A DNA stretch of 64,000 bases from Bacteroidales bacterium (lineage in GTDB: Bacteria; Bacteroidota; Bacteroidia; Bacteroidales; GWA2-32-17). The notes beneath the pieces were generated by a model, which saw only the letters and a list, made by a program, of their open reading frames with translations, searched no databases and was not told the DNA's origin. The stretch is taken from positions 1-64,000 of the forward strand of contig JABUFC010000006.1 in NCBI GenBank assembly GCA_013314715.1, given 5' to 3'. This document shows positions 1 through 64,000 of the stretch, in pieces (the first letter of the stretch is position 1; every line of letters starts with the position of its first letter). Both the position numbers and the translations under genes were made by a program.

Positions 1-944
1 TTATATTCCAAGCGCTTGGTCCATTTTCCAATAAATCTTTTGCTATTCCATAAACTACATTCAATTTTCGAGTTCCTCTGTTAGTATAATAACATGCAAC
101 AATTCCAATTCCTTCATAGTTAATAAATGATAGCCATGGTGGTGCAGGATAATCGCTTAATTGTTCGAAGCTTGTGTCTCCCTGAGAAGTCCAGTTTTGA
201 CAATTATTTTCACTTTTAAATTGATGAAACTCCTGAAAATCATAACCATCTTTTCGTACTAATAATATGAAACAACCACCTCCAATGTTTACAAATGAAA
301 ATTCTGTATAAAAGAATTGTTCTCCTCCTTGTATTGAGTTAGTATGATCATAGATATTTAAATTAGAGAAATTTTGCCCGTTATTGATTGAATTAAACAA
401 GTTTAAACGATAACGGCATGAAGTTAAATTGCCTGGCAATGGACCAATAAAATTATTCTCATACCAAGGTTGATAAAGGACTCCATTACCAGCATCAATA
501 ATATGACCATAGGGACTAAAACCAGAAAGAGTAGTAGTAAGTGATTGTTGATTACTCCAATTTTGTCCGTCATCATCACTATATCTGTAATTCATAGACA
601 AACATGGTGGTTGTGCTTGATAGTTGTATCGTATATAGAACAAAAATAATCTGCCGCTACTTACATAACCACCTGCGATGTTTCTTAAATCAACACTTTG
701 TTCGGCAAATAAAACTTCCTCATTTGACCAGTTGGCACCACCATCTCCGCTGTGCCTTATATAAATTGAACCTATACTACCGACATACGCTGTTCCCTTT
801 CTGTAAACCATTACCAAATGACCATACAATAGGGTTTACCGACATGAAACCAAAATGTTCGTAACCGGAACCAACATTTAGATTTGTAAATGTCTTCTGA
901 ATAGTGCTGCCCAATGGCCAATAGTTCACAGGTGTTAAAGCCAT
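1..944 (-). pseudogene. BNR/sialidase-like protein, frameshifted and cut by the left edge
   Basis: Read on the minus strand from an ATG at 942-944, the first part (about 37 codons) ends at a stop near 785 in its own frame. The adjacent frame is open from about 840 to position 1 without a stop, so the C-terminus lies outside the window. The second frame carries Asp-box (BNR) motifs, SGDGGANW and SDDDGQNW, plus a degenerate SINNGQNF, typical of sialidase-superfamily beta-propellers. Its N-terminal part GHLVMVYRKGTAYVG joins naturally to GFMSVNP of the first frame. The frame change falls around 825-840, near a GGG run. Either the gene is decayed or there is a one-base sequence error. No signal peptide is seen on the first frame. 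The substrate cannot be inferred. Confidence 0.6.
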
Positions 945-1045
945 ATAATTTCAATTTTATTGTGATTCATTACTTTAATATTTACAAAATTAAGCTATAA
1001 TTTTGTAAAAGTCAAGTCAAAATTTATTTTTTTGCATGGTTTCTA

Positions 1046-1251
1046 ACGGCTTCGGAATTACCTTCGGTGAGAACGCTACGCTTAGTTGGTGTAACAGAGC
1101 CCGATGTTTTGCTTGCAAAACAGTAAAGGGCGAAGCTGCATCCTAATCGGGCTCTGTTACACCAATTCTCGTGATAGAAGCTGTACGCTTCATGCGGGAA
1201 TAGGCATCGAACAAAGAACGTTATCCAGAGCCCGATTATTTCCGAAGCCGT
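1046..1251. repeat. Nested inverted-repeat element
   Basis: The outer arms 1046-1057 and 1240-1251 are a perfect 12-base inverted repeat (ACGGCTTCGGAA). Inside lies a perfect 20-base inverted repeat, 1086-1105 with 1146-1165, with a 40-base spacer that itself holds GTTTTGC-TT-GCAAAAC (1106-1121). A further small hairpin, GAAGC-N5-GCTTC, spans 1177-1191. A third copy of CAGAGCCCGAT follows at 1226-1235. The nesting suggests a structured RNA or a folded single-stranded DNA substrate. Function unknown. Confidence 0.65.
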
Positions 1252-1266
1252 CCCGAGTATTCGGGA
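1251..1266. repeat. Small perfect hairpin
   Basis: TCCCGA-GTAT-TCGGGA, six-base arms and a four-base loop, immediately after the nested element. No T-run follows, so it is not an obvious terminator. Confidence 0.5.
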
Positions 1267-1414
1267 GAGAGCAATAGGTTTTGAGAATTTAGAAATTTCT
1301 CACCAATCTCTTGCCCATGCTCAAAAAGGTTAGAACCTTCAACCCGCTTTAAAACTTCTCCATATCACAGAAATTTTAAATGGAAAAACCGTAAAGCGAA
1401 GCGTATTGCTCTCT
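1266..1414. repeat. 11-base inverted repeat pair
   Basis: AGAGAGCAATA at 1266-1276 is perfectly complementary to TATTGCTCTCT at 1404-1414. Together with its neighbours this makes 1037-1540 a chain of stem-capable segments. Confidence 0.5.
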
Positions 1415-1422
1415 ATCGGTTT

Positions 1423-1547
1423 GCGTGTATGTGCAGTAGCGGATTAGAAGCACTTTCCTGTCAGTTTATCACTAAGTTTCTTAGAAGCACAGACCTTCGT
1501 TTTACCTCTTCACCCGCTATTGCCACATACACGCTGTTACAGGCTGG
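1423..1547. repeat. Long imperfect palindrome, attC-like in layout
   Basis: The left arm 1423-1442 (GCGTGTATGTGCAGTAGCGG) pairs with the right arm 1514-1534 with one mismatch and one extra base. That is the extrahelical-base style seen in integron attC sites. The right arm is followed by GTTACAGGC (1536-1544), which resembles a core half-site, but the left side reads ATCGGTTT and lacks the matching half. The interior carries TTAGAAGCAC twice. No integron-type integrase is present: the nearby recombinase lacks the IntI-specific insertion. Confidence 0.4.
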
Positions 1548-1554
1548 CGTTCTT

Positions 1555-1567
1555 GTCGTCCGTGTCT
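1555..1567. repeat. 13-base direct repeat, left copy
   Basis: GTCGTCCGTGTCT occurs here and again in the same orientation at 11683-11695. The two copies bracket the restriction operon. It is a possible attachment site or a remnant of a shared repeat family. Confidence 0.45.
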
Positions 1568-1850
1568 TGCAACCATTGACTTTATTAAGTTTTGCAACCA
1601 AATGTCCGATTGTTTTTGTGTCGGGTTGTGAGTTAGCGTTTTTAAAATTTTTAGAAGGGAAGGAGATTTTTAATTTTTTCTTTTCAGCGTGGGACAGGCA
1701 TACTCTTTTGCAAGCTTTGGTTTGTGTGCCGGCTTGCGGGGCTTGCCAATGTGTATGACTGTGATGCAAGGGCCTATATGTAAAGCGAATTGTATTCATT
1801 ATCGTCACTCATTATTTTTACCTTTTAGCTTTGATAGTTTTGATTTAAAC

Positions 1851-3071
1851 TCAATTTTGTATTGGATAATAAATGGTTACTTTAAATGTTTCATCTGTTT
1901 CTTCCATTATAACATCGTTCATGCCCATATCACGAAGCGTTTCGATAACGATTTTTCTTATACCAAGACCCTTATGTTCCATCAAACCAAAGTATTGTGC
2001 AAATTGGACTAATATAGGGTTTCTAGGATATTTCTGACCTGCCTTTATTTTTTCAATGGTTAGGGTGTTCGGTAATCTTCCGGCACTTTCTATTTCTATT
2101 CTATTACTGAATAAACGTATTTCGTTTTTTGCTTTTCTGGTATAATCACGGTGAATGATGCTGTTTACCACGAGTTCCCTGAGTATTTTTTCCGGAATTT
2201 TCCAATGCTTTACACGAGTAATGCCATCTCCTCCAATTTCCTCTATCGCCAATTTTTCTGATAAATGTTGCATAACATTATCTACTAAACCGCTTCGCTT
2301 CAATTCATTATTGTCAAATATTCTGCCCACAGGAGATTGGAAAATTGTATCTGATAGGCTATTCATTTCAATATCATCAGCAGGGTAATGTATGACACGA
2401 ATACCATGCTGTGGTAAAAAACGTCCGGGATTTTTGCCAAAAAGAACAAGCCCGGTAATGCTGCACACTTTTGCATCAAAACTGCTTTCTACCAGTAAAT
2501 CCAATTGAGATAGACGCAAACTAATTTCATTATCTTCTTTTAATTCATCACCAAAAACTGTTTTATAGAAGTGAATGAATAATTCTTTGTCAATATCATC
2601 CAAGGAAGAACCAGACACAGGTGCTATTTCAAAATGATAATAACCTGATTCCTGACTCATTCTTAGAATCTGATCTCTATCGGCTATACGGGATGTACTG
2701 CCAATACGGATGTAAATGGTTTCCCTATCGTTTTCCTTAACGGCATAGGGTTTTAAAATCCCTTGCTCAACAGTAATGATGGCTACTTTTTTTCCCTCAG
2801 GAGTTACAACCTCTTCATAAATTGGAATAATGGAAGGGGTGATGTATCTGCTAAAAACGGTATCCATTACCCATTCTTCACAGTTTGTCCGATTAAGGCC
2901 AACTATTTCTTTTGTTTTGTCGTCTATTCCTAAAAATATCTGACCACCTCTGAAATTACAAAAAGCCACGATTTCTTTAGCCAGCTGTTCGGGGCGAATA
3001 TCATCTCTTTTAAATTCTACTTTAGAATTTTCAGGATTGGCTAATATTTCTAATAATTCCTGATACCGCAT
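1851..3071 (-). CDS. AlbA_2 (Schlafen-type) DNA-binding and ATP-binding-domain protein
   Basis: 406 residues. The N-terminus (about 1-130) fits the AlbA_2/Schlafen domain: an early VEFKRD, then IVAFCNFRGGQIFLGIDDKTKEIVG, and later IYIRIGSTSRIAD. The C-terminal third carries an HATPase_c_4-like segment with ELVVNSIIHRDYT and an FGLMEHKGLGIRKI stretch. Proteins of this architecture are usually annotated as ATP-dependent DNA helicase-related or transcriptional regulators and are frequent in defence islands; their biochemical role is not settled. It is the last gene of the six-gene operon, starting 10 bases after the PHP-SMC gene. A regulatory or effector role in the restriction module is inferred from position only. 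Confidence 0.75.
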   Translation of the reverse strand: MRYQELLEILANPENSKVEFKRDDIRPEQLAKEIVAFCNFRGGQIFLGIDDKTKEIVGLNRTNCEEWVMDTVFSRYITPSIIPIYEEVVTPEGKKVAIITVEQGILKPYAVKENDRETIYIRIGSTSRIADRDQILRMSQESGYYHFEIAPVSGSSLDDIDKELFIHFYKTVFGDELKEDNEISLRLSQLDLLVESSFDAKVCSITGLVLFGKNPGRFLPQHGIRVIHYPADDIEMNSLSDTIFQSPVGRIFDNNELKRSGLVDNVMQHLSEKLAIEEIGGDGITRVKHWKIPEKILRELVVNSIIHRDYTRKAKNEIRLFSNRIEIESAGRLPNTLTIEKIKAGQKYPRNPILVQFAQYFGLMEHKGLGIRKIVIETLRDMGMNDVIMEETDETFKVTIYYPIQN

Positions 3072-3081
3072 AATCTAAAAA

Positions 3082-5736
3082 TTAAAAATTGTATTTTAAT
3101 CTTCGCATTTCAAAGGCTTGTTTTCCGCCTTCCAATATCATTTCAACCATTGGCTTTAAATTCGGATTATCTATTGAGCCAATATGTTCATCTTTAATTA
3201 AAGCACTTCCTTGATCTATTTCCATTACAGCAATCCATTCCGCATCACCAAAAACAGGGATATTAGCATTGTGGGTGCTAAAAATAAACTGCCGTGTTTC
3301 TTTTTGATTTCTTAATTCACTGACGATATTTTCAGCTATAAAAGCATTATCCAGATTATCTTCCGGCTGGTCAATGATTAAGGGGTCTTTGCTTTCGAGC
3401 AATAGTAGGTTCAATATAGCAGTACATTTTTGACCGGATGAAAGATTTTTGATATCCTTAAAATTCAATTCTTCACGTGTACCAACGTTAAGCATGATAT
3501 CCAGTGTTTCGCTTAAAACTATTTCTTCCAGTTCTAAAACTTGTTCTTTATTCAATTTCGTCAATGTTTCAGCAACGTTAGTAGTCATGTTATAATCATT
3601 GCGTAACTGATTGATGTCTCCATTCCTGATATCAATTACCAATTGTCTTACACTTAAATCATCTTTTGCATCTACCCACTCGATTTTCTTTTCTCCAATT
3701 CCGGGGAGCTTCATTAAAAAATCTTTTAGCTCGTTGCGATTCCCACGGTACCGGACTTCAATTTTCATTTTACCTTCCAGTTCTTTCTTGTTAAGTCTTT
3801 TTGCTTGTTTCTCAATGGTCTGGTAGCGGTTATATACGGCATTATCTAAATCGCTGAGCAAACTTTCTCTTTCTTTAACCAACTCATTTTTCCATTTTTC
3901 CTGTTTTTCGTATTGGTTTTGAATGCCCTGAATGGCAGCTAATTCACGACTGATAGTTGAAAATTCACGCGCTATATCGCTACCTTTTCTACCTGAAGTA
4001 TCCGGAAGTTTTTGAATTAGTTTATTGAATTCTTCTTCAAAGGCCCGAAATTTTTGTTCCCATTGATTTTTCAGCTCTTTTGTTTTATTTTCAAATTTTT
4101 GACCGGCTGCATTGATTTGCTGCAATGCTTGTTTGATAGTTAATAAATATTCTTCCCAGGCAGGTTTCAAATTTTTAAGAATATCAGTATTAATTAGATC
4201 GCTCAATGAGTTTTCTTCCAGATACTGTAAATCAATTTGTTCAATTAATCTGAATAAATTTTCAATGCTTTCTTTGATTTCAGCGTATTCTTTTTCGGAA
4301 CGCCCAAATACACGTTCTTTTTCTTTGTTGTAAATATCCTGCTCTTTAAATTTTTTATCTAAACCTAAGTCTTGTAAAGCTTTCTGCCTTTCTTTAAGTT
4401 GCTTTTCTTTGTTTTTTAAGTTTTCCAGTTCGTCCAGTTTGTTGATTGCTTCTAATAATTTTTTTCGGTTTTGAACTAATTGATTTTTTATTTGATAAAT
4501 GCTGTTATCCTGTGCCGGTAAAAATCTTTCGAGAATTTTTACATGGTTTTCGCGTTTTTCTGCGAATTCAAAAATTTCATTCTGTCCGAATATTTCTATT
4601 TCGGGCAAAATATCTTTGACGGATAAGTTGGATAAACTCCCGTCTTCATTTTTTATTACCAGTGGCTGTCCATAAATACGTTCAATGATGTAAGTTTTAT
4701 TATATCTGCTTGAAAAAAGAGCAATACTTATTTTTCCATCAAAAAAGTTTTCCTTTAAAAGTTCTTTAGCTCTGTTTTTGGAACTTTCGGAATGATAATT
4801 CAAATCCAGCCCATAGCGTATGCACTCTATGAGCGTACTTTTCCCTGTACCCCTACCGCCAATAATAGCATTCAGGTTGGAATTGAAGTGAAGTTCTAAA
4901 CCACCGTGGAAAAACGATGATTGAATTTTCAGGTGTAATAGTTTTGAATGTTCATCTTTAGGTCTTTGGGAATTTAAGCGTATTCTGGATTCTCCATCTA
5001 AGAATGCTTGTCTGAGACCTTCAATAGAAGGTTTATCCATTTTTATCCAGCAAGTAGCTAAAGGATTGGATAGGGTTTCAGGTCTTTCAATATCTTTTGC
5101 ATTGATGATGGCTACTTTTCTCTCTCTGCGATAATTCGGGTCTTTGTTTTCGATGATTTGCTTGTACTTTTGATCTAACTCATCTACCGATGCCTTATTG
5201 ATTTGTGCAGCCATTACAATTTTGGGATCATTCCATAAATGGGTGTAACTTCCTTTGAACAAAAGTCCGTTTTCTTCTTCTACATGTGCAGCATAAGTAA
5301 TTCCGCCTGCTTCTAAAACTTTTTGAACAATTTCCTGGTAAGTAAGTGATGAATTGTCTGTTTTTTTATTAGGAAAAGCGCCTCCTTGTAATGCTCCTAA
5401 TATTTGATTGAGCCAGGTGGTGTCTTTATCGGGCGGAAATAAACAAATGATATGAATTTTTTCGGCACTGCATAATTCAAAGCCCGGAAATACATAAATG
5501 CCTGCTTCGGTAAGTATTTTTCTGAGATTTTCGGTTGAGTTTACATCGCCATGCTCTGCCAAGCCAATTACTTCAATGCCTTCTTGTTGACAAATTCCCA
5601 GAATACTTTTATTATATTTTGTTTCATCAAATAATTCCCCTCCTCTATAATCGTGATTATAGCGATAGGAATTTACCTGCAAGGCACATTTATAAAATTT
5701 AGCTCCGGTTGGTTTCATACCGTATTTATTTAACAT
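3082..5736 (-). CDS. PHP-SMC ATPase, TrlF-like
   Basis: 884 residues. The N-terminal ~240 residues resemble a PHP phosphoesterase domain: GLAEHGDVNS at 58-67, FPGFELCS at 83-90 followed by IHIICLF. However, the usual first HxH metal motif is replaced by LQVNS (19-23). An SMC/RecF-type ATPase follows: Walker A GGRGTGKS at 293-300, a long coiled coil about 410-650, signature SSGQK at 766-770, Walker B IIDQPED at 787-793 and the H-loop STH at 820-822. This layout matches the TrlF family of AAA-like ATPases found in defence islands. It sits 7 bases after mod in the restriction operon. A nucleic-acid-processing role is inferred. The degenerate first metal motif leaves hydrolase activity uncertain. 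Confidence 0.8.
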   Translation of the reverse strand: MLNKYGMKPTGAKFYKCALQVNSYRYNHDYRGGELFDETKYNKSILGICQQEGIEVIGLAEHGDVNSTENLRKILTEAGIYVFPGFELCSAEKIHIICLFPPDKDTTWLNQILGALQGGAFPNKKTDNSSLTYQEIVQKVLEAGGITYAAHVEEENGLLFKGSYTHLWNDPKIVMAAQINKASVDELDQKYKQIIENKDPNYRRERKVAIINAKDIERPETLSNPLATCWIKMDKPSIEGLRQAFLDGESRIRLNSQRPKDEHSKLLHLKIQSSFFHGGLELHFNSNLNAIIGGRGTGKSTLIECIRYGLDLNYHSESSKNRAKELLKENFFDGKISIALFSSRYNKTYIIERIYGQPLVIKNEDGSLSNLSVKDILPEIEIFGQNEIFEFAEKRENHVKILERFLPAQDNSIYQIKNQLVQNRKKLLEAINKLDELENLKNKEKQLKERQKALQDLGLDKKFKEQDIYNKEKERVFGRSEKEYAEIKESIENLFRLIEQIDLQYLEENSLSDLINTDILKNLKPAWEEYLLTIKQALQQINAAGQKFENKTKELKNQWEQKFRAFEEEFNKLIQKLPDTSGRKGSDIAREFSTISRELAAIQGIQNQYEKQEKWKNELVKERESLLSDLDNAVYNRYQTIEKQAKRLNKKELEGKMKIEVRYRGNRNELKDFLMKLPGIGEKKIEWVDAKDDLSVRQLVIDIRNGDINQLRNDYNMTTNVAETLTKLNKEQVLELEEIVLSETLDIMLNVGTREELNFKDIKNLSSGQKCTAILNLLLLESKDPLIIDQPEDNLDNAFIAENIVSELRNQKETRQFIFSTHNANIPVFGDAEWIAVMEIDQGSALIKDEHIGSIDNPNLKPMVEMILEGGKQAFEMRRLKYNF

Positions 5737-5743
5737 TTATACT

Positions 5744-7786
5744 TTACTCAATTGCCTTTATCGTTTCATCACCGCTGATATTCCTGATTTTAATTCGTTT
5801 TGGTTTTTTCTCGCTGGTGATTTTTCCGTCCCAAAAGTCTTTTGTTTTGATTCCGTCTTTTATTACATAACCCAATTTATCAATTTTAATTTCGGTGCTA
5901 CTGTGCCATGGTCCCTCAGAATTTTCACAGTCGAGTGAGATGAGTTCTATGAGTTCTAAGCCTTCTTCGCTGATGCTGATAGGTTCAAACTTTTTGCCTG
6001 TGGTTAGTGATTGAAGGTTCCCCTTTTGATTAAACTCATTGATTTTCTGAATAAGCCGGTCGCTTTTAAAATTGTTAATTGTTAATGAATAATGGTTAAT
6101 GGTTAGTTGTAAATTGTTAATTGTTACAGTATCGCCTGCTTTTTTATTTTCAAATAATGCCTTATCCATATTTTTATCATCATTGATAAAAACTTGCTCT
6201 CCTTTTTCATTAACCAATAACCATTGACCACTAACCATTATTTGATCTTCAAGCACCACTTCGTGAAGCAGGTTTTTCAGGTCTCGTAGTTCTACTTCAA
6301 TTTCAGTGGCGTTGTTGTCTTTGATGAATTTTTCAATTTCGTTTATGTCGTCCACATCTACATAGTACACAATGACTTTTTTAGCGTTGACTTCTAAATT
6401 CTGTAATTCCTGATTGATAATGGTGTTGATGTTAGGGATATCCAAAACCTTTTCCTGTGTATTGAGCAGGTTAGGTACATATACCGGAACAGTTCCCAAC
6501 TTTGCTTCTGTTATGGCACCAAACCAAAAATTGCTGATGCCGGGGACATTTCGCTGCAAACCCGGTATAAGAGTTGCCAGTTTATCCATGGTTTGTTGCG
6601 GGTTGCGGAATAAACTAACACCATCTTTTATTTCGAGGATTTGAAACGATGCTCCGGCTTGTATCAATCGATCACGGGTAGTTTGTATGCTATTTATTCC
6701 TACATCTACGTGAATAAAATTTCTACCTAAATCGTGTGCTACCTTTGCAGTAGTGCCGCTACCGCCAAAGAAATCGGCAACTATCATTCCTTTATTGCTG
6801 CTGGCTTTGATAATGCGTTCTAAAAGAGCTTCGGGTTTTTGAGTTGAGTAATCAACTTTTTCATCAACTTGCCTAACAAGTGGTATTTCCCATACACTAT
6901 CGGGTATTCTACCCTCTTTTGCATAAACAATTTCTTTGCTTCCTTTTACCAATGAACTTACTTTATATTTTTTACCGTCTTCATCAGTATGATTATATCG
7001 CTTTAAAGTACTCTCGCTATATGGTAATAAAACATCATCGAGATTTAAAGTAAAATCTTCTGATTTAGAATAAATAAATATTGTATCGTGTTTTTTCTGA
7101 AAACACTTAGTAGGTATAGAGTTACCTGTATAATGCCATATAATTTCATTAATTAAATTATCTTCCCCAAAAACTTCATCCATTAATATTTTCACATAAT
7201 GCCCAATATGCCAATCGAGATGTACATAAATGCTTGCTGTGTCGCTCATTATGCTTTTAATAGCCATTAGGTTTTCGTACATCCAATTTAAATAATCTTC
7301 TTTATTCCAAATATCACCATACATTTTTTCTTCAAAAGAGCGTAGTTCTTCAATGTCAAGTTGTTCTTCGGCTTTAGCAATTTTTTCGGCAAGTTTTGGA
7401 TTACGTCTGATATAAACTTTTTTAGCATAATCGGCACCACTGGCAAAAGGTGGGTCAATATACACCAAGTCCACTTTTATGCCTTTTTCTTTCAGATATG
7501 CACAAGCCGAAATGCACTCTCCACGAATTACCAAATTATCACTAATGGTTAATGGTGAATGGTTAATTGTTAATGAGCGCTCGCTTGTATTTTCATTAGC
7601 CCTTAACCCTTGACCATTAACAACTTCAATGGTTTCTACTTCATAATAGGGCATACCTCTTTTAATGCGGTCGTACACCTTATTGTTTTCGCGGTAACGC
7701 AACAAGCGTTGTGTGCGGGTAATGTTGTTTAAAATGGCTTGCCCTTCAACGGTATCAGGATAGTATGGGATGTATTTTACTGGCAT
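5744..7786 (-). CDS. Type III restriction-modification methyltransferase (Mod), adenine-specific
   Basis: 680 residues. Motif IV DPPF at 111-114 precedes motif I FGGSGTT at 340-346, the beta-class order typical of type III Mod N6-adenine methyltransferases. The segment between them (about 200-320) probably holds the target-recognition domain. Mod makes the host-protecting methyl mark and supplies specificity to the Res nuclease encoded two genes upstream. The DNA contains four stretches of TTAATGG-like repeats that are read in frame, giving [10 protein letters not shown] near residue 75, [11 protein letters not shown] near 56-66, [10 protein letters not shown] near 518 and [16 protein letters not shown] near 555-570. 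Length is within the family range and no stop interrupts it. The recognition sequence cannot be predicted. Confidence 0.9.
6070..6128. repeat. TTAATGG-type interspersed repeat inside mod
   Basis: Degenerate iterations of (A/G)TTGTTAA and AATGGTTA; read on the minus strand they give [18 protein letters not shown] without breaking the frame. Confidence 0.55.
6208..6241. repeat. TTAATGG-type interspersed repeat inside mod
   Basis: Variants of CATTAACC/CATTGACC/ACTAACC on the plus strand; in mod this encodes [11 protein letters not shown]. It has the same word family as the blocks at 6070, 7540, 7792 and 8174. Confidence 0.5.
7540..7624. repeat. TTAATGG-type interspersed repeats inside mod (two blocks)
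   Basis: 7540-7576 holds ACTAATGGTTAATGG followed by GAATGGTTAATTG; 7596-7624 holds AGCCCTTAACCCTTGACCATTAAC. They encode residues about 54-83 of Mod, just before motif IV. Confidence 0.55.
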
Positions 7787-7791
7787 TTTTT

Positions 7792-7825
7792 TTAATTGTT
7801 AATTATCAATTATTAGTTGTTAATG
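7792..7825. repeat. TTAATTG-type repeat between mod and the four-helix-bundle gene
   Basis: TTAATTGTTAATTATC and TATTAGTTGTTAATG fill the 26-base gap and run into the end of the upstream gene. Confidence 0.45.
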
Positions 7826-8184
7826 TTTGCTTTGGTTGATTTGATGATTGATGTAAGTAGTTTGATTATTTCTACTGCATCATTATTGATACTATGAAAT
7901 TGTTCATTGGTTAAATAGTCGGTTTCTTTTAGTAATTCGAGCCAATAGATACTTTCATTTATTTCTTTTTGAGCAATTGACATTTTATGTTTAAAATCTG
8001 CTTTGCTTTCAGAGTGTTCAGCTTCTCTAACTAATGCACCAACAGCAGTTCCACTTCTCAACAATTGTTTTGAAATCACATATTCCTTTTTTGTTTCGCA
8101 CAAAAACTGATAGAGCTTTACAACTCTTATGGCAAAGGCAAAACTTTTATTCTTAATTACGTTTTCTGTCATTTCATTAACCAT
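7813..8184 (-). CDS. Four-helix-bundle protein (23S rRNA intervening-sequence / S23 family)
   Basis: 123 residues, all-helical, with the family's KSFAFAIRVVKLYQFL start, a VISKQLLRSGTAVGALVREAEHSESKADF core and a C-terminal helix. This matches the four-helix-bundle family (TIGR02436) first known from rRNA intervening sequences and related to the Avd accessory proteins of diversity-generating retroelements. Members are small positively charged pentameric bundles thought to bind nucleic acid. It lies between res and mod in the operon. The first five codons (MVNEM) derive from a TTAATGG repeat, so the Met at 8172 may be the true start. Its job in the restriction module is unknown. Confidence 0.8.
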   Translation of the reverse strand: MVNEMTENVIKNKSFAFAIRVVKLYQFLCETKKEYVISKQLLRSGTAVGALVREAEHSESKADFKHKMSIAQKEINESIYWLELLKETDYLTNEQFHSINNDAVEIIKLLTSIIKSTKANINN

Positions 8185-8206
8185 TTACAATTAACCATTA
8201 ATCATT
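8174..8206. repeat. TTAATGG-type repeat at the res / four-helix-bundle junction
   Basis: CATTAACC, then CAATTAACCATTAATCATT. The block contains both the stop codon of res (8198-8200) and the first start codon of the next gene, so the repeat has been recruited into two gene ends. Confidence 0.5.
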
Positions 8207-11089
8207 GAAGAACTGGTTAATCTTGTTGTTCAATTTCGCTATGTTGGCTGCAATGTCTTTGCTATCTTCCAAATAGAGGAAGTCAAAACGCTGATAGCCG
8301 AATTTTTCTCTGTTGAGTTTCAAAAACTCGGTTTCCACAAAATTTTTCTTTTTCAAAAATGTTTTATCCTGCCCATAAACAGAGCCTTTTGTTTCAATAA
8401 TTAATACTTTGTGGATGGTGTTTTTTTCTTTGCGTTTTATCATGAGAAAATCGGGGGTGTATTTCCCTATGTTTTTCCAATATTTTCTCTCTTTGGCAAA
8501 ACAGTTAATAAAAAATTCGGTCAAGCCACGTTCTCCATTATAGTATATTTCTAATCCTTTGTTTTTGAAATCGGATAGTTGCAAGGCTTTTTGAAGTGTT
8601 TCAATTTCAAAGCCACTACTTCCGCTACCTCCAAAGTTATAGGGCAAATAATGAAAGGTTTGATTTTTTGATTTTACAGCCAGTGAATAATCATATTTTT
8701 CACAGTAGCTCTCAAAAGGTAATACCATATCTCCAAACCCTTGCTTTGTCATCGTTTCTTTCATTTGCAGATATTCTTGATGCAATTTTTCCAAATCAAT
8801 ATTTACTTCTTTATTTGATTTGTCTAATTCCAAAATTTTTGCTGTGTCCGTTTTATTTGGGTAAAGTTTAGCATTCTTCTCTACCTCTGATAATCGTTCC
8901 GCAATCAAAAGTTCGGCTTGTTTTGGAATTACTTCTGTGTTAGTTTGTAAATTTCGTTTAATGCTGAAAGCCAGACGGATTTTAGATTGGATGGTGTACA
9001 GGTCGTATAACTCATTGAAATAGCGTTGTCCGTTCTTTTCATAAGTAATAGTTTTGAATATCTCTTTCAGCTGTTTATCATATTGGTGCAACAGTGATTC
9101 AGAAATTAAGCCGAAACTTTCTCTTGAAATTTCAAAAAGCCACTGGTTGAAATTAGCAAAAGAGATTCCGGTTTCATTGATAACATCAATTTCACCTGTG
9201 TCAATATTGGCAATGTCGCTTGTTGTTATCAGTGCAGATGCTTTAAAATTTTCAATGTTTTTAAGCAATGCTTCTAGTTTAGCTTCTGTATTCGGTGTTT
9301 TTTCTTCTTCAATTGCCTGATAGGTTACTTTCATTTGATAAAAATCCACTTTCGGCAATTGTAAAAACTCCATTCTCGAATAACGGGGCAAATATTCAAT
9401 AGCAGCTTCTCTTCGCGTTCTGTTTATTTCGTCAATACTGGTGTTTTGTTCCTGTTTTAATTGTTTGTTCAGAATTTCCGCATTCTCTTTATTTAACCAT
9501 ATCAAAGCGGTTTCGTCTTTGCCTTTATCCACCTGGCGTAAACACCTGCAAGAAGTTTGTAAAACCATATTTTGAGGGCTGTCGCCTTTTTGAGAAAGTA
9601 TTACGCCTGTTAAACTTTTACAGTCCCAACCTTCTTTACCTACCTGTACCAAAAGGATATACCGCTTTTGGGAAACAGGTAAATCCAATGAACGAAACTC
9701 TAATTCGCTTCCTTCAGGTTGCGGATGTGCTTTGTTTCCTTTATGAAAGCGTAAAATCTCATTGGGATTTATTTTCAATTCGCCTGTAAGGAACGGATAA
9801 ACTTCTTCCTCTAATACTTCAATATTGCTGCAATAGATAGCAACTTTTGCAATCGTTCCGTTTTCGTAAACCTTGTTTTTGTATTGGTTGTCGAAATCCT
9901 CAATGCCTTGTTTAATAATTTGGAAACGGTCAAGGTTTTGCCCGATTTTTACTGTTGGTGTTTTTAAAAACTTTTTAATAGCTGTAACTAAAGGATAATA
10001 ATAAACCGTGTTGGTTATTTGAGTAAATTTAAACTCAAAATCTCCTACTTTTATTTTTTCTGCATTGGGTAAATAAGGTGTACCTGAAAAACCAACAACA
10101 GTTGTGATGTTGCCTTTGCTGTGCCAGTAATTAACAGCTTGTCTTAATTTGATGTCATCCGTAGCTGCATGGTGGACTTCATCTATAAAAATTGACAAAT
10201 TGGGGATTTTGCCAAATAAGCGTTTCAGGTCGTTGGTTGTATCTTTCTCCTCCTCATCCAATTCAAGTTCTGTCTGAGCATTAAACTTAAAGCTTTCCAA
10301 AATCACTTTTTCGGCATTTACCACAAATACTTGTCCGAATGGATTGGGCAGGCAGGCATTTACTTTTTGAGCATTCGGATTTCTTGCCTTGTTACTTTTC
10401 TTTGCTGTTTTCTGTTCATCCAGCACTTCAAACTTTAAAATTTTTTTCAGATTGCTTGCCGATGGTTCGGGTAATACCCAAGAAGGGTCAAAGTTTTCAA
10501 TGGTTTTTAAACTCGGAACAATGGAAGATTTTAAGCCCGAAGGAATAAGCACTAAAAAGTTGTGAGCAAATGCTTTGTTGTTGGGTTCATTGTGTGCAAA
10601 ATACAAGTCCAAATAGATGAAAGCAGCCATCAGGAATGTTTTACCTGCCCCCATTGGCAAACTCATTAAATAGTCGGCATAGTTTACATTGTAGAAAATG
10701 CTTTTAATGATGGTGTCATAATCCAGAGAAGCAGGATTTGCTTTAATTAACTTTTCCAGTTCGGGGATATATGTTCCGTTACCGTTTTTCTGTCTTGTAA
10801 AATCAAAGAGAGCAAAAGCATTTCTGTTTTGGGTTAAATATTCTCTGGCAATCTGATTGATGTCAAGCCTTGCAAGGTCAGTTTCTTTGGTAAAAAAAGC
10901 CTCTGAAAACAGTTGCCAAAGTGGTTTATTCTGTCCTTGTATTTTCAGGAACAGGTATGTTTCAATAGCTTCAATTTGCGTATCACGCAAATGTCCTTTG
11001 TCTCGGATATATTTAACCAAATCACGAATGGTGCAGTCGTCAGACTGCAACCATTCGTTTTTCTTTTGTTGTATGATATAATGAAGCAT
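8198..11089 (-). CDS. Type III restriction enzyme subunit Res (helicase-nuclease)
   Basis: 963 residues. Superfamily 2 helicase motifs are in order: Walker A PMGAGKT at 145-151, motif II DEVHHAA from 303, motif III GFSGTPY, then QVGKEGWDC and the motif VI region QTSCRCLRQ. The C-terminus carries a PD-(D/E)XK nuclease: PDF at 879-881 and IETKG at 898-902. This is the translocase and endonuclease partner of Mod, cutting unmodified DNA after ATP-dependent communication between sites. Length and both active sites look complete. Its start codon overlaps the stop of the XRE gene by one base (TAATG), implying translational coupling. Confidence 0.92.
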   Translation of the reverse strand: MLHYIIQQKKNEWLQSDDCTIRDLVKYIRDKGHLRDTQIEAIETYLFLKIQGQNKPLWQLFSEAFFTKETDLARLDINQIAREYLTQNRNAFALFDFTRQKNGNGTYIPELEKLIKANPASLDYDTIIKSIFYNVNYADYLMSLPMGAGKTFLMAAFIYLDLYFAHNEPNNKAFAHNFLVLIPSGLKSSIVPSLKTIENFDPSWVLPEPSASNLKKILKFEVLDEQKTAKKSNKARNPNAQKVNACLPNPFGQVFVVNAEKVILESFKFNAQTELELDEEEKDTTNDLKRLFGKIPNLSIFIDEVHHAATDDIKLRQAVNYWHSKGNITTVVGFSGTPYLPNAEKIKVGDFEFKFTQITNTVYYYPLVTAIKKFLKTPTVKIGQNLDRFQIIKQGIEDFDNQYKNKVYENGTIAKVAIYCSNIEVLEEEVYPFLTGELKINPNEILRFHKGNKAHPQPEGSELEFRSLDLPVSQKRYILLVQVGKEGWDCKSLTGVILSQKGDSPQNMVLQTSCRCLRQVDKGKDETALIWLNKENAEILNKQLKQEQNTSIDEINRTRREAAIEYLPRYSRMEFLQLPKVDFYQMKVTYQAIEEEKTPNTEAKLEALLKNIENFKASALITTSDIANIDTGEIDVINETGISFANFNQWLFEISRESFGLISESLLHQYDKQLKEIFKTITYEKNGQRYFNELYDLYTIQSKIRLAFSIKRNLQTNTEVIPKQAELLIAERLSEVEKNAKLYPNKTDTAKILELDKSNKEVNIDLEKLHQEYLQMKETMTKQGFGDMVLPFESYCEKYDYSLAVKSKNQTFHYLPYNFGGSGSSGFEIETLQKALQLSDFKNKGLEIYYNGERGLTEFFINCFAKERKYWKNIGKYTPDFLMIKRKEKNTIHKVLIIETKGSVYGQDKTFLKKKNFVETEFLKLNREKFGYQRFDFLYLEDSKDIAANIAKLNNKINQFFND

Positions 11090-11382
11090 TACTTTTTCTT
11101 GTATTTAATTTTTTGTTCCGCTGCTTTCAGCACTTTATTAGCCAAATTCTCGTCTTGTATTTCATCAGCAACTTTGTCACTCAGCCACGCAACCAAAAGT
11201 TCTTCTTTGTCTAGCTTGTAGAATTTGGCAAATTTTAACACCTGTTCTTTGGTCGGTTTTCTGTCTCCCCGTTCAAACTTGCTGATGATAGCTTGGTCAA
11301 TTTCCATTTCGGCAGCTACCTGTCGAAGGAACAATCCTTTTTCTTCTCTTGCTTTTCTGATTATGTCACCGAAGCTATTCAT
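11089..11382 (-). CDS. XRE-family HTH regulator, probable controller of the restriction operon
   Basis: 97 residues. A classic Cro/C1 helix-turn-helix occupies about 5-60 (IRKAREEKGLFLRQVAAEME, then ISKFERGDRKPTKEQVLKFA), followed by a charged tail rich in lysine. It is the first gene of the six-gene operon and is coupled to res by a TAATG overlap. Small XRE proteins at the head of restriction operons often act as controller proteins that delay nuclease expression. A palindrome straddling the probable -7 element (11398-11414) would suit autoregulation. That function is inferred from context. Confidence 0.8.
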   Translation of the reverse strand: MNSFGDIIRKAREEKGLFLRQVAAEMEIDQAIISKFERGDRKPTKEQVLKFAKFYKLDKEELLVAWLSDKVADEIQDENLANKVLKAAEQKIKYKKK

Positions 11383-11397
11383 AAGACAATATATGTT

Positions 11398-11419
11398 TTG
11401 ACAATACTGGTCAAAAATA
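11398..11419 (-). promoter_or_regulatory. Probable promoter -7 element with overlapping operator for the restriction operon
   Basis: On the minus strand TATTTTTG (11419-11412) fits the Bacteroidota -7 consensus TAnnTTTG. The interrupted palindrome TTGACAATACTGGTCAA (11398-11414) overlaps its downstream edge. GACAAT recurs 15 bases away at 11385-11390. No good -33 TTTG is seen. Confidence 0.4.
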
Positions 11420-11468
11420 AGTATTATTTTCCGATTGTTAGTCCGTGCGTTGGAAAAAATTTAGCTCT

Positions 11469-11513
11469 TTTGGTTTTGCGAAGGGTTGGCTTTGTGGGTA
11501 GGGCAAAACCAAA
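11469..11513. repeat. 11-base perfect inverted repeat
   Basis: TTTGGTTTTGC at 11469-11479 pairs with GCAAAACCAAA at 11503-11513 across a 23-base spacer. No T-tract follows the stem. Confidence 0.5.
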
Positions 11514-11682
11514 TGTGCATTTTGTGCGGTTGGCATAGAATTTCAAAATTTTTGTACGGTGGGAAAAACAATCAAAATACAGAAGCGTAGGCAATGAGGG
11601 TTGGCTTACTCGTTGTCCGTTTATTGTATCGTTTCTATGTCTGTGTTCACCTGTCAAAAGGTTTACTTTTTCTCAATTTTTA

Positions 11683-11695
11683 GTCGTCCGTGTCT
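11683..11695. repeat. 13-base direct repeat, right copy
   Basis: GTCGTCCGTGTCT, identical to 1555-1567 and in the same orientation; it lies 131 bases from the stop codon of the tyrosine recombinase. Confidence 0.45.
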
Positions 11696-11734
11696 GTTGT
11701 GTTGTGTCGTTTTACGCTTGCTGGCAACTCGTTT

Positions 11735-11804
11735 ATAAGTATGATAAAACCATACAATACTTCCTAAATTAGACGGATATGTATGATTTTACATCATACT
11801 AATA
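11735..11804. repeat. Inverted AGTATGAT pair downstream of the recombinase
   Basis: AGTATGAT (11738-11745) and ATCATACT (11793-11800) are exact complements, with AAAA/TTTT just inside both arms. An additional CATAC and GTATG lie between. The position, 26 bases from the recombinase stop, suits a recombinase-binding core site, but this is unproven. Confidence 0.35.
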
Positions 11805-11825
11805 ATTGCAAAGTTAAAGAAAATA

Positions 11826-12914
11826 TTACAAATTATCAAATGGACTTTTAATTTTTTGTAAACGTTTTTCAGATACGTGGGTGTATATCTCAGTAGTCTT
11901 TGAACTTTTATGACCTAAAAGCTCTTGGATAAAGCGTAAATCAGTCCCTGATTCAAGCAAGTGTGTTGCATAGCTGTGTCGAAGCCAATGCAAGGTTACG
12001 GGTTTTCTAATGTTACTTTTCGAAAGAGCCTGTTTTAATACGCTTTGCAGACTTTGTTCCGAATATTGATCGCCCTCTTTCTGCCCCTCAAACAACCATA
12101 TTTTAGGCCGATACATTTTATAGTATTCCCGAAGCATTTCTATAGTTTTGTCCGAAATAGGTACCTGCCTATCTTTATATCCTTTTGAATTCCGAATAAT
12201 AAGCATATGACGTTTAGAGTCCACATCGCCAATTTTTAAGTTCAAAAGCTCGCTGCGTCTTAGTCCACATGCATATATCAGGCTCAGCATGGTGCGATGC
12301 TTTATGTTTGCCGGGGCTTGGAGTATGGCTTTTACCTCCTCTTTGCTCAGCACATTGGGTAATTTGTGTTCGCGACGTGGGCGTTGCAACTTCTCAACCT
12401 CTATTTTGCTTTGGCGTATTTCCCTAAAGTAAAGTTTTAGTGTATTAACTACCTGGTTTTGACACGAGAAGCTATAGTTGTGCTTTAGTATATACTGGTT
12501 TACAAATAAAACAACATCGTCGTTGGTCAATTCTAAAACAGGCTTATAGTCGAAATAATTGAGAAAAACATCCAAAGCATCAGTATAGGTTTTGATTGTA
12601 TTGGGACTATAACGTTTAAAGCGGAGCCATTTTTCAAACCTTCCTTTTTCTTGCAGAATATCTATTAGGGATTCATCTTTGTTTGATAGATGCGGTAGAT
12701 TCTTTATATCCAACCAAGCTACACCTTTGAATGCATTAAATGCTTTGTGTAAATTAAACTGCATAATAGATAAGTACCAATATTTTTTGGTGGCACTCCA
12801 GCGAGCATTGAGTTCGGCTTTGAGTATTTCAATCAGTTGAATATCTTTTTCAAAGATAAAGCTAATAACTTGCTCGTTGCGGTGACTATCAACTTTTAGA
12901 ATTATATTCTTCAT
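11826..12914 (-). CDS. Tyrosine recombinase / phage-type integrase
   Basis: About 362 residues from ATG 12914. A TTG four codons upstream is possible, but GGGGAT sits as a ribosome-binding-like sequence 5 bases before the ATG. An N-terminal segment of about 90 residues (ARWSATKKYWYLS) precedes a SAM-like core-binding domain (FEKWLRFKRYSPNTIKTY). The catalytic domain follows, with CGLRRSELLNLKIGDV (Arg I), the beta-hairpin RNSKGYKDR (Lys), HWLRHSYATHLL (His/Arg II), LLGHKS (His) and the nucleophile in EIYTHVS. All catalytic residues are present. The IntI-specific insertion before the HxxR box is missing, so it is not an integron integrase. It is the likely mover of the adjacent restriction island. 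Confidence 0.88.
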   Translation of the reverse strand: MKNIILKVDSHRNEQVISFIFEKDIQLIEILKAELNARWSATKKYWYLSIMQFNLHKAFNAFKGVAWLDIKNLPHLSNKDESLIDILQEKGRFEKWLRFKRYSPNTIKTYTDALDVFLNYFDYKPVLELTNDDVVLFVNQYILKHNYSFSCQNQVVNTLKLYFREIRQSKIEVEKLQRPRREHKLPNVLSKEEVKAILQAPANIKHRTMLSLIYACGLRRSELLNLKIGDVDSKRHMLIIRNSKGYKDRQVPISDKTIEMLREYYKMYRPKIWLFEGQKEGDQYSEQSLQSVLKQALSKSNIRKPVTLHWLRHSYATHLLESGTDLRFIQELLGHKSSKTTEIYTHVSEKRLQKIKSPFDNL

Positions 12915-12926
12915 TTTTATCCCCAA

Positions 12927-13191
12927 TTAATCATAAGGGAAAAACTGTATCTATTTTTAATCAAACCTTAAATAAAATGACATGTTTTTTTAAATTTTAT
13001 TCTACAGCTCCGCCCTTTCACTTACAGTTTTGTAAGCTAAAAAGAGCTTTTATGCAATGCCTGACAAGCATTTTACTTTGTCGATGTTACAAATGTAAAA
13101 CAAAGATTAACAAAAATCAAGAGATAAAAATATTTTTTTCTTTTTTTAATTTTATTGTAAATAATCTATTTTAAAAATAAAATACTTTATT
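12927..13191. other. AT-rich intergenic stretch without a recognised gene
   Basis: Lies between the recombinase start and the terminator of the ompH operon; with the terminator the gap is about 320 bases. It contains small inverted words (TTACA-AA-TGTAA, and AATGC...GCATT). A 65-codon open frame on the plus strand at 12977-13174 has no family resemblance and is rejected. No clear promoter for the recombinase was found. Confidence 0.4.
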
Positions 13192-13225
13192 AAAAAAAAT
13201 ATCCGCTTTAAGCGGATATTTTTTT
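13192..13225 (-). terminator. Hairpin terminator of the bamA-ompH operon
   Basis: A perfect stem ATATCCGCT-TTA-AGCGGATAT is flanked by A and T runs on both sides, 20 bases after the stop of the last ompH gene. The symmetric flanks would let it work in both directions. Confidence 0.85.
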
Positions 13226-13245
13226 ATGAATAGAATACTAATAAA

Positions 13246-13755
13246 TTATTTAATTCCTAATTTCTTTTTTACTAGTGGTAATATATCATCTGCATCTTTA
13301 GGATAATATAGGAGTGAGCCGGTTCCTGTATCAAATATATAGGTATAACCATTTTCTTTAGATACATCTTCAATGGCTTTTTTAGCTTTGTCGATAATAG
13401 GTTTTAAGAGTTCTTGTTCTTTTTTCTGCAAATCTTGTTGTGCATTAGCTTGAAAAGTTTGAATACGTTGTTGCAATGAGGTTAGTTCTTCTTCTTTATT
13501 TTTTTTGATGAGATCGGTAAATGTATCCTTTTTTTCAAGGTATTCGTTGTATTTTTTCTCAAGCTCTTCTTGCATGGCTACTAATTGATCTTCTAATTGT
13601 TTTGAATAATCTTGTAATGTTTTTTGAGCTTGAGCCTTGTCTGGCATAGCATCTAATAAATCGTTAGAATTTAAGTGCCCAAACTTAACTTTTTGTTGCG
13701 AATATCCTGTTGCAACTAGTCCTGTAATAATAAGAATTAAAAATACTTTTTTCAT
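13246..13755 (-). CDS. OmpH/Skp-family periplasmic chaperone
   Basis: 169 residues with a signal peptide (KKVFLILIITGLVATGYS, cut before QQ). The mature part is a long charged helical region (about 45-125, rich in Lys, Glu and Gln) typical of the tentacle helices of Skp. It ends with YTYIFDTGTGSLLYYPKDADD, the conserved OmpH core strands. Skp-type trimers hold unfolded outer membrane proteins between the inner membrane and the BAM complex. It is the last gene of the bamA operon and is followed directly by a terminator. It is a tandem paralogue of the gene at 13789. Confidence 0.9.
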   Translation of the reverse strand: MKKVFLILIITGLVATGYSQQKVKFGHLNSNDLLDAMPDKAQAQKTLQDYSKQLEDQLVAMQEELEKKYNEYLEKKDTFTDLIKKNKEEELTSLQQRIQTFQANAQQDLQKKEQELLKPIIDKAKKAIEDVSKENGYTYIFDTGTGSLLYYPKDADDILPLVKKKLGIK

Positions 13756-13775
13756 AGTGCTTAATTTTTTTTTTG

Positions 13776-13783
13776 CAAAGATA
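13776..13783 (-). promoter_or_regulatory. Possible -7 element before the second ompH gene
   Basis: TATCTTTG on the minus strand, about 20 bases before the start codon, fits TAnnTTTG. No matching -33 TTG is visible, so it may be only a weak internal promoter. Confidence 0.25.
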
Positions 13784-13788
13784 ATGAT

Positions 13789-14310
13789 TTAATTTTTATA
13801 TCCTAACTTTTTTAACACCTCATCGCTTTTATCGAGTTTAGGGTCGGTATAAAGCATATTAGCATTGCCAGCTGTATCAAAAATAATAGCATAATTTCCT
13901 TGTACGGCAATGTCTTTAATGGCGTTGAATACTTCATCTTGAATGGGTTTAACGAGTTCTTGACGTTTTTTGAATAAGTCGCCATCTTTACCAAAGTATT
14001 TTTTTTGAAGGTCTTTAGCTTCTTTTTCTTTGGCAATGATTTCATTTTCTCTTTTTGTTTTCATTTCTTCGGTTAAGAGTACTTTTTCGGCTTGAAAATC
14101 TTTGTACATTTTATCGACTTGTGCGTAAATGTTTTCGATTTCTTTTTGCCAATCGGCTGATATTTTATCGAGTTGAGCTTGTGCTGCTTGGTAAGCAGGA
14201 ATGTTTTTTAAAATATAATCGGTATCCACGTATCCAAGTTTTTGGTTTTGTGAATACATGAGTCCTACTGTTAGTAGAACATAAGCTAAAGTAAAGATGA
14301 TTTTTTTCAT
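13789..14310 (-). CDS. OmpH/Skp-family periplasmic chaperone
   Basis: 173 residues with a signal peptide (KKIIFTLAYVLLTVGLMYS). Mature N-terminus QKLGYVDTDYILKNIP matches the family's conserved start (KIGYVDxxxIL), followed by charged helices and the closing YAIIFDTAGNANMLY. Role as for the neighbouring paralogue: chaperoning of outer membrane proteins in the periplasm. It starts 19 bases after bamA, its client-insertion partner, so both are very likely co-transcribed. Tandem ompH genes after bamA are common in this phylum. Confidence 0.9.
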   Translation of the reverse strand: MKKIIFTLAYVLLTVGLMYSQNQKLGYVDTDYILKNIPAYQAAQAQLDKISADWQKEIENIYAQVDKMYKDFQAEKVLLTEEMKTKRENEIIAKEKEAKDLQKKYFGKDGDLFKKRQELVKPIQDEVFNAIKDIAVQGNYAIIFDTAGNANMLYTDPKLDKSDEVLKKLGYKN

Positions 14311-14329
14311 AGCTAAAACTATTTAAAGG

Positions 14330-16861
14330 TTAAAAATTCTGTCCTATAATAAAATGGAATTGGCTATGATTTTCTCCTGGTTGAACAGCATCGTCGAAGC
14401 CATAACCCCAGTCAACTCCTAATTTACCGAACATGGGTAAGAATATTCTAATACCAACACCTGCAGAGCGTTTTAAATCGAATGGATTAAATTCATTAAA
14501 GTTAGTAAAGCAGTTTCCACCTTCGGTGAAAGCTAATACATAGAAAGTAGCATTGGGGTTGAGTGAGAGGGGGTATCTTATTTCGAAGCTATACTTATTG
14601 TATATGTTACCTCCTTTTAGTGGAGTAATCGATCCATTGCCATATCCACGTAGAGCAATCGTTTCTTTACCATATAAATTATATGATATGAGGCCATCGC
14701 CGCCCATGTTGAATCCTTCGAAAGGAGAGAAACCGTAGTCTTTGTTATACATTGCTAAAAATCCAAATTCAATTTTGGAGTTTAGTATCAAATCTCCTGC
14801 CAATCTTGTTATAAAAGACGATTTAAATGACCATTTATGATATTCAATCCATTTATATTTTTCTTTATCAGTCAATGTAGAATAATCTTTGTTGCTTAAT
14901 AGTGAATAAGGTGGTGTAAGCTGAACGCTCAATGATATATCGGAGCCTCTACGTGGATAAATGGGTTGATCGATGCTGCTACGTCCGAAAATGGTTCTAA
15001 AGCTTATATTTTTGCTATTTCCATCGGAGAATGAGAATAAATAACCGTATTTATAATTATTAAGTTGATAGTTTTGATAGCTAAGTTCATTGTATAGAGT
15101 AAAGAAATCGTCGGGCCATTTGAGTCTTCGACCAATACCGGTAGAAACGCCTAGTATATTCATAGCTTGTCTGTTTGCATCACCTCTGGCAATGCCATTT
15201 GATTGTACAATGTAATAGGTTGAGAGTGAAAGTGAATTGGGTTTTTTACCACCAAGCCAAGGTTCAACAAACGAAGCTGTGTACGATTGATAATAAATAC
15301 CATTGGTTTGTGCTCGTAAACTTAATCGTTGTCCGTCGCCAGCGGGGAGGGGCGCCCAAACTTTTTTGTTAAAAATGTTTTTTATGCTAAAATTGTTAAA
15401 GGCGACACCTAAGGTACCGACAATCATACGAGCCCCCCAGCCTCCCGAGAGTTCGATTTGGTCGGATGGTTTTTCTTCGAGAATGTATTCTAAATCAACG
15501 GTTCCATCGGCTGGATTGGGGGTTGGTTTAACATCCATTTTTTCGGGATCGAAATATTGCAAAGCAGCTAATTCACGCATTGTACGCATAACATCGGAAC
15601 GACTATATAATTGACCTGGTTTGGTGTATATTTCACGACGAATTACGTGTTCATTTGTTTTTGAGTTCCCTGTTATTTTAATATTATTTATGGTAGCTTG
15701 TTTGCCTTCATATACTCGTAGTTCTAAATCTATAGAGTCGTTTTCTATTTGAGTTTCAACAGGGGTAATGTTAAAAAACAGGTATCCATTATCTTGATAT
15801 AGCGACAATATGCTGTTTTGGTCGGTAAACAATCTTTCTTCTAATAGTTTTTGGTCATAAACATCTCCCTTTTTTATAGCTAAGAAATGATTTAGTGTAT
15901 CGGTGCTATATTTAGAGTTACCAACCCATTTTATGTTTCTGAAATAATACTTATTACCTGGTTCTATCCAAATTTTTATACCTAAGGTTTTGTCAGATGT
16001 GATGTAAACAGTATCTTTATTTATTCGAGCATCTCTATAGCCGAAACTGTTGAGTTTTTCTATTACTTTTTGTTTATCGTCGGAGTATTTGTCTTCGTAA
16101 AAACGTGAAGTTTTAAAAATTCTGTACCATTTTTTGACTTTAGTTTCTTTCATTGCAGAGCGAAGGTTGATGTATGGCGATGCTTTAAATATTAGCAATC
16201 GACTTCTATTTTGGCTTAACGATGCGTCAAAAAGTTTTTTGTTATTGATGATTTTGTCTCCTATAAATAGAATTTCACTTATTTTATATTTTTTGCCTTT
16301 TTCGACATTAAATGTAAGAATAATATGGTTGGCTAAAGCGGTATCGGGTATTTGACTAACGTTTACTTTGCAGTTGTAAAAGCCTTTTTCATAAAAGTGT
16401 TTACGAATAATGTATTTTGTGGTTGAGAGTGTATTTTCGGTAACTTGATTGCCTCTAACTAACCTAATTTTTTCGCGTAAATCATCAGCTTCGCCTTTAC
16501 TAACGCCGTTAAATGAGAATTTACTAAGGCGTGGTCTTTCTTGAAGTTGAAAGGTTAAAAAGGCAGTTTTTCCTATAGTTTTATTTAAAACAACAGTTAT
16601 ATTTGAGAATAATCCTTGATCCCATAGTTTTTGTATGGCTTGTGTAATTTTATCGCCTGGAATATCGATGGAGTCTCCAACTTGTAAACCTGCAATGTTG
16701 GCTAAAACTCCTTCGTCGAGGTATTGAATTCCGCTAAATTGGATACCTCCGATTTCAAATTTTTGAGGACTTTCGTAATCGATCGTTTCGTTTTGCGAAA
16801 GTAATACATTATTTAATAGTAAAAGTATAAAAATATAAATTCCCCACCTGCTGTTCTTCAT
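14330..16861 (-). CDS. bamA: Outer membrane protein assembly factor BamA
   Basis: 843 residues: signal peptide at 1-22 (IYIFILLLLNNVLLS), then about 420 residues of POTRA repeats (the first around FEIGGIQFSGIQYLDEGVL, later ones with IKITGNSKTNEHVIRREI), then a C-terminal Omp85 beta-barrel ending in the aromatic residue of HFIIGQNF. The barrel holds the characteristic IALRGYGNGSI, equivalent to the VRGF loop-6 motif. BamA inserts beta-barrel proteins into the outer membrane. It is preceded by uppS (2 bases) and followed by two OmpH chaperones. Length is normal for the family in Bacteroidota. Confidence 0.95.
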   Translation of the reverse strand: MKNSRWGIYIFILLLLNNVLLSQNETIDYESPQKFEIGGIQFSGIQYLDEGVLANIAGLQVGDSIDIPGDKITQAIQKLWDQGLFSNITVVLNKTIGKTAFLTFQLQERPRLSKFSFNGVSKGEADDLREKIRLVRGNQVTENTLSTTKYIIRKHFYEKGFYNCKVNVSQIPDTALANHIILTFNVEKGKKYKISEILFIGDKIINNKKLFDASLSQNRSRLLIFKASPYINLRSAMKETKVKKWYRIFKTSRFYEDKYSDDKQKVIEKLNSFGYRDARINKDTVYITSDKTLGIKIWIEPGNKYYFRNIKWVGNSKYSTDTLNHFLAIKKGDVYDQKLLEERLFTDQNSILSLYQDNGYLFFNITPVETQIENDSIDLELRVYEGKQATINNIKITGNSKTNEHVIRREIYTKPGQLYSRSDVMRTMRELAALQYFDPEKMDVKPTPNPADGTVDLEYILEEKPSDQIELSGGWGARMIVGTLGVAFNNFSIKNIFNKKVWAPLPAGDGQRLSLRAQTNGIYYQSYTASFVEPWLGGKKPNSLSLSTYYIVQSNGIARGDANRQAMNILGVSTGIGRRLKWPDDFFTLYNELSYQNYQLNNYKYGYLFSFSDGNSKNISFRTIFGRSSIDQPIYPRRGSDISLSVQLTPPYSLLSNKDYSTLTDKEKYKWIEYHKWSFKSSFITRLAGDLILNSKIEFGFLAMYNKDYGFSPFEGFNMGGDGLISYNLYGKETIALRGYGNGSITPLKGGNIYNKYSFEIRYPLSLNPNATFYVLAFTEGGNCFTNFNEFNPFDLKRSAGVGIRIFLPMFGKLGVDWGYGFDDAVQPGENHSQFHFIIGQNF

Positions 16862-16863
16862 AA

Positions 16864-17622
16864 TTATTTAGAATTAATTTGTTCGGTTGTTTTGCCAAAG
16901 CGACGTTCTCTTTTTTGAAAATCTATAATGGCATAGTAAAAGTCTTCTTTTGTAAATTCAGGCCATAGGGTTGGTGTAAAATATAATTCAGTATATGCTA
17001 ATTGATAAAGTAAGAAATTACTAATTCGATACTCTCCACTAGTTCTTATGAGCAAATCGGGATCGGGTATGGGATATGAATTAAGGTGTTGTTGAATAGT
17101 TTGGTCGGTAATATCTTCGGGTTGTAATTGGTTGTTTTTTATTTTATAAGCAATATTTTGAACCATATCTTTAATTTCCCATCGGGAGCTATAACTAAGC
17201 GCTAAGGTAAGGGTTAAACGTGAATTTGATGCTGTTTCGTTTATGGTTTTTGTTAATTTTTCATAAACCTTGGGTGGAAGTTGTGTCAAATTTCCAATAG
17301 CATTGAGTTTAATATTATTCTTATTAAGAGTAGGTAATTCTTTATTGATGGTTTCTACTAATAAATTCATTAACGCATTAACTTCGTCTTGTGGGCGGTT
17401 CCAGTTTTCAGTTGAAAATGCATATAAAGTAAGGTATGGAATACCAAGTTCAGCAGAAGCTTCGGTAACATTTCGAACCGATTCTGTACCTTTATTGTGT
17501 CCGAAAATTCTTGATAGTCCTTGTTTTTTTGCCCAACGTCCGTTACCATCCATAATAATGGCCACGTGTGTAGGAAGTTTATTTTTGTCTATTTGTTCTA
17601 ATAAATGATTACTCCCATGCAT
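16864..17622 (-). CDS. uppS: Isoprenyl transferase (undecaprenyl diphosphate synthase)
   Basis: 252 residues. MDGNGRWAKK at 24-33 carries the catalytic Asp, followed by GHNKGTESVRN, LTLYAFSTENWNRP, LSYSSRWEI and PDLLIRTSGEYRISNFLLYQLAYTELYF, all signature blocks of cis-prenyltransferases. The product, C55 undecaprenyl diphosphate, is the lipid carrier for peptidoglycan and surface glycans. The first 14 bases overlap the end of the upstream PorG-like gene, implying coupling. It sits between the PorG-like genes and bamA in an envelope operon. Confidence 0.95.
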   Translation of the reverse strand: MHGSNHLLEQIDKNKLPTHVAIIMDGNGRWAKKQGLSRIFGHNKGTESVRNVTEASAELGIPYLTLYAFSTENWNRPQDEVNALMNLLVETINKELPTLNKNNIKLNAIGNLTQLPPKVYEKLTKTINETASNSRLTLTLALSYSSRWEIKDMVQNIAYKIKNNQLQPEDITDQTIQQHLNSYPIPDPDLLIRTSGEYRISNFLLYQLAYTELYFTPTLWPEFTKEDFYYAIIDFQKRERRFGKTTEQINSK

Positions 17623-18319
17623 TGCAAATTTCCTCTGTTAATCTGATTTTATATGTTAAAAAGAATCCCAAAAAGGCATAATAATCTTTTTGATGATAAT
17701 ATGCTATTTGTTTGTTTAATAGATAATTATGTTCGGTGGTTGTGGTTGGTAGAGTTTTGTACCACGATAAATTATCTAAACCATCGGTGAATGTTTTTCG
17801 ATATGCCCATTCTATACCTACTCCGAGGCGAGGTGCTAAATTTGCTTTAAGTCCAATTCCAAAGGGTATGGCAGGTTGGTAAACATGGTCGGCGTATGAG
17901 GCTATTAAGAATGTAGCTCCTGTAAAAACGTAGGGTGTCCATTTTTTCTTTTTATCTCCTTGTCGATAGGGTAGAAAATTAAGTTCTAATTGGGCTGTTG
18001 TTTCAACTATGGGAGTTGAAAATTTTGCGTGTCGATAATGTTGGTATTGAAATTTTGAATTATCATCGTTACCTTTTAATCCGCCTGTAAAAATACCTCC
18101 TCGTATTGCCCAACGAGTATGAAAAGCATAGCGAATAAAGCCTCCATATGCAAATTGGGGTGAATATAATAGTTTCGATGTATTTATTTCGCCTTGATAA
18201 TAGGAGGTACCTGCATATAATCCAAAATCAAGATTTTGTTGAGCATGTATTGTTTTAATTTTTACAATACAACATAGTATAAGGGAGGTTACAATATATT
18301 TAATCTGTATGTTAGACAT
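17609..18319 (-). CDS. PorG-like (DUF6089) outer membrane protein, third of three
   Basis: 236 residues from ATG 18319. A GTG seven codons upstream would overlap the previous gene and is less likely. The signal peptide ends near HAQQ. The mature part NLDFGLYAGTSYYQGEINTSKL matches the family start (GxxxYxGEL), followed by alternating beta strands of an 8-stranded barrel. PorG of Porphyromonas is an outer membrane component linked to type IX secretion. It lacks the (G/S)GLPKF tail shared by the two upstream paralogues and instead ends TYKIRLTEEICNAWE, overlapping uppS by 14 bases. Confidence 0.75.
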   Translation of the reverse strand: MSNIQIKYIVTSLILCCIVKIKTIHAQQNLDFGLYAGTSYYQGEINTSKLLYSPQFAYGGFIRYAFHTRWAIRGGIFTGGLKGNDDNSKFQYQHYRHAKFSTPIVETTAQLELNFLPYRQGDKKKKWTPYVFTGATFLIASYADHVYQPAIPFGIGLKANLAPRLGVGIEWAYRKTFTDGLDNLSWYKTLPTTTTEHNYLLNKQIAYYHQKDYYAFLGFFLTYKIRLTEEICNAWE

Positions 18320-18320
18320 A

Positions 18321-19064
18321 TTAGAATTTAGGTAAACCACTTCGTGCGGTTTTTAATTTATAAGTAAATATTAGCGATATTGTTGCATAGGAGTCGCGAG
18401 CCTTAGAATGTATGTCTGAAAAACCATCGAGGTAATCGGTTGTTGTATAACGTTGTCCAAACTCAATACCTATGGTAGTTCTACGGTTAAAACCATATCT
18501 AAAACCAATTCCTATAGGTATTACAGCATTAAATTTACTAAAATGTTCGTTTTTATTTGTATGAAAATCTTTATTAGTAGTATGAGGATTAAAATAAATT
18601 CCTCCAACACCAATAAAAACGTAGGTGTTAATATACATGAGTTTAAATCGTCGTAAATTTTGAAAAGTATAGCGAGCTCCAAGTCGTTCTTTTAAAATGG
18701 AATATTCGCCTTGGATGGAAGGTTCAAAAAAACCGCTATAAAAACTTGCATTTCTGTTTCTACGTGGTTCGTATTCGGTATAGGTATCGCTGCCATTTAA
18801 TCGTCCGTAAATAAAATTTAATTTTAGTGCAAATTTTTCTTTAACTTTATAACGAATGCCAACAGCCAAGTTATATCTCGTACCACGTAAATCGATATCG
18901 CCTAAAAAATGGGTTCCGGGTTTATTGGCGCCTCCTAATTCTCCATAAAAGAGTGTTGGACCGCAAGATGCAAAAAGTTCATATCGTGTACGTTTCCAAC
19001 GTTGTGCTTCTATGGTGTTAATTAAAAGCAAAAAAGATATTATGATGAATCCAATTTTTTTCAT
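18321..19064 (-). CDS. PorG-like (DUF6089) outer membrane protein, second of three
   Basis: 247 residues. Signal peptide KKIGFIIISFLLLINTIEA, then QRWKRTRYELFASCGPTLFYGELGGAN, the family signature. Later strands include GIGFRYGFNRRTTIGIEFGQRYTTTDYLD, and it ends SLIFTYKLKTARSGLPKF. A small barrel in the outer membrane is predicted; the relation to type IX secretion is inferred from family. It abuts the upstream paralogue with no gap and precedes the third with 1 base between, so all three are one transcript. Confidence 0.8.
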   Translation of the reverse strand: MKKIGFIIISFLLLINTIEAQRWKRTRYELFASCGPTLFYGELGGANKPGTHFLGDIDLRGTRYNLAVGIRYKVKEKFALKLNFIYGRLNGSDTYTEYEPRRNRNASFYSGFFEPSIQGEYSILKERLGARYTFQNLRRFKLMYINTYVFIGVGGIYFNPHTTNKDFHTNKNEHFSKFNAVIPIGIGFRYGFNRRTTIGIEFGQRYTTTDYLDGFSDIHSKARDSYATISLIFTYKLKTARSGLPKF

Positions 19065-19970
19065 TTACCTAAATTTTGGTAGTCCTCCTCTGGTTGTATA
19101 AAGTTTATATGTTAAATTGAGAATAAGAAACATGTAAGCATCTTTATCTTTGGCATCGCCACGTTGTTGGTATGCGGCAGTTTGGTTGGGAAAAGTGTGG
19201 TCTGATGGATCGGCTAAATATGCAGCTACATCGCCTCGAGCTTCTCTTATCATTTGGTTGTCGAAATAGGTTGTGCTTACGTCGTCGATGTAATCTGAAA
19301 AAGTTTTTCTGGCTCCAAATTCTATACCAATATTAAGACGTCTGTTCAGTCCGTATTTGAATCCTATGCCATATGGTATGCACATACTTATTCTTGAATA
19401 TTTTTTACGTGTGGGAACTAAGCCTTGTCCTTCCGTTCCTAATGGTTGTAATGCATACCATTTACCATTGTACTTGTTTTTAGGATTAAAATAAATAACG
19501 CCAAATCCGACAAAAAAGTATGTATTGGTTTTAAATCCTTTAAGACCTCTAACACGACGAAGATTATAACGATGTCCTTGTTTTTCGCGAATTATAGAAT
19601 ATTCAAATTGGTTAGAAAATTCTGCTATTGGCGAGCGAAAAGCAAGATTTCGATAATGCCTAAATTGCTCATTAGTAAGTTTATCGTCACCTCTAAGCCA
19701 ACCATAACTTAGCATGGTTTTAGAAGATATGGTTTCGGTTATGCGGTAACGGATACCTATACTCAGTAATGGGCGGGTCATAGAAAACTCTAAATCACGA
19801 ACAAAATTGGTGCCCTCTTGATCGGCACCTCCTAATTCTCCTAAAAAATTGGTTGCTCCAAGACCATAAAAAACTTCATATCGCATTCTTTTCCATCGGG
19901 ATGAAGATTGTGAAAAAGTCAAATTTGACCATAAAGAAAATAAAAACAATATTAGTAATGCTCCTTTCAT
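19065..19970 (-). CDS. PorG-like (DUF6089) outer membrane protein, first of three
   Basis: 301 residues. Signal peptide KGALLILFLFSLWSNLTFS, then SRWKRMRYEVFYGLGATNFLGELGGADQEG, closely matching its neighbour. Conserved GIGFKYGLNRRLNIGIEFGARKTFSDYIDDVSTTY and the tail TRGGLPKFR are present. It is longer than the paralogues through loops near 200-215 and 250-275. It is the first gene after a strong promoter (20000-20030), so it probably opens the porG-uppS-bamA-ompH transcription unit. Type IX secretion involvement is inferred. Confidence 0.8.
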   Translation of the reverse strand: MKGALLILFLFSLWSNLTFSQSSSRWKRMRYEVFYGLGATNFLGELGGADQEGTNFVRDLEFSMTRPLLSIGIRYRITETISSKTMLSYGWLRGDDKLTNEQFRHYRNLAFRSPIAEFSNQFEYSIIREKQGHRYNLRRVRGLKGFKTNTYFFVGFGVIYFNPKNKYNGKWYALQPLGTEGQGLVPTRKKYSRISMCIPYGIGFKYGLNRRLNIGIEFGARKTFSDYIDDVSTTYFDNQMIREARGDVAAYLADPSDHTFPNQTAAYQQRGDAKDKDAYMFLILNLTYKLYTTRGGLPKFR

Positions 19971-19999
19971 GGAGATTATGAAGTTTCAAAATTTGAAGT

Positions 20000-20030
20000 C
20001 AAAAATATATATTTTAAATTTTATTACAAA
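20000..20030 (-). promoter_or_regulatory. Promoter of the porG-like/uppS/bamA/ompH operon
   Basis: On the minus strand TTTTG (CAA complement at 20027-20029) is followed by 19 bases and TATTTTTG (complement at 20000-20007). This fits both halves of the Bacteroidota sigma-ABfr promoter. It lies 30 bases upstream of the first PorG-like start codon. Confidence 0.65.
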
Positions 20031-20070
20031 AGATTTGGTAAAAAAATACTTGAATTTTTATCAAAATAAA

Positions 20071-20958
20071 TTAATTACGTTTATCAAGTCCCCACATTAA
20101 TTTGTTTTTCAAAGTGTTAAAAAAATTGTATTCAGGACAATGGAGTAAATTGGTTTCTATATCCGCTTTTGAGATAGTAAAAGTAGCATTTATCGGAACT
20201 GATGTTGATTTATGATCTAATGATATCATGCAATGATCAGATCTACCAGTTACTTTAAGGGTTATAATACAAGAATCTGGAACAATAAGTGGTCTGACAT
20301 TAAGATTATGTACGGCAATAGGAGTAATAACAAAGCTTTTAGAGTCGGGGTGAATAATGGGACCTCCCGCCGATAATGAATATGCTGTACTACCAGTAGG
20401 AGTTGCAATTATAATACCATCGGCCCAATAAGTATTTACATGAATTCCATTTATGAGCAAATCGATAGTAATCATTGAAGAAGAATACATTTTGTGAATT
20501 GTAAATTCATTTAGGGCATAGTCGAAATCTGTTTTGTTGTTTTCTGTTTCGAGCTTAAGCATCGTTCGTTTATCTATCGAATATTTGCCTCTAAAAATAT
20601 ATTGTAGAGCATTGTCTATATCATTAAAGTTTAAATTTGCCAAAAATCCTAATCGACCTGTATTTATACCCAAAATGGGAATGTTTTTGTTTTTTACTAA
20701 ATGAACTGCTTCTAAAAGTGTACCATCGCCACCAATTACGATTAACAAGTGGATGGGACGTTTAATTTCGTCTAATTGACGATATGAAAATAATTTGCTG
20801 CGTTCGATATTTATTAAATCTTCTTTATCAATATTTTGGAAAAATGCATCATGTATAAAAATATCTTTGTTAAATTTTTGAATAGCATTGATAACGCTTA
20901 AAATATCTTTGATAGAGGATTTTAAATGTAAATTAAAATATAATAAAATTGTATTCAT
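20071..20958 (-). CDS. nadK: NAD kinase
   Basis: 295 residues. GGDGT at 76-80 is the family's catalytic and ATP-binding motif. NTGRLGFLAN follows, then the ALNEF block and the ADGIIIATPTGSTAYSLSAGGPI segment, both diagnostic. It phosphorylates NAD to NADP in the cytoplasm, the sole source of NADP. It begins 3 bases after the barrel-protein gene and is separated by 100 bases with a promoter from the PorG-like genes. Complete, with normal length. Confidence 0.96.
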   Translation of the reverse strand: MNTILLYFNLHLKSSIKDILSVINAIQKFNKDIFIHDAFFQNIDKEDLINIERSKLFSYRQLDEIKRPIHLLIVIGGDGTLLEAVHLVKNKNIPILGINTGRLGFLANLNFNDIDNALQYIFRGKYSIDKRTMLKLETENNKTDFDYALNEFTIHKMYSSSMITIDLLINGIHVNTYWADGIIIATPTGSTAYSLSAGGPIIHPDSKSFVITPIAVHNLNVRPLIVPDSCIITLKVTGRSDHCMISLDHKSTSVPINATFTISKADIETNLLHCPEYNFFNTLKNKLMWGLDKRN

Positions 20959-20961
20959 AAT

Positions 20962-22326
20962 TTATATAAATGTTGAAAAATGAAAAAATATTCCTTTTTG
21001 TTTAAAATTATTAAATGAAAATTCTGTTCTGAATGCAATGTCATAGTAGGTAACAAAGTCTATGCCTATACCGTAGCCATACAACCATTGATTGGTAAGT
21101 GGTTCGTTGTATTCGTTTACAACATAACCGGCGTCGCCATTGAGGGATAAATAGAATGCATAATGAAATTTTGCAAATCGTTCGTTTTTTAGTTTGTATA
21201 TATTTTTGATATGAGGTTTGATTATTTGAAAGCGTATGCTATTAGAACTTAATATAAAGCCTTTGCCATCGATAACGTATAATTCAAAACCACGTGGATA
21301 GGTATTGTAACCAAAGGCTTTGGAAAATAAATATGATTTTTCGTCTATTGTTTTGTAGGAAAATGTTAGACCGTGTGCATTGAAAATTCTTGATTTAACT
21401 TGATAAAAAAGTGCTGTTTTTATATATGTTGTTGTTATATTAGTATTTTTTATACCTAATCCATCTATTGTTATATCTGGATTGATAAGAAAGCCTTTGA
21501 GTGGATACGATACTGAATTCGTTTTATCGAATAAAAAAGAGTAATTAATGGACGGATATTCAAGATGTTTTAGATTATGGTATATAAAATTGTTATTTAA
21601 TACATATAAACTGTCGTGAATACTATAACTGCTGTATGATATTTGAACTTGATGCCATGTATGAAGTTTGGGTCTATATGAAAAAGTAATGGAATAATCG
21701 GTATTAGTATAAAGGTATTGATTGCCAAATACATAAAGAGGCTTATTGTTTTCATTATTGTAAGCTACTTGTTTTTGACGATAATACAGTGTTTTTATTT
21801 CAATTCCCCAATAGGGACTTTGAAATATATGGGGTACGGTGTATGCAAATCCAAATTGTTCTCTAAAACCAAAGCGGGCAATAGCTCTAATGAGTTCGTC
21901 TCTTCCTCTAAAGTTTGCTTGAGCAATAAAAAAACCATAATTTATTTTATTATAATCTTTTTCATATATCCATGTATTCACATTTCGTGAAGCTTGTTCA
22001 AAAACAGGTATAGGCCATAAATACCAGCGTTCAGTTACTTGTATTAAAATATTTGTCTTTTCGTTTTGTGTATTGAGTGTATCGATATTAGCAAAATTAA
22101 AAAGAGAAGTTTTTAGTAAATTATTTTGAGCATTTTCAAATGTTTTCTTTAAATATGGCAGCCAAAGTGTATCACCTCTTTTAAAAGGAAGCTCACGTTC
22201 AATAATAAAAGGTTTTGTTTTTTTATTACCTTGTATAAAAATATCGTTTACTATGACATATTGACAAAATAATATATTAGCATATAATAAAAATAATGTA
22301 AATAATATTTGATATTTAAAATTCAT
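20962..22326 (-). CDS. TamA/BamA-like outer membrane protein with one POTRA domain
   Basis: 454 residues. Signal peptide KYQILFTLFLLYANILFC, then a single POTRA-like domain (VIVNDIFIQGNKKTKPFIIERELPFKRGDTL, ending ILIQVTERWYLWPIPVFE). An Omp85-type beta-barrel of about 330 residues follows with many aromatic-flanked strands and a terminal FHFSTFI. Small Omp85 proteins of this kind are common in Bacteroidota; their clients are not established. It is encoded 7 bases after the CBS protein and 3 bases before nadK. Confidence 0.75.
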   Translation of the reverse strand: MNFKYQILFTLFLLYANILFCQYVIVNDIFIQGNKKTKPFIIERELPFKRGDTLWLPYLKKTFENAQNNLLKTSLFNFANIDTLNTQNEKTNILIQVTERWYLWPIPVFEQASRNVNTWIYEKDYNKINYGFFIAQANFRGRDELIRAIARFGFREQFGFAYTVPHIFQSPYWGIEIKTLYYRQKQVAYNNENNKPLYVFGNQYLYTNTDYSITFSYRPKLHTWHQVQISYSSYSIHDSLYVLNNNFIYHNLKHLEYPSINYSFLFDKTNSVSYPLKGFLINPDITIDGLGIKNTNITTTYIKTALFYQVKSRIFNAHGLTFSYKTIDEKSYLFSKAFGYNTYPRGFELYVIDGKGFILSSNSIRFQIIKPHIKNIYKLKNERFAKFHYAFYLSLNGDAGYVVNEYNEPLTNQWLYGYGIGIDFVTYYDIAFRTEFSFNNFKQKGIFFHFSTFI

Positions 22327-22333
22327 TTAATAT

Positions 22334-22999
22334 TTAAATATTTAAATATCTTAAAAAGGAATCGAGTCTGTCTTGATAAAACTGATTTAAATCAGAGTTG
22401 TCCATAAAAGTATTTTTTATAATGTAATTATGACGATTTAACGAAGCAATGATTCTGCTAATATCGTCTTTATTAATTTTGATGGTAACATCGATTTGAG
22501 TAGTTTCTTCGCATGATGAAATGTATAAACTTATTATTTTTGCATCTTCACTTTCAACAATTTGGGCAAGTTCTACTAATGAATAATCGCGAATATTCAT
22601 TTCTAAAACTAAAATAGCACCTGTTTGTTCAATATTAGTAACTTTTGCTAAGCCCACTAATAGGTCGTGTAGGGTGATAACGCCTATAAATTCTTTTTTT
22701 TCATTCAAAACGGGTATTAACGTGAGTTTGTAACGTGCTACTTTTTCGGCAACTTCAAAAATATGTTGTTCAGCAAAAACATAAGGTGTAGATATTGATA
22801 ATGGATGGTTCCCGATGGGTTCTTCGGGAGTGTTTAGGTCGTAAATATCATTGTCGGAAATGAGTCCAAGTAGCTCTTTTTCGTTAACAATTGGAAGATG
22901 CGAAACACGTGCTATTTCCATCCATTGAAGCGCTTGCGTACCGGTATCGGAGGTCTTTAATGACGGTACTATTTCTGATATTAAATCTTTTGCAATCAT
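22334..22999 (-). CDS. CBS-domain protein
   Basis: 221 residues. Two CBS motifs occupy about 1-120: [42 protein letters not shown] and then [36 protein letters not shown]. An ACT-like C-terminal part ([27 protein letters not shown]) follows. CBS pairs bind adenine nucleotides and sense energy state. No enzymatic domain is attached, so a regulatory role is likely. Its start codon lies next to the -33 element of the divergent pdxJ promoter. Confidence 0.8.
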
Positions 23000-23030
23000 T
23001 TTGAAAAAATTAATTCTAACCCTACCTTTG
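23000..23030 (+). promoter_or_regulatory. Promoter of pdxJ
   Basis: TTTG at 23000-23003, a 19-base spacer, then TACCTTTG at 23023-23030 match the Bacteroidota TTTG/TAnnTTTG promoter. The pdxJ start codon follows 14 bases later. Confidence 0.7.
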
Positions 23031-23044
23031 CGTTAAAAAAAGTT

Positions 23045-23764
23045 ATGGTAAAGTTGAGCGTAAATATAAATAAAATTGCAACACTAAGGAATGCTCGTGG
23101 TGGAAATATTCCAAATGTTTTAAAAGCAGCCGTCGATTGCGAAAAATTTGGAGCACAAGGTATCACTGTACATCCTCGACCCGATGAACGCCATATACGA
23201 TATTCGGATGTATATGAAATAAAAAAAGCCATTACCGTTGAGTTTAACATAGAAGGTTATCCAAGCGAAAAATTTATTAAATTGGTGTGCGATGTTAAGC
23301 CTGCACAGGTTACTCTTGTTCCCGATCCACCCGATGCTCTTACCTCTAATGCTGGATGGAATATACAAAAAAATATGGATTTTTTAAAATCGGTAATTAA
23401 TATTTTTCAAAAGGAAGGAATTAGAACCTCCATATTTGTCGAAACTGACTTAGATAACATCCGTTTGGCAAAGAAAACAGGAACCGATCGTATAGAACTA
23501 TATACAGAACCTTATGCCTCTCAGTTTATTATCAATAAAGAAGAAGCTGTTTTGCCATTTGTTCGAGCTGCAAAAGTCGCATTAGAAGAAGGTTTAGGCA
23601 TCAATGCTGGTCATGATCTAAATTTAGATAATTTAGCATATTTTGTAGAAAAAGTCCCAGGATTACTCGAGGTTTCTATTGGGCATGCTCTTATTAGTGA
23701 TGCGCTTTATTTTGGATTGGAAAAAACAATAGAAATGTACCTTGCTCGTTTGAAAAAAAATTAA
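23045..23764 (+). CDS. pdxJ: Pyridoxine 5'-phosphate synthase
   Basis: 239 residues forming the PdxJ TIM barrel. [17 protein letters not shown] and [17 protein letters not shown] near the N-terminus, [29 protein letters not shown], then [24 protein letters not shown] and [12 protein letters not shown] cover the active-site loops. It condenses 1-deoxyxylulose 5-phosphate with 3-amino-2-oxopropyl phosphate in vitamin B6 synthesis. Complete. Its stop codon overlaps that of moaA by 4 bases in a tail-to-tail arrangement. Confidence 0.95.
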
Positions 23765-24567
23765 CCTCCTACATTATAAAAACCTCTGCTATTATTTATT
23801 TTTCCTGATTTGGGTTTTTCTTTTACAGCTTTAATGAGGGCTTCTTCGAAGCCCAATTGGCGGATGTTGTATTTCTGATTGCTAAAAAGGCAAGGCATAA
23901 GGTATCCGTCGGCTGTAAGCCGTAAACGGTTACAGGTAGCACAATGACCTCCTTCGCCACCTTCGACTTGACTAAAAGTCCCGTCCGAAAGATTCATCAT
24001 ATGGATGAATCGCACTTGGAAACCGTGTTTATAAGCAAATGCCGCAACTTCTTGAGCATCGGGTTCGTTTGAATGTTGTTTTATGACTACATTTAGCTTT
24101 ATTGGAAACAGACCCGCTTCTTTGGCGGCAAATATGCCTTTTAATACTTTATCAAGATTCCCAATTCGTGTAATTTGATTAAATTTTTCTTTATTTAAAG
24201 TATCTAAACTAATATTGATACGCTTTAGTCCAGCTTGTGCAAGTGGTTGAGCCAATTCTTCCAAAAAATATCCATTGGTTGTCATAGAAAGATCGTCAAT
24301 GCCCTTAATTTTACTAATCATTTCGGTAAGAGTAACAATTCCTTTTCTCACCAAGGGTTCACCTCCGGTAAGACGTACCTTATTTATTCCATATTTTGCA
24401 GCAATTTCGACAAAATGGGCAATTTCTTCAAAACGTAAAATATTTTCGTGTGGAATAAATTGTACACCTTCTTTGGGCATACAATAGGTACATCTAAAGT
24501 TACATTTATCGGTAACCGAAATGCGTAGATAGTTGATACGACGATTATATGAATCGAACAGTAACAT
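23761..24567 (-). CDS. moaA: GTP 3',8-cyclase MoaA, short form
   Basis: 268 residues; classical MoaA has about 330. The radical SAM CxxxCxxC is intact (CNFRCTYC, 22-29), as are [16 protein letters not shown] and RINISLDTL. The C-terminal cluster motif C-x2-C-x13-C ([18 protein letters not shown]) and the terminal double Gly (NVGG) are also present. About 50-60 residues that normally separate RFIxxMP from the second cluster are reduced to [16 protein letters not shown]. The enzyme starts molybdopterin synthesis from GTP. It overlaps moeA by 23 bases. A related short radical-SAM form occurs in other Bacteroidota, as far as I recall, so this is probably lineage-typical. Confidence 0.85.
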
Positions 24568-25717
24568 AGGTGTCTGTGGGAACTATTGTTGTATGTTGTG
24601 GAATAATAATGAATCCATGGGCTGAGTTTAAAGCAAACAAATGAGCCGAACCATGATATTCTACGGGGTAAACTTTATTGTCTTCAATTCTTACAGGAAT
24701 AAGGCTTGTACGTTCGGCTTTTTTGCGTCGATATTCGTGAGCTAATGGTAAAAAAGCTGTTTGAGGATGGTATGAGTGTCCCATTATCTTATAAATAAAG
24801 GGTTTTACAATTAATTCAAATTGCATAAACGATGAGACCGGATTACCTGGTAATCCAAAACAATATTGGTTACCTTTTCTTGCCATAAGTGTAGGTTTAC
24901 CAGGCTGTACAGCTATGGTGTGGAAAATAATATTAAAATTGAGTTGTTGGAGTGCTTGCGGTATAAAATCAAAATCGCCCATAGAAACACCGCCACTAAA
25001 AATTAGAATATCGCTTTGTTTTAACATTTTTTTTATGTGAAAGATGGTTTGGTCAATGTCGTCTGCTATGATACCGTTGTATGTCGTTTCAAGTCCAATT
25101 TTATTACATTGTGCTATGAGCTGATAAGCATTAGAATTACGTATTTGTACATCGTTAGGAGTATTTTCTGGCTCTATTAGTTCGCTTCCGGTTGATGATA
25201 TCGATATTTTGGGTTTTTGGAAGACTTTTATGGTTGTTTTACCAATGGTTGCAAGAGTAGCAATTTCTTGTGGACGTATAAGGGTGCCTTTATGTAAAAC
25301 TACTTCTCCATTTTTTACATCTTCTGAAGCAAATCGTATATTGGGTTTATTTTCGATATTTTTGATAATAACTTTTCCTTCTTGGTTAAGGCTGGTATCT
25401 TCAATTTTGGCGACATAATCAGCATTATCGGGTATACGTGCTCCTGTCATTATTTTTACACATTCACCATGTTTTAATTGAGCAATAGGACTACTACCAG
25501 CTTGCACCGTTTGAACAATAGTAAGTGGCAGGTTTGCATCTTCACGTCTAAGCGCATAACCATCCATTGCAGACTTGTTAAAAGGAGGAATATCAATATC
25601 AGATGTTATATCTTCGGCTAAAATTCGGTTAAGAGATTGGCGAAAATTTATTGGTTCTATTCCCAAAATACTAGCATTTTTCAATGCAAGTTCTATCGCT
25701 TTTTCGAGCTGTATCAT
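24545..25717 (-). CDS. moeA: Molybdopterin molybdenumtransferase MoeA
   Basis: 390 residues. The N-terminal domain has PPFNKSAMDGYAL (48-60) and VQAGSSP, KIMTGARIPDNAD. The central MoCF_biosynth domain has SSTGSELIEP, RNSNAYQL, FSGGVSMGDFDFI and LPGNPVSSFMQFEL. A C-terminal beta domain completes it. It inserts molybdate into adenylylated molybdopterin. First gene of the moeA-moaA pair, which supplies cofactor for the formate dehydrogenase encoded about 5 kb away. Confidence 0.93.
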   Translation of the reverse strand: MIQLEKAIELALKNASILGIEPINFRQSLNRILAEDITSDIDIPPFNKSAMDGYALRREDANLPLTIVQTVQAGSSPIAQLKHGECVKIMTGARIPDNADYVAKIEDTSLNQEGKVIIKNIENKPNIRFASEDVKNGEVVLHKGTLIRPQEIATLATIGKTTIKVFQKPKISISSTGSELIEPENTPNDVQIRNSNAYQLIAQCNKIGLETTYNGIIADDIDQTIFHIKKMLKQSDILIFSGGVSMGDFDFIPQALQQLNFNIIFHTIAVQPGKPTLMARKGNQYCFGLPGNPVSSFMQFELIVKPFIYKIMGHSYHPQTAFLPLAHEYRRKKAERTSLIPVRIEDNKVYPVEYHGSAHLFALNSAHGFIIIPQHTTIVPTDTYVTVRFI

Positions 25718-25727
25718 TTTTTTGTGG

Positions 25728-25735
25728 CAAAGATA
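25728..25735 (-). promoter_or_regulatory. Possible -7 element of moeA-moaA
   Basis: TATCTTTG on the minus strand, 10-18 bases before the moeA start codon, fits TAnnTTTG. A -33 TTG at the right distance is not evident. Confidence 0.35.
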
Positions 25736-25849
25736 TTTAATTTTAAACGAAAAAATGAAGATGTAGTTGTTTGAATAAATGTTAAAAAATAAAGAAATAT
25801 TTGTTTATAACTTATAAATTAGCGGTGTTTAATCAATATGAAAATTAGA

Positions 25850-25857
25850 TAGATTTG
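25850..25857 (+). promoter_or_regulatory. Possible -7 element of gpsA-pgi
   Basis: TAGATTTG ends 14 bases before the gpsA start codon and matches TAnnTTTG. The -33 region (TGTTTAA) is weak. Confidence 0.35.
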
Positions 25858-25871
25858 TAACCAAAAAATAT

Positions 25872-26861
25872 ATGTATAACATTGGTATTATTGGTGAAGG
25901 GAGTTGGGGAACAGCATTATTAAAAATTCTCCAACAAAATGGACATTTTGTTCATTGGCTTGTTCGTGAAAAAGAAATGCGTGAATATATTACACATAAT
26001 TATCATAACCCTTATTACTCTAGCGATGTAGAAATTTATATGGATCAATGTAAAATGTATGAGTCGGTACATGACTTATTAAAAGAATGCAATTTAATTT
26101 TTTTAGTTCTTCCTTCTGCATTTACCGAAACGTTACTAATCGAATTGACTATAGAAGAAGTAAAAGATAAATATTTTTTTTCCGCAACAAAAGGAATATT
26201 ACCAGATTCGAGTTTGACAGTTACACAATATTTACAAAAAAAATTATATATTTCTGATGAAAACATTGGTTTTATAAGTGGTCCATCGCATGCAGAAGAA
26301 ATTGCTCGTGAACGGTTGACGTATTTAACCATTATGTCAAAAAATAATGAATTGGCTCTTAATGTTTCTGCATTGATGGCTAACAGATATATTACTACAA
26401 AAGTTAATTCAGATGTTTTAGGGGCAGAATATGCAACAGCAATTAAAAATATTATGGCGATAGCTTCGGGAATTGCTCATGGCTTAGGATATGGCGATAA
26501 TTTTATTGCTGTTTTGGTATCGAATGCATTAAAAGAGATGGAACGGTTTATTTCTAAACTTGTTCCATATAGCAGAAATATAAATGATTATGTTTATTTG
26601 GGCGATTTACTTGTTACATGCTATTCGCAGTTTAGCCGCAACAGAACACTTGGTATCATGTTAGGAAAGGGTTATTCTGTAAAAGCAGCCCAACTCGAAA
26701 TGAATATGATAGCCGAAGGTTATTTTGCTGTTAAAAGTATAATAGAAATAGCTAAAACATTTCAAATTGAAATGCCCATATGCCAGGCTGTATATCATAT
26801 TTTATATGAACGTTATTCCCCCTCTGTTGAAATGCGATTATTAACCGATAAATTATATTAA
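25872..26861 (+). CDS. gpsA: Glycerol-3-phosphate dehydrogenase [NAD(P)+]
   Basis: 329 residues. Nucleotide-binding GEGSWGTA at 8-15 in a Rossmann start, KGILPDS near 107-113, GPSHAEEIARE near 137-147, and the catalytic lysine in YATAIKNIMAIASGIAHGLGYGDN (K192) are all present. It reduces dihydroxyacetone phosphate to sn-glycerol 3-phosphate for phospholipid synthesis. The second residue of the GxGxxG motif is Glu instead of the usual Ala or Gly. It is followed 3 bases later by pgi. Confidence 0.94.
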   Translation: MYNIGIIGEGSWGTALLKILQQNGHFVHWLVREKEMREYITHNYHNPYYSSDVEIYMDQCKMYESVHDLLKECNLIFLVLPSAFTETLLIELTIEEVKDKYFFSATKGILPDSSLTVTQYLQKKLYISDENIGFISGPSHAEEIARERLTYLTIMSKNNELALNVSALMANRYITTKVNSDVLGAEYATAIKNIMAIASGIAHGLGYGDNFIAVLVSNALKEMERFISKLVPYSRNINDYVYLGDLLVTCYSQFSRNRTLGIMLGKGYSVKAAQLEMNMIAEGYFAVKSIIEIAKTFQIEMPICQAVYHILYERYSPSVEMRLLTDKLY

Positions 26862-26864
26862 AAT

Positions 26865-28226
26865 ATGGAAATGATTGATTTAAACACCGATTTTGTATAT
26901 TCATTTATTTCGAAAGATAAAATTAATGAACGTAAAGATGAAGCATACCAACATTTATTAGCATTAAAAAATAAAACTGGAAAAGGCAACGATTTTTTAG
27001 GTTGGGTCGATTTACCAGAAAATATAAGCCATGATGAACTTAAAAAAATAGAAACAGTTGCAAATGAATTAAGAAAAAAAATAGATATATTGGTAGTAGT
27101 CGGAATTGGTGGTTCATACTTAGGGGCACGTGCGGTTATCGAAATGTTATATCATAATTTTAATAATCTTTTGCCTAATCGAAAAAATCCTATTATTTTA
27201 TATGCAGGCCAAAATATGGGCGAAGATTACCTTTATCAGTTACTTGAAATTTTAAATGATTATGAATATGGTATAGCTGTTATATCTAAATCGGGAACTA
27301 CTACAGAACCGGCTATTGCATTTAGATTATTAAAACATCATATCGAAAATAAATACGGTAAAGAAGAAGCACGAAAGCGTATTGTTGCTATTACCGACAA
27401 AGAAAAAGGCGTGTTACTAGAACTGGCCAAATCGGAGAACTACGAACGCTTCGAAATTCCTGATGATGTTGGTGGACGTTATTCAGTTTTAACCGCTGTT
27501 GGTTTATTCCCTATTGCAGTAGCTGGAGGCAACATTTTTGAACTTATCAATGGTGCTAAACATATGCGAAATTATATTTTTAGAATACCTGCCGACGAAA
27601 ATCCTGCTGTTCAATATGCTTTGGCACGAAATGCATTATATAACGAAGGAAAATTTGTAGAAATAATGGTAAGCTATACACCACGTATGCACTATTTTAT
27701 GGAATGGTGGAAACAGTTATATGGAGAAAGCGAAGGAAAAGATGGGAAAGGAATATTTCCTGCAGCTGTCGATTATACTACTGATTTACACTCATTAGGT
27801 CAATATGTACAAGATGGAAAACGTATTTTGTTTGAAACTGTTTTAGCTGTTAAGCAACCTTTGAATCATTTAGCTATTCCACACGACCCAAGTAATAGCG
27901 ATAAATTGAATTTTATTAGTTATAAACGAATTAGCTATGTAAATGATATGGCTCGTTTAGGAACTTTGCTTGCTCATATGGATGGGAACGTGCCTAATAT
28001 TTTAATTGAAATACCTGCTATTAACGAAACAACTATTGGACAAATGATTTATTTTTTCGAAATAGCTTGTGGAATAAGCGGATATTTGTTGGGTGTAAAT
28101 CCGTTTGATCAGCCAGGAGTTGAAGCATATAAAAAGAATATGTTTGCATTGATGCAAAAACCAGGAATGGAACAAGAATCAAAAGCTATTCAGCAGCGAA
28201 TAGAACAATTATTTAATGAGAATTAA
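26865..28226 (+). CDS. pgi: Glucose-6-phosphate isomerase
   Basis: 453 residues, the shorter bacterial form. VVVGIGGSYLGARAVIEML, ISKSGTTTEPAIAFRLL, DDVGGRYSVLTAVGLFPI, the GKDGKGIFPAAVDYTTDLHSLGQY block and GVNPFDQPGVEAYKK are the family signatures. It interconverts glucose 6-phosphate and fructose 6-phosphate in the cytoplasm. Its 3' end overlaps the EamA gene by 11 bases. Complete. Confidence 0.96.
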   Translation: MEMIDLNTDFVYSFISKDKINERKDEAYQHLLALKNKTGKGNDFLGWVDLPENISHDELKKIETVANELRKKIDILVVVGIGGSYLGARAVIEMLYHNFNNLLPNRKNPIILYAGQNMGEDYLYQLLEILNDYEYGIAVISKSGTTTEPAIAFRLLKHHIENKYGKEEARKRIVAITDKEKGVLLELAKSENYERFEIPDDVGGRYSVLTAVGLFPIAVAGGNIFELINGAKHMRNYIFRIPADENPAVQYALARNALYNEGKFVEIMVSYTPRMHYFMEWWKQLYGESEGKDGKGIFPAAVDYTTDLHSLGQYVQDGKRILFETVLAVKQPLNHLAIPHDPSNSDKLNFISYKRISYVNDMARLGTLLAHMDGNVPNILIEIPAINETTIGQMIYFFEIACGISGYLLGVNPFDQPGVEAYKKNMFALMQKPGMEQESKAIQQRIEQLFNEN

Positions 28227-29112
28227 AACGATAAAACCTACTACAATTGGTTATTTTTTAGCCACTGCTACAACTATAACAGCTGTAAATACATATTTTA
28301 CCAGTAAATTTATTCTAAACAAATCTACTTTATTCCAATTTGGAATTTTATGGTATGGTTTTGGATTGTTATATAATTTTCTTTTTCAGTTATTTACCAA
28401 TAAATTAAGCCTATATAACTTATCTAAAAAACAGATTCTTATTTTATTACTTTTTTTGTTCTTAGAAACGCTTTCTACCTCTTCATTTTTTTATGCTATT
28501 CAATTAATGGAAAATCCAGCTATGGTGTCATTTATTGGAAACTTAACCCCTGCGCTGGTAACTTTATTCGGTATAATTATTTTAAAAGAGCATTTTACAC
28601 GTTTCGAGTTGATAGGTGTATTATTAACTATAATTGGTTCATTTTTAGTAAGTTTTCGGTGGCAACTCGATTGGTCACATCTTTTTATTAAAGGAAGCGG
28701 GTATGTTTATTTAACCGTTTTAGCAGTTTCTATTAATACAATTTGGGTAAAAAAACATATTGATACCGTTCATCCTTCATTATTAAGTACTGGCCGAGTG
28801 GTGGCGTTACTATTATTTTCTATTTTATTTTTATACATTAATAAACAACCTTTACTTTTTAGTAAAAGTTTACTTTTTTTAGCTGCTTATGGTTCGTTTG
28901 TGGGTCCGTTTTTAGGTTCGCTGTTGGGATACTATGCATTAAAATACATTCCAGCATCAAGGTCAATTTTAATTCAATCAGTTAAAAGCTTTCTTATTTT
29001 ATTAACGGCTTATTGGTTACTTAATCTTTTACCACTAACAATACAAATGGTTGGGGGATGTTTAACTGTATTGGGAGTAATTATTATTACAGGTAAACCT
29101 AAAAAGATATAG
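28216..29112 (+). CDS. EamA/DMT-family membrane transporter
   Basis: 298 residues with about ten hydrophobic segments in two similar halves, each an EamA repeat. The first half has SFFYAIQLMENPAMVSFIGNLTPALVTLFGIIILKEHFTRFELIGVLLTIIGS and the second has YYALKYIPASRSILIQSVKSFLILLTAYWLL. Members export or import small metabolites; the substrate is not predictable. Translationally coupled to pgi by an 11-base overlap. Confidence 0.85.
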   Translation: MRIKTIKPTTIGYFLATATTITAVNTYFTSKFILNKSTLFQFGILWYGFGLLYNFLFQLFTNKLSLYNLSKKQILILLLFLFLETLSTSSFFYAIQLMENPAMVSFIGNLTPALVTLFGIIILKEHFTRFELIGVLLTIIGSFLVSFRWQLDWSHLFIKGSGYVYLTVLAVSINTIWVKKHIDTVHPSLLSTGRVVALLLFSILFLYINKQPLLFSKSLLFLAAYGSFVGPFLGSLLGYYALKYIPASRSILIQSVKSFLILLTAYWLLNLLPLTIQMVGGCLTVLGVIIITGKPKKI

Positions 29113-29156
29113 CAAAGATTTTTATTCCTGTTATTTTTTTTTGATGAAAAAATATT

Positions 29157-29164
29157 TAGATTTG
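29157..29164 (+). promoter_or_regulatory. Possible -7 element of the mobA-formate dehydrogenase operon
   Basis: TAGATTTG matches TAnnTTTG and ends 13 bases before the mobA start codon, but the nearest upstream TTTG (29140-29143) is only 13 bases away, shorter than the usual spacer. Confidence 0.35.
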
Positions 29165-29177
29165 TCCATATATAACT

Positions 29178-29765
29178 ATGAATATTTCGGCAGTGATTAT
29201 TGCAGGAGGTAAAAGCCTCAGATTAAATGGAATCAACAAATCTTATATTGTTGTAAAAGGTAGAACTATTGTTGAATGGCAGAGAGAAGCGATTCAAGGG
29301 CTTTTTCCATTTGTTTTTACTGTTGCCCATTATCCTATTATGCCCGATTGGCCTAATTTCGAAGATGAGTTTCAGAAAATAGGACCTATTGCAGGCATAT
29401 ATACCGCTTTAAAGCAAGCTAAAACCGATTATATTTTTGCTTTTTCGTGCGATATGCCATTTTTAAATCGTCAGTTAATATTAGCTATGATAAAAAAAAT
29501 AAAGAATGACTCTGACGAAGTTGTTGTCCCAAAACACTTTCATGGTATTGAACCATTACACGCTATTTACAAAAAATCGGTTTTACCCATCATTGAGCAA
29601 CAAATTAATATACAAAAATACCAAATCAGAGCTTTTTTTGATAAGGTTAAGGTTTCTTATTTCGATATTGAGTCTAATGGCTTCAATAACGAATATTTTT
29701 TTAATATAAATTATCCTGAAGATATCTTAAAAGCAAATGAATATGCAACAAGAATTAAGCCTTGA
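29178..29765 (+). CDS. mobA: Molybdenum cofactor guanylyltransferase MobA
   Basis: 195 residues. N-terminal AVIIAGGKSLRLNGINKSYIVVKG is the GTP-binding GGxSxR...K signature. GPIAGIYTALKQ and FAFSCDMPFLNRQLI (metal-binding Asp) follow, then PLHAIYKKSVLP. It attaches GMP to molybdopterin to form the guanine dinucleotide cofactor used by DMSO-reductase-family enzymes. Its end overlaps the formate dehydrogenase small subunit by about 29 bases, tying cofactor maturation to the enzyme. Confidence 0.9.
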   Translation: MNISAVIIAGGKSLRLNGINKSYIVVKGRTIVEWQREAIQGLFPFVFTVAHYPIMPDWPNFEDEFQKIGPIAGIYTALKQAKTDYIFAFSCDMPFLNRQLILAMIKKIKNDSDEVVVPKHFHGIEPLHAIYKKSVLPIIEQQINIQKYQIRAFFDKVKVSYFDIESNGFNNEYFFNINYPEDILKANEYATRIKP

Positions 29766-30213
29766 AAAAATAGTGGAAATACTTCGATCATTTCCGCCTC
29801 AACGCGAACATTTACTTAAAGCAATGCATGCTTTGCAAAATGCGCACCCTCAACATTATTTGAGTGAACTTTGTTTGATTGAAGCAGCAAAATATTTTAA
29901 ACTAACCAAAGGACAGATATATGGCATTGCCTCTTATTATACGATGTTTAGTTTAAAACCTCGAGGCAAGTATATAATTCGTTTATGTAAATCGCCGGTA
30001 TGTCATGCTATGGGAAGCCATAGTTTATTCGATTATTTCGAAAAAGAATATGGCATAAAACCCTATGAAACCACGAATGACGGTCTATTTACTCTCGAAG
30101 CAAGCGAATGTTTAGGCCGTTGCGGTAAGGCTCCATCTATGATGATTAACGAACATGTATATACTGAGTTAACTATTGATAAAATCAAAGAAATAATAAG
30201 CAATTTAAAATAA
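29737..30213 (+). CDS. NuoE-like [2Fe-2S] subunit of NAD-linked formate dehydrogenase
   Basis: 158 residues. A thioredoxin-like [2Fe-2S] fold with Cys at 84, 89, 125 and 129 (RLCKSPVC and ECLGRC) is the NuoE pattern. The N-terminal helical region (PPQREHLLKAMHALQNAHPQHYLSE) is also typical. It passes electrons between the NuoF-like flavoprotein and the larger cluster subunit. MNM offers two starts, 29737 and 29743. With the two following genes it makes a complete soluble FDH set, not respiratory complex I, since no nuo membrane genes are nearby. Confidence 0.88.
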   Translation: MNMQQELSLEKIVEILRSFPPQREHLLKAMHALQNAHPQHYLSELCLIEAAKYFKLTKGQIYGIASYYTMFSLKPRGKYIIRLCKSPVCHAMGSHSLFDYFEKEYGIKPYETTNDGLFTLEASECLGRCGKAPSMMINEHVYTELTIDKIKEIISNLK

Positions 30214-30220
30214 CAAAGTT

Positions 30221-31456
30221 ATGAATATAACTGCACCCTTAATAGCACTCCGTAGAATGGGAAAAGTAAGCCCGCATTCTATTGATGATTTTATAGCCAA
30301 TCAGGGATTTGAAGGCTTTAAAAAAGCATTACACATATCTCCATCGGAAGTAATTGCTGAAGTTGAAAAATCGGGACTTCGAGGGCGTGGGGGAGCGGGT
30401 TTTCCTACGTCTATGAAGCAACAATTTACAGCTACTTCTTGCTCAACATGCACAACCCGCTATATTGTTTGCAATGCCGACGAAGGTGAACCCGGTACAT
30501 TTAAAGATAGAATGATCATGGAAACCGATCCCTTTGTCTTAATCGAAGGCATGATGATTGCTGGTTATGCAATTGGGGCTCATTATGGTTATATTTATAT
30601 TCGAGGCGAATACGAAAGTTCAATTCAGAATTTGAGTAATGCAATTAAACAAGCATACGAAAAAGGTTTTTTAGGTAAAAATATCTTAGGAAGCAGTTTT
30701 TCGTTCGAAATGGACATTTTTCTAGGAGCTGGATCGTATCTTTGTGGCGAAGAACTTACCTTAATAGAATCACTTGAGGGCAAAAGAGGGTACCCTCGTA
30801 TAAAACCACCATTCCCTGCCGAAAAAGGATTATGGGGATTGCCCACTTTAGTTAATAATGTCGAAACGTTCGCCCATTTACCCTTTATTCTCGAAAAAGG
30901 TTACGAACAATATGCTTCAATTGGTACGGCTGAATCGAAAGGAACCAAGTTGTTTTGTGTGAGCGGAAAAGTGAAAAAAAGTGGAGTTTTTGAGCTGCCA
31001 TTAGGAGTTACATTACGATCGTTGATTTTCGATACTGCAGGTGGTATGAAAGATGGTTATCAATTTAAAGGAGCATTGTTAGGTGGTGCTGCTGGTACAT
31101 TTGTCGACGAAACGATGCTCGATGTGCCCTTAGCATACGAAACATTAAAACAAAAAGGTGCTACGTTAGGCTCTGGTGCTGTTATCGTTGTTGACAACAA
31201 AACCAATATGAAAGAAATGATGCAATCAATTCTTTCGTTTTTCAAACACGAATCGTGTGGTAAATGTGTACCTTGCCGAATAGGGACTACGCTTTTATAC
31301 AATAAAATACACCAAACCACACTTAACGAAGAAGATTTAAATTGGATGCTCGAACAAGCACTTTATATGCAACGTAATTCACTTTGTCCTTTGGGACAAA
31401 GTCCTATTTTACCTATTAAATCAGTGTTAACTTATTTTAAAACGGAATTGCTATGA
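30221..31456 (+). CDS. NuoF-like NAD/FMN subunit of formate dehydrogenase
   Basis: 411 residues. FMN/NADH-binding glycine-rich block GLRGRGGAGFPTSMKQQF, CNADEGEPGTFKDRMIMETDP, GAGSYLCGEELTLIESLEGKRG, then a SLBB domain and the C-terminal [4Fe-4S] ligand set SCGKCVPCRIGT plus CPLGQ. It transfers electrons from the iron-sulfur chain to NAD+. The start is 7 bases after the NuoE-like gene, and the stop overlaps fdhA by 4 bases (ATGA). Confidence 0.92.
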   Translation: MNITAPLIALRRMGKVSPHSIDDFIANQGFEGFKKALHISPSEVIAEVEKSGLRGRGGAGFPTSMKQQFTATSCSTCTTRYIVCNADEGEPGTFKDRMIMETDPFVLIEGMMIAGYAIGAHYGYIYIRGEYESSIQNLSNAIKQAYEKGFLGKNILGSSFSFEMDIFLGAGSYLCGEELTLIESLEGKRGYPRIKPPFPAEKGLWGLPTLVNNVETFAHLPFILEKGYEQYASIGTAESKGTKLFCVSGKVKKSGVFELPLGVTLRSLIFDTAGGMKDGYQFKGALLGGAAGTFVDETMLDVPLAYETLKQKGATLGSGAVIVVDNKTNMKEMMQSILSFFKHESCGKCVPCRIGTTLLYNKIHQTTLNEEDLNWMLEQALYMQRNSLCPLGQSPILPIKSVLTYFKTELL

Positions 31457-34173
31457 GTAAAGTGAAAATAACCATTGATAATAAGCCAATAGAAGTAAAC
31501 GAAGGTGCAAATTTGCTCCAAACAGCACGCGAAAATGGTATCAACATACCGGGCTTATGTTTTCATCATCGTTTAAGTCCTACGGGGGCTTGCCGATTAT
31601 GTGTCGTAAAAATTGAAGGACAAAATGGGCTTGTAATGGCTTGTACTGTTCAAGTAAAAGATGGAATGAAAATTACGGCTTTTGATGAAGAGCTAGAGCA
31701 AAATCGAAAACATACCTTAGCTTATCTCTTAGCAGAGCATAACGAAGAATACGATGCTACGTATTTTGATGAAATGTTGCCACTTATCGAACGTTATGGA
31801 TTGCAACATATAGATAATAGACCGATAAAATCCTTTTGGCAAAATATTCCAAGAATTGTAGATGATACATCACCTGTTTTAACCTATGATTCGTCGAAAT
31901 GTATTAAATGTTTTCGTTGTATTAAGGCTTGCGAAGAGATACAAGGCAAGGGTGTACTGAGTTTTGCCGATAGAGGTATCACTAAATATATTGTAGCCGG
32001 CTTTAGTAAATGGGGGGATTCCGAATGCGATGGTTGTGGCGAATGTATTCAGCTTTGTCCAACAGGAGCCATAGTTGAGAAACCTAATCGAAATAAAGTT
32101 AATGTCAATTCGATAGAAAATAAAGTTACAACAACTTGTCCGTATTGTGGTGTCGGTTGCCAGACTGAAGTATGGACAAAGAACAACGAAATTGTTCGTG
32201 TCAATGGTGTAGAAGGAGTATTGCCTAACGATGGTCGTCTATGCGTTAAAGGTCGCTTTGGTTATCAGTATGCAAATAATAAAAAACGTTTAACCCATCC
32301 GCTCATTAAGCGAAATGGAACATTTGTGCAAGTATCGTGGGATGAAGCATTGAATTATGTTGCAATGCGTTTTAACGATATTAAACAAAAGTATGGCAAT
32401 AAAGCGTTGGCAGGTTATAGCTCAGCAAAATGCACTAACGAAGAAAATTATATTTTTCAAAAGTTTATACGTATAGCTTTTGGCAATAATAATGTAGATT
32501 ATTGTACGCGTCTTTGTCATGCTTCTACGGTTACAGCTATGATTAAATCGTTAGGCGATGGTGCAGCTAGCAATTCGATTCAAGATTTTGAAACAACCGA
32601 TTGCCTTATCGTTATAGGAAATAATATTATCGAAACCCATCCTATTACGGCAACTTATGTTAAACGTGGCAAAGCCAAAGGTCAAAAAATAATTGTAATA
32701 GATCCCAAATGGACACCTTTGGTAAAATATGCAGACATATTTTTACAGCCACGTTTAGCTACAGATGTGGCTTTGCTCAATGCAATGATGTACGTAATCA
32801 TTACAGAAAAGCTATACGATAGCACCTTTATTGAACAACGCATTGAAGGAGGCTTTGAAGCATTTGAGCAATTAAAAAAGGTGGTAATGCAATATTCGCC
32901 CGAAATAGCCGAACAAATTACCGGTGTTGCCAAAGATAAAATTGTAGCAGCAGCTCGTATGTATGCTCAAGCTCCTACAGCGATGATTGCAACAGGAATG
33001 GGCATGAGTCAGCAAACAGTAGGTACCAATAATGTTTTTGCGTTAATAAACATGTGTTTAATTGCAGGTAAAATTGGTCGTGAGCGTTGTGGAATTGACC
33101 CACCACGTGGGCAGAACAATGTTCAGGGTGCTACCGATGTCGGTGCAAGCCCTGTATTTTATCCCGGTTATATTCCTGTTAGTAATCATGAAAACCGTAA
33201 GCGTGTTGCTCAGTTGTGGAATGTTCCCTTTGAAAGCCTCGATGCACAAAATGGATTGACAACACTCGAGATAATGGATGCCGCACATAGTGGGCAAGTT
33301 AAAGCGATGTATATTATGGGCGAAAACCCTGTCATTACCGATCCCAATCAATTACATACCATCGAAGCACTGCAAAACCTTGAATTTTTGGTAGTGCAAG
33401 ATATTTTTGAAACAGAAACAACTCCTTATGCCGATGTTATTTTGCCTGCTGCTTCGTTGTTTGAGAAAAATGGCACTGTGGTAAATAGCGACCGACGAAC
33501 TTTACGTATACGTAAAGCCATCGATTCACCAGGCGAGGCTATGCCCGATTGGTGGATAACCCTCGAAATCGCTAAACGAATGAATGTGAACTTAGGAACC
33601 TATGAAAACGAAGAACAGATTTTTGAAGAAATACGCTTGGCAGCACCCATTTTTAGAGGCATAAGTTATAAGCGAATTGAAAAGGAAGGTATTCAATGGC
33701 CTTGTTACCATGAACACGATTCGGGAACTTCGACGCTTTATCTCGAAAAATTTAATACAGCAAGTGGAAAAGCTAAAATATTCCCAGTAGAATACACCGA
33801 ACAAAACGAAAAGCCTAGTGCAGAGTACCCTCTAGTTATGAATTCTGGACGCTTATTGTTTCAATATCACTCAGCTACGATGTCGCGTAAAAGCGATGTG
33901 CTTAATTCATTTGCTAATGAGTCGTTTATTATTATTCATCCCCAAGATGCTATAAAGTATGGTATAAAGCAAGGCGATAAAGTAAAAGTTATATCTCCCC
34001 GTGGGACTATTGTTACTTATGCACGCGTAAATGACGAAGTATTGGTTGGCGAAACATTTATGCCTTGGCATTTTCATGAATCGGCTGTTAATGCTCTCAC
34101 GCGTAACGAACGCGACCCGATGTCGAAAATAGCACCTTTTAAATATTCGGTCGTTCGTATTGAGAAGGCTTAG
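31453..34173 (+). CDS. fdhA: Formate dehydrogenase catalytic (alpha) subunit, NuoG-like fusion
   Basis: 906 residues. Domains in order: [2Fe-2S] ferredoxin (Cys 36, 47, 50, 64), NuoG-type His/Cys region, two [4Fe-4S] clusters (CIKCFRCIKAC from 150 and CDGCGECIQLC from 192), then a molybdopterin oxidoreductase with its own cluster (Cys 229, 232, 236, 264). The metal ligand is Cys355 in CTRLCHASTV, so this is a cysteine enzyme, not a selenoenzyme. C-terminal MoCF-dinucleotide-binding domain ends with RNERDPMSK. It oxidises formate to CO2 (or the reverse) with Mo or W. Its last 35 bases overlap the convergent ligase gene. Confidence 0.93.
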   Translation: MSKVKITIDNKPIEVNEGANLLQTARENGINIPGLCFHHRLSPTGACRLCVVKIEGQNGLVMACTVQVKDGMKITAFDEELEQNRKHTLAYLLAEHNEEYDATYFDEMLPLIERYGLQHIDNRPIKSFWQNIPRIVDDTSPVLTYDSSKCIKCFRCIKACEEIQGKGVLSFADRGITKYIVAGFSKWGDSECDGCGECIQLCPTGAIVEKPNRNKVNVNSIENKVTTTCPYCGVGCQTEVWTKNNEIVRVNGVEGVLPNDGRLCVKGRFGYQYANNKKRLTHPLIKRNGTFVQVSWDEALNYVAMRFNDIKQKYGNKALAGYSSAKCTNEENYIFQKFIRIAFGNNNVDYCTRLCHASTVTAMIKSLGDGAASNSIQDFETTDCLIVIGNNIIETHPITATYVKRGKAKGQKIIVIDPKWTPLVKYADIFLQPRLATDVALLNAMMYVIITEKLYDSTFIEQRIEGGFEAFEQLKKVVMQYSPEIAEQITGVAKDKIVAAARMYAQAPTAMIATGMGMSQQTVGTNNVFALINMCLIAGKIGRERCGIDPPRGQNNVQGATDVGASPVFYPGYIPVSNHENRKRVAQLWNVPFESLDAQNGLTTLEIMDAAHSGQVKAMYIMGENPVITDPNQLHTIEALQNLEFLVVQDIFETETTPYADVILPAASLFEKNGTVVNSDRRTLRIRKAIDSPGEAMPDWWITLEIAKRMNVNLGTYENEEQIFEEIRLAAPIFRGISYKRIEKEGIQWPCYHEHDSGTSTLYLEKFNTASGKAKIFPVEYTEQNEKPSAEYPLVMNSGRLLFQYHSATMSRKSDVLNSFANESFIIIHPQDAIKYGIKQGDKVKVISPRGTIVTYARVNDEVLVGETFMPWHFHESAVNALTRNERDPMSKIAPFKYSVVRIEKA

Positions 34174-35737
34174 TGACTTCGTTTTGTTGCCTTGCAAAAG
34201 TGAATAGGGTATAAAAGAATACAACAAAAGTAATCCCAGCTTGGGTTTCGAGTGTGTCTTCGTTGAAAAATGAGATAATAACTATTAAAAAGAAAATAAT
34301 AGGTAAAAACTTGGGTTTGGTTAAGTGTTTAAAATATGGATAGATAAAAGCAAACAGAATCCAGATAAACGCAAAAATTCCGAATGTTAGTAAGAAGGTA
34401 ACAAATTGATTATGTGCTCTTAATCTGAATTCATATGTTAGTGGACTTTTGAGTTCATCGTATTTTTTATTAAACGATTTTTGAACATTGCCAGTACCAA
34501 CACCAAACCAAAAATGCTCATTGATAATGGCTATGGCTGTTCTAAGGTATTCAACACGTTGAAAAAGCGAGCTTCCATTAACATAACCCAGGTAGCGATG
34601 GGAATAGTAATCCCACATAAAAGAATAAATATAAGGATAGAGCGACCATCTACGAGTGTATTGAAAATTTGCAATTCCTTTTTCAATAGCTTTTATGTCT
34701 TCTGTTGTGAGTTTTGAACAACCTAACGAGTCTTTAGTCAATCCTTTCGATGTTAAGTATCGTATAAGAGTGAATTTTAATTGGTTACCTTTAAAATCCA
34801 AACAATCGTAGCAAATAGAGCTGCGTTTATTCCATTCTTTTCTAAGTTCATCTTCTTGAATGTAGTACCAAACCTTTTTGCCATTTTCAACTTCTTTACT
34901 TTCTTTTATGAATGAATACAAATTGCCATTAGGTGTATAAACCAACGAGTCGGGTGCAGTTGTATTCATTCCAATAATGAAACTATTCCATATATTTTTG
35001 CTATAATTATAAAGAAAAACGAGCATTACAACTATGGCAACACTTAAAAACCATTTGATACACGATGATGATTTTACGAGGAAATACGCAAAAACGATAA
35101 AACTAAGAATTGAAAAGATAAAAATTCCAGTATTTACTCTGAGTATAAAAATTAACACAATAAGATAAAGCATAGCGATAAAGTAAGCAATACGAAGTGT
35201 TTTTTTGTTTTCTTTTTCAATAAAGCTGTAATTAAATAAAATAAATATCGAAAATACAATCATCAACGAATAGCGGATATGCGAAATAAAGGGAGATACT
35301 TGGCGATAATCAGAAATTCCTAGAGATTCTTGAAAAATCCATCGGTAAAGCGTGATAAATGAAACAAAAATAACAGAAATAGCAAAGGTTGTAAATAAAA
35401 ATTTCATTGTTCTACGATCCAACGGTTCAGATGAGGCAATAAAAAAGGGCATAAGTGCCATGGGTAACTTAATTCTTAAATCATTGAGCGCATAAGAATA
35501 GTCTTGTGGTGGAAATAACCACAGTAAGTGTATAAAGTATATCGAAATAAATATCCATAGGTTTTTATTGTTAGTTAAACGAGTCCATTTTTCTTTGAAA
35601 CGACCTTCTAAAATCCAATTGCCGTATAAAATAAATTGCGAAAGGCTCATCAGAAAAACAGAAGTTGGGATAGCAATAGAGAGTAAAAAAAGCGAAAAAA
35701 TATATATTCTTTTATGTATGGACTCTTTAAAAAACAT
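34139..35737 (-). CDS. O-antigen ligase / polymerase-like membrane protein
   Basis: 532 residues with roughly twelve hydrophobic segments and one long hydrophilic stretch (about 245-390) before YLRTAIAIINEHFWFGVGTGNVQKSF and LRAHNQFVTFLLTFGIFAFIWILF. That arrangement, with the RAHNxF segment, matches the Wzy_C/WaaL-type ligase family that joins glycans to lipid carriers or polymerises repeat units. No glycan cluster is adjacent, so the acceptor is unknown. Convergent with fdhA, sharing 35 bases at the 3' ends. Confidence 0.75.
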   Translation of the reverse strand: MFFKESIHKRIYIFSLFLLSIAIPTSVFLMSLSQFILYGNWILEGRFKEKWTRLTNNKNLWIFISIYFIHLLWLFPPQDYSYALNDLRIKLPMALMPFFIASSEPLDRRTMKFLFTTFAISVIFVSFITLYRWIFQESLGISDYRQVSPFISHIRYSLMIVFSIFILFNYSFIEKENKKTLRIAYFIAMLYLIVLIFILRVNTGIFIFSILSFIVFAYFLVKSSSCIKWFLSVAIVVMLVFLYNYSKNIWNSFIIGMNTTAPDSLVYTPNGNLYSFIKESKEVENGKKVWYYIQEDELRKEWNKRSSICYDCLDFKGNQLKFTLIRYLTSKGLTKDSLGCSKLTTEDIKAIEKGIANFQYTRRWSLYPYIYSFMWDYYSHRYLGYVNGSSLFQRVEYLRTAIAIINEHFWFGVGTGNVQKSFNKKYDELKSPLTYEFRLRAHNQFVTFLLTFGIFAFIWILFAFIYPYFKHLTKPKFLPIIFFLIVIISFFNEDTLETQAGITFVVFFYTLFTFARQQNEVTKPSQYERPNI

Positions 35738-35840
35738 AAAGCCAATAACGCAAATAAATGATTTTTATTTTATCATGTCCATATCTTTTTTTGTACACTT
35801 TGAAAACAATTATTACTTTTACTCATAAAAATATAAGGTT

Positions 35841-38800
35841 ATGAGCGAAACCATTTTAAAAGCACTTATGCGTCTTTTTGCGATTATTGCCGATGTAGAT
35901 AGCGAAAACGAAGGTGGCGTTAGCGATAAAGGGCGCGAGGTGGTTGCATCTTATTTAAAACAACAATTAAGTCAAGAACTTGTCGATCAATATTTAGCTC
36001 TTTTCGATCAATATTTTCAGGAACAACAAGGCAAAAAAGGTAAGAAACGCCTATCGGCTAATAGTGTAAAAGTTTTAGCTATTTGCTCAAGAATAAACGA
36101 TGAGCTTCGTCAAGAACAAAAAATTTTGGTACTTCTTAAGTTGCTTGAATTTATTAATTATAATGAAATTATTGGTGAATATGAATTAGAATTTGTCAAA
36201 ACTGTTTCAGAAACATTTAATATTCCAGCTTTAGAGTACGAAAATTGTAAAGCCTTAATCCTCGAAAAACCCGATAAAATTCCTTACAAAGAACATTTAC
36301 TCATTATAGATAATCAACTCCAAAATTTTATTGAAGGCGCTAAACATATATATAACGAACAGCTTAAAGGACAATTAGTTGTTTTGCATATTGAGAGTAC
36401 CAATATGTATGCTTTTGGGTACATCGGCGACGAAACACTTTATTTAAATGGTCAACTTATTTACCCTAAAAGAGTTTATATTTTAGTAAAAGGATCCACT
36501 ATTAGAAGCTCAAAATTAGCTCCAATTTATTACAGCGATGTAGTAGCCACATTTCTTAGTACCAAACAATCGCAAAAAATTACTTTTACAGCTAAACACG
36601 TTTCATTTAAATTTAAAAATTCAAATAATGGTTTACACGATTTTAATTTTAGCGAAGAGACGGGACAATTAATTGGTGTAATGGGAGGAAGTGGAGCCGG
36701 TAAATCAACTTTATTAAGTATATTAAATGGTAATTTAAAACCTGACGAGGGCGAAGTTCTTATCAATGGTTTTAATGTTCATACTGAAAAAGAAAAAATT
36801 AAAGGTGTTATCGGATTTGTTCCTCAAGATGATTTATTAATCGAAGAACTGACCGTATATCAGAATCTTTATTACAATGCCAAACTTTGCTTTGCAAAAT
36901 TTAATGAAGAACAAATTCATGATGCGGTAGTTAAAGTATTGCAAGACTTAGATTTATATGAAATTCGCAATTTAAAGGTTGGCGGACCATTAAACAAATT
37001 TATCAGTGGTGGACAACGTAAACGCTTGAATATCGCTTTAGAGTTGATTCGCGAACCCGATATAATGTTTGTTGATGAGCCTACATCTGGTCTCTCTTCG
37101 ATGGATTCTGAAATGGTCATGGATTTGCTAAAAGAAATTACATTAAAAGGTAAGTTAGCTATTGTAAACATACACCAACCATCGTCCGATATTTTTAAAT
37201 TATTCGATAAGATTCTTATCCTTGATAAGGGTGGATATCCCATATATTATGGCAACCCAGTTGAATCGCTCATATATTTCAAAAAAGCTATCAATCATGT
37301 AAATGCCGATGAAAGTGAGTGTCGTTGTTGCGGTAATGTTAACCCCGAGCAGGTTTTGCAAATTGTTGAAACCAAGGTTGTTGATGAATATGGAAAGCTC
37401 ACACGGAATAGAAAATTTGCACCTTCCGAATGGTTTAAACTTTATAAAACTACATTAGATAATGCTTTTAAAGAAAAGAAATACGAAAAAGTAATTCCAA
37501 CCAATAATTTTGATATTCCATCACGTTGGAATCAGTTTAAAATATTCATTATTCGCGATGTTCTTTCTAAACTTACTAATAAACAATACGTCCTTCTTAA
37601 TTTTTTAGAAGCCCCTGTTCTTGCAATTATTTTAGGATATTTTACAAAGTATATTGCTGGCGAACGATACATTTTTAGCGAAAACGAAAATCTTTTTGCA
37701 TATCTGTTTATGGCTATTGTGGTTGCTTTGTTTTTAGGAATGACAGTTAGTGCCGAAGAGATTATTCGCGACAGAAAAATTTTGCAACGCGAAAAGTTTT
37801 TAAACTTAAGCCGCTTTAGTTATATAAATGCAAAAGTGATTATAATGTTTGTATTGTCGTCAATTCAAATGATAACTTTTGTGTTGATAGGTAATACCAT
37901 ATTAGGGATAAAAGGATTAACGCCCGAATATTATTGGATTTTGTTTACTACTGCTTGTTTTGCCAATATGTTAGGATTAAACATTTCGTCGGCTCTTAAC
38001 TCAGTTGTAACTATTTACATTTTGATACCCTTTATTTTAGTACCTCAACTTTTATTAAGTGGGGTAATTGTTAAGTTTGATAAATTACATAAATCGGTCG
38101 CAAGTGTTCGTTATGTGCCTATTGCTGGCGATTTAATGACCTCACGTTGGGCATTTGAAGCTTTAGCAGTTACACAGTTTAAGAAAAACAAATGGGAAAA
38201 AAATTTTTTTGAAATCGATCAACGAAAAAGTTTTAATGAGTTTCGTTTTAACTATTTAATACCCGAATTACTTAACCGTTTAGATGCATGCGAGCGTTAT
38301 CTTACCGATAAATCGGTGAATGTTTCTTTTGATAAAAATTTGCTCATTATTAAAAATGAAATTACTGTGTTGGAGCAATTATTTGCAAAAAAGAAATTTA
38401 AAAATTTTGAACAACTTAACCCCGAAAAATTTAATGCTAATGTAGCCTCGAAAGTTCGTGATTACCTCGAAGAAAAACGAAAGTTTTTTGTAAAACAATA
38501 TAATAAAGCAACGGCCGATGGTGATAAAAAACTAAGTGAGTTGTCTCAAAAATATTCTCAATCTGATTTGGTTAAATTAAAAGAAGACTATTATAATATT
38601 TCGCTTGCCGATTTAGTTACAAATAAAAATACTTTTCAAACATTAGTTGAAGACAATGATCGCTTAATTCAATTGACAAAGCCTATTTTTAAAGACCCTG
38701 AATCGAATTATGGAAGAGCTCATTTTTATGCTCCATATAAACGTATAGGAAGTATTGAAATAGATACATTCTGGTTTAATACAATGTTTATTTGGTTTAC

Positions 38801-38903
38801 AACTATTTTTATGTATATAGCTCTTCAGTTTGATTGGTTAAGAAAATTGTTGACTAGTTCTATATGGTTAAAAATTAAATTTTTTAAAAAGAATGACGAT
38901 TAG
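35841..38903 (+). CDS. TerB-like / ABCG-type ABC transporter fusion
   Basis: 1020 residues. The N-terminus (about 1-140) is a helical TerB-like region (FAIIADVDSENEGGVSDKGREVVASYL). A beta-rich linker follows (190-250). An ABC ATPase comes next: Walker A GGSGAGKST near 282, signature SGGQRKRLNIALEL near 388, and Walker B IMFVDEPTSGL. A Cys-rich insert CRCCGNVNPEQVL is near 493. An ABC2-type membrane domain occupies about 580-760, with a soluble coiled segment of about 200 residues before a last membrane span. A half-transporter of the ABCG/White kind is predicted; cargo unknown. It is coupled to the glycosyltransferase gene by an 11-base overlap. Confidence 0.82.
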   Translation: MSETILKALMRLFAIIADVDSENEGGVSDKGREVVASYLKQQLSQELVDQYLALFDQYFQEQQGKKGKKRLSANSVKVLAICSRINDELRQEQKILVLLKLLEFINYNEIIGEYELEFVKTVSETFNIPALEYENCKALILEKPDKIPYKEHLLIIDNQLQNFIEGAKHIYNEQLKGQLVVLHIESTNMYAFGYIGDETLYLNGQLIYPKRVYILVKGSTIRSSKLAPIYYSDVVATFLSTKQSQKITFTAKHVSFKFKNSNNGLHDFNFSEETGQLIGVMGGSGAGKSTLLSILNGNLKPDEGEVLINGFNVHTEKEKIKGVIGFVPQDDLLIEELTVYQNLYYNAKLCFAKFNEEQIHDAVVKVLQDLDLYEIRNLKVGGPLNKFISGGQRKRLNIALELIREPDIMFVDEPTSGLSSMDSEMVMDLLKEITLKGKLAIVNIHQPSSDIFKLFDKILILDKGGYPIYYGNPVESLIYFKKAINHVNADESECRCCGNVNPEQVLQIVETKVVDEYGKLTRNRKFAPSEWFKLYKTTLDNAFKEKKYEKVIPTNNFDIPSRWNQFKIFIIRDVLSKLTNKQYVLLNFLEAPVLAIILGYFTKYIAGERYIFSENENLFAYLFMAIVVALFLGMTVSAEEIIRDRKILQREKFLNLSRFSYINAKVIIMFVLSSIQMITFVLIGNTILGIKGLTPEYYWILFTTACFANMLGLNISSALNSVVTIYILIPFILVPQLLLSGVIVKFDKLHKSVASVRYVPIAGDLMTSRWAFEALAVTQFKKNKWEKNFFEIDQRKSFNEFRFNYLIPELLNRLDACERYLTDKSVNVSFDKNLLIIKNEITVLEQLFAKKKFKNFEQLNPEKFNANVASKVRDYLEEKRKFFVKQYNKATADGDKKLSELSQKYSQSDLVKLKEDYYNISLADLVTNKNTFQTLVEDNDRLIQLTKPIFKDPESNYGRAHFYAPYKRIGSIEIDTFWFNTMFIWFTTIFMYIALQFDWLRKLLTSSIWLKIKFFKKNDD

Positions 38904-39795
38904 TGGTTTTACAATGGTGCGTAATGCCACCAAACTTTATTTCCCTATTAAAGAAAGTATATCAAGCATTTTACCAATAGTAGATGAATTTGTAGTGGCT
39001 TTAGGTAAGGGCGATAATGACGATAAAACCCAAGAAGAAATATTGTCGTTACAATCATCTAAAATAAAAATCATACATCGCGAATGGGACCCTGTTTTAT
39101 ATAAAGATGGTAAAATATTTGCCCATGAAACGAATGTCGCTTTAAATGAATGTAATGGCGATTGGTGTTTTTATTTGCAAGCCGACGAAGTCATTCATGA
39201 GGATGATTTATCTTATATTCAGCAAGCTTGTCAGCACTTTTTGAACAATAAGCGAGTAGATGGATTTACCCTAAAATATCATCATTTTTTTGGCGATTAT
39301 CAGCATTATTTACCTATTCACGGATGGTGTCGTAATGAAATTCGTATTATTAGAAATAGAATAGGGGTTTATTCATATAACGATGCCAATACTTTTAGAA
39401 AAGGTAATAATGAAAAGTTGAACATTATTGCTTTAAACGCATACGTATATCATTATGGGTGGGTTCGCCCCCCTGTTTTAATGCAAAAAAAGAAAAATGT
39501 ACAAGACTCGATTCACGCTGGCAATAAAGAAATGGTAGCTAAGGAAGAGTTTTTTACCTATGGGAATTTATCTAAAGTACCGCAATATAAAGGCTCTCAC
39601 CCAAAAGTGATGCACGAACGTATAAAAAATCTTTTTTGGAACAATGAATTATCTTTCGAAAAGGTAAGGCTACTTCGCCCCAAGATGAAGCACGAAAAGT
39701 TGAAATATAAACTATTAAGTTTTTTTGAAAACAAAATCTTAGGAGGCAAGCAACTTTTTGGATATAAGAATTGGAAAAAAGTTGGGCGATATTAA
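38893..39795 (+). CDS. Family 2-like glycosyltransferase
   Basis: 300 residues. Nucleotide-sugar-binding start SGFTMVRNATKLYFPIKESISSILPIVDEFVVALGKGDNDDKT, then GDWCFYLQADEVIHEDDL, which stands where GT-A enzymes have their DxD and aspartate-rich acceptor region, and HGWCRNEIRIIRNR. The C-terminal part is basic. Cytoplasmic, membrane-associated GT-A fold expected; donor and acceptor unknown. It overlaps the ABC transporter end by 11 bases, suggesting joint work on a surface glycan or glycolipid. Confidence 0.8.
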   Translation: MTISGFTMVRNATKLYFPIKESISSILPIVDEFVVALGKGDNDDKTQEEILSLQSSKIKIIHREWDPVLYKDGKIFAHETNVALNECNGDWCFYLQADEVIHEDDLSYIQQACQHFLNNKRVDGFTLKYHHFFGDYQHYLPIHGWCRNEIRIIRNRIGVYSYNDANTFRKGNNEKLNIIALNAYVYHYGWVRPPVLMQKKKNVQDSIHAGNKEMVAKEEFFTYGNLSKVPQYKGSHPKVMHERIKNLFWNNELSFEKVRLLRPKMKHEKLKYKLLSFFENKILGGKQLFGYKNWKKVGRY

Positions 39796-39843
39796 AAAAA
39801 AAAACGGCAAAAATATGGACTCTAACACCGAAAAATTCTACTA

Positions 39844-40983
39844 TTAAGGCTTTAATGTCATGGTACAAGTTACAGGAAAGTGGTCGCTAACATTTATTCT
39901 ATGAATTTGGTAATTACACGAATTAAAATCATCACTGTACAATATGTAATCAATTCGCAAAAATGGAATATTACCATTGTATGTCGAGCCTAAATATTTG
40001 TCAATTAATGAATAACTATCATTTAAGTTTTTAGAAATTACGGAATATGTGTAAGAAGAAGGGGTGTCGTTAAAATCACCACAAACAATAACAGGGAAGG
40101 GGCATGTGTTAATATGTTGAGCTATGATTGTTGCTTGAGTATTCCTTTTTTTGGAAGCATTGATGAGTCGGCGTAAAACAGATTTCGATTTATTCAGTTC
40201 CAGACTATCGGGTTTATGCTCTAGCGACGAAATAAAAGCATAATCTTCGCTACCTAACCTAACACTCTCGAGATGCATATTATATATTCTTACAGTATCT
40301 GAGTGTACAAGAATATCGGTATATATACACATATTCGAGGTACCCGAAAAAGTTATTTCTCCTTTATTAACAATAGGAAATCGTGTAATAGTAGCAATAC
40401 CAAAGAAGTCTGTTTTTCTATTAACTACAGGAAAATAAGTATGAATATTTTCAGTTTTTATGCCTTTAAGCAAGAAATCTGTTGTAATGTATTTGCCGTC
40501 GCTTTGATAATAATACTCCTGAAAGCAAGCTATATCGGGGCTTTGTTTTACAATAAAATCTAATATGTTTTGGTGATTGGGGTGATGGTTTTTCCAATTG
40601 TAAACATCAAATAACCGAACATTAAAAGTCATAACATCAAATGATTTAGTGGATGGTATGGTGCAGTTTTTAGAATAAAAGATAGAAGTAATATTTAAAT
40701 ATTTGTTAAAGACACTAATTCCCCAAACAAAAAAAGGTAATAAAATTAGAAGGGTTGTAAAGTATTTACGATACAAAGCAATAATAGAAAAAATAATAAA
40801 AACTAAAAAAATATAAGGAAATCCTAATGCAAAAATGGTCGGTAATGACCACGTATTAGCATCTATATACTTGGCTAACAAAGCTAGTATAAGAAGAAGT
40901 GAATTAAATATATAAATACTAATAAACAAGCTTTTTACAATGCGTCGAAATAGGCTTTTTTTCTTTTTATTGTTTAAACTCAT
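39844..40983 (-). CDS. Endonuclease/exonuclease/phosphatase-family protein, membrane-anchored
   Basis: 379 residues. Three hydrophobic segments in the first ~110 residues anchor it. The EEP domain follows: FDVMTFNVRLFDVYNW (catalytic Asn), IACFQEYYY (metal Glu), CGDFNDTPSSYTY (GDFND), RIDYILYSDDF and SDHFPVTC (Asp/His). All active-site residues are visible. Family members hydrolyse phosphodiesters or phospholipids. It shares an ATGA overlap with the upstream rhomboid gene. Last gene of the mutL operon. Confidence 0.88.
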   Translation of the reverse strand: MSLNNKKKKSLFRRIVKSLFISIYIFNSLLLILALLAKYIDANTWSLPTIFALGFPYIFLVFIIFSIIALYRKYFTTLLILLPFFVWGISVFNKYLNITSIFYSKNCTIPSTKSFDVMTFNVRLFDVYNWKNHHPNHQNILDFIVKQSPDIACFQEYYYQSDGKYITTDFLLKGIKTENIHTYFPVVNRKTDFFGIATITRFPIVNKGEITFSGTSNMCIYTDILVHSDTVRIYNMHLESVRLGSEDYAFISSLEHKPDSLELNKSKSVLRRLINASKKRNTQATIIAQHINTCPFPVIVCGDFNDTPSSYTYSVISKNLNDSYSLIDKYLGSTYNGNIPFLRIDYILYSDDFNSCNYQIHRINVSDHFPVTCTMTLKP

Positions 40984-41849
40984 TTGTGGCTAGATTTGAA
41001 AAGTGTTTCTTTTTCTTTTTTACTAAGACTTTCGTAACCTTGTTTTGAAATTTTGTCTAATATTCTATCAATTTCTTTTTGAAGTTGAGCTTTTCTAAAA
41101 TTGTATTCTTGGTCGTTCATTTCTCTAACATTTTTTTGAGAAAAGCTTATATTTCTTTTAAATTTAGGAATTCGAATAGAAGGAAACTTAAGTTTAGGTT
41201 GACGTAAAAGCAAACCATAACAAACTCCATAAAATGCACCACCCAAATGAGCAATATGCCCACCACTATTTTCGCTAGCAATACTAAGAAAATCGATTAC
41301 AATAGTAAAGATTGCAATATGCTTAAGTTTAACTTGTCCAATTAATAATAGGTTCATTCTATATTCGGGTATATAAAACGATATTGTAACAACAACTGCA
41401 ATAACAGCAGCTGAAGCTCCTAAAGCCTTTGAAACAGAAACTATATCTTTAAAAGCAGGAAATAAATTAAAGGCTAAAATGTAAAAAAGTGCACCCAATA
41501 ATCCACCTATCACATAAGTGTATAATAATTTTTTTGAACTTAAATAATCAATGAAAATTTTACCAAACCAGTAAAACCAAAGCATGTTAAAAACTATATG
41601 AAGAATTTCTTCGTGCGTAAACATATAAGTTATAGGTGTCCATGGAAAGTATTTTAAGCTATCTAAATTGGCTGGCAACATTAAGTAGTTTAAAACATAA
41701 TAAACCCCTTGATTTTCAAAATGCATTAAAAATACAAATAGGCGTGATAGACTAACAAGTATATAAACGGCAATATTAATATACAATAACTTAGTTAAAT
41801 AATTACCGTACTTAAATTTATTCCAATATTTTAAAATTATATTTTTCAT
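40980..41849 (-). CDS. Rhomboid-family intramembrane serine protease, second copy
   Basis: 289 residues. HEEILHIVFNMLWFYWFGKIF, the catalytic serine in LGASAAVIAVV and the catalytic histidine in GGHIAHLGGAFYGVCYGLL are present, on about six membrane spans, with a basic cytoplasmic tail of about 75 residues rich in Lys and Arg. It cleaves membrane proteins within the bilayer; substrates unknown. Stop/start overlaps of one base (TAATG) upstream and 4 bases downstream couple it to its paralogue and to the EEP gene. Confidence 0.88.
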   Translation of the reverse strand: MKNIILKYWNKFKYGNYLTKLLYINIAVYILVSLSRLFVFLMHFENQGVYYVLNYLMLPANLDSLKYFPWTPITYMFTHEEILHIVFNMLWFYWFGKIFIDYLSSKKLLYTYVIGGLLGALFYILAFNLFPAFKDIVSVSKALGASAAVIAVVVTISFYIPEYRMNLLLIGQVKLKHIAIFTIVIDFLSIASENSGGHIAHLGGAFYGVCYGLLLRQPKLKFPSIRIPKFKRNISFSQKNVREMNDQEYNFRKAQLQKEIDRILDKISKQGYESLSKKEKETLFKSSHK

Positions 41850-42667
41850 TAATAACTTCTATATTTTTTTCGCCAAAATAATATAAGTATTAGTCCAAAA
41901 AGCATACCGCCTAAGTGAGCAAAATGAGCAACATTGTCGCCGGGTTGATTCATAATACCACTATAAAGTTCAAAAAATCCATACAAAATAACGAAGTATT
42001 TTGCCTTTATTGGAACAAAAAAATAAAGATATATAAGTGCATTGGGAAAAATCATACCAAAAGCAAGTAATAAACCAAAAACAGCACCCGACGCTCCAAC
42101 TGTAGGAATATTGATTTGGGTTAAATACTGATAATCTAAAAATTTGAATGAATCACTCACAAAACTTGGGTCATTTCTTAATAAAGACCAAGAACTAATG
42201 AAATCGTTAAGTTGTAGTTGATATTCTGGAAAATAGTTAACAATTAAATAAGCGAAAGATTCAGGAGAAGGACTATTTTTGTAAGCAATTATAGCTTGTT
42301 CTAAACCGTAAAATCGAAACCAACTAATCAATAAGTGTAAAGCTGCCGCTCCTAAACCTGTAAAAAAGTAATAGTATGCAAAACGCTTACTCCCCCATAT
42401 GTTTTCAATAGCTGAGCCAAACATCCACAAAGCAAACATATTAGAAAAAATATGCATAAAATTTCCGTGCATGAACATATGGCTGATTAACTGATACCAT
42501 TGAAAGTTTTCTGATTTAAAATAGTATAAACCTAGATAATGAGTTAAATCTAAGTCGAATTTACTTTGAAACAAATAGGTAGCTAAAAACATTAAGCCGT
42601 TGATAATAAGTATGTTTTTTACAACGGGTGGCATCAATCTAAATCGAGTAGGAGAATAATAATTCAT
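41849..42667 (-). CDS. Rhomboid-family intramembrane serine protease, first copy
   Basis: 272 residues. HMFMHGNFMHIFSNMFALWMFG, catalytic GASGAVFGLLLAFG and AHFAHLGGMLFGL give the Ser-His dyad in six membrane spans. A hydrophilic insertion of about 60 residues lies between spans 3 and 4 (ending FLDYQYLTQINIPTVGASG). It lies 6 bases after mutL and overlaps the second rhomboid by one base. Confidence 0.9.
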   Translation of the reverse strand: MNYYSPTRFRLMPPVVKNILIINGLMFLATYLFQSKFDLDLTHYLGLYYFKSENFQWYQLISHMFMHGNFMHIFSNMFALWMFGSAIENIWGSKRFAYYYFFTGLGAAALHLLISWFRFYGLEQAIIAYKNSPSPESFAYLIVNYFPEYQLQLNDFISSWSLLRNDPSFVSDSFKFLDYQYLTQINIPTVGASGAVFGLLLAFGMIFPNALIYLYFFVPIKAKYFVILYGFFELYSGIMNQPGDNVAHFAHLGGMLFGLILILFWRKKYRSY

Positions 42668-42673
42668 TTGAAT

Positions 42674-44458
42674 TTAATTAAATAATTGATCAATTTCTTC
42701 ATTTAAAATAGTAACAAATATTTTTTTGCCATCTGGAGTATATTGCGGCTGAGAGCAACTGAAAAGGCTGTCAAAAAGATTTTGACGCTCATTCTCGCTT
42801 AATATTTGTCCTTTTTTTATAGCCGATGATTTGGCAAGTTTTAATAGCATATCACTGATATTTATTTCATCTGGATTTTTTTCAAGTTCATTAAATTGAT
42901 GAATAAAATCGTATAAACTGCTAATAATATTAAAGTTACTCCAATAAGATGGAATTCCTTCTATATTGAACACACCATTTGTTAAAAGTGTTATCTGAAA
43001 ACCTAAACGTTTAAGATGAGGAATTATATATTTAAAATACTCAGCTTCATGAGCAGGTAGTTCTAATGTTTCTGGAAAAATTAGTTTTTCAGTATAAAGT
43101 TCATCTTTTTGATATTTACTTTCAAGTAGTTCGTATAATACTCTAACGTGTGCACGATATTGGTCAATGAGCATTAAGCCCGATTTAATGTTTACTAATA
43201 AGTATTGATTTTTTATCTGTAAAATATTTTCATTTGAAGCATCAGAAATTGAATTTTGTATGATATCTAATTTTTCTTGTCTCTCAGTTGTTGGTTGTCC
43301 TTCAAAAAGTTTTTGCCAATCGGATGCATTAGTTTTCTTATTTTTAGTATCAAAGGGATTATAGTTTGGGTTTATGTGAATTTTTGGTGCAGTAAGTGGT
43401 TGATTTTTTGAAATGTTTGGCAACTGAATGCTACTTTCGTTTTCAAAATCGATGTTCGGAAGAATATTGGTTTTTCCTAGTGTTTGTCGAACTGCTGCTT
43501 CAAGAATTTGAGCAATTGCACGTTCATCCTCGAACTTAATTTCTGTTTTAGTTGGATGAATATTTACATCGATGGTGTTAGGGTTGCAATTAAAAAATAT
43601 AAAATACGAGGGCATGGTTTCGGGCAAAAGCAACTTTTCATATGCATTAAGTATTACTCTATATAAAAATGGGTGTCGCATATAACGGTTATTGACAAAG
43701 AAAAACTGTAAGCTATTTTTTTTCTTCGCAAATTCGGGCTTGCCAATAAAACCATGAATAGAAATAATAGAGGTGTCAACTGATATATCAAGTAATTCGT
43801 TCGATAAATTTTTTCCAAATAAATGAATTATTCTTTGTTTAAGGCTACTAGGTTGAAGATTGTATATTTCGGTATCATTGTGGCTTAAATAAAACGCGAT
43901 AGATGGATGTGCCATAGCAATACGATGAAATTCATCTAATATATGTTTAAATTCTATGGCATCCGATTTTAAAAAACGACGACGAGCAGGAATATTAAAA
44001 AATAAGTTTTTTATGGTAAAAATGCTGCCTTGTTGACAAATAATAGGTTCTTGTTTTATTAATTTACTTCCATGAATTTCAATCTTTGTGCCTATTTCTG
44101 ATCCTTCTTTACGGGTTTGTAGTTCAACTTGAGCAACCGACGAAATGGCTGCAAGTGCTTCTCCTCTAAAACCAAAAGTAGAGATGGCAAATAAGTCGTG
44201 TGCTTCTGTTATTTTTGAAGTTGCATGACGTTCAAAAGCTAGACGCGCATCTACTTCAGACATACCCATACCATCGTCTATTATGCTAATAGAAGTCTTT
44301 CCGCCATCTTTAATGTTTACTCTAATGTTTTTAGCAAATGCATCAATAGCGTTCTCCATTAGCTCCTTTACTACAGAAGCTGGACGCTGAACCACTTCAC
44401 CAGCAGCAATCTGATTGGCTACTGCATCGGGTAGTATATGAATTACTTGGTCAATCAT
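42674..44458 (-). CDS. mutL: DNA mismatch repair protein MutL
   Basis: 594 residues. N-terminal GHKL ATPase: IAAGEVVQRPASVVKELMENAIDA, IIDDGMGM, ATSKI and FGFRGEALAAISSV, followed by a transducer domain with IDVNIHPTKTEIKF. The C-terminal dimerisation domain contains DQYRAHVRVLYE near 430, in the place of the endonuclease motif DQHAxxExxxxE. The His and the first Glu are both replaced. AIKKGQILSENE and YTPDGKK follow. It couples MutS to downstream repair. Its start overlaps the stop of the 82-residue gene by one base. Confidence 0.95.
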   Translation of the reverse strand: MIDQVIHILPDAVANQIAAGEVVQRPASVVKELMENAIDAFAKNIRVNIKDGGKTSISIIDDGMGMSEVDARLAFERHATSKITEAHDLFAISTFGFRGEALAAISSVAQVELQTRKEGSEIGTKIEIHGSKLIKQEPIICQQGSIFTIKNLFFNIPARRRFLKSDAIEFKHILDEFHRIAMAHPSIAFYLSHNDTEIYNLQPSSLKQRIIHLFGKNLSNELLDISVDTSIISIHGFIGKPEFAKKKNSLQFFFVNNRYMRHPFLYRVILNAYEKLLLPETMPSYFIFFNCNPNTIDVNIHPTKTEIKFEDERAIAQILEAAVRQTLGKTNILPNIDFENESSIQLPNISKNQPLTAPKIHINPNYNPFDTKNKKTNASDWQKLFEGQPTTERQEKLDIIQNSISDASNENILQIKNQYLLVNIKSGLMLIDQYRAHVRVLYELLESKYQKDELYTEKLIFPETLELPAHEAEYFKYIIPHLKRLGFQITLLTNGVFNIEGIPSYWSNFNIISSLYDFIHQFNELEKNPDEINISDMLLKLAKSSAIKKGQILSENERQNLFDSLFSCSQPQYTPDGKKIFVTILNEEIDQLFN

Positions 44459-44706
44459 TATGAGTAAAGAAAATAAATAGCTAAAAATGTTAACGCTATA
44501 ATAATAGCTATAAGACGTATGTTCGATTTTGTGGTTTCCTTGCGTTCTTTTCTATCTTTTCTAAAGCTAATTTTACGTTCTGTTTCAATATTCTGGGAAG
44601 TTTGCTGCTTTCTTTTTTCAAATTCTTCTTTTTCGGGGTCGTAAAAAACTGGTTTATAATTATATGATCTTGCCTGTGGCAATTTAAAAAAGCTTATTCC
44701 AAACAT
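44458..44706 (-). CDS. Small single-span membrane protein of unknown function
   Basis: 82 residues: a highly charged N-terminal two thirds (KEEFEKRKQQTSQNIETERK, then RKDRKERKE) and one C-terminal hydrophobic helix (LIAIIIALTFLAIYFLYS). No family recognised with confidence. It leads the mutL operon and is coupled to mutL by a TAATG overlap, so it is a real gene despite its size. Topology: tail-anchored, charged part probably cytoplasmic. Confidence 0.65.
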   Translation of the reverse strand: MFGISFFKLPQARSYNYKPVFYDPEKEEFEKRKQQTSQNIETERKISFRKDRKERKETTKSNIRLIAIIIALTFLAIYFLYS

Positions 44707-44720
44707 AAAATATTTTTGTA

Positions 44721-44728
44721 CAAAGGTA
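44721..44728 (-). promoter_or_regulatory. Possible -7 element of the mutL operon
   Basis: TACCTTTG on the minus strand, about 15 bases before the start codon of the 82-residue gene, fits TAnnTTTG. The -33 is not well defined. Confidence 0.4.
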
Positions 44729-44787
44729 ATAGCAAATTTACAAAAAAACGAAGTGTCTTTTTGTAAAGGATGAAAAGAAATAAAAAA

Positions 44788-45066
44788 TTATTTATAGTAG
44801 CAAATATAAGCAGTGTCGCGTAGTATTTCTACATTAAATTTAATATTTGCTGGAACTATAAAATATTGACCTTTACAATAGGTTTTCTTTTCTTGCCCAG
44901 GTATAGAAACTAGCATTTCACCTTCGATAATTTCCATTTTTTCTTCTGATGATGTGCCAAATTCATAGTTGCCAGGGAGCATTACACCTACAGTAGCTTT
45001 ACCTTCATGAGTAATAATGGCCATCGATTTTACATTACCATTGAAATATTCGTTTATTTTAATCAT
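44788..45066 (-). CDS. ppnP: Pyrimidine/purine nucleoside phosphorylase, cupin type
   Basis: 92 residues, one cupin barrel. MIKINEYFNGNVKSMAI at the start, GVMLPGNYEFGTSSEEKMEIIEGEMLVSIPG and FIVPANIKFNVEI match the PpnP (DUF1255) family along its whole length. It splits nucleosides with phosphate to free bases and ribose 1-phosphate. Stand-alone gene. Confidence 0.9.
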   Translation of the reverse strand: MIKINEYFNGNVKSMAIITHEGKATVGVMLPGNYEFGTSSEEKMEIIEGEMLVSIPGQEKKTYCKGQYFIVPANIKFNVEILRDTAYICYYK

Positions 45067-45208
45067 ATTTTTTTTTACAAAAAAAGCAATAAAATTGAAC
45101 CCTATCCATGAGTTTTATCACTTTATTTCAATAAAAACAAATTTTGTATATTGCTATTTTCGTTTTGCGTAAATTTTAACGTAACTTAGCAGGCTAAATT
45201 TTAAATTT

Positions 45209-47626
45209 ATGTGGCAACTTATTGCTTCTGTTATTTTGCGTAAAAAATGGTACGTGCTTTCAACGGTCGCGGGACTTATTTTGATAATGTTATTTTTTTC
45301 AAAGAATGTACAAATGTCATACGAGTTGGCTCAAATGTTGCCAAAGTCTGATTCTACATTTAAGCAATATCTTGATTTTAAAGAGAAATTTGGCGAAGAT
45401 GGAACTGTAATGGTAATTGGAGTTACTGATACGAACTTTTTTACACTTAGTCATTTTCAAGATTGGTACGATATTAATCAAAAAATTAAACAATTAAGTG
45501 GAGTAGAAGAAGTTGTTTCGCCTACTCGCATTATTAATTTAACAAAAAATGATAGTATTAAAAAGTTCTCGTTTATTAAAGTAGTTGCTAAACGACCCGA
45601 GAGTCAGCAAGAAGTAGATAGTATTAAAAGAGAACTTCAAAAAATTAATTTTTATAAAGGATTGATATACAACTTAGATAAACATTTATATTTAATGGCT
45701 ATAACCATAAATAAAAAACGTATTAGCGATAAAAGCCGTGTTTTTTTAGTTGACTCTATTGATAATTATGTCAAACAATACACACAAAAATATAGAGTTG
45801 AAACACATATTTCTGGATTGCCATATATACGTACAGCTCAAACCGAAAAAATAAAGAATGAATTATTTCTTTTTATAATATTATCCATCATTGTTGCATT
45901 TTTTGTACTTATTGGATTATTCCGTTCCTTTCGTTCGGTAATGGCTTCGCTTATTGTGGTAGGTATTAGTGTCGTTTTTACAATAGGTCTCATGGGTATT
46001 TTTGGCTTCAAAATTACTATCTTAACAGGCATTGTTCCTTCTTTATTGATTATTATAGGTATAGAAAATTGTATTTTCTTATTAAATAGATATTTAAGTG
46101 AATATGATAGCCATAAAAACAAAGTTAAAGCATTAGCCCGAATTATTCAGCGAATAGGCACGGCTACTTTTTTAACAAATTTAACTACTGCTGTTGGTTT
46201 TGCAACCTTTATTTTATCTTCTTCACAAATTCTTAAAGAGTTCGGAATAGTTGCTTCTATTAATATAATGATTGAATTTTTATTATCTATAACATTAATT
46301 CCAATTATTCTTAGTTTTTTACCTGAACCTAAAGAAAGACATACGAAGCATTTAAAGAGTCATAAAACGAATTTTATATTAAATGCTATCGAAATTATAA
46401 TAGTAAAATACAAAAAATGGGTATTTGCTTTTTTTGTTGCTTTATTAATTATGGGTATATGGGGTATGACATTAATGCATACTTCCGGAAAAATGGTCGA
46501 TGATTTAAAAAAATCCGATCCAATTTTACAAGATTTGTCTTATTTTGAAGCTAATATAGGGGGCATAATGCCATTCGAAATTTCTATTGATACAAAAAAG
46601 AAAAATGGTGTCATGCAGCTTAAAAATATTAAGAAAATGAATTTATTGCAAGAGCATATTGCTCAAAATTACTCAATTTTTTCTAAACCTATTTCCATTG
46701 TTGAATTGGTTAAATTTGCAAAACAGGCTTATTATAATGGAAATCCCGAAAAATATACAATGCCTAAAGACGATGAAGCTACTTTTATTTTGTCCTATAT
46801 TCCAGGTAAAGAAGATGTTAACGATTCTATAGCTCAGAAAAATCCATTACACGCTTTTGTCGACTCAGCAAAAAAAATTACACGCATTAGTTATCAAATG
46901 AAAGATATCGGTTTAAAAGAAATGAATAATTTAAAAACTGAATTATCTTCTTATATCGATTCGCTCTTTCCAAAAGAAAAATATAATGTTGTTTTAACAG
47001 GTAATTCGGTTGTATATACCAAAGGGACTGAATATTTAATCGTAAATTTATTGCAAAGTGTATTTTTAGCTATTTTTATTATTAGTTTAATAATGGGAAT
47101 GTTATTTACTTCAATAAGAATGATAGCGATTACTGTATTACCTAATCTTATCTCTTTAATAGTAGTTGCAGGTTTGATGGGATATTTTAATATTCCTATT
47201 AAACCTTCTACAATCATTGTTTTTAGTATTGCATTAGGTATTGCAGTAGATAATGCTATACATTTTTTAACTCGCTATCGATTCGAATTAAGAACTCATA
47301 ACTACGATGTTAAACTAGCAGTATTAAATTCCTTACATGGCAACGGAATTAGTATGCTTTCGTCTTTATTGGTTCTTGTGCTCGGTTTTAGCATTTTTAT
47401 TTTTTCCGATTTTGGTGGTACACAAGCAATGGGAATACTGGTAACTTTAACTTTATTATTTTCGATGTTTTGTAATATTATTTTGCTTCCTACATTAATA
47501 TATTCTTTTTCAGATTCTTTATCTAAGAAATCGATTGATAAACCCTTACTCGAAATGTTTGATGAACCTGAAATAGAAACAGATATGGATGATGAAAATG
47601 AAGTTAATAACAATTCTAATTTATGA
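45209..47626 (+). CDS. MMPL/RND-family membrane exporter
   Basis: 805 residues with about twelve membrane spans in two repeats, each with one span, a large periplasmic domain and five spans. The second repeat has the RND aspartate in IALGIAVDNAIHFLTRYRFEL. The equivalent position of the first repeat reads IIIGIENCIFLLNRYLSEY, with Asn in place of Asp. Proton-driven export of lipids or hydrophobic molecules is usual for the family; no membrane-fusion protein is adjacent. Acidic tail. Confidence 0.85.
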   Translation: MWQLIASVILRKKWYVLSTVAGLILIMLFFSKNVQMSYELAQMLPKSDSTFKQYLDFKEKFGEDGTVMVIGVTDTNFFTLSHFQDWYDINQKIKQLSGVEEVVSPTRIINLTKNDSIKKFSFIKVVAKRPESQQEVDSIKRELQKINFYKGLIYNLDKHLYLMAITINKKRISDKSRVFLVDSIDNYVKQYTQKYRVETHISGLPYIRTAQTEKIKNELFLFIILSIIVAFFVLIGLFRSFRSVMASLIVVGISVVFTIGLMGIFGFKITILTGIVPSLLIIIGIENCIFLLNRYLSEYDSHKNKVKALARIIQRIGTATFLTNLTTAVGFATFILSSSQILKEFGIVASINIMIEFLLSITLIPIILSFLPEPKERHTKHLKSHKTNFILNAIEIIIVKYKKWVFAFFVALLIMGIWGMTLMHTSGKMVDDLKKSDPILQDLSYFEANIGGIMPFEISIDTKKKNGVMQLKNIKKMNLLQEHIAQNYSIFSKPISIVELVKFAKQAYYNGNPEKYTMPKDDEATFILSYIPGKEDVNDSIAQKNPLHAFVDSAKKITRISYQMKDIGLKEMNNLKTELSSYIDSLFPKEKYNVVLTGNSVVYTKGTEYLIVNLLQSVFLAIFIISLIMGMLFTSIRMIAITVLPNLISLIVVAGLMGYFNIPIKPSTIIVFSIALGIAVDNAIHFLTRYRFELRTHNYDVKLAVLNSLHGNGISMLSSLLVLVLGFSIFIFSDFGGTQAMGILVTLTLLFSMFCNIILLPTLIYSFSDSLSKKSIDKPLLEMFDEPEIETDMDDENEVNNNSNL

Positions 47627-47748
47627 AATAGCCATGAGAACAAATTCACACAAACCGAAAATGAAATTTACACACAAACAAACATCACTATTTGTTCGAA
47701 TGGCGTATTCCATGTAACCTTAGTATATAATTTAAAAAATAATTACAC

Positions 47749-48723
47749 ATGAAAAAAATATTAGTAACAGGCGGAGCAGGTTTTATTGGTAGTCGTTTGT
47801 GCGAAAAATTGCTTGAATCAAATGAAATATTTGTTGTTGCTGTTGATAATTTATTAACAGGACATATAAAAAAATTACCAGCTTCACATCCAAATTTCCG
47901 TTTTATTAGAGCCGATGTTAATAATAGAGGCGAAATAGCCGAGATAATGATGTCTTGGAAATTTGATTTTGTATTTCATTATGCTGCTGTTGTAGGTGTT
48001 AAGCGAACTATAGAAAATCCACTTCTTGTTTTAAGAGATATTGACGGTATTCGAAATATACTCGAACTAAGTAAAAACACCGGTGTTCAGCGTGTGTATT
48101 ACAGTTCTTCATCCGAAATATATGGCGAGCCTGTTGAGTTCCCACAAAACGAAGACACAACGCCCCTTAACTCTCGCTTACCATATGCTATTGTAAAGAA
48201 TGTTGGGGAGGCTTATTTACGTTCTTATCAAAGAGAATTTGGACTTGATTATACTATTTTTCGTTTTTTTAATACTTATGGACCTAAACAAAGCCGAAAT
48301 TTTGTGATTTCAAAGTTTATAGCTAGTGCACTAAAAAACGAAGATATAACAATTTATGGCGATGGCTTACAAACGAGAACATTTTGCTATATCGACGACA
48401 ATGTAGATGCATGCATTCAAGCTTTTAATTATAACTATTATGTTAACGATGTAGTAAATATTGGAGGTGACATTGAGACAACGATTCTCGATTTAGCTAA
48501 GCTCATAATTCGTATTACGGGATCATCATCGAAAATAGTATTCTTGCCACCACTTAAAGAAGGCGATATGCGAGGACGACGTCCCGATATTACGAAAATG
48601 CAAATATTAATCAGCAAGCCTTTAATCTCCCTTGAAGAAGGATTGAAAAAAATCTTAAACGAAGGTTTATTCGAATTAAAATATTCAGACCAAAATGATG
48701 ACCATATCTGCCATTCAAACTAA
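47749..48723 (+). CDS. NAD-dependent nucleoside-diphosphate-sugar epimerase/dehydratase
   Basis: 324 residues, extended SDR. NAD-binding VTGGAGFIGSRL at 5-16, FHYAAVVGV, YYSSSSEIYGEP, the catalytic tyrosine and lysine in LPYAIVKNVGEAYLRSYQ, FRFFNTYGPKQS, and YGDGLQTRTFCYIDD are present. It resembles UDP-glucose 4-epimerase and UDP-glucuronate decarboxylase subgroups; specificity cannot be fixed. It overlaps the polyprenyl synthase gene by 29 bases. Confidence 0.85.
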   Translation: MKKILVTGGAGFIGSRLCEKLLESNEIFVVAVDNLLTGHIKKLPASHPNFRFIRADVNNRGEIAEIMMSWKFDFVFHYAAVVGVKRTIENPLLVLRDIDGIRNILELSKNTGVQRVYYSSSSEIYGEPVEFPQNEDTTPLNSRLPYAIVKNVGEAYLRSYQREFGLDYTIFRFFNTYGPKQSRNFVISKFIASALKNEDITIYGDGLQTRTFCYIDDNVDACIQAFNYNYYVNDVVNIGGDIETTILDLAKLIIRITGSSSKIVFLPPLKEGDMRGRRPDITKMQILISKPLISLEEGLKKILNEGLFELKYSDQNDDHICHSN

Positions 48724-49663
48724 AATAAATGAGGCTATTAGATTATTAAAATACCCTGAAAAGCCTGCAGAATTATATTATCCAATTGTTTATATCCTCG
48801 AAGATGGCGGTAAGCGATTACGCCCGACATTGCTTTTGTTAGCTTATAACCTTTATAGTGATGATATTGAAAAGGCATTAAAACCTTCTATTGGACTAGA
48901 AGTCTTTCATAATTTTACCTTGCTACACGATGATATAATGGATAAAGCCGACACCCGTCGAAATAGACCAACTGTACATAAAAAATGGAACGAAAATGTA
49001 GCTATACTTTCTGGCGATGCTATGATGATACATTCATTTCAATATTTTTACAACTTACCTGACGATGTATTTAAACCAGCATTAGAATTATTTACAAAAA
49101 CTGCACTCGAAGTATGCGAAGGTCAACAATTCGATATGAATTTTGAAACCCAAGAAAATGTATCAATTAAAGACTATATGGAAATGATTCGCCTAAAAAC
49201 GGCTGTTTTAATAGCAGCCTCATTAAAGTTAGGAGGCATCATTGCACACGCCCCAGAAAAAGACCTCGATTTACTCTACAAAGCAGGTATAAGTTTGGGT
49301 CTTGCTTTTCAGTTACAAGATGATTACCTCGATGTATATGGCGATACATCAGTCTTTGGTAAAAACATTGGTGGAGATATAGAGGCAAATAAAAAAACAT
49401 TTTTAATGCTTACTGCTTTCGAAAAAGCAAATAGTCAACAATTAAATCAATTAAAATTTTATTTCAATGCTGAAATGAGCAGACAACAGAAAGTAGAGTC
49501 AATAACTTCTATATACAATCAAATAGGTGTTCCATTTATTACTCAACAAAAAGTACAAGAGCTTACTAACGAAGCTTTAAATTTAATAAACCAATTAACT
49601 GTAAAAGAAAAAACATCCGAACTTAAGCTTTTAATTACTAGCCTTATTGCTAGAAATAAATAA
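48695..49663 (+). CDS. Trans-polyprenyl diphosphate synthase
   Basis: 322 residues. First aspartate-rich motif LLHDDIMDKADTRRNRPTVH, LSGDAMMIHSF, and second motif FQLQDDYLDVYGD are intact. The residue five before the first motif is Phe (FTLLHDD), which usually limits chain length, so a farnesyl/geranylgeranyl-type product is plausible, though longer chains cannot be excluded. ATG ATG gives two starts three bases apart. It supplies isoprenoid precursors for quinones or carriers. Confidence 0.9.
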   Translation: MMTISAIQTKINEAIRLLKYPEKPAELYYPIVYILEDGGKRLRPTLLLLAYNLYSDDIEKALKPSIGLEVFHNFTLLHDDIMDKADTRRNRPTVHKKWNENVAILSGDAMMIHSFQYFYNLPDDVFKPALELFTKTALEVCEGQQFDMNFETQENVSIKDYMEMIRLKTAVLIAASLKLGGIIAHAPEKDLDLLYKAGISLGLAFQLQDDYLDVYGDTSVFGKNIGGDIEANKKTFLMLTAFEKANSQQLNQLKFYFNAEMSRQQKVESITSIYNQIGVPFITQQKVQELTNEALNLINQLTVKEKTSELKLLITSLIARNK

Positions 49664-49699
49664 AAATCATTATTTTTTTAGAAAATATGATAAAAGTCA

Positions 49700-49744
49700 T
49701 TGTATGATGTTTTAAACATTAATATATTTGAGTATTAAAATACT
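49700..49744 (+). promoter_or_regulatory. Promoter with two overlapping palindromes before the ferredoxin-hcp operon
   Basis: TTG at 49700-49702, a 20-base spacer, then TATATTTG at 49723-49730 fit the Bacteroidota promoter. ATGTTTTAAACAT (49707-49719, perfect) lies between the elements and AGTATTAAAATACT (49731-49744, perfect six-base arms) covers the expected start site. Both are placed where regulators of nitrosative-stress genes would bind; the regulator is not identified. Confidence 0.5.
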
Positions 49745-49758
49745 TAAATAATGATAAT

Positions 49759-50625
49759 ATGAAACGTAAAGTAATTCAGATAGTTGAAGAAAAATGCACC
49801 GGTTGTGGTGAATGTGTTTCGGGATGTGCCGAGGGTGCTTTGCAAATTATTGATGGCAAGGCTCGTTTAATTAGCGATGTGTTATGCGATGGCTTGGGAG
49901 CTTGTATAGGAACTTGCCCCGAAGGAGCCATTGAAATAATAGAGCGCGAAGCCGAACCTTACGACGAATCGAAGGTTATGGATAATATGGTGAGCTTTGG
50001 TAAAAACACTGTAGTGGCTCATATGAAACATCTAAAAGAGCATGATTTGCACGATTATCTTAAGCAAGCTGTTGCTTATTTAATGGAACACAAGCAAGAA
50101 CTAGCATTTAATGCAGAAGACGTAATACGTGAGGTTCATTTTTATAGTCCGCATGGTAGTCATGGATGCCCTGGTTCAAAGACGATGCAATTTAAGCAAA
50201 CAGTAAAAAACGCTACTAATGATACCGACCAACCTTCTGAATTGCGACATTGGCCTGTGCAGATGCATTTAGTTAGCCCTATTGCCCCTTACTTCCAAAA
50301 TGCCGATGTGCTTTTAGCTGCCGATTGTGTTGCATTTTCAATGGGAAATTTTCATTCAAAATATTTGAAAAACAGAAGCCTCGCAGTTGCTTGTCCAAAA
50401 CTCGATTCAAACCAAGATGTTTATGTCGATAAGCTTGTAAGAATGATAAACGAAGCTAAAATCAACACACTTACAGTTATGATAATGGAAGTTCCATGTT
50501 GCGGCGGATTGCTCCGATTGGTACAAATGGCTATGCAACAAGCTGAGCGGATTGTACCTGTTAAAATGATAAAAGTAAGTCTTCAGGGCGATGTTTTAGA
50601 AGAAAAATGGATAAACTTTAATTAA
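49759..50625 (+). CDS. 4Fe-4S ferredoxin-type protein paired with Hcp
   Basis: 288 residues. The first cluster motif CTGCGECVSGC is complete. The second, CDGLGACIGTC, has Leu at the position of the second Cys, typical of this family. The C-terminal domain has HGSHGCPGSK and EVPCCGGLLRLVQMA, with conserved Cys that may bind another cofactor. Stand-alone genes like this commonly precede hcp; it probably delivers electrons to Hcp. Starts 14 bases after a palindrome and precedes hcp by 30 bases. Confidence 0.82.
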   Translation: MKRKVIQIVEEKCTGCGECVSGCAEGALQIIDGKARLISDVLCDGLGACIGTCPEGAIEIIEREAEPYDESKVMDNMVSFGKNTVVAHMKHLKEHDLHDYLKQAVAYLMEHKQELAFNAEDVIREVHFYSPHGSHGCPGSKTMQFKQTVKNATNDTDQPSELRHWPVQMHLVSPIAPYFQNADVLLAADCVAFSMGNFHSKYLKNRSLAVACPKLDSNQDVYVDKLVRMINEAKINTLTVMIMEVPCCGGLLRLVQMAMQQAERIVPVKMIKVSLQGDVLEEKWINFN

Positions 50626-50655
50626 AAATATGTATAACTTAAAAATCAAAGAATT

Positions 50656-52311
50656 ATGAGTATGTTTTGTTATCAATGTCAGGAAGCAGCCAAAGGAATT
50701 GGTTGTACTGTAAACGGCGTTTGTGGTAAAAGCGACGATTTAGCTCAAATGATGGATGTGCTTATGTACACATGTAAGGGCTTATCGGTATATACTACAG
50801 AACTAAAAAAGCACGGGATTGAAACACCCGAAATGGATCATTTTATTATGACCAGTTTGTTTAAAACAATTACCAATGCTAACTTCGATAAACAGTCTAT
50901 TGTTGCTTCCATTATGGAAGGCTTAGCATTAAAACGTAAAGCTCGAACATTATTATCATCAAATGGAGTAAAGCTTGATGAAACTACTTTGCCCGAAGCA
51001 GCTTCGTGGGATGCTTTTACCGAGCAGGAAATTGAGCGTAAAGCTCCTCATGTAGGTGTATTAGCTACCGAAAACGAAGATGTACGCTCTTTGCGTGAGC
51101 TATTAACTTATGGTATAAAAGGTATGGCAGCGTATGCTGAACATGCCTATAACTTGGGTTATGAAGATAAGGAAATATATGCTTTTATGCAGAAAGCATT
51201 GGTAAGTACATTAAACGATCAACTATCGGCAGATGAATTGGTTGCATTAGTGATGGAAACAGGCAAATTTGGAGTAACAGCTATGGCATTGCTCGATAAA
51301 GCCAATACTACGCGCTATGGCAATCCTGAAATTACTAAAGTTAACTTAGGCGTGCGGAACAATCCTGGTATATTAATCTCAGGTCACGATTTACGCGATA
51401 TGGAAGATTTGCTCAAACAAACAGAAGGAACCGGAGTAGATGTTTATACACATAGCGAAATGTTACCAGCCAATTATTATCCTGAATTTAAAAAATATAA
51501 ACATTTTGTGGGTAATTATGGTAGTTCGTGGTGGCATCAACGCGAAGAGTTTGAAAAGTTCAATGGTCCTATTCTTTTTACTACTAATTGTATTGTACCA
51601 CCTTTAGCTAATGCTAGTTATAAAGATCGTATTTATACAACTGGGGCAGCAGGTTTAGCAGGCGCAAAACATATTGGTGATAGACCCGAAGGTGGAATGA
51701 AAGATTTTTCGGAGATTATTGAGCATGCAAAACGCTGCAAACCACCTGTTGAACTTGAAAAAGGTGAAATTATTGGTGGTTTTGCCCATGCACAGGTTTT
51801 TGCTTTAGCCGACAAGGTTGTTGAAGCTGTAAAATCGGGTGCTATTAAGAAATTCTTTGTTATGGCTGGATGCGATGGACGCATGAAAGATAGAAATTAT
51901 TATACCGAGTTTGCTCAAAAACTTCCTAAAGATACTGTAATTCTAACGGCTGGTTGCGCAAAATATCGATATAACAAACTTCCATTAGGTGATATTAATG
52001 GCATTCCACGTGTTCTTGATGCAGGACAATGCAACGATTCGTATTCATTAGCTGTTATTGCCCTTAAACTGAAAGAAATCTTCCAGTTGAATGATATCAA
52101 CGATTTGCCTATTGCATATAATATTGCATGGTATGAACAAAAGGCTGTAATTGTATTGTTGGCATTGTTGTATCTTGGTGTAAAGAAAATTCATCTTGGT
52201 CCCACTTTACCTGCATTCCTTTCGCCAAATGTTGCAAAAGTATTGGTAGATAATTTTGGTATCGGTGGAATTACCAATGTTGATGACGATATGAAGATGT
52301 TTTTAAATTAA
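50656..52311 (+). CDS. hcp: Hydroxylamine reductase (hybrid-cluster protein)
   Basis: 551 residues. N-terminal Cys5, 8, 17 and 23 ([13 protein letters not shown]...C) bind the [4Fe-4S] cluster. Hybrid-cluster ligands lie in [51 protein letters not shown] and [12 protein letters not shown]. Hcp reduces hydroxylamine and NO in anaerobes under nitrosative stress. It forms a two-gene unit with the ferredoxin and ends 9 bases before a strong terminator. Confidence 0.96.
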
Positions 52312-52319
52312 TTATTTTT

Positions 52320-52347
52320 GGCTGCCTCAAAAGGGCAGCCTTTTTTT
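52320..52347 (+). terminator. Hairpin terminator after hcp
   Basis: GGCTGCC-N7-GGCAGCC followed by seven T, 9 bases after the hcp stop codon. Confidence 0.9.
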
Positions 52348-52360
52348 AAATGTAAATAAT

Positions 52361-52687
52361 ATGGAAAATTTTTTTAATCATTCAACCTCTTATTCGCTCA
52401 TAAATAGCATTGAATATGCCGATGGAGCCATTGTAAGTAAAATTGTAAAAAAGAACGACGCCGGTAATATAACGCTTTTTGCATTTGATAAGGGGCAATT
52501 ATTGAGCGAACATACGGCTCCTTTTGATGCAATGGTAAATATTATTGAAGGAGTTGGACTTATAAGTATTAACAAAGTAGAATATGAGCTAAAAGCAGGC
52601 GACTTTATCATTATGCCGGCTAATATTCCTCATGCTGTTGTAGCAAAAGATAGGTTTAAAATGTTGTTAATTATGCTTAAAAATTAA
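52361..52687 (+). CDS. Small cupin-domain protein
   Basis: 108 residues. A single cupin_2 barrel: FAFDKGQLLSEHTAPFDAMVNIIEGVGLISINKVEYELKAGDFIIMPANIPHAVVA. The His residues in SEHTA and PHAVVA and the Glu in IIEG are where metal ligands usually sit. Members often sense or bind small molecules; enzymatic activity unknown. It lies 13 bases after the hcp terminator and 5 bases before a second cupin. Confidence 0.75.
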   Translation: MENFFNHSTSYSLINSIEYADGAIVSKIVKKNDAGNITLFAFDKGQLLSEHTAPFDAMVNIIEGVGLISINKVEYELKAGDFIIMPANIPHAVVAKDRFKMLLIMLKN

Positions 52688-52692
52688 AAACA

Positions 52693-53010
52693 ATGGAAAT
52701 AATTGCACCTCAAGAAGGTAACGAACTTCCATTAAATTTTTTAGCAATAAAACGTTTGGAAAGGTCTGACTTAGAGATTGTAGAGATTGTATTAAACGAG
52801 AATCAGGTAATTGACTTGCATCGCTTATCGTGCAAAGTGATTTTTTATGTAAAAAATGGCGAAGGAATATTTTTATCTGAAAATGCACAAAAAAAGGTTG
52901 ATAAAGGGACTATTATTGTTGTAGAACCAGATGAGCTTAGGGGATGGGCATGCGAACAAGGAAAGAATATAGAATTGTTGGTTGTAAAGGTTATGAGATT
53001 GGGGCTTTAA
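52693..53010 (+). CDS. Second small cupin-like protein
   Basis: 105 residues. The cupin pattern is weaker: DLHRLSCKVIFYVKNGEGIFLSENAQKKVDKGTIIVVEPDELRGWACEQGKNIELLVVKV. Only one of the usual His ligands (DLHR) is visible, so metal binding is doubtful. It follows the first cupin by 5 bases and the pair is probably co-transcribed. Convergent with the ABC-F gene. Confidence 0.6.
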   Translation: MEIIAPQEGNELPLNFLAIKRLERSDLEIVEIVLNENQVIDLHRLSCKVIFYVKNGEGIFLSENAQKKVDKGTIIVVEPDELRGWACEQGKNIELLVVKVMRLGL

Positions 53011-53018
53011 TGTAACAA

Positions 53019-54887
53019 TTACTCAATTTTTTCTTGTAATTCTAACCATCTAAGTTCCAAAAAATCAATTTCTTCGTTTATTTTGTATAATTTAATAGCG
53101 AATTCATTTCTAGCTTGATTATTTGTTTGCGGATCAATGAGTAGTGATTCTACATGTTGTTTTTCTTTTTGTAAATACTCTATTTCTGATTCAATTTGCT
53201 CAAGTTCTTTTTGTTCTTTATAACTTAGTTTTTTGATAGATGATTTTGGCTTATTTGTTGTGTGAGTTATTTCTTTTTTGTTGTTTGAGGCAGGTGTTTT
53301 TAGATGTATTTCTTTTTTTCTGCGTTCGTTAAGATATTGAGTATAGTTGCCAGGATAGTCTTTTATTATTCCGTTACCTTCGAAAGCAAAAATATGCTCA
53401 GTAACTTTATCTAAAAAATATCGATCGTGAGAAACAGCAACCACACAACCATTAAATTGTAATAAATACTCTTCGAGAACATTTAAAGTTAGAATATCGA
53501 GGTCGTTTGTAGGTTCATCTAAAAACAGTACATTGGGGTTTTTCATTAGTACTGTAACCAACTGAAGTCTGCGTTTTTCTCCACCGCTTAGTTTTTCAAC
53601 GAGTGTATATTGCATATTAGGTGGAAAAAGAAAGTAGGTTAGTAATTGACTAGCGGATATATGGCTTCCGTCTGTGGTTGTAATATATTCGGCAATATCT
53701 TTTACTACATCTATAACTCTTTTGTCGGCTGGATATTGAATGTTTTCTTGTGTAAAATATCCTAGTACAACCGTTTCGCCATATTCAAAGTGTCCATTAT
53801 CGGGCTTTATTTGTTGGGCTAGCAATTGTAAAAAGGTTGTTTTTCCACATCCATTAGGTCCTACAATACCGATACGTTCATTCTGGTAAAATTTATATGA
53901 AAAGTCTTTTAAAATTATTTTATCACCAAACGATTTAGAAAGGTAATTAATTTCGAGTATTTTTTTTCCTAATCGACGTGTGGCTGTTTTAATTTCAATT
54001 TTTTGTTCAATAATTTGCTTATGTGCTTTTTCACTAATTTCATCAAAAGCATTGATCCTATATTTTGATTTGTGGGTTCGTGCTTTGGGCATACGGCGAA
54101 TCCAATCGAGTTCTTTACGATAAAGATTTTTAGCTTTTTCTATTTCGCTTTGAGCTTGTTGTATGCGTTCGTTACGACGTTGTAAAAAATAAGAATAATT
54201 TCCTTCGTATGTGTACAATTGTTTTTGGTCGAGTTCAATAATTTGTGTACATACTTGTTCTAAAAAATAACGATCGTGTGTTACTAAAAAAAGTGTTTCA
54301 ATTTGATTGTCGAGATATTCTTCTAACCATTCAATCATATCAACATCTAAATGGTTAGTTGGCTCATCTAAAATGAGAATATCGGGTTTGCTTAACAATG
54401 TGCGTGCAAGTGCTAATCGTTTTTTTTGTCCACCCGAAAGAGTTTCTATTTTTGTTTGAGCTTCGGGAAGTTCGAGTTTTGAAATAAACTCGTGAATTTG
54501 TGATTCGTAGTTCCAGACATTAAGACTATCCATAAGAGCAAGTGCTTCGTTTATTTTCTTTTCGTCGTTTGTTTGTATGGCTAATTGATATTTTTCTTGA
54601 GCTTCAACTATTTTTTTATTAGCTTTATGTAGAGTATCAAAAACAGTTTTTTCAATAAATTCTGGGTTTTGAGGAAGGTATCCAATTTGGATGTCTTTTC
54701 TTAGGGTAATGGAGCCATTATCTGGACTGTCGATGCCATTTAAAATATTTAGTAAAGTAGTTTTACCTGTTCCATTTTTTGCTATGAGTGCTATTTTATC
54801 GCCTTTATGAATGCTAAATGAAATGTTTTCAAATAGCACTATGTCTCCAAAACTTTTTGTTATGTTTTCTGCTTGTAAGAGGACCAT
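53019..54887 (-). CDS. ABC-F family ATPase
   Basis: 622 residues, no membrane spans. Two ATPase modules: Walker A AKNGTGKT with LSGGQKKRLALA and LILDEPTNHLDV, then GPNGCGKT with LSGGEKRRLQLV and LFLDEPTNDLDI. A linker rich in charged residues sits between them and a C-terminal coiled coil of about 85 residues (LEQIESEIEYLQKEK) resembles Uup. ABC-F proteins act on ribosomes or nucleic acids; antibiotic protection cannot be deduced here. It ends the minus-strand set beginning with the SDR, 6 bases after the dehydrogenase. Confidence 0.9.
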   Translation of the reverse strand: MVLLQAENITKSFGDIVLFENISFSIHKGDKIALIAKNGTGKTTLLNILNGIDSPDNGSITLRKDIQIGYLPQNPEFIEKTVFDTLHKANKKIVEAQEKYQLAIQTNDEKKINEALALMDSLNVWNYESQIHEFISKLELPEAQTKIETLSGGQKKRLALARTLLSKPDILILDEPTNHLDVDMIEWLEEYLDNQIETLFLVTHDRYFLEQVCTQIIELDQKQLYTYEGNYSYFLQRRNERIQQAQSEIEKAKNLYRKELDWIRRMPKARTHKSKYRINAFDEISEKAHKQIIEQKIEIKTATRRLGKKILEINYLSKSFGDKIILKDFSYKFYQNERIGIVGPNGCGKTTFLQLLAQQIKPDNGHFEYGETVVLGYFTQENIQYPADKRVIDVVKDIAEYITTTDGSHISASQLLTYFLFPPNMQYTLVEKLSGGEKRRLQLVTVLMKNPNVLFLDEPTNDLDILTLNVLEEYLLQFNGCVVAVSHDRYFLDKVTEHIFAFEGNGIIKDYPGNYTQYLNERRKKEIHLKTPASNNKKEITHTTNKPKSSIKKLSYKEQKELEQIESEIEYLQKEKQHVESLLIDPQTNNQARNEFAIKLYKINEEIDFLELRWLELQEKIE

Positions 54888-54893
54888 AATGAG

Positions 54894-55976
54894 TTAAAAT
54901 GGATGTTGAATATTGTATTTTTCTGAAATTTTAATTAAGTCGGTTTGCACTTCTGGTTTTATTATAATACCATTTTGTAAATGATATTGTGTTTTTTCGT
55001 ATTCAGGCTCTCCAGGAATAAGAACGTGTGAATGGTTTGCATAGGGTTGTGCATTTTTAAATGTAGTAATCCAATCGTCCATTGATTCGAGGAATTCGTT
55101 TGCAGGTCTGAATGCATCAATTCTAAAAGCGCCGAAGAAGTGCCCCAATCCTTTTCCTGGCTGGTATTTAGGTAGTTGTAAATATCCAACTTGAGGTGGA
55201 ACAAAAGGACCAAAGTTAGCTCCCCCAAGTACTGATGAAAAAATATCGATTATTGCACTCATGCAATATCCTTTATGGCTTCCGTGTTCAAAATCGCCTC
55301 CCAATGGTACAATGGCTCCGCCTTGTTTTAATATTTGAGGCAGATTGGAGGGATTGCCTTCTTTATCTTGAACAAAACCGTAATCGATGGTTTTGCCTTC
55401 TTTTTCGAGTAATGCGAGTTTGCCTCTGGCAATAGGGCTTGTAGCAAAATCAGCAACAAAAGGTGGATAAGATTTTGCAGGAATAGCCACCGCTAGCGGA
55501 TTGGTACCTAACATACGAGAAATGCTCCATGTAGGTGCTACTAACGGGTTGGCGTTTGTACCCGAAATTCCAATCATGTTTTGTTGGGTTGCCATTAACG
55601 CATAATATCCGGCAATGCCATAGTGGTTTGAATTAATTACGCTTGCCCAAGCAGTTCCAGTTTCATGAGCTTTTTCAATAACTAATTTCATCGCTTTTTT
55701 AGCAGCAATCATTCCAAAGCCATTATCGGCATCAATGGTTAAGGTCGAAGGAGTTTGATGAATAATTTTTATCTGGGGAGTAAGGTTAATACGTCCTGCT
55801 TCCCACAAAGATATATAATCGTTAACCCGCATTAGTCCATGCGATGAAATACCACGCAACTCTGCTGCCATAAGCACTTCGGCAATGGTTTCAGCATCTT
55901 CTTGTGGGCAACCAATGGTTATAAATAATTTTTTAGTATATTCAGAAAGAGTTGAATACGCAATGGGTTTATTCAT
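54894..55976 (-). CDS. Malate/L-lactate/ureidoglycolate dehydrogenase family protein
   Basis: 360 residues, with the Ldh_2/MDH2 fold. ELRGISSHGLMRVNDYI (catalytic-site block), INSNHYGIAGYYALMA, GTNPLAVAIPA and HGSHKGYCMSAIIDIFSSVLGGANF are family signatures. It oxidises a 2-hydroxy acid with NAD(P)+; the exact substrate (malate, lactate or another) is uncertain. It starts 1 base after the SDR gene. Confidence 0.9.
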   Translation of the reverse strand: MNKPIAYSTLSEYTKKLFITIGCPQEDAETIAEVLMAAELRGISSHGLMRVNDYISLWEAGRINLTPQIKIIHQTPSTLTIDADNGFGMIAAKKAMKLVIEKAHETGTAWASVINSNHYGIAGYYALMATQQNMIGISGTNANPLVAPTWSISRMLGTNPLAVAIPAKSYPPFVADFATSPIARGKLALLEKEGKTIDYGFVQDKEGNPSNLPQILKQGGAIVPLGGDFEHGSHKGYCMSAIIDIFSSVLGGANFGPFVPPQVGYLQLPKYQPGKGLGHFFGAFRIDAFRPANEFLESMDDWITTFKNAQPYANHSHVLIPGEPEYEKTQYHLQNGIIIKPEVQTDLIKISEKYNIQHPF

Positions 55977-55977
55977 A

Positions 55978-56736
55978 TTATTCTATTTTTCTATTAACCA
56001 AAGTTGCTGTAGCTTGTGCAGTTGGCATGACAACTAAATCGTTGATATTAACGTGGGGTGGAAGGGTTAAAATAAATTGTACAATATTGGCAATATCTTC
56101 GGCTTGGAGTGCCTTAAAACCTTCATATACTTTAGTTGCTCTCTCGGCATTACCTTTAAATCGTACCATAGAGAATTCTGTTTCGACCATACCAGGGTGT
56201 ATGGCTGTAACTTTAAAGCCTTTTTCGAGTAGGTCGATTCGCATTCCTTGGGTAAGAGCATCAACAGCGGCTTTAGTTGCACAATAAACATTACCATTGG
56301 GGTAGACTTGTTTGCCAGCAATTGAACCAATATTGATTATTTGTTTTGTGCTACTTGCTTTCATAAGTGGCAATACTTTTTTGGTAATATACAAAAGCCC
56401 TTTGATATTTGTGTCAATCATAGTCTCCCAATCGTTTAAATCGCCTTCGTCAATGGGATTTAAACCTGCTGCTAAACCAGCATTATTGATGAGGACGTCA
56501 ATTTTACTCCAATCTTTAGGTAGGGTATTGATAACATGTTCTACTTGTTTAAAATCGCGAATATCAAAATTTAGCGATAATACTTTAGTCTTGGTGCGTA
56601 ATGTTTTTTCAATATTTGATAATAATTGAGCTCTTCTACCGGTAATAATTAATCGATATCCTTGTTCGGCTAACGTAAAGGCAATTGCTTTTCCAATTCC
56701 TGCTGTTGCTCCTGTTATAAAGACGATTTTTTCCAT
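55978..56736 (-). CDS. YdfG-like short-chain dehydrogenase
   Basis: 252 residues. TGATAGIGKA at 7-16 binds cofactor, with TGRR favouring NADP; NNAGLAAGL, the catalytic Ser in NIGSIAGKQVYPNGNVYCATKAAV with Tyr and Lys, and HPGMVETEFSMVRFKGN match the YdfG/serine-3-dehydrogenase group. It oxidises 3-hydroxy acids or serine. Its first 22 bases overlap the stop end of the upstream membrane-protein gene. Confidence 0.9.
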   Translation of the reverse strand: MEKIVFITGATAGIGKAIAFTLAEQGYRLIITGRRAQLLSNIEKTLRTKTKVLSLNFDIRDFKQVEHVINTLPKDWSKIDVLINNAGLAAGLNPIDEGDLNDWETMIDTNIKGLLYITKKVLPLMKASSTKQIINIGSIAGKQVYPNGNVYCATKAAVDALTQGMRIDLLEKGFKVTAIHPGMVETEFSMVRFKGNAERATKVYEGFKALQAEDIANIVQFILTLPPHVNINDLVVMPTAQATATLVNRKIE

Positions 56737-58031
56737 ATGGTTTTTATTTTGAAAAATATTTTATTAAAATCGATGAAATTTATTAGCAAATATAATAAAA
56801 ACGGCAATGCCGGAACTTTATATCTGACTAAAGCGCCTAAAACGGGGGTGGTTAGTCCAATTAAAATAAATAACATTATACTGAATAATAATGAAAACCA
56901 CATCCAAATATGGAATTGATTTTTTTTGAAAAAAAGAGGTATAAGCAACATAATAATTAATATGAAAAGGTTTTCGATAGCTGCAAGCATTGAAGTGAAA
57001 TTATGAGCTTCAAAAATATGAGGACGGAATAAGCTATTAAGGAGTGCATTTGGAGTATTGATTAAAAATGAATAAAAAGAATCTTCTAGGCGAGGTATTT
57101 CAATTTTACTTCCAACATTGGTAAAAGAATTAATCATATTGATAAAATCGTGTTGTTTGGCAGTTGTTATTTCTGAAAAATTGTAAGGAATAAAATATTC
57201 ACTTTGGAAATAAAGTGCAATAAAAATGATTGGAATTAAAATAAAAATAATCTCTTTTTTTATATTTTTCAAATGTTTGGAAAGTATAATTGAGATGAAT
57301 GCTGGTAATGCAATAATAAGAATATACATTTTACTATAAGCTAAAAAAATAGCAAAAAGTAGTATTAAGAGTATTCTTTTTAACGTTATTTGTTTAAGAT
57401 ATTGATTAACTGAATATAATAATCCTCCTAAGCTAAAGAAAACCAAGCTTTCTTTTAATATGGCAGATGACCAAAATGCAGTAGAAGGTATTAAAAAAAT
57501 AAAGAATGCTAATATTAGGTGATTTTGTGTGAAATATTCTGATAATACTCGAAAGATTGCAAAAAGTCCAATAAATGAAAGAAATAAAAAAATAAGTGTG
57601 TTTATAAAATAATTGTTTAATGCGAATAAATTGATAAAAGCATTTAAACGAATGATTGTTTTGTTTTCGTTTATAACCTCGTATTCATAGGGTTTTATCC
57701 AGAAATTCATTTTTTTGTAATACTTTTCTTTTATTTCGTTGGTGTTATCGCCAATACCTGTCATCATTTTCAGGTAGTTTGACGGATTATCGCGAAGCGA
57801 GTGAAATAGTATTTGTCCATCGTCGTAATATTTAAATATATCATTATCAACTCGGTTGTTTGGATAATAAAGTGTATAGATGCCATATAGAAAAAACGAA
57901 ACAATTACTTTAAAAATAAAAAATAAAAATATCCATTTATATGAAATGGATGAATCTTTAAAGAATTTCCATTTTGTGATTATCCAGAGAATTAAAAAAA
58001 ATATAGCGATATAGTAAATAATATTAAGCAT
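56715..58031 (-). CDS. Polytopic membrane protein of unknown function
   Basis: 438 residues, about ten membrane spans. An extracytoplasmic loop after span 2 holds NRVDNDIFKYYDDGQILFHSLRDNPSNYLKMMTGIG, with an Asp-rich stretch in the position used for catalysis by polyprenyl-phosphate glycosyltransferases. FWSSAILKESLVFFSLGGLLY follows in mid-protein. No confident family. A glycan polymerase or glycosyltransferase-C role is a guess. It overlaps osmC by 8 bases and the SDR by 22, so it belongs to one operon. Confidence 0.6.
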   Translation of the reverse strand: MLNIIYYIAIFFLILWIITKWKFFKDSSISYKWIFLFFIFKVIVSFFLYGIYTLYYPNNRVDNDIFKYYDDGQILFHSLRDNPSNYLKMMTGIGDNTNEIKEKYYKKMNFWIKPYEYEVINENKTIIRLNAFINLFALNNYFINTLIFLFLSFIGLFAIFRVLSEYFTQNHLILAFFIFLIPSTAFWSSAILKESLVFFSLGGLLYSVNQYLKQITLKRILLILLFAIFLAYSKMYILIIALPAFISIILSKHLKNIKKEIIFILIPIIFIALYFQSEYFIPYNFSEITTAKQHDFINMINSFTNVGSKIEIPRLEDSFYSFLINTPNALLNSLFRPHIFEAHNFTSMLAAIENLFILIIMLLIPLFFKKNQFHIWMWFSLLFSIMLFILIGLTTPVLGALVRYKVPALPFLLYLLINFIDFNKIFFKIKTIWKKSSL

Positions 58032-58455
58032 TTAGCTGAATCGTTTCGTCGTTAAAAATAAAGGTAATTGATTTTTTAATTTCGGGATGGAGCGACAAAT
58101 TTACAGGGCAGGTTTCAACTATGCGTTTGAGTGCTTCTTTTTGTTTATTTGTATAATGAACATCTGGGAATGTAAAAATAGCTATTATTTCAGCTATTCT
58201 TCTTGGCGAGGTGCCCATTATTTTTGTAACTTCTACTTTAGTACCGTTGATGTTGTAGCCAAAATGTTCGCTTCCAATTCCCATAATGGTAAGTATGCAT
58301 GAGGCGAACGAAGTTGCGGCTAAATCGGTAGGCGAAAAAAATTCACCTTTACCGTGATTATCGATGGGGGCATCGGTAATTATTTCTGTTCCTGATTGCA
58401 AATGCTTGGCTTTTGTTCTTAAATTTCCTAAATAAATTACTTCTGATGTTGCCAT
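58024..58455 (-). CDS. OsmC-family protein
   Basis: 143 residues. DNHGKGEFFSPTDLAATSFASCILTIMGIGSEHFG carries the first redox Cys, and RIVETCPVNLSLHPEIK the second. The two Cys are the peroxidase pair of OsmC/Ohr-type proteins that reduce organic hydroperoxides; the YhfA-like subgroup is also possible. It lies 6 bases after rodA and overlaps the next gene. Confidence 0.88.
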   Translation of the reverse strand: MATSEVIYLGNLRTKAKHLQSGTEIITDAPIDNHGKGEFFSPTDLAATSFASCILTIMGIGSEHFGYNINGTKVEVTKIMGTSPRRIAEIIAIFTFPDVHYTNKQKEALKRIVETCPVNLSLHPEIKKSITFIFNDETIQLNA

Positions 58456-58461
58456 AATATG

Positions 58462-59886
58462 TTAAGCTAAATATTTAAAACGATCGGCATCTAATTTAAT
58501 GAAAATAAACAACAAAATGGTAAATGACCAAAGAGAGCTACCTCCGTAACTAAAAAATGGGAGTGGAATGCCAATTACCGGTACAAGTCCGATGGTCATA
58601 CCGATGTTTATGGCAAGGTGAAAAAATAATATCGATATTACACCATAACCGTAAATTCTGCTAAATGCTAAACGTTGTCGTTCGGCAAGCTGAATAAGTC
58701 GAAGTAAAAATGTAGTGTATAAAAGTAAGAGCAAAAAACTGCCAATAAAACCGTGTTCTTCGCCAACAGTACAAAAAATAAAATCGGTACTTTGCTCCGG
58801 TACGAAATTATATTTGGTTTGTGTGCCTTGCAAAAATCCTTTTCCCCATAAACCTCCAGATCCAATAGCTATTTTAGATTGATTTACATTATAGCCAACT
58901 CCTTTAAGGTCGTTCGATTTTCCTAATAGCTCATTAATGCGAGCTTGTTGATGGGGCTCTAAGACTTTATTGAAAATATATTCGACTGTAAAAGTAAAAG
59001 CAATGCTACCAATTAAAAATATTCCTATTATAAAAGCATATTTGATTTTTTTTAGTTTTCCTATAACCATAAATATTATAGTTGTTATTACAACAATACT
59101 GATAAGTAATAATTTGTATTCAATATTAAGTTTAAATAAATAATTTATTCCCCATAAAATAATAAATACTCCAATAAAAATGCCTATGCCACTAATTATA
59201 TATCGCAATTGACCATTAAGGAAGGTAAATATTATAAGAGTAGTTACGAGTAATGTATAAATAATCGTTACTTGGTCTATTAACAATGACATTATAAAAA
59301 GAATAATAGAAACTACTCCCAAAAATAATACATAGGGTGTAAGTCCTTCGCGGTATAATACAAAAATAAATGAAGTAAAAACAAGTGCTGTGCCTGTATC
59401 GTGTTGCATTAAAACGATTACCATAGGGAAAAGTATCATAGTTAAAATTACAGTAAGGTTTTTTAAGTTATGAATTTTAAAATTATAAGAGCTTAAGAAT
59501 TTTGCTAATGCCAAATTTAAAGCAAATTTTAAAAATTCTGATGGTTGAATTCTAATCCAACCTATTTCGAACCATGCTTTTTGTCCGTTAATTTCTTTTC
59601 CAAAAAATGTTACAGAAAAAGTAATGAGTAACAAAAAAATATATAAGGGTGTAGAAAAAATACTATAGATACTGCTATCGGTTAAAAGAATGATTAAGGC
59701 AATAAAAAGTGAACTCAAAATCCAAATAAGTTGCTTACCATATTGTTGCGAAAAGTCGAGAATAGAATTGTGTTCTTCGTTATAAACAGCCGCAAAAATA
59801 TTAAACCATCCGAGCAATACAATTATTAAAAATATACCTACTGTCCACCAATCAATGTTTTTTAATATGTTTGTTTCGCGTTGCAT
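58462..59886 (-). CDS. rodA: Rod-shape peptidoglycan glycosyltransferase RodA
   Basis: 474 residues, about ten to twelve spans, SEDS family. KAWFEIGWIRIQPSEFLKFALNLALAKFLS, QHDTGTALVF, the long extracellular loop with PHQQARINEL and GKGFLQGTQTKYNFVPEQSTDFIFCTVGEEHGFIG, and GMTIGLVPVIGIPLPFFSYGGSSLWSF are diagnostic. It polymerises lipid II glycan strands along the cell side with PBP2. A longer insert of spans (about 215-310) compared with enterobacterial RodA is seen. It abuts mrdA (stop and start share base 59886). Confidence 0.95.
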   Translation of the reverse strand: MQRETNILKNIDWWTVGIFLIIVLLGWFNIFAAVYNEEHNSILDFSQQYGKQLIWILSSLFIALIILLTDSSIYSIFSTPLYIFLLLITFSVTFFGKEINGQKAWFEIGWIRIQPSEFLKFALNLALAKFLSSYNFKIHNLKNLTVILTMILFPMVIVLMQHDTGTALVFTSFIFVLYREGLTPYVLFLGVVSIILFIMSLLIDQVTIIYTLLVTTLIIFTFLNGQLRYIISGIGIFIGVFIILWGINYLFKLNIEYKLLLISIVVITTIIFMVIGKLKKIKYAFIIGIFLIGSIAFTFTVEYIFNKVLEPHQQARINELLGKSNDLKGVGYNVNQSKIAIGSGGLWGKGFLQGTQTKYNFVPEQSTDFIFCTVGEEHGFIGSFLLLLLYTTFLLRLIQLAERQRLAFSRIYGYGVISILFFHLAINIGMTIGLVPVIGIPLPFFSYGGSSLWSFTILLFIFIKLDADRFKYLA

Positions 59887-61700
59887 TATCGATATATTAA
59901 GTTTGTTTCCATCATTTGTTTTTCGAGTTCGGTTCGTCTAATTTTTCTTTTAAGATATTTTTCAATCATAAGGCTTGCAATAGGGGCAGCATAAGTAGCT
60001 CCAAATCCAGCATTTTCTACAATAACGGCAATCGCAATTTTGGCGTTGTTTTTGGGTGCAAATGCAATAAAAATAGAATGGTCTTTACCATGTGGATTTT
60101 GTGCTGTACCTGTTTTGCCGCATACGGATATACTATCAATTTGTGCATTTCGAGCTGTACCCGCCAGAACAACATTTTCCATCCCTTCAATAACAGGCTC
60201 AAAATATTGAGAATCTATTTTTGTATAATGTTTAGTTTTAAAAGCAGAATTATCCCAGTGAGCATCTTGAATTTCACGGACCACGTGAGGCGTGTAATAA
60301 AAACCTCTGTTTGCTATGGTTGCGGCGTAATTGGCTAATTGTAATGGAGTGATACCCATTTCTCCTTGTCCTATCGAAAGGGAAATTATAGTAAGTGGAC
60401 GCCAACGATGTTTTCCAAAATATTTGTCGTAATATTTAACTGTAGGAACATTGCCTTTTAGTTCATAGGCTAAATCGGAGCCAAGTTTTTCGCCGAAACC
60501 AAAAGAAGTTACATAATCTCGCCAAGCTTTGAAGGCTTCTTCGGTATTTTTATACTTGCGGTTGTTTAGAATTTTTAAAAAAGCTTGGCAATAATATGCG
60601 TTACAAGAATTTTGTATTGATTGGGGTAAATTGAGTGGACTGGGATGTGCATGACAGCCCACATGTATATTCCCCATTGAAAAACCCTTATGACAGCCAA
60701 ATGAAGTATGATTTTTTAGAACACCTTCTTGTAAACCAATAAGTGCTTGGGTCATTTTGAAAGTGCTGCCGGGTGGATATTTTGCCATTAAAGCACGGTT
60801 AAATAATGGTTTTAGTGTGTCTTTAAGTAAAATGGCATAGTTTTTTGTTCTTTTACGTCCCACAAGTAAAGAAGGGTCGTAATTAGGGCTTGAAACTAAT
60901 GCTAATATTTCACCTGTTTGTGGATCGAGTGCAACGATACTACCTTTTTTATTTTGCATCAATTTCTCACCGTATTCTTGTAATTCCATATCAATACCTG
61001 TAACAATATTATATCCAGGTACTGCTGCCGTATCGTATTTGCCACCAGCGAAGTTTCCCACTATTTTATTATGAACATCAACCAAATAAATGCTAACGCC
61101 TTTTTTGCCTCTTAAATATTCTTCGTATGTTCTTTCTAATCCTGAAATACCAACATAATCACCCATTTTGTAATATGGGTGTTTAGCAATGTAGTCTTCG
61201 TTTACTTCGCCAACATAGCCTAATAAGTGAGCAGCTATGGGTTTGGGGTATTTTCGTAATGTTCTTGATTGAAGAAAAAAGCCTGGGAATTTAAATAATT
61301 TTTCGCGAATGATAGCTGTTGTTTCGAGCGATAATTGTGGAACTACGATAGATGGTTTATATTTGGAATACGATTTTGCTTTTTGAATAATTAAACGTAA
61401 TGTGCTTGGTTCTATTTCTAAAATATGGCATAAGTCTAATGTGTCAAAGGGTAGGGTTTGTTGTGGAATCACCATTAAGTCGTAGGCAGGTTCGTTGTAA
61501 ACTAATATTTTACCGTACCTATCGAAAATAACCCCTCTGGCAGGGTATTTTGTAATGCGACGCTGAGAATTGTTTTGTGCTGAATATTTATAAGAGTCAT
61601 CAATAATTTGCATATAAAAAAGTCGTGAAATATAAATAATGACTACAAAAATGATTACTCCGGCAATGGTATATTTTCTTGGGCTGTATGGATTAATCAT
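59886..61700 (-). CDS. mrdA: Penicillin-binding protein 2
   Basis: 604 residues. One N-terminal span (about 11-31), the PBP dimerisation domain (ARGVIFDRYGKILVYNEPAYDL; GYVGEV), and the transpeptidase domain with SxxK at 312-315 (GSTFK), SCN at 365-367 and KTGT at 529-532. It cross-links peptidoglycan in the elongasome with RodA. Overlaps mreD by 4 bases. Active site complete. Confidence 0.95.
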   Translation of the reverse strand: MINPYSPRKYTIAGVIIFVVIIYISRLFYMQIIDDSYKYSAQNNSQRRITKYPARGVIFDRYGKILVYNEPAYDLMVIPQQTLPFDTLDLCHILEIEPSTLRLIIQKAKSYSKYKPSIVVPQLSLETTAIIREKLFKFPGFFLQSRTLRKYPKPIAAHLLGYVGEVNEDYIAKHPYYKMGDYVGISGLERTYEEYLRGKKGVSIYLVDVHNKIVGNFAGGKYDTAAVPGYNIVTGIDMELQEYGEKLMQNKKGSIVALDPQTGEILALVSSPNYDPSLLVGRKRTKNYAILLKDTLKPLFNRALMAKYPPGSTFKMTQALIGLQEGVLKNHTSFGCHKGFSMGNIHVGCHAHPSPLNLPQSIQNSCNAYYCQAFLKILNNRKYKNTEEAFKAWRDYVTSFGFGEKLGSDLAYELKGNVPTVKYYDKYFGKHRWRPLTIISLSIGQGEMGITPLQLANYAATIANRGFYYTPHVVREIQDAHWDNSAFKTKHYTKIDSQYFEPVIEGMENVVLAGTARNAQIDSISVCGKTGTAQNPHGKDHSIFIAFAPKNNAKIAIAVIVENAGFGATYAAPIASLMIEKYLKRKIRRTELEKQMMETNLIYR

Positions 61701-62215
61701 AGATTTTTTGAGTGTTTATGAAAGAAGTATTGCATTAAAACCATGATAATGATAGTTATTAATGAACTTAATATAATTTTGGTTAAGGTAAAAATAAGAT
61801 AGTTTAAATGAAAAGATTCAACAATGAATAAAACACTATGATGGATAAAGGTAATAAATAGTGCGTATTTTATCCACCATTCAATATCATAATAAGCAAT
61901 AGTTGGATTAGTATTTTTTTCGTATCCATCATGGGGTGAAAAGAGTTTTAAAACAAATGGACGTGCATAACCGGCCACGGTAGAGGCAAGAGCATGTATA
62001 GCAATGGTACCAGAAAAGAAATCTATAGTAATACCTATTAGAAAACCAAGTAAAACAATAATTACAGGCGGTAATTCAAATGGCAATAAAATTAAAAAAT
62101 AAATATAAACAAAAGGGTTGATAATATTAAAAAACAAAATATTATTAAAAACAAAAACTTGTAATAATACAAGCAAAATAAAACGAATAATATGTGATAA
62201 AATACTATTGGGCAT
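61697..62215 (-). CDS. mreD: Rod-shape-determining protein MreD
   Basis: 172 residues, about five spans (FILLVLLQVFVFNNILFF; VIIVLLGFLIGITIDFFSGTIAIHALASTVAGYARPFVLK). The GITIDFFSG...HALAST motif and its position between mreC and mrdA identify it. Part of the elongasome inner-membrane scaffold. It overlaps mreC by 11 bases and mrdA by 4. Confidence 0.85.
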   Translation of the reverse strand: MPNSILSHIIRFILLVLLQVFVFNNILFFNIINPFVYIYFLILLPFELPPVIIVLLGFLIGITIDFFSGTIAIHALASTVAGYARPFVLKLFSPHDGYEKNTNPTIAYYDIEWWIKYALFITFIHHSVLFIVESFHLNYLIFTLTKIILSSLITIIIMVLMQYFFHKHSKNL

Positions 62216-63017
62216 TTTGAATACTTTTTTCTAGTGTTTTAAGCTCGCTTTGATATTTATATTTAACAACGTACACAAAATCGAGTTTATTAAACTGAGT
62301 GCTTAATTTTATGTTGATGTTATAAAAGTCGCTTCCTTCGTTATAATCAAAGTGTGATATTGTACCGATGGGGATACCTTCTGGAAATATTGCTGAGAAT
62401 CCACTGGTTATTATGGTGTCTCCAATATGGAGTTTAACATGATAAGGGATATCCGAAAGATTAACATAATTGGAGTTTTTTCCATCCCAAGTTGTGGTTC
62501 CAAAATATTTATTTGTTTTTATACGTGCACTAATATGAGCATTCACATTGATAATTGGAATTACGGTAGCAAAATGCGGTGAAGTACTTTTTACAATACC
62601 AACTACTCCTTCGGGGCATATTACAGCCATATCAGTTTTTATACTATCGTTAGAACCTTTGTTTATTATCAAGTAATTATTAGCAGTATATATATTGGCG
62701 TATATAACGTTTGCGACAATAAGATCGTAGTTTAAACAAGAGATATAAGAGTTATTTGTGTCTTTTTTGTTGAGTATAATTTTTCTTAAAAGTGCATTTT
62801 CGTTAGCTAATTTTCTGTTTTCATTGACTGTATTGAGGAATTGTTTTAACGAATGATAACTTTTATATATATTACCCGTAAATTCTGATACTGTTTTTAC
62901 ACTGATAGCTCTTTGGTAGTCGTTGTTTTGAATCGTTAAAATTAAGCAAAAAGTTGCAAGCATTATAAATACAAGCAGATTGTGTTGCTTAATAATAAAC
63001 TTTAAAATAGTTATCAT
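62205..63017 (-). CDS. mreC: Rod-shape-determining protein MreC
   Basis: 270 residues. One N-terminal span (about 14-29), a short coiled coil (VNENRKLANENALLRKIILN) and the periplasmic beta domains with VICPEGVVGIVKSTSPHFATVIPIINVNAHISARI, GDTIITSGFSAIFPEGIPIGTI. It links MreB filaments to PBP2. It starts 19 bases after mreB ends. Normal length for Bacteroidota. Confidence 0.92.
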   Translation of the reverse strand: MITILKFIIKQHNLLVFIMLATFCLILTIQNNDYQRAISVKTVSEFTGNIYKSYHSLKQFLNTVNENRKLANENALLRKIILNKKDTNNSYISCLNYDLIVANVIYANIYTANNYLIINKGSNDSIKTDMAVICPEGVVGIVKSTSPHFATVIPIINVNAHISARIKTNKYFGTTTWDGKNSNYVNLSDIPYHVKLHIGDTIITSGFSAIFPEGIPIGTISHFDYNEGSDFYNINIKLSTQFNKLDFVYVVKYKYQSELKTLEKSIQNAQ

Positions 63018-63036
63018 ACAAATTCATAGATGTATA

Positions 63037-64000
63037 TTAGCGCATGAGTATCGACTGAAAGCGATTTAAGTTTTTTAAAACGGTATTAGTTCCTTTGGCT
63101 ACTGCAAGCAATGGGTCTGTAGCTACTTTGAATTTAAGATTAAATTTATCAGTAAGTCGTTTATCTAATCCTCTAATTTGAGAGCCACCACCAGCTAAAT
63201 AAATGCAATTGTTGGTAATATCTTTATATAACTCTGCAGGTGTTTCTTCGAGTACTGTTTGAATAGCACTTTCGATACGCGATATACTTTTATCTAAACA
63301 ATGTGCAATTTCTTGATAAGAAACGGGTATTTCAAGTGGCATAGACGCTGTAAGGCTTGGACCTTTTACAATGTAATCGGGTGGTGGATTATCTAGGTCG
63401 GTAACTGCTGCCCCAACTTTAATTTTGATTTCTTCGGCAGTACGTTCACCAACTTTCATATTATGTTGTGTACGCATGTATTCCATGATATCGGCAGTGA
63501 ATACGTCGCCTGCAACACGTATAGATTTGTTACATACAATACCCGAAAGCGAAATAACTGCTATTTCGGTAGTTCCTCCACCAATATCAACAACAACATT
63601 GCCTTCTGGGGCTTCTACGTCTAAACCTATTCCAATTGCTGCTGCCATTGGTTCGTATATCATGTATACCTCACGGGCACCAGCATGTTCGGAGGAGTCT
63701 CGCACGGCACGAATTTCAACTTCAGTACTTCCAGATGGAATTGCAATCACAAGCTTTAACGAAGGAGAAAAAAAACGTCGGCGGGGGTTTATTTTACGAA
63801 TAAATTCACGCAACATTAGTTCTGCTGCATAGAAGTCGGCTATCACACCATCTTTTAATGGGCGAATAGTACGTATATGAGCATGGGTTTTACCATGCAT
63901 TTGTCGAGCTTGTTGACCTACAGCAACTACTTTTTTAGTGTCGTTATCTATGGCTATTATTGATGGCTCGTCAACTACTATTTTATCATTGTAAGTAATG
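63037..64000 (-). CDS. mreB: Rod-shape-determining protein MreB (5' end outside window)
   Basis: The frame stays open upstream of the internal Met at 63900 to the right edge (TYNDKIVVDEPSIIAID, then KKVVAVGQQARQMHGKTH), so that Met is not the start; about 320 residues are seen. The actin-like motifs VVDIGGGTTEIAVISL, the PSGSTEVEIRAVRDSSEHAGAREVYMIYEPMAAAIG block and YLAGGGSQIRGL are present. It forms membrane-bound filaments that organise lateral wall synthesis. First visible gene of the mreBCD-mrdA-rodA operon. Confidence 0.97.
   Translation of the reverse strand, partial: ITYNDKIVVDEPSIIAIDNDTKKVVAVGQQARQMHGKTHAHIRTIRPLKDGVIADFYAAELMLREFIRKINPRRRFFSPSLKLVIAIPSGSTEVEIRAVRDSSEHAGAREVYMIYEPMAAAIGIGLDVEAPEGNVVVDIGGGTTEIAVISLSGIVCNKSIRVAGDVFTADIMEYMRTQHNMKVGERTAEEIKIKVGAAVTDLDNPPPDYIVKGPSLTASMPLEIPVSYQEIAHCLDKSISRIESAIQTVLEETPAELYKDITNNCIYLAGGGSQIRGLDKRLTDKFNLKFKVATDPLLAVAKGTNTVLKNLNRFQSILMR

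Follow-up and report, generated by a model that had tools for sequence, protein, structure and literature searches.

The closest described systems are the integrons (IntI-attI-attC), for example the chromosomal integron of Vibrio cholerae. An integrase gene and its adjoining attI site head a one-way array of cassettes. Most cassettes are short, and each carries a hairpin (attC) at the 3' end; intI, accompanied by a Pc promoter, is divergent from the array. Recombination takes one folded strand, the bottom strand of attC. The circular form of an integron cassette carries one attC with its outer boxes paired, and upon insertion the cassette keeps the last box at its 5' end. In Acinetobacter plasmids, pdif modules are moved differently, by XerC/XerD. 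Clusters of attC sites that lack an integrase are termed CALINs (IntegronFinder 2.0, PMC9024848). Bacteroidota are listed among integron carriers in two reports (PMC8618304, PMC9668308), and the passage on Bacteroidota in the IntegronFinder 2.0 paper mentions no more than In0 elements and one complete integron, that of Salinibacter (PMC9024848). Our literature search, with preprints outside its range, found no description of a cassette system in Bacteroidota such as the one presented below.

We analyzed 64,000 nt of the genome of a Bacteroidales bacterium (contig JABUFC010000006.1, positions 1 to 64,000; the window), in which a folded repeat is located at 1423-1547. We interpret this hairpin, with a probability of about 0.85, as an attC-like cassette recombination site of an integron-like platform whose integrase gene leads the array. 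As far as sequence can reveal, the system is like an integron at nearly every step, the strand of the integrase being the exception. It shares with integrons the head integrase with an adjoining attI-like site, the one-way arrays of mostly short cassettes with a hairpin at each 3' end, and the GTT crossover with split R boxes that are complementary across the cassette. Unlike in integrons, the array integrase lies outside the IntI clade and is usually co-directional with the array, the window protein lacks the IntI insert and has an extra N-terminal domain, the R' boxes seldom read GTTRRRY, and a two-mismatch pattern is common to many stems.

The hairpin and its locus

The original prediction described a long imperfect palindrome with an unpaired extra base in one arm and GTTACAGGC beside the other, and likened it to the layout of integron recombination sites. 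All of these elements are present and the layout resembles that of attC: a 20-nt arm at 1423-1442 pairs with a 21-nt arm at 1514-1534, the right arm holding one extra G. Folded as DNA, 1415-1560 reached -20.8 kcal/mol (z -3.15), and none of 200 shuffles was equally stable. A covariance model, R1, trained on 15 sites excluding this one, matched the minus strand at 1409-1544 with 108.7 bits (E 3.5e-22). The array at the window is oriented along the minus strand, with the following features.

1039-1047, minus strand: R' box beyond the insert, the start of the next cassette (GTTAGAAAC)
1048-1417, minus strand: gene-less insert of about 370 bp with nested inverted repeats (module B, 1266-1414; module A, 1046-1251)
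1409-1544, minus strand: attC-like site with stem arms 1423-1442 and 1514-1534, assigned from the fold, the covariance-model match and stem covariation in the family
1536-1544: R'' box belonging to this site (minus strand, GCCTGTAAC; plus strand, GTTACAGGC)
1698-1757, strand not assigned: second conserved hairpin (D), located some 150 nt inward from the end of the cassette; many relatives have it beside their sites
1851-11089, minus strand: cassette body with type III restriction-modification-like genes, all directed toward the site (PADLOC and Pfam)
11445-11535, strand not assigned: relative of the D module at the opposite cassette end
11720-11743, minus strand: attI-like site, CATACTTATAAACGA|GTTGCCAGC, 97 nt beyond the integrase stop; named relatives have a similar motif in a similar place
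11826-12926, minus strand: tyrosine recombinase of 366 aa with N-terminal, SAM-like and catalytic domains, the proposed cassette integrase

Along the minus strand, the order is integrase, attI-like site, 10-kb cassette, site, 370-bp insert, and a next cassette that is cut by the contig end, its BNR_2-domain gene (2-829) running off the contig. The 10-kb cassette encodes a Schlafen AlbA_2 protein, a Ppl-like AAA protein, a type III methyltransferase, a 23S_rRNA_IVP protein and a ResIII protein; PADLOC matched the first three of these five genes, and the ResIII protein was identified from Pfam only. Degenerate inverted repeats rich in GTTAATGGTTAATG were seen inside the methyltransferase gene at 6070-6242 and 7548-7621. 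For the D hairpin (CTCTTTTGCAAGCTTTGGTTKG..), the possible roles are those of a terminator, of a promoter and of a further site. The cassette breaks the end rule described in the next section, its R'' box GCCTGTAAC being unpaired with the attI-side box GTTGCCAGC (11720-11728). Over its last 348 bp, the window cassette is 83% identical to a cassette in a relative, G033, with which it has no genes in common, and it may therefore be a hybrid.

The insert is positioned at the GTT crossover point of the window site (..AAACC|GATAGAGAG ... GAAGCC|GTT..), and the nested inverted repeats at 1046-1414 belong to it and are separate from the site. Its 5' junction is identical, and falls at the crossover point, in six distinct copies, namely in the window, L002, L003, L004, L005 (attC-like) and L006 (attI-like), L030 being left uncounted because it overlaps L003. 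The 3' junction, ..CC|GTT, is found in four of them (window, L003, L004 and L006), and one L004 copy consists of module B alone. Whole or partial inserts of 96-99% identity occupy seven further places of the same genome (contigs C15, C79, C81, C1 and C36), and we ask whether the insert is a parasite of the cassette system. The window is an altered copy in which one 10-kb defence cassette lies between the attI-like site and an insert-bearing site.

Two copies of the window site, about 90% identical to it, are present in the same genome (C81 and C15). Searched with the DNA of 1041-1800, this genome of 100 contigs and 3.0 Mb gave matches in ten places, the window itself counted, and matches were found in 22 of 60 genomes, its own included, those in contig 3 of G033 forming a row on one strand. 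The same query gave two weak matches and nothing more in a plasmid collection. Neither a tRNA nor an Rfam family was found within the window.

Sites, arrays and cassettes

Reading 80 kb of G033, we found elements with the layout xxxxxxAAC-stem-loop-stem-GTTxxxxxx, in which the closing box of each element reads as the reverse complement of the opening box of the element that follows, kilobases away. A simple scanner gave six clean sites and three lesser plus-strand matches there, compared to zero or one in each of three shuffles; a seventh site (g33 17342) was placed by eye and an eighth was added later by R1. G033 contributed seven of the 15 aligned sites, and seven other genomes supplied the remaining eight. 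Under the structure that we set for it, 18 of the 19 stem pairs showed double-sided changes and 89% of the stem cells (83% of the whole structure) were paired, compared to 30-35% when the partner was slid by 1-3 columns. Since these 15 sites were chosen mostly by a scanner that requires AAC/GTT and a stem, their pairing is partly selected. Among 80 R1 matches, 92% of the cells were paired, compared to 30-36% when slid, and 469 cells carried a double change, compared to 150 in shuffles, while two of the five covariation measures (pairs with a double change and further pair types) were not above shuffles.

These alignments define a site family with a covarying stem at the level of sequence. Each site is an imperfect hairpin of about 135 nt that opens with the box xxxxxxAAC and closes with the box GTTxxxxxx, its stem measuring about 18 bp and its loop about 60 nt, and many sites, judged by eye, have two opposed mismatches, mostly A/C, four pairs apart. 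The hairpin fold and the AAC/GTT of attC boxes (consensus RYYYAAC/GTTRRRY) are present; a purine follows GTT in 118 of 119 R' boxes, and 12 of the 119 read GTTRRRY in full. The original prediction proposed a search for copies separating cassette-sized genes and for covarying stem positions, and was to be dropped if copies or stem conservation were lacking; both were found, the copies lying in arrays between genes and the stem changing on both sides as counted above, and the claim was not refuted. Its further suggestion of a family of mobile intergenic elements gives way to a different reading, in which the sites are recombination sites of gene cassettes.

In 24 sources, R1 gave 80 matches, which formed same-strand runs of up to nine sites, often spaced 0.5-2 kb apart, and longer one-way arrays held 13 sites in G354 (one contig) and 21 in G342 (five contigs). 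The six variable letters of each box lie outside the site selection and are unpaired in R1. Across a cassette, they matched at all six positions in 77 of 95 neighbouring pairs and did not match exactly in the other 18; L095, two matches of L092 that lack GTT and every locus offering just one usable site are left out of this set. A later, previously unused set of G354 (13 sites), G161 (four sites on one contig) and G342 (21 sites) gave exact matches for 29 of 35 neighbours, compared to 7 of 553 non-neighbours and 2 of 38 pairs of boxes from the same site, two of its 40 matches being left out for lying on the strand opposite to the listed sites. Two overlapping earlier sets behaved similarly. 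In one, at least five of six letters matched in 47 of 57 pairs, with controls of 6.8% for 265 same-array non-neighbours, 4.7% for 5530 cross-array comparisons and 8 of 77 within sites (3 of the 80 matches left out, two at contig ends and one partial). In the other, 30 of 36 pairs were exact, with controls of 2 of 54 within sites and 0.95% of 2642 cross-locus comparisons (L172, which is cut by a contig end, L171 and four minus-strand matches left out). In a circle, the two ends of a cassette (77 of 95; 29 of 35) would form one site, as in an integron.

The 95 cassettes have a median length of 1198 bp (range 546 to 19,557; 84 under 4 kb). An ORF of at least 80 aa is present in 94 of them, and the longest ORF reads into the cassette's own site in 91 of the 94, matching the one-way arrays of integrons. 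From 61 cassettes of 12 loci, we obtained 59 proteins of at least 60 aa encoded on the cassette strand. Pfam assigned 60 families to these, taking the longest ORF per cassette, and none of the 25 families listed occurred in more than two proteins. PADLOC gave single matches, for example to viperin-like and Fic models. In large G033 cassettes, proteins matched type III methyltransferase, Old/GajA and MkoA models, and one of the five matched none.

Shared cassettes allowed us to locate the breakpoints. One large cassette is common to G024 and G033, which belong to different families, and at its 3' end identity is 99-100% through GTT and falls to 56% and 48% beyond it, close to the 47-53% of unrelated sequence. 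At the 5' end the start boxes are equal, and the similarity begins only 41 and 89 nt inside, which makes this end uninformative on the breakpoint. On a Chryseobacterium plasmid, two cassettes are 98% identical over 530 nt up to GTT and 42% identical beyond. In both cassette pairs identity thus stops at GTT, where an integron crossover is located.

With R1, 95 of the 149 genomes sampled from the same order were found to carry sites (84 of 131 among the good ones). The window's own genome has 13 sites, and a phylum sample of 247 Bacteroidota genomes, single-contig genomes included, contained 124 with sites. At E 0.001, none of 31 non-Bacteroidota genomes, reached via distant integrase relatives, had a site, and all four named Bacteroidota in the same control did (9, 23, 24 and 39 sites). 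A weak match in a Calditrichia locus (E 0.0036) was gone at E 0.001 in its genome. The draft genome of Alkalitalea saponilacus (G436) holds 39 sites, a good many of them by contig starts, and in this case arrays seem to break the assembly. We looked for canonical attC arrays in G016, in G091 and in the neighbourhood of ten IntI genes from an outgroup order (four of these stretches under 2 kb), using two scanners on six and seven of the twelve loci, and found none, with one weak match; R1 stayed at noise level on the IntI-adjacent stretches (E 4.6 and 6.8).

The array-linked integrase

The window integrase passes the NCBIfam model XerA_Arch (228.5 bits, cut-off 220) and falls below the integron-integrase model TIGR02249 (212 bits, cut-off 265). 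As the protein fails the IntI test, the system is not an IntI-type integron. Its best solved sequences are archaeal Xer proteins (PDB 5hxy and 4a8e), which are also its best folds, and IntI4; in the IntI4 alignment, PDB residues 183-242 are unaligned and the window protein lacks the IntI-specific insert. An AlphaFold2 model (mean pLDDT 86.5, pTM 0.62) places an N-terminal b-b-a-b-b-a-b domain at residues 6-76, which, together with the linkage to cassette arrays, distinguishes the family from archaeal Xer. Foldseek returned recombinases and recombinase-like regulators among the 50 listed of 235 matches, which gave no identity for the N-terminal domain, and recombinase domains alone were over the cut-off in Pfam.

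In our tree, which leaves out three long-branch rows of an earlier one, 11 IntI rows form one clade (support 100) and 7 Xer rows another (99), and the 30 array-family integrases fall outside both, interspersed with a few others. A test of one clade for the array integrases, made with the earlier tree, gave p 0.234, and together with IntI p 0.184, so a single origin is neither backed nor rejected; many backbone forks are weakly resolved. The array integrases are thus placed outside IntI, and the window protein lacks the IntI-specific domain. Of the 149 genomes of this order, 2 had an IntI that reached the cut-off, compared to 35 of 76 in the outgroup order.

Relatives of the integrase are linked to the arrays. 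Within the best 80 of 590 loci of integrase relatives (named loci), 55 of 60 site matches lay downstream on the integrase strand, in 19 loci, and five elsewhere; the remaining loci of these 80, many of them short or non-Bacteroidota, had no site match. Among the listed matches, own-genome rows left out, 15 of 59 integrases had a listed site within 25 kb. The integrase was on the head side in all 15, and it was co-directional with the array in 13 of the 15 contigs and divergent in two, which differs from the divergent intI of integrons. In the order sample, sites were present in 57 of 64 genomes with a close integrase and in 38 of 85 genomes without one (the Fisher test ignores kinship); the remaining 7 of the 64 carry no site. 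Some integrase match at E 1e-20, Xer-like ones included, occurs in 144 of 149 genomes.

The R'' box of the first site predicts the 9-mer that starts the first cassette, and in all 18 of 18 loci this 9-mer was found beyond the integrase, exactly in 17 and with five of six letters in one, a plain count without a chance control. In 13 of the 18, it lies within 155 nt of the end of the integrase match, after a motif like TATAAACNA. G033 likewise has an attI-like box beside its integrase. An attI-like site by the integrase that holds the first cassette is therefore seen in the 18 loci and G033, and not in the window boxes or in G354. In the latter, a single contig, two integrase homologues lie inside the array and at its tail, the head has none, and the search for an attI-like box was negative. 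The G161 and G342 arrays both have the predicted box upstream, and no array-family integrase was seen in the stretches next to them. For many of the Bacteroidota arrays no integrase was seen nearby; if the attC model detected such arrays, they might be classed as CALINs. A Spirochaetota integrase relative falls with the family in the tree, but no site is present in its genome.

The hairpin was originally described as lacking an integron integrase, with a plain tyrosine integrase nearby. The first part holds narrowly, nothing in the genome being over the integron-integrase cut-off; the second needs revision, because relatives of this plain integrase sit at the heads of such arrays, making it the best recombinase candidate. 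We infer that the array-family integrase is the recombining enzyme and that its substrate is a single folded strand, which is compatible with the covariation.

Several relatives deserve separate mention. Array integrases of 587-683 aa occur in L050 (9221-10984), L163 and L172; the N-terminal part of that in L050 shows, by eye, a motif repeated several times and has no Pfam family at cut-off. On a Flagellimonas marinaquae plasmid (NZ_CP092416; L215, 9992-12906), an array-family integrase adjoins erm(F), and two sites on the plasmid flank a dihydrofolate-reductase-family gene. On an Acinetobacter baylyi plasmid (NZ_CP104735; L213), a shorter integrase relative (2567-3232; 46% identity over query 120-366) lies 190 bp ahead of tet(X3) (3422-4588). 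The gap between the two holds an attI-like stretch ending GTTATGTGCC, and a site-like remnant after tet(X3) was seen by eye, to which R1 gave no match. The part of an earlier report that covers tet(X3) gives the arrangement xerD-tet(X3)-res-orf1-ISVsa3 (PMC7494873). It is possible that tet(X) was formerly carried as a cassette in the Bacteroidota system.

Proposed mechanism, alternatives and implications

In the mechanism that we propose, the head-encoded integrase would bind an attI-like site (..TATAAACNA|GTT) just past its own gene, as well as the cassette hairpins, and strand exchange would take place within GTT. A cassette unit would start with TTxxxxxx and end with its own hairpin. The circular cassette would carry one full hairpin with complementary boxes, and insertion would split off the last box to the other cassette end. 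Cassettes would be stacked one way, with their genes reading into their own sites.

The layout, crossover and cassette anatomy are also those of canonical integrons, and the sites could be ordinary attC sites (CALINs) served by an IntI-clade integrase that acts in trans or has since been lost. Two of the 149 genomes of the order do have IntI over the cut-off, yet sites occur in 95 of the 149, a different integrase family heads the arrays, and the R' boxes seldom fit the attC consensus, so we regard this explanation as improbable. The complementary 9-nt ends of each unit might instead be the short terminal inverted repeats (GTTxxxxxx..xxxxxxAAC) of transposon-like units inserting side by side, the hairpin being merely the 3' end. 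Against this, the ends vary between units while the hairpin fold persists, the head-to-tail one-way arrays begin at an integrase-linked site, and no protein family recurs in more than two of the 59 cassette proteins (25 of 60 families listed); the units show neither a shared transposase family among those proteins nor fixed terminal repeats, and we give the transposon explanation very little weight.

It is less likely still that host XerC/XerD moves the units at dif-like sites in the manner of pdif modules. The array integrase is related to Xer recombinases, but it falls outside the well-supported Xer clade, and the sites are long covarying hairpins rather than the dif-like sites of about 28 bp at which a host Xer would act. 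Moreover, the presence of sites tracks the close integrase, whereas some integrase match, Xer-like ones included, is found in nearly every genome of the order. We attach just as little credence to a reading of the hairpins as regulatory or terminator structures between genes that ordinary homologous recombination has copied. Their position between genes, at gene 3' ends, would suit such structures, and the lack of an Rfam match in the window is neutral; however, a box that matches a neighbour's box kilobases away and not its own partner is not predicted by regulation and already contradicts it, and identity that ends at GTT is not predicted either.

Returning to the integron-like platform, on balance we lean towards a wider interpretation, in which it would represent a second integron lineage: a phylum-wide capture platform of Bacteroidota with a non-IntI recombinase that has an added N-terminal domain, folded attC-like strands, and defence or otherwise adaptive cassettes, some of them multi-gene and up to about 20 kb. 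Recombination of folded strands would then perhaps have arisen independently of IntI, and the truncated integrase relative beside tet(X3) suggests that resistance genes have been fed to other phyla. If this is true, about half of the sampled Bacteroidota carry integron-like sites whose integrase has been passed over by the IntI model. The system would offer a convenient way to test for more than one origin of folded-strand recombination and a new pool of cassette genes that includes defence genes, as well as a possible exit route from Bacteroidota for resistance genes such as tet(X).
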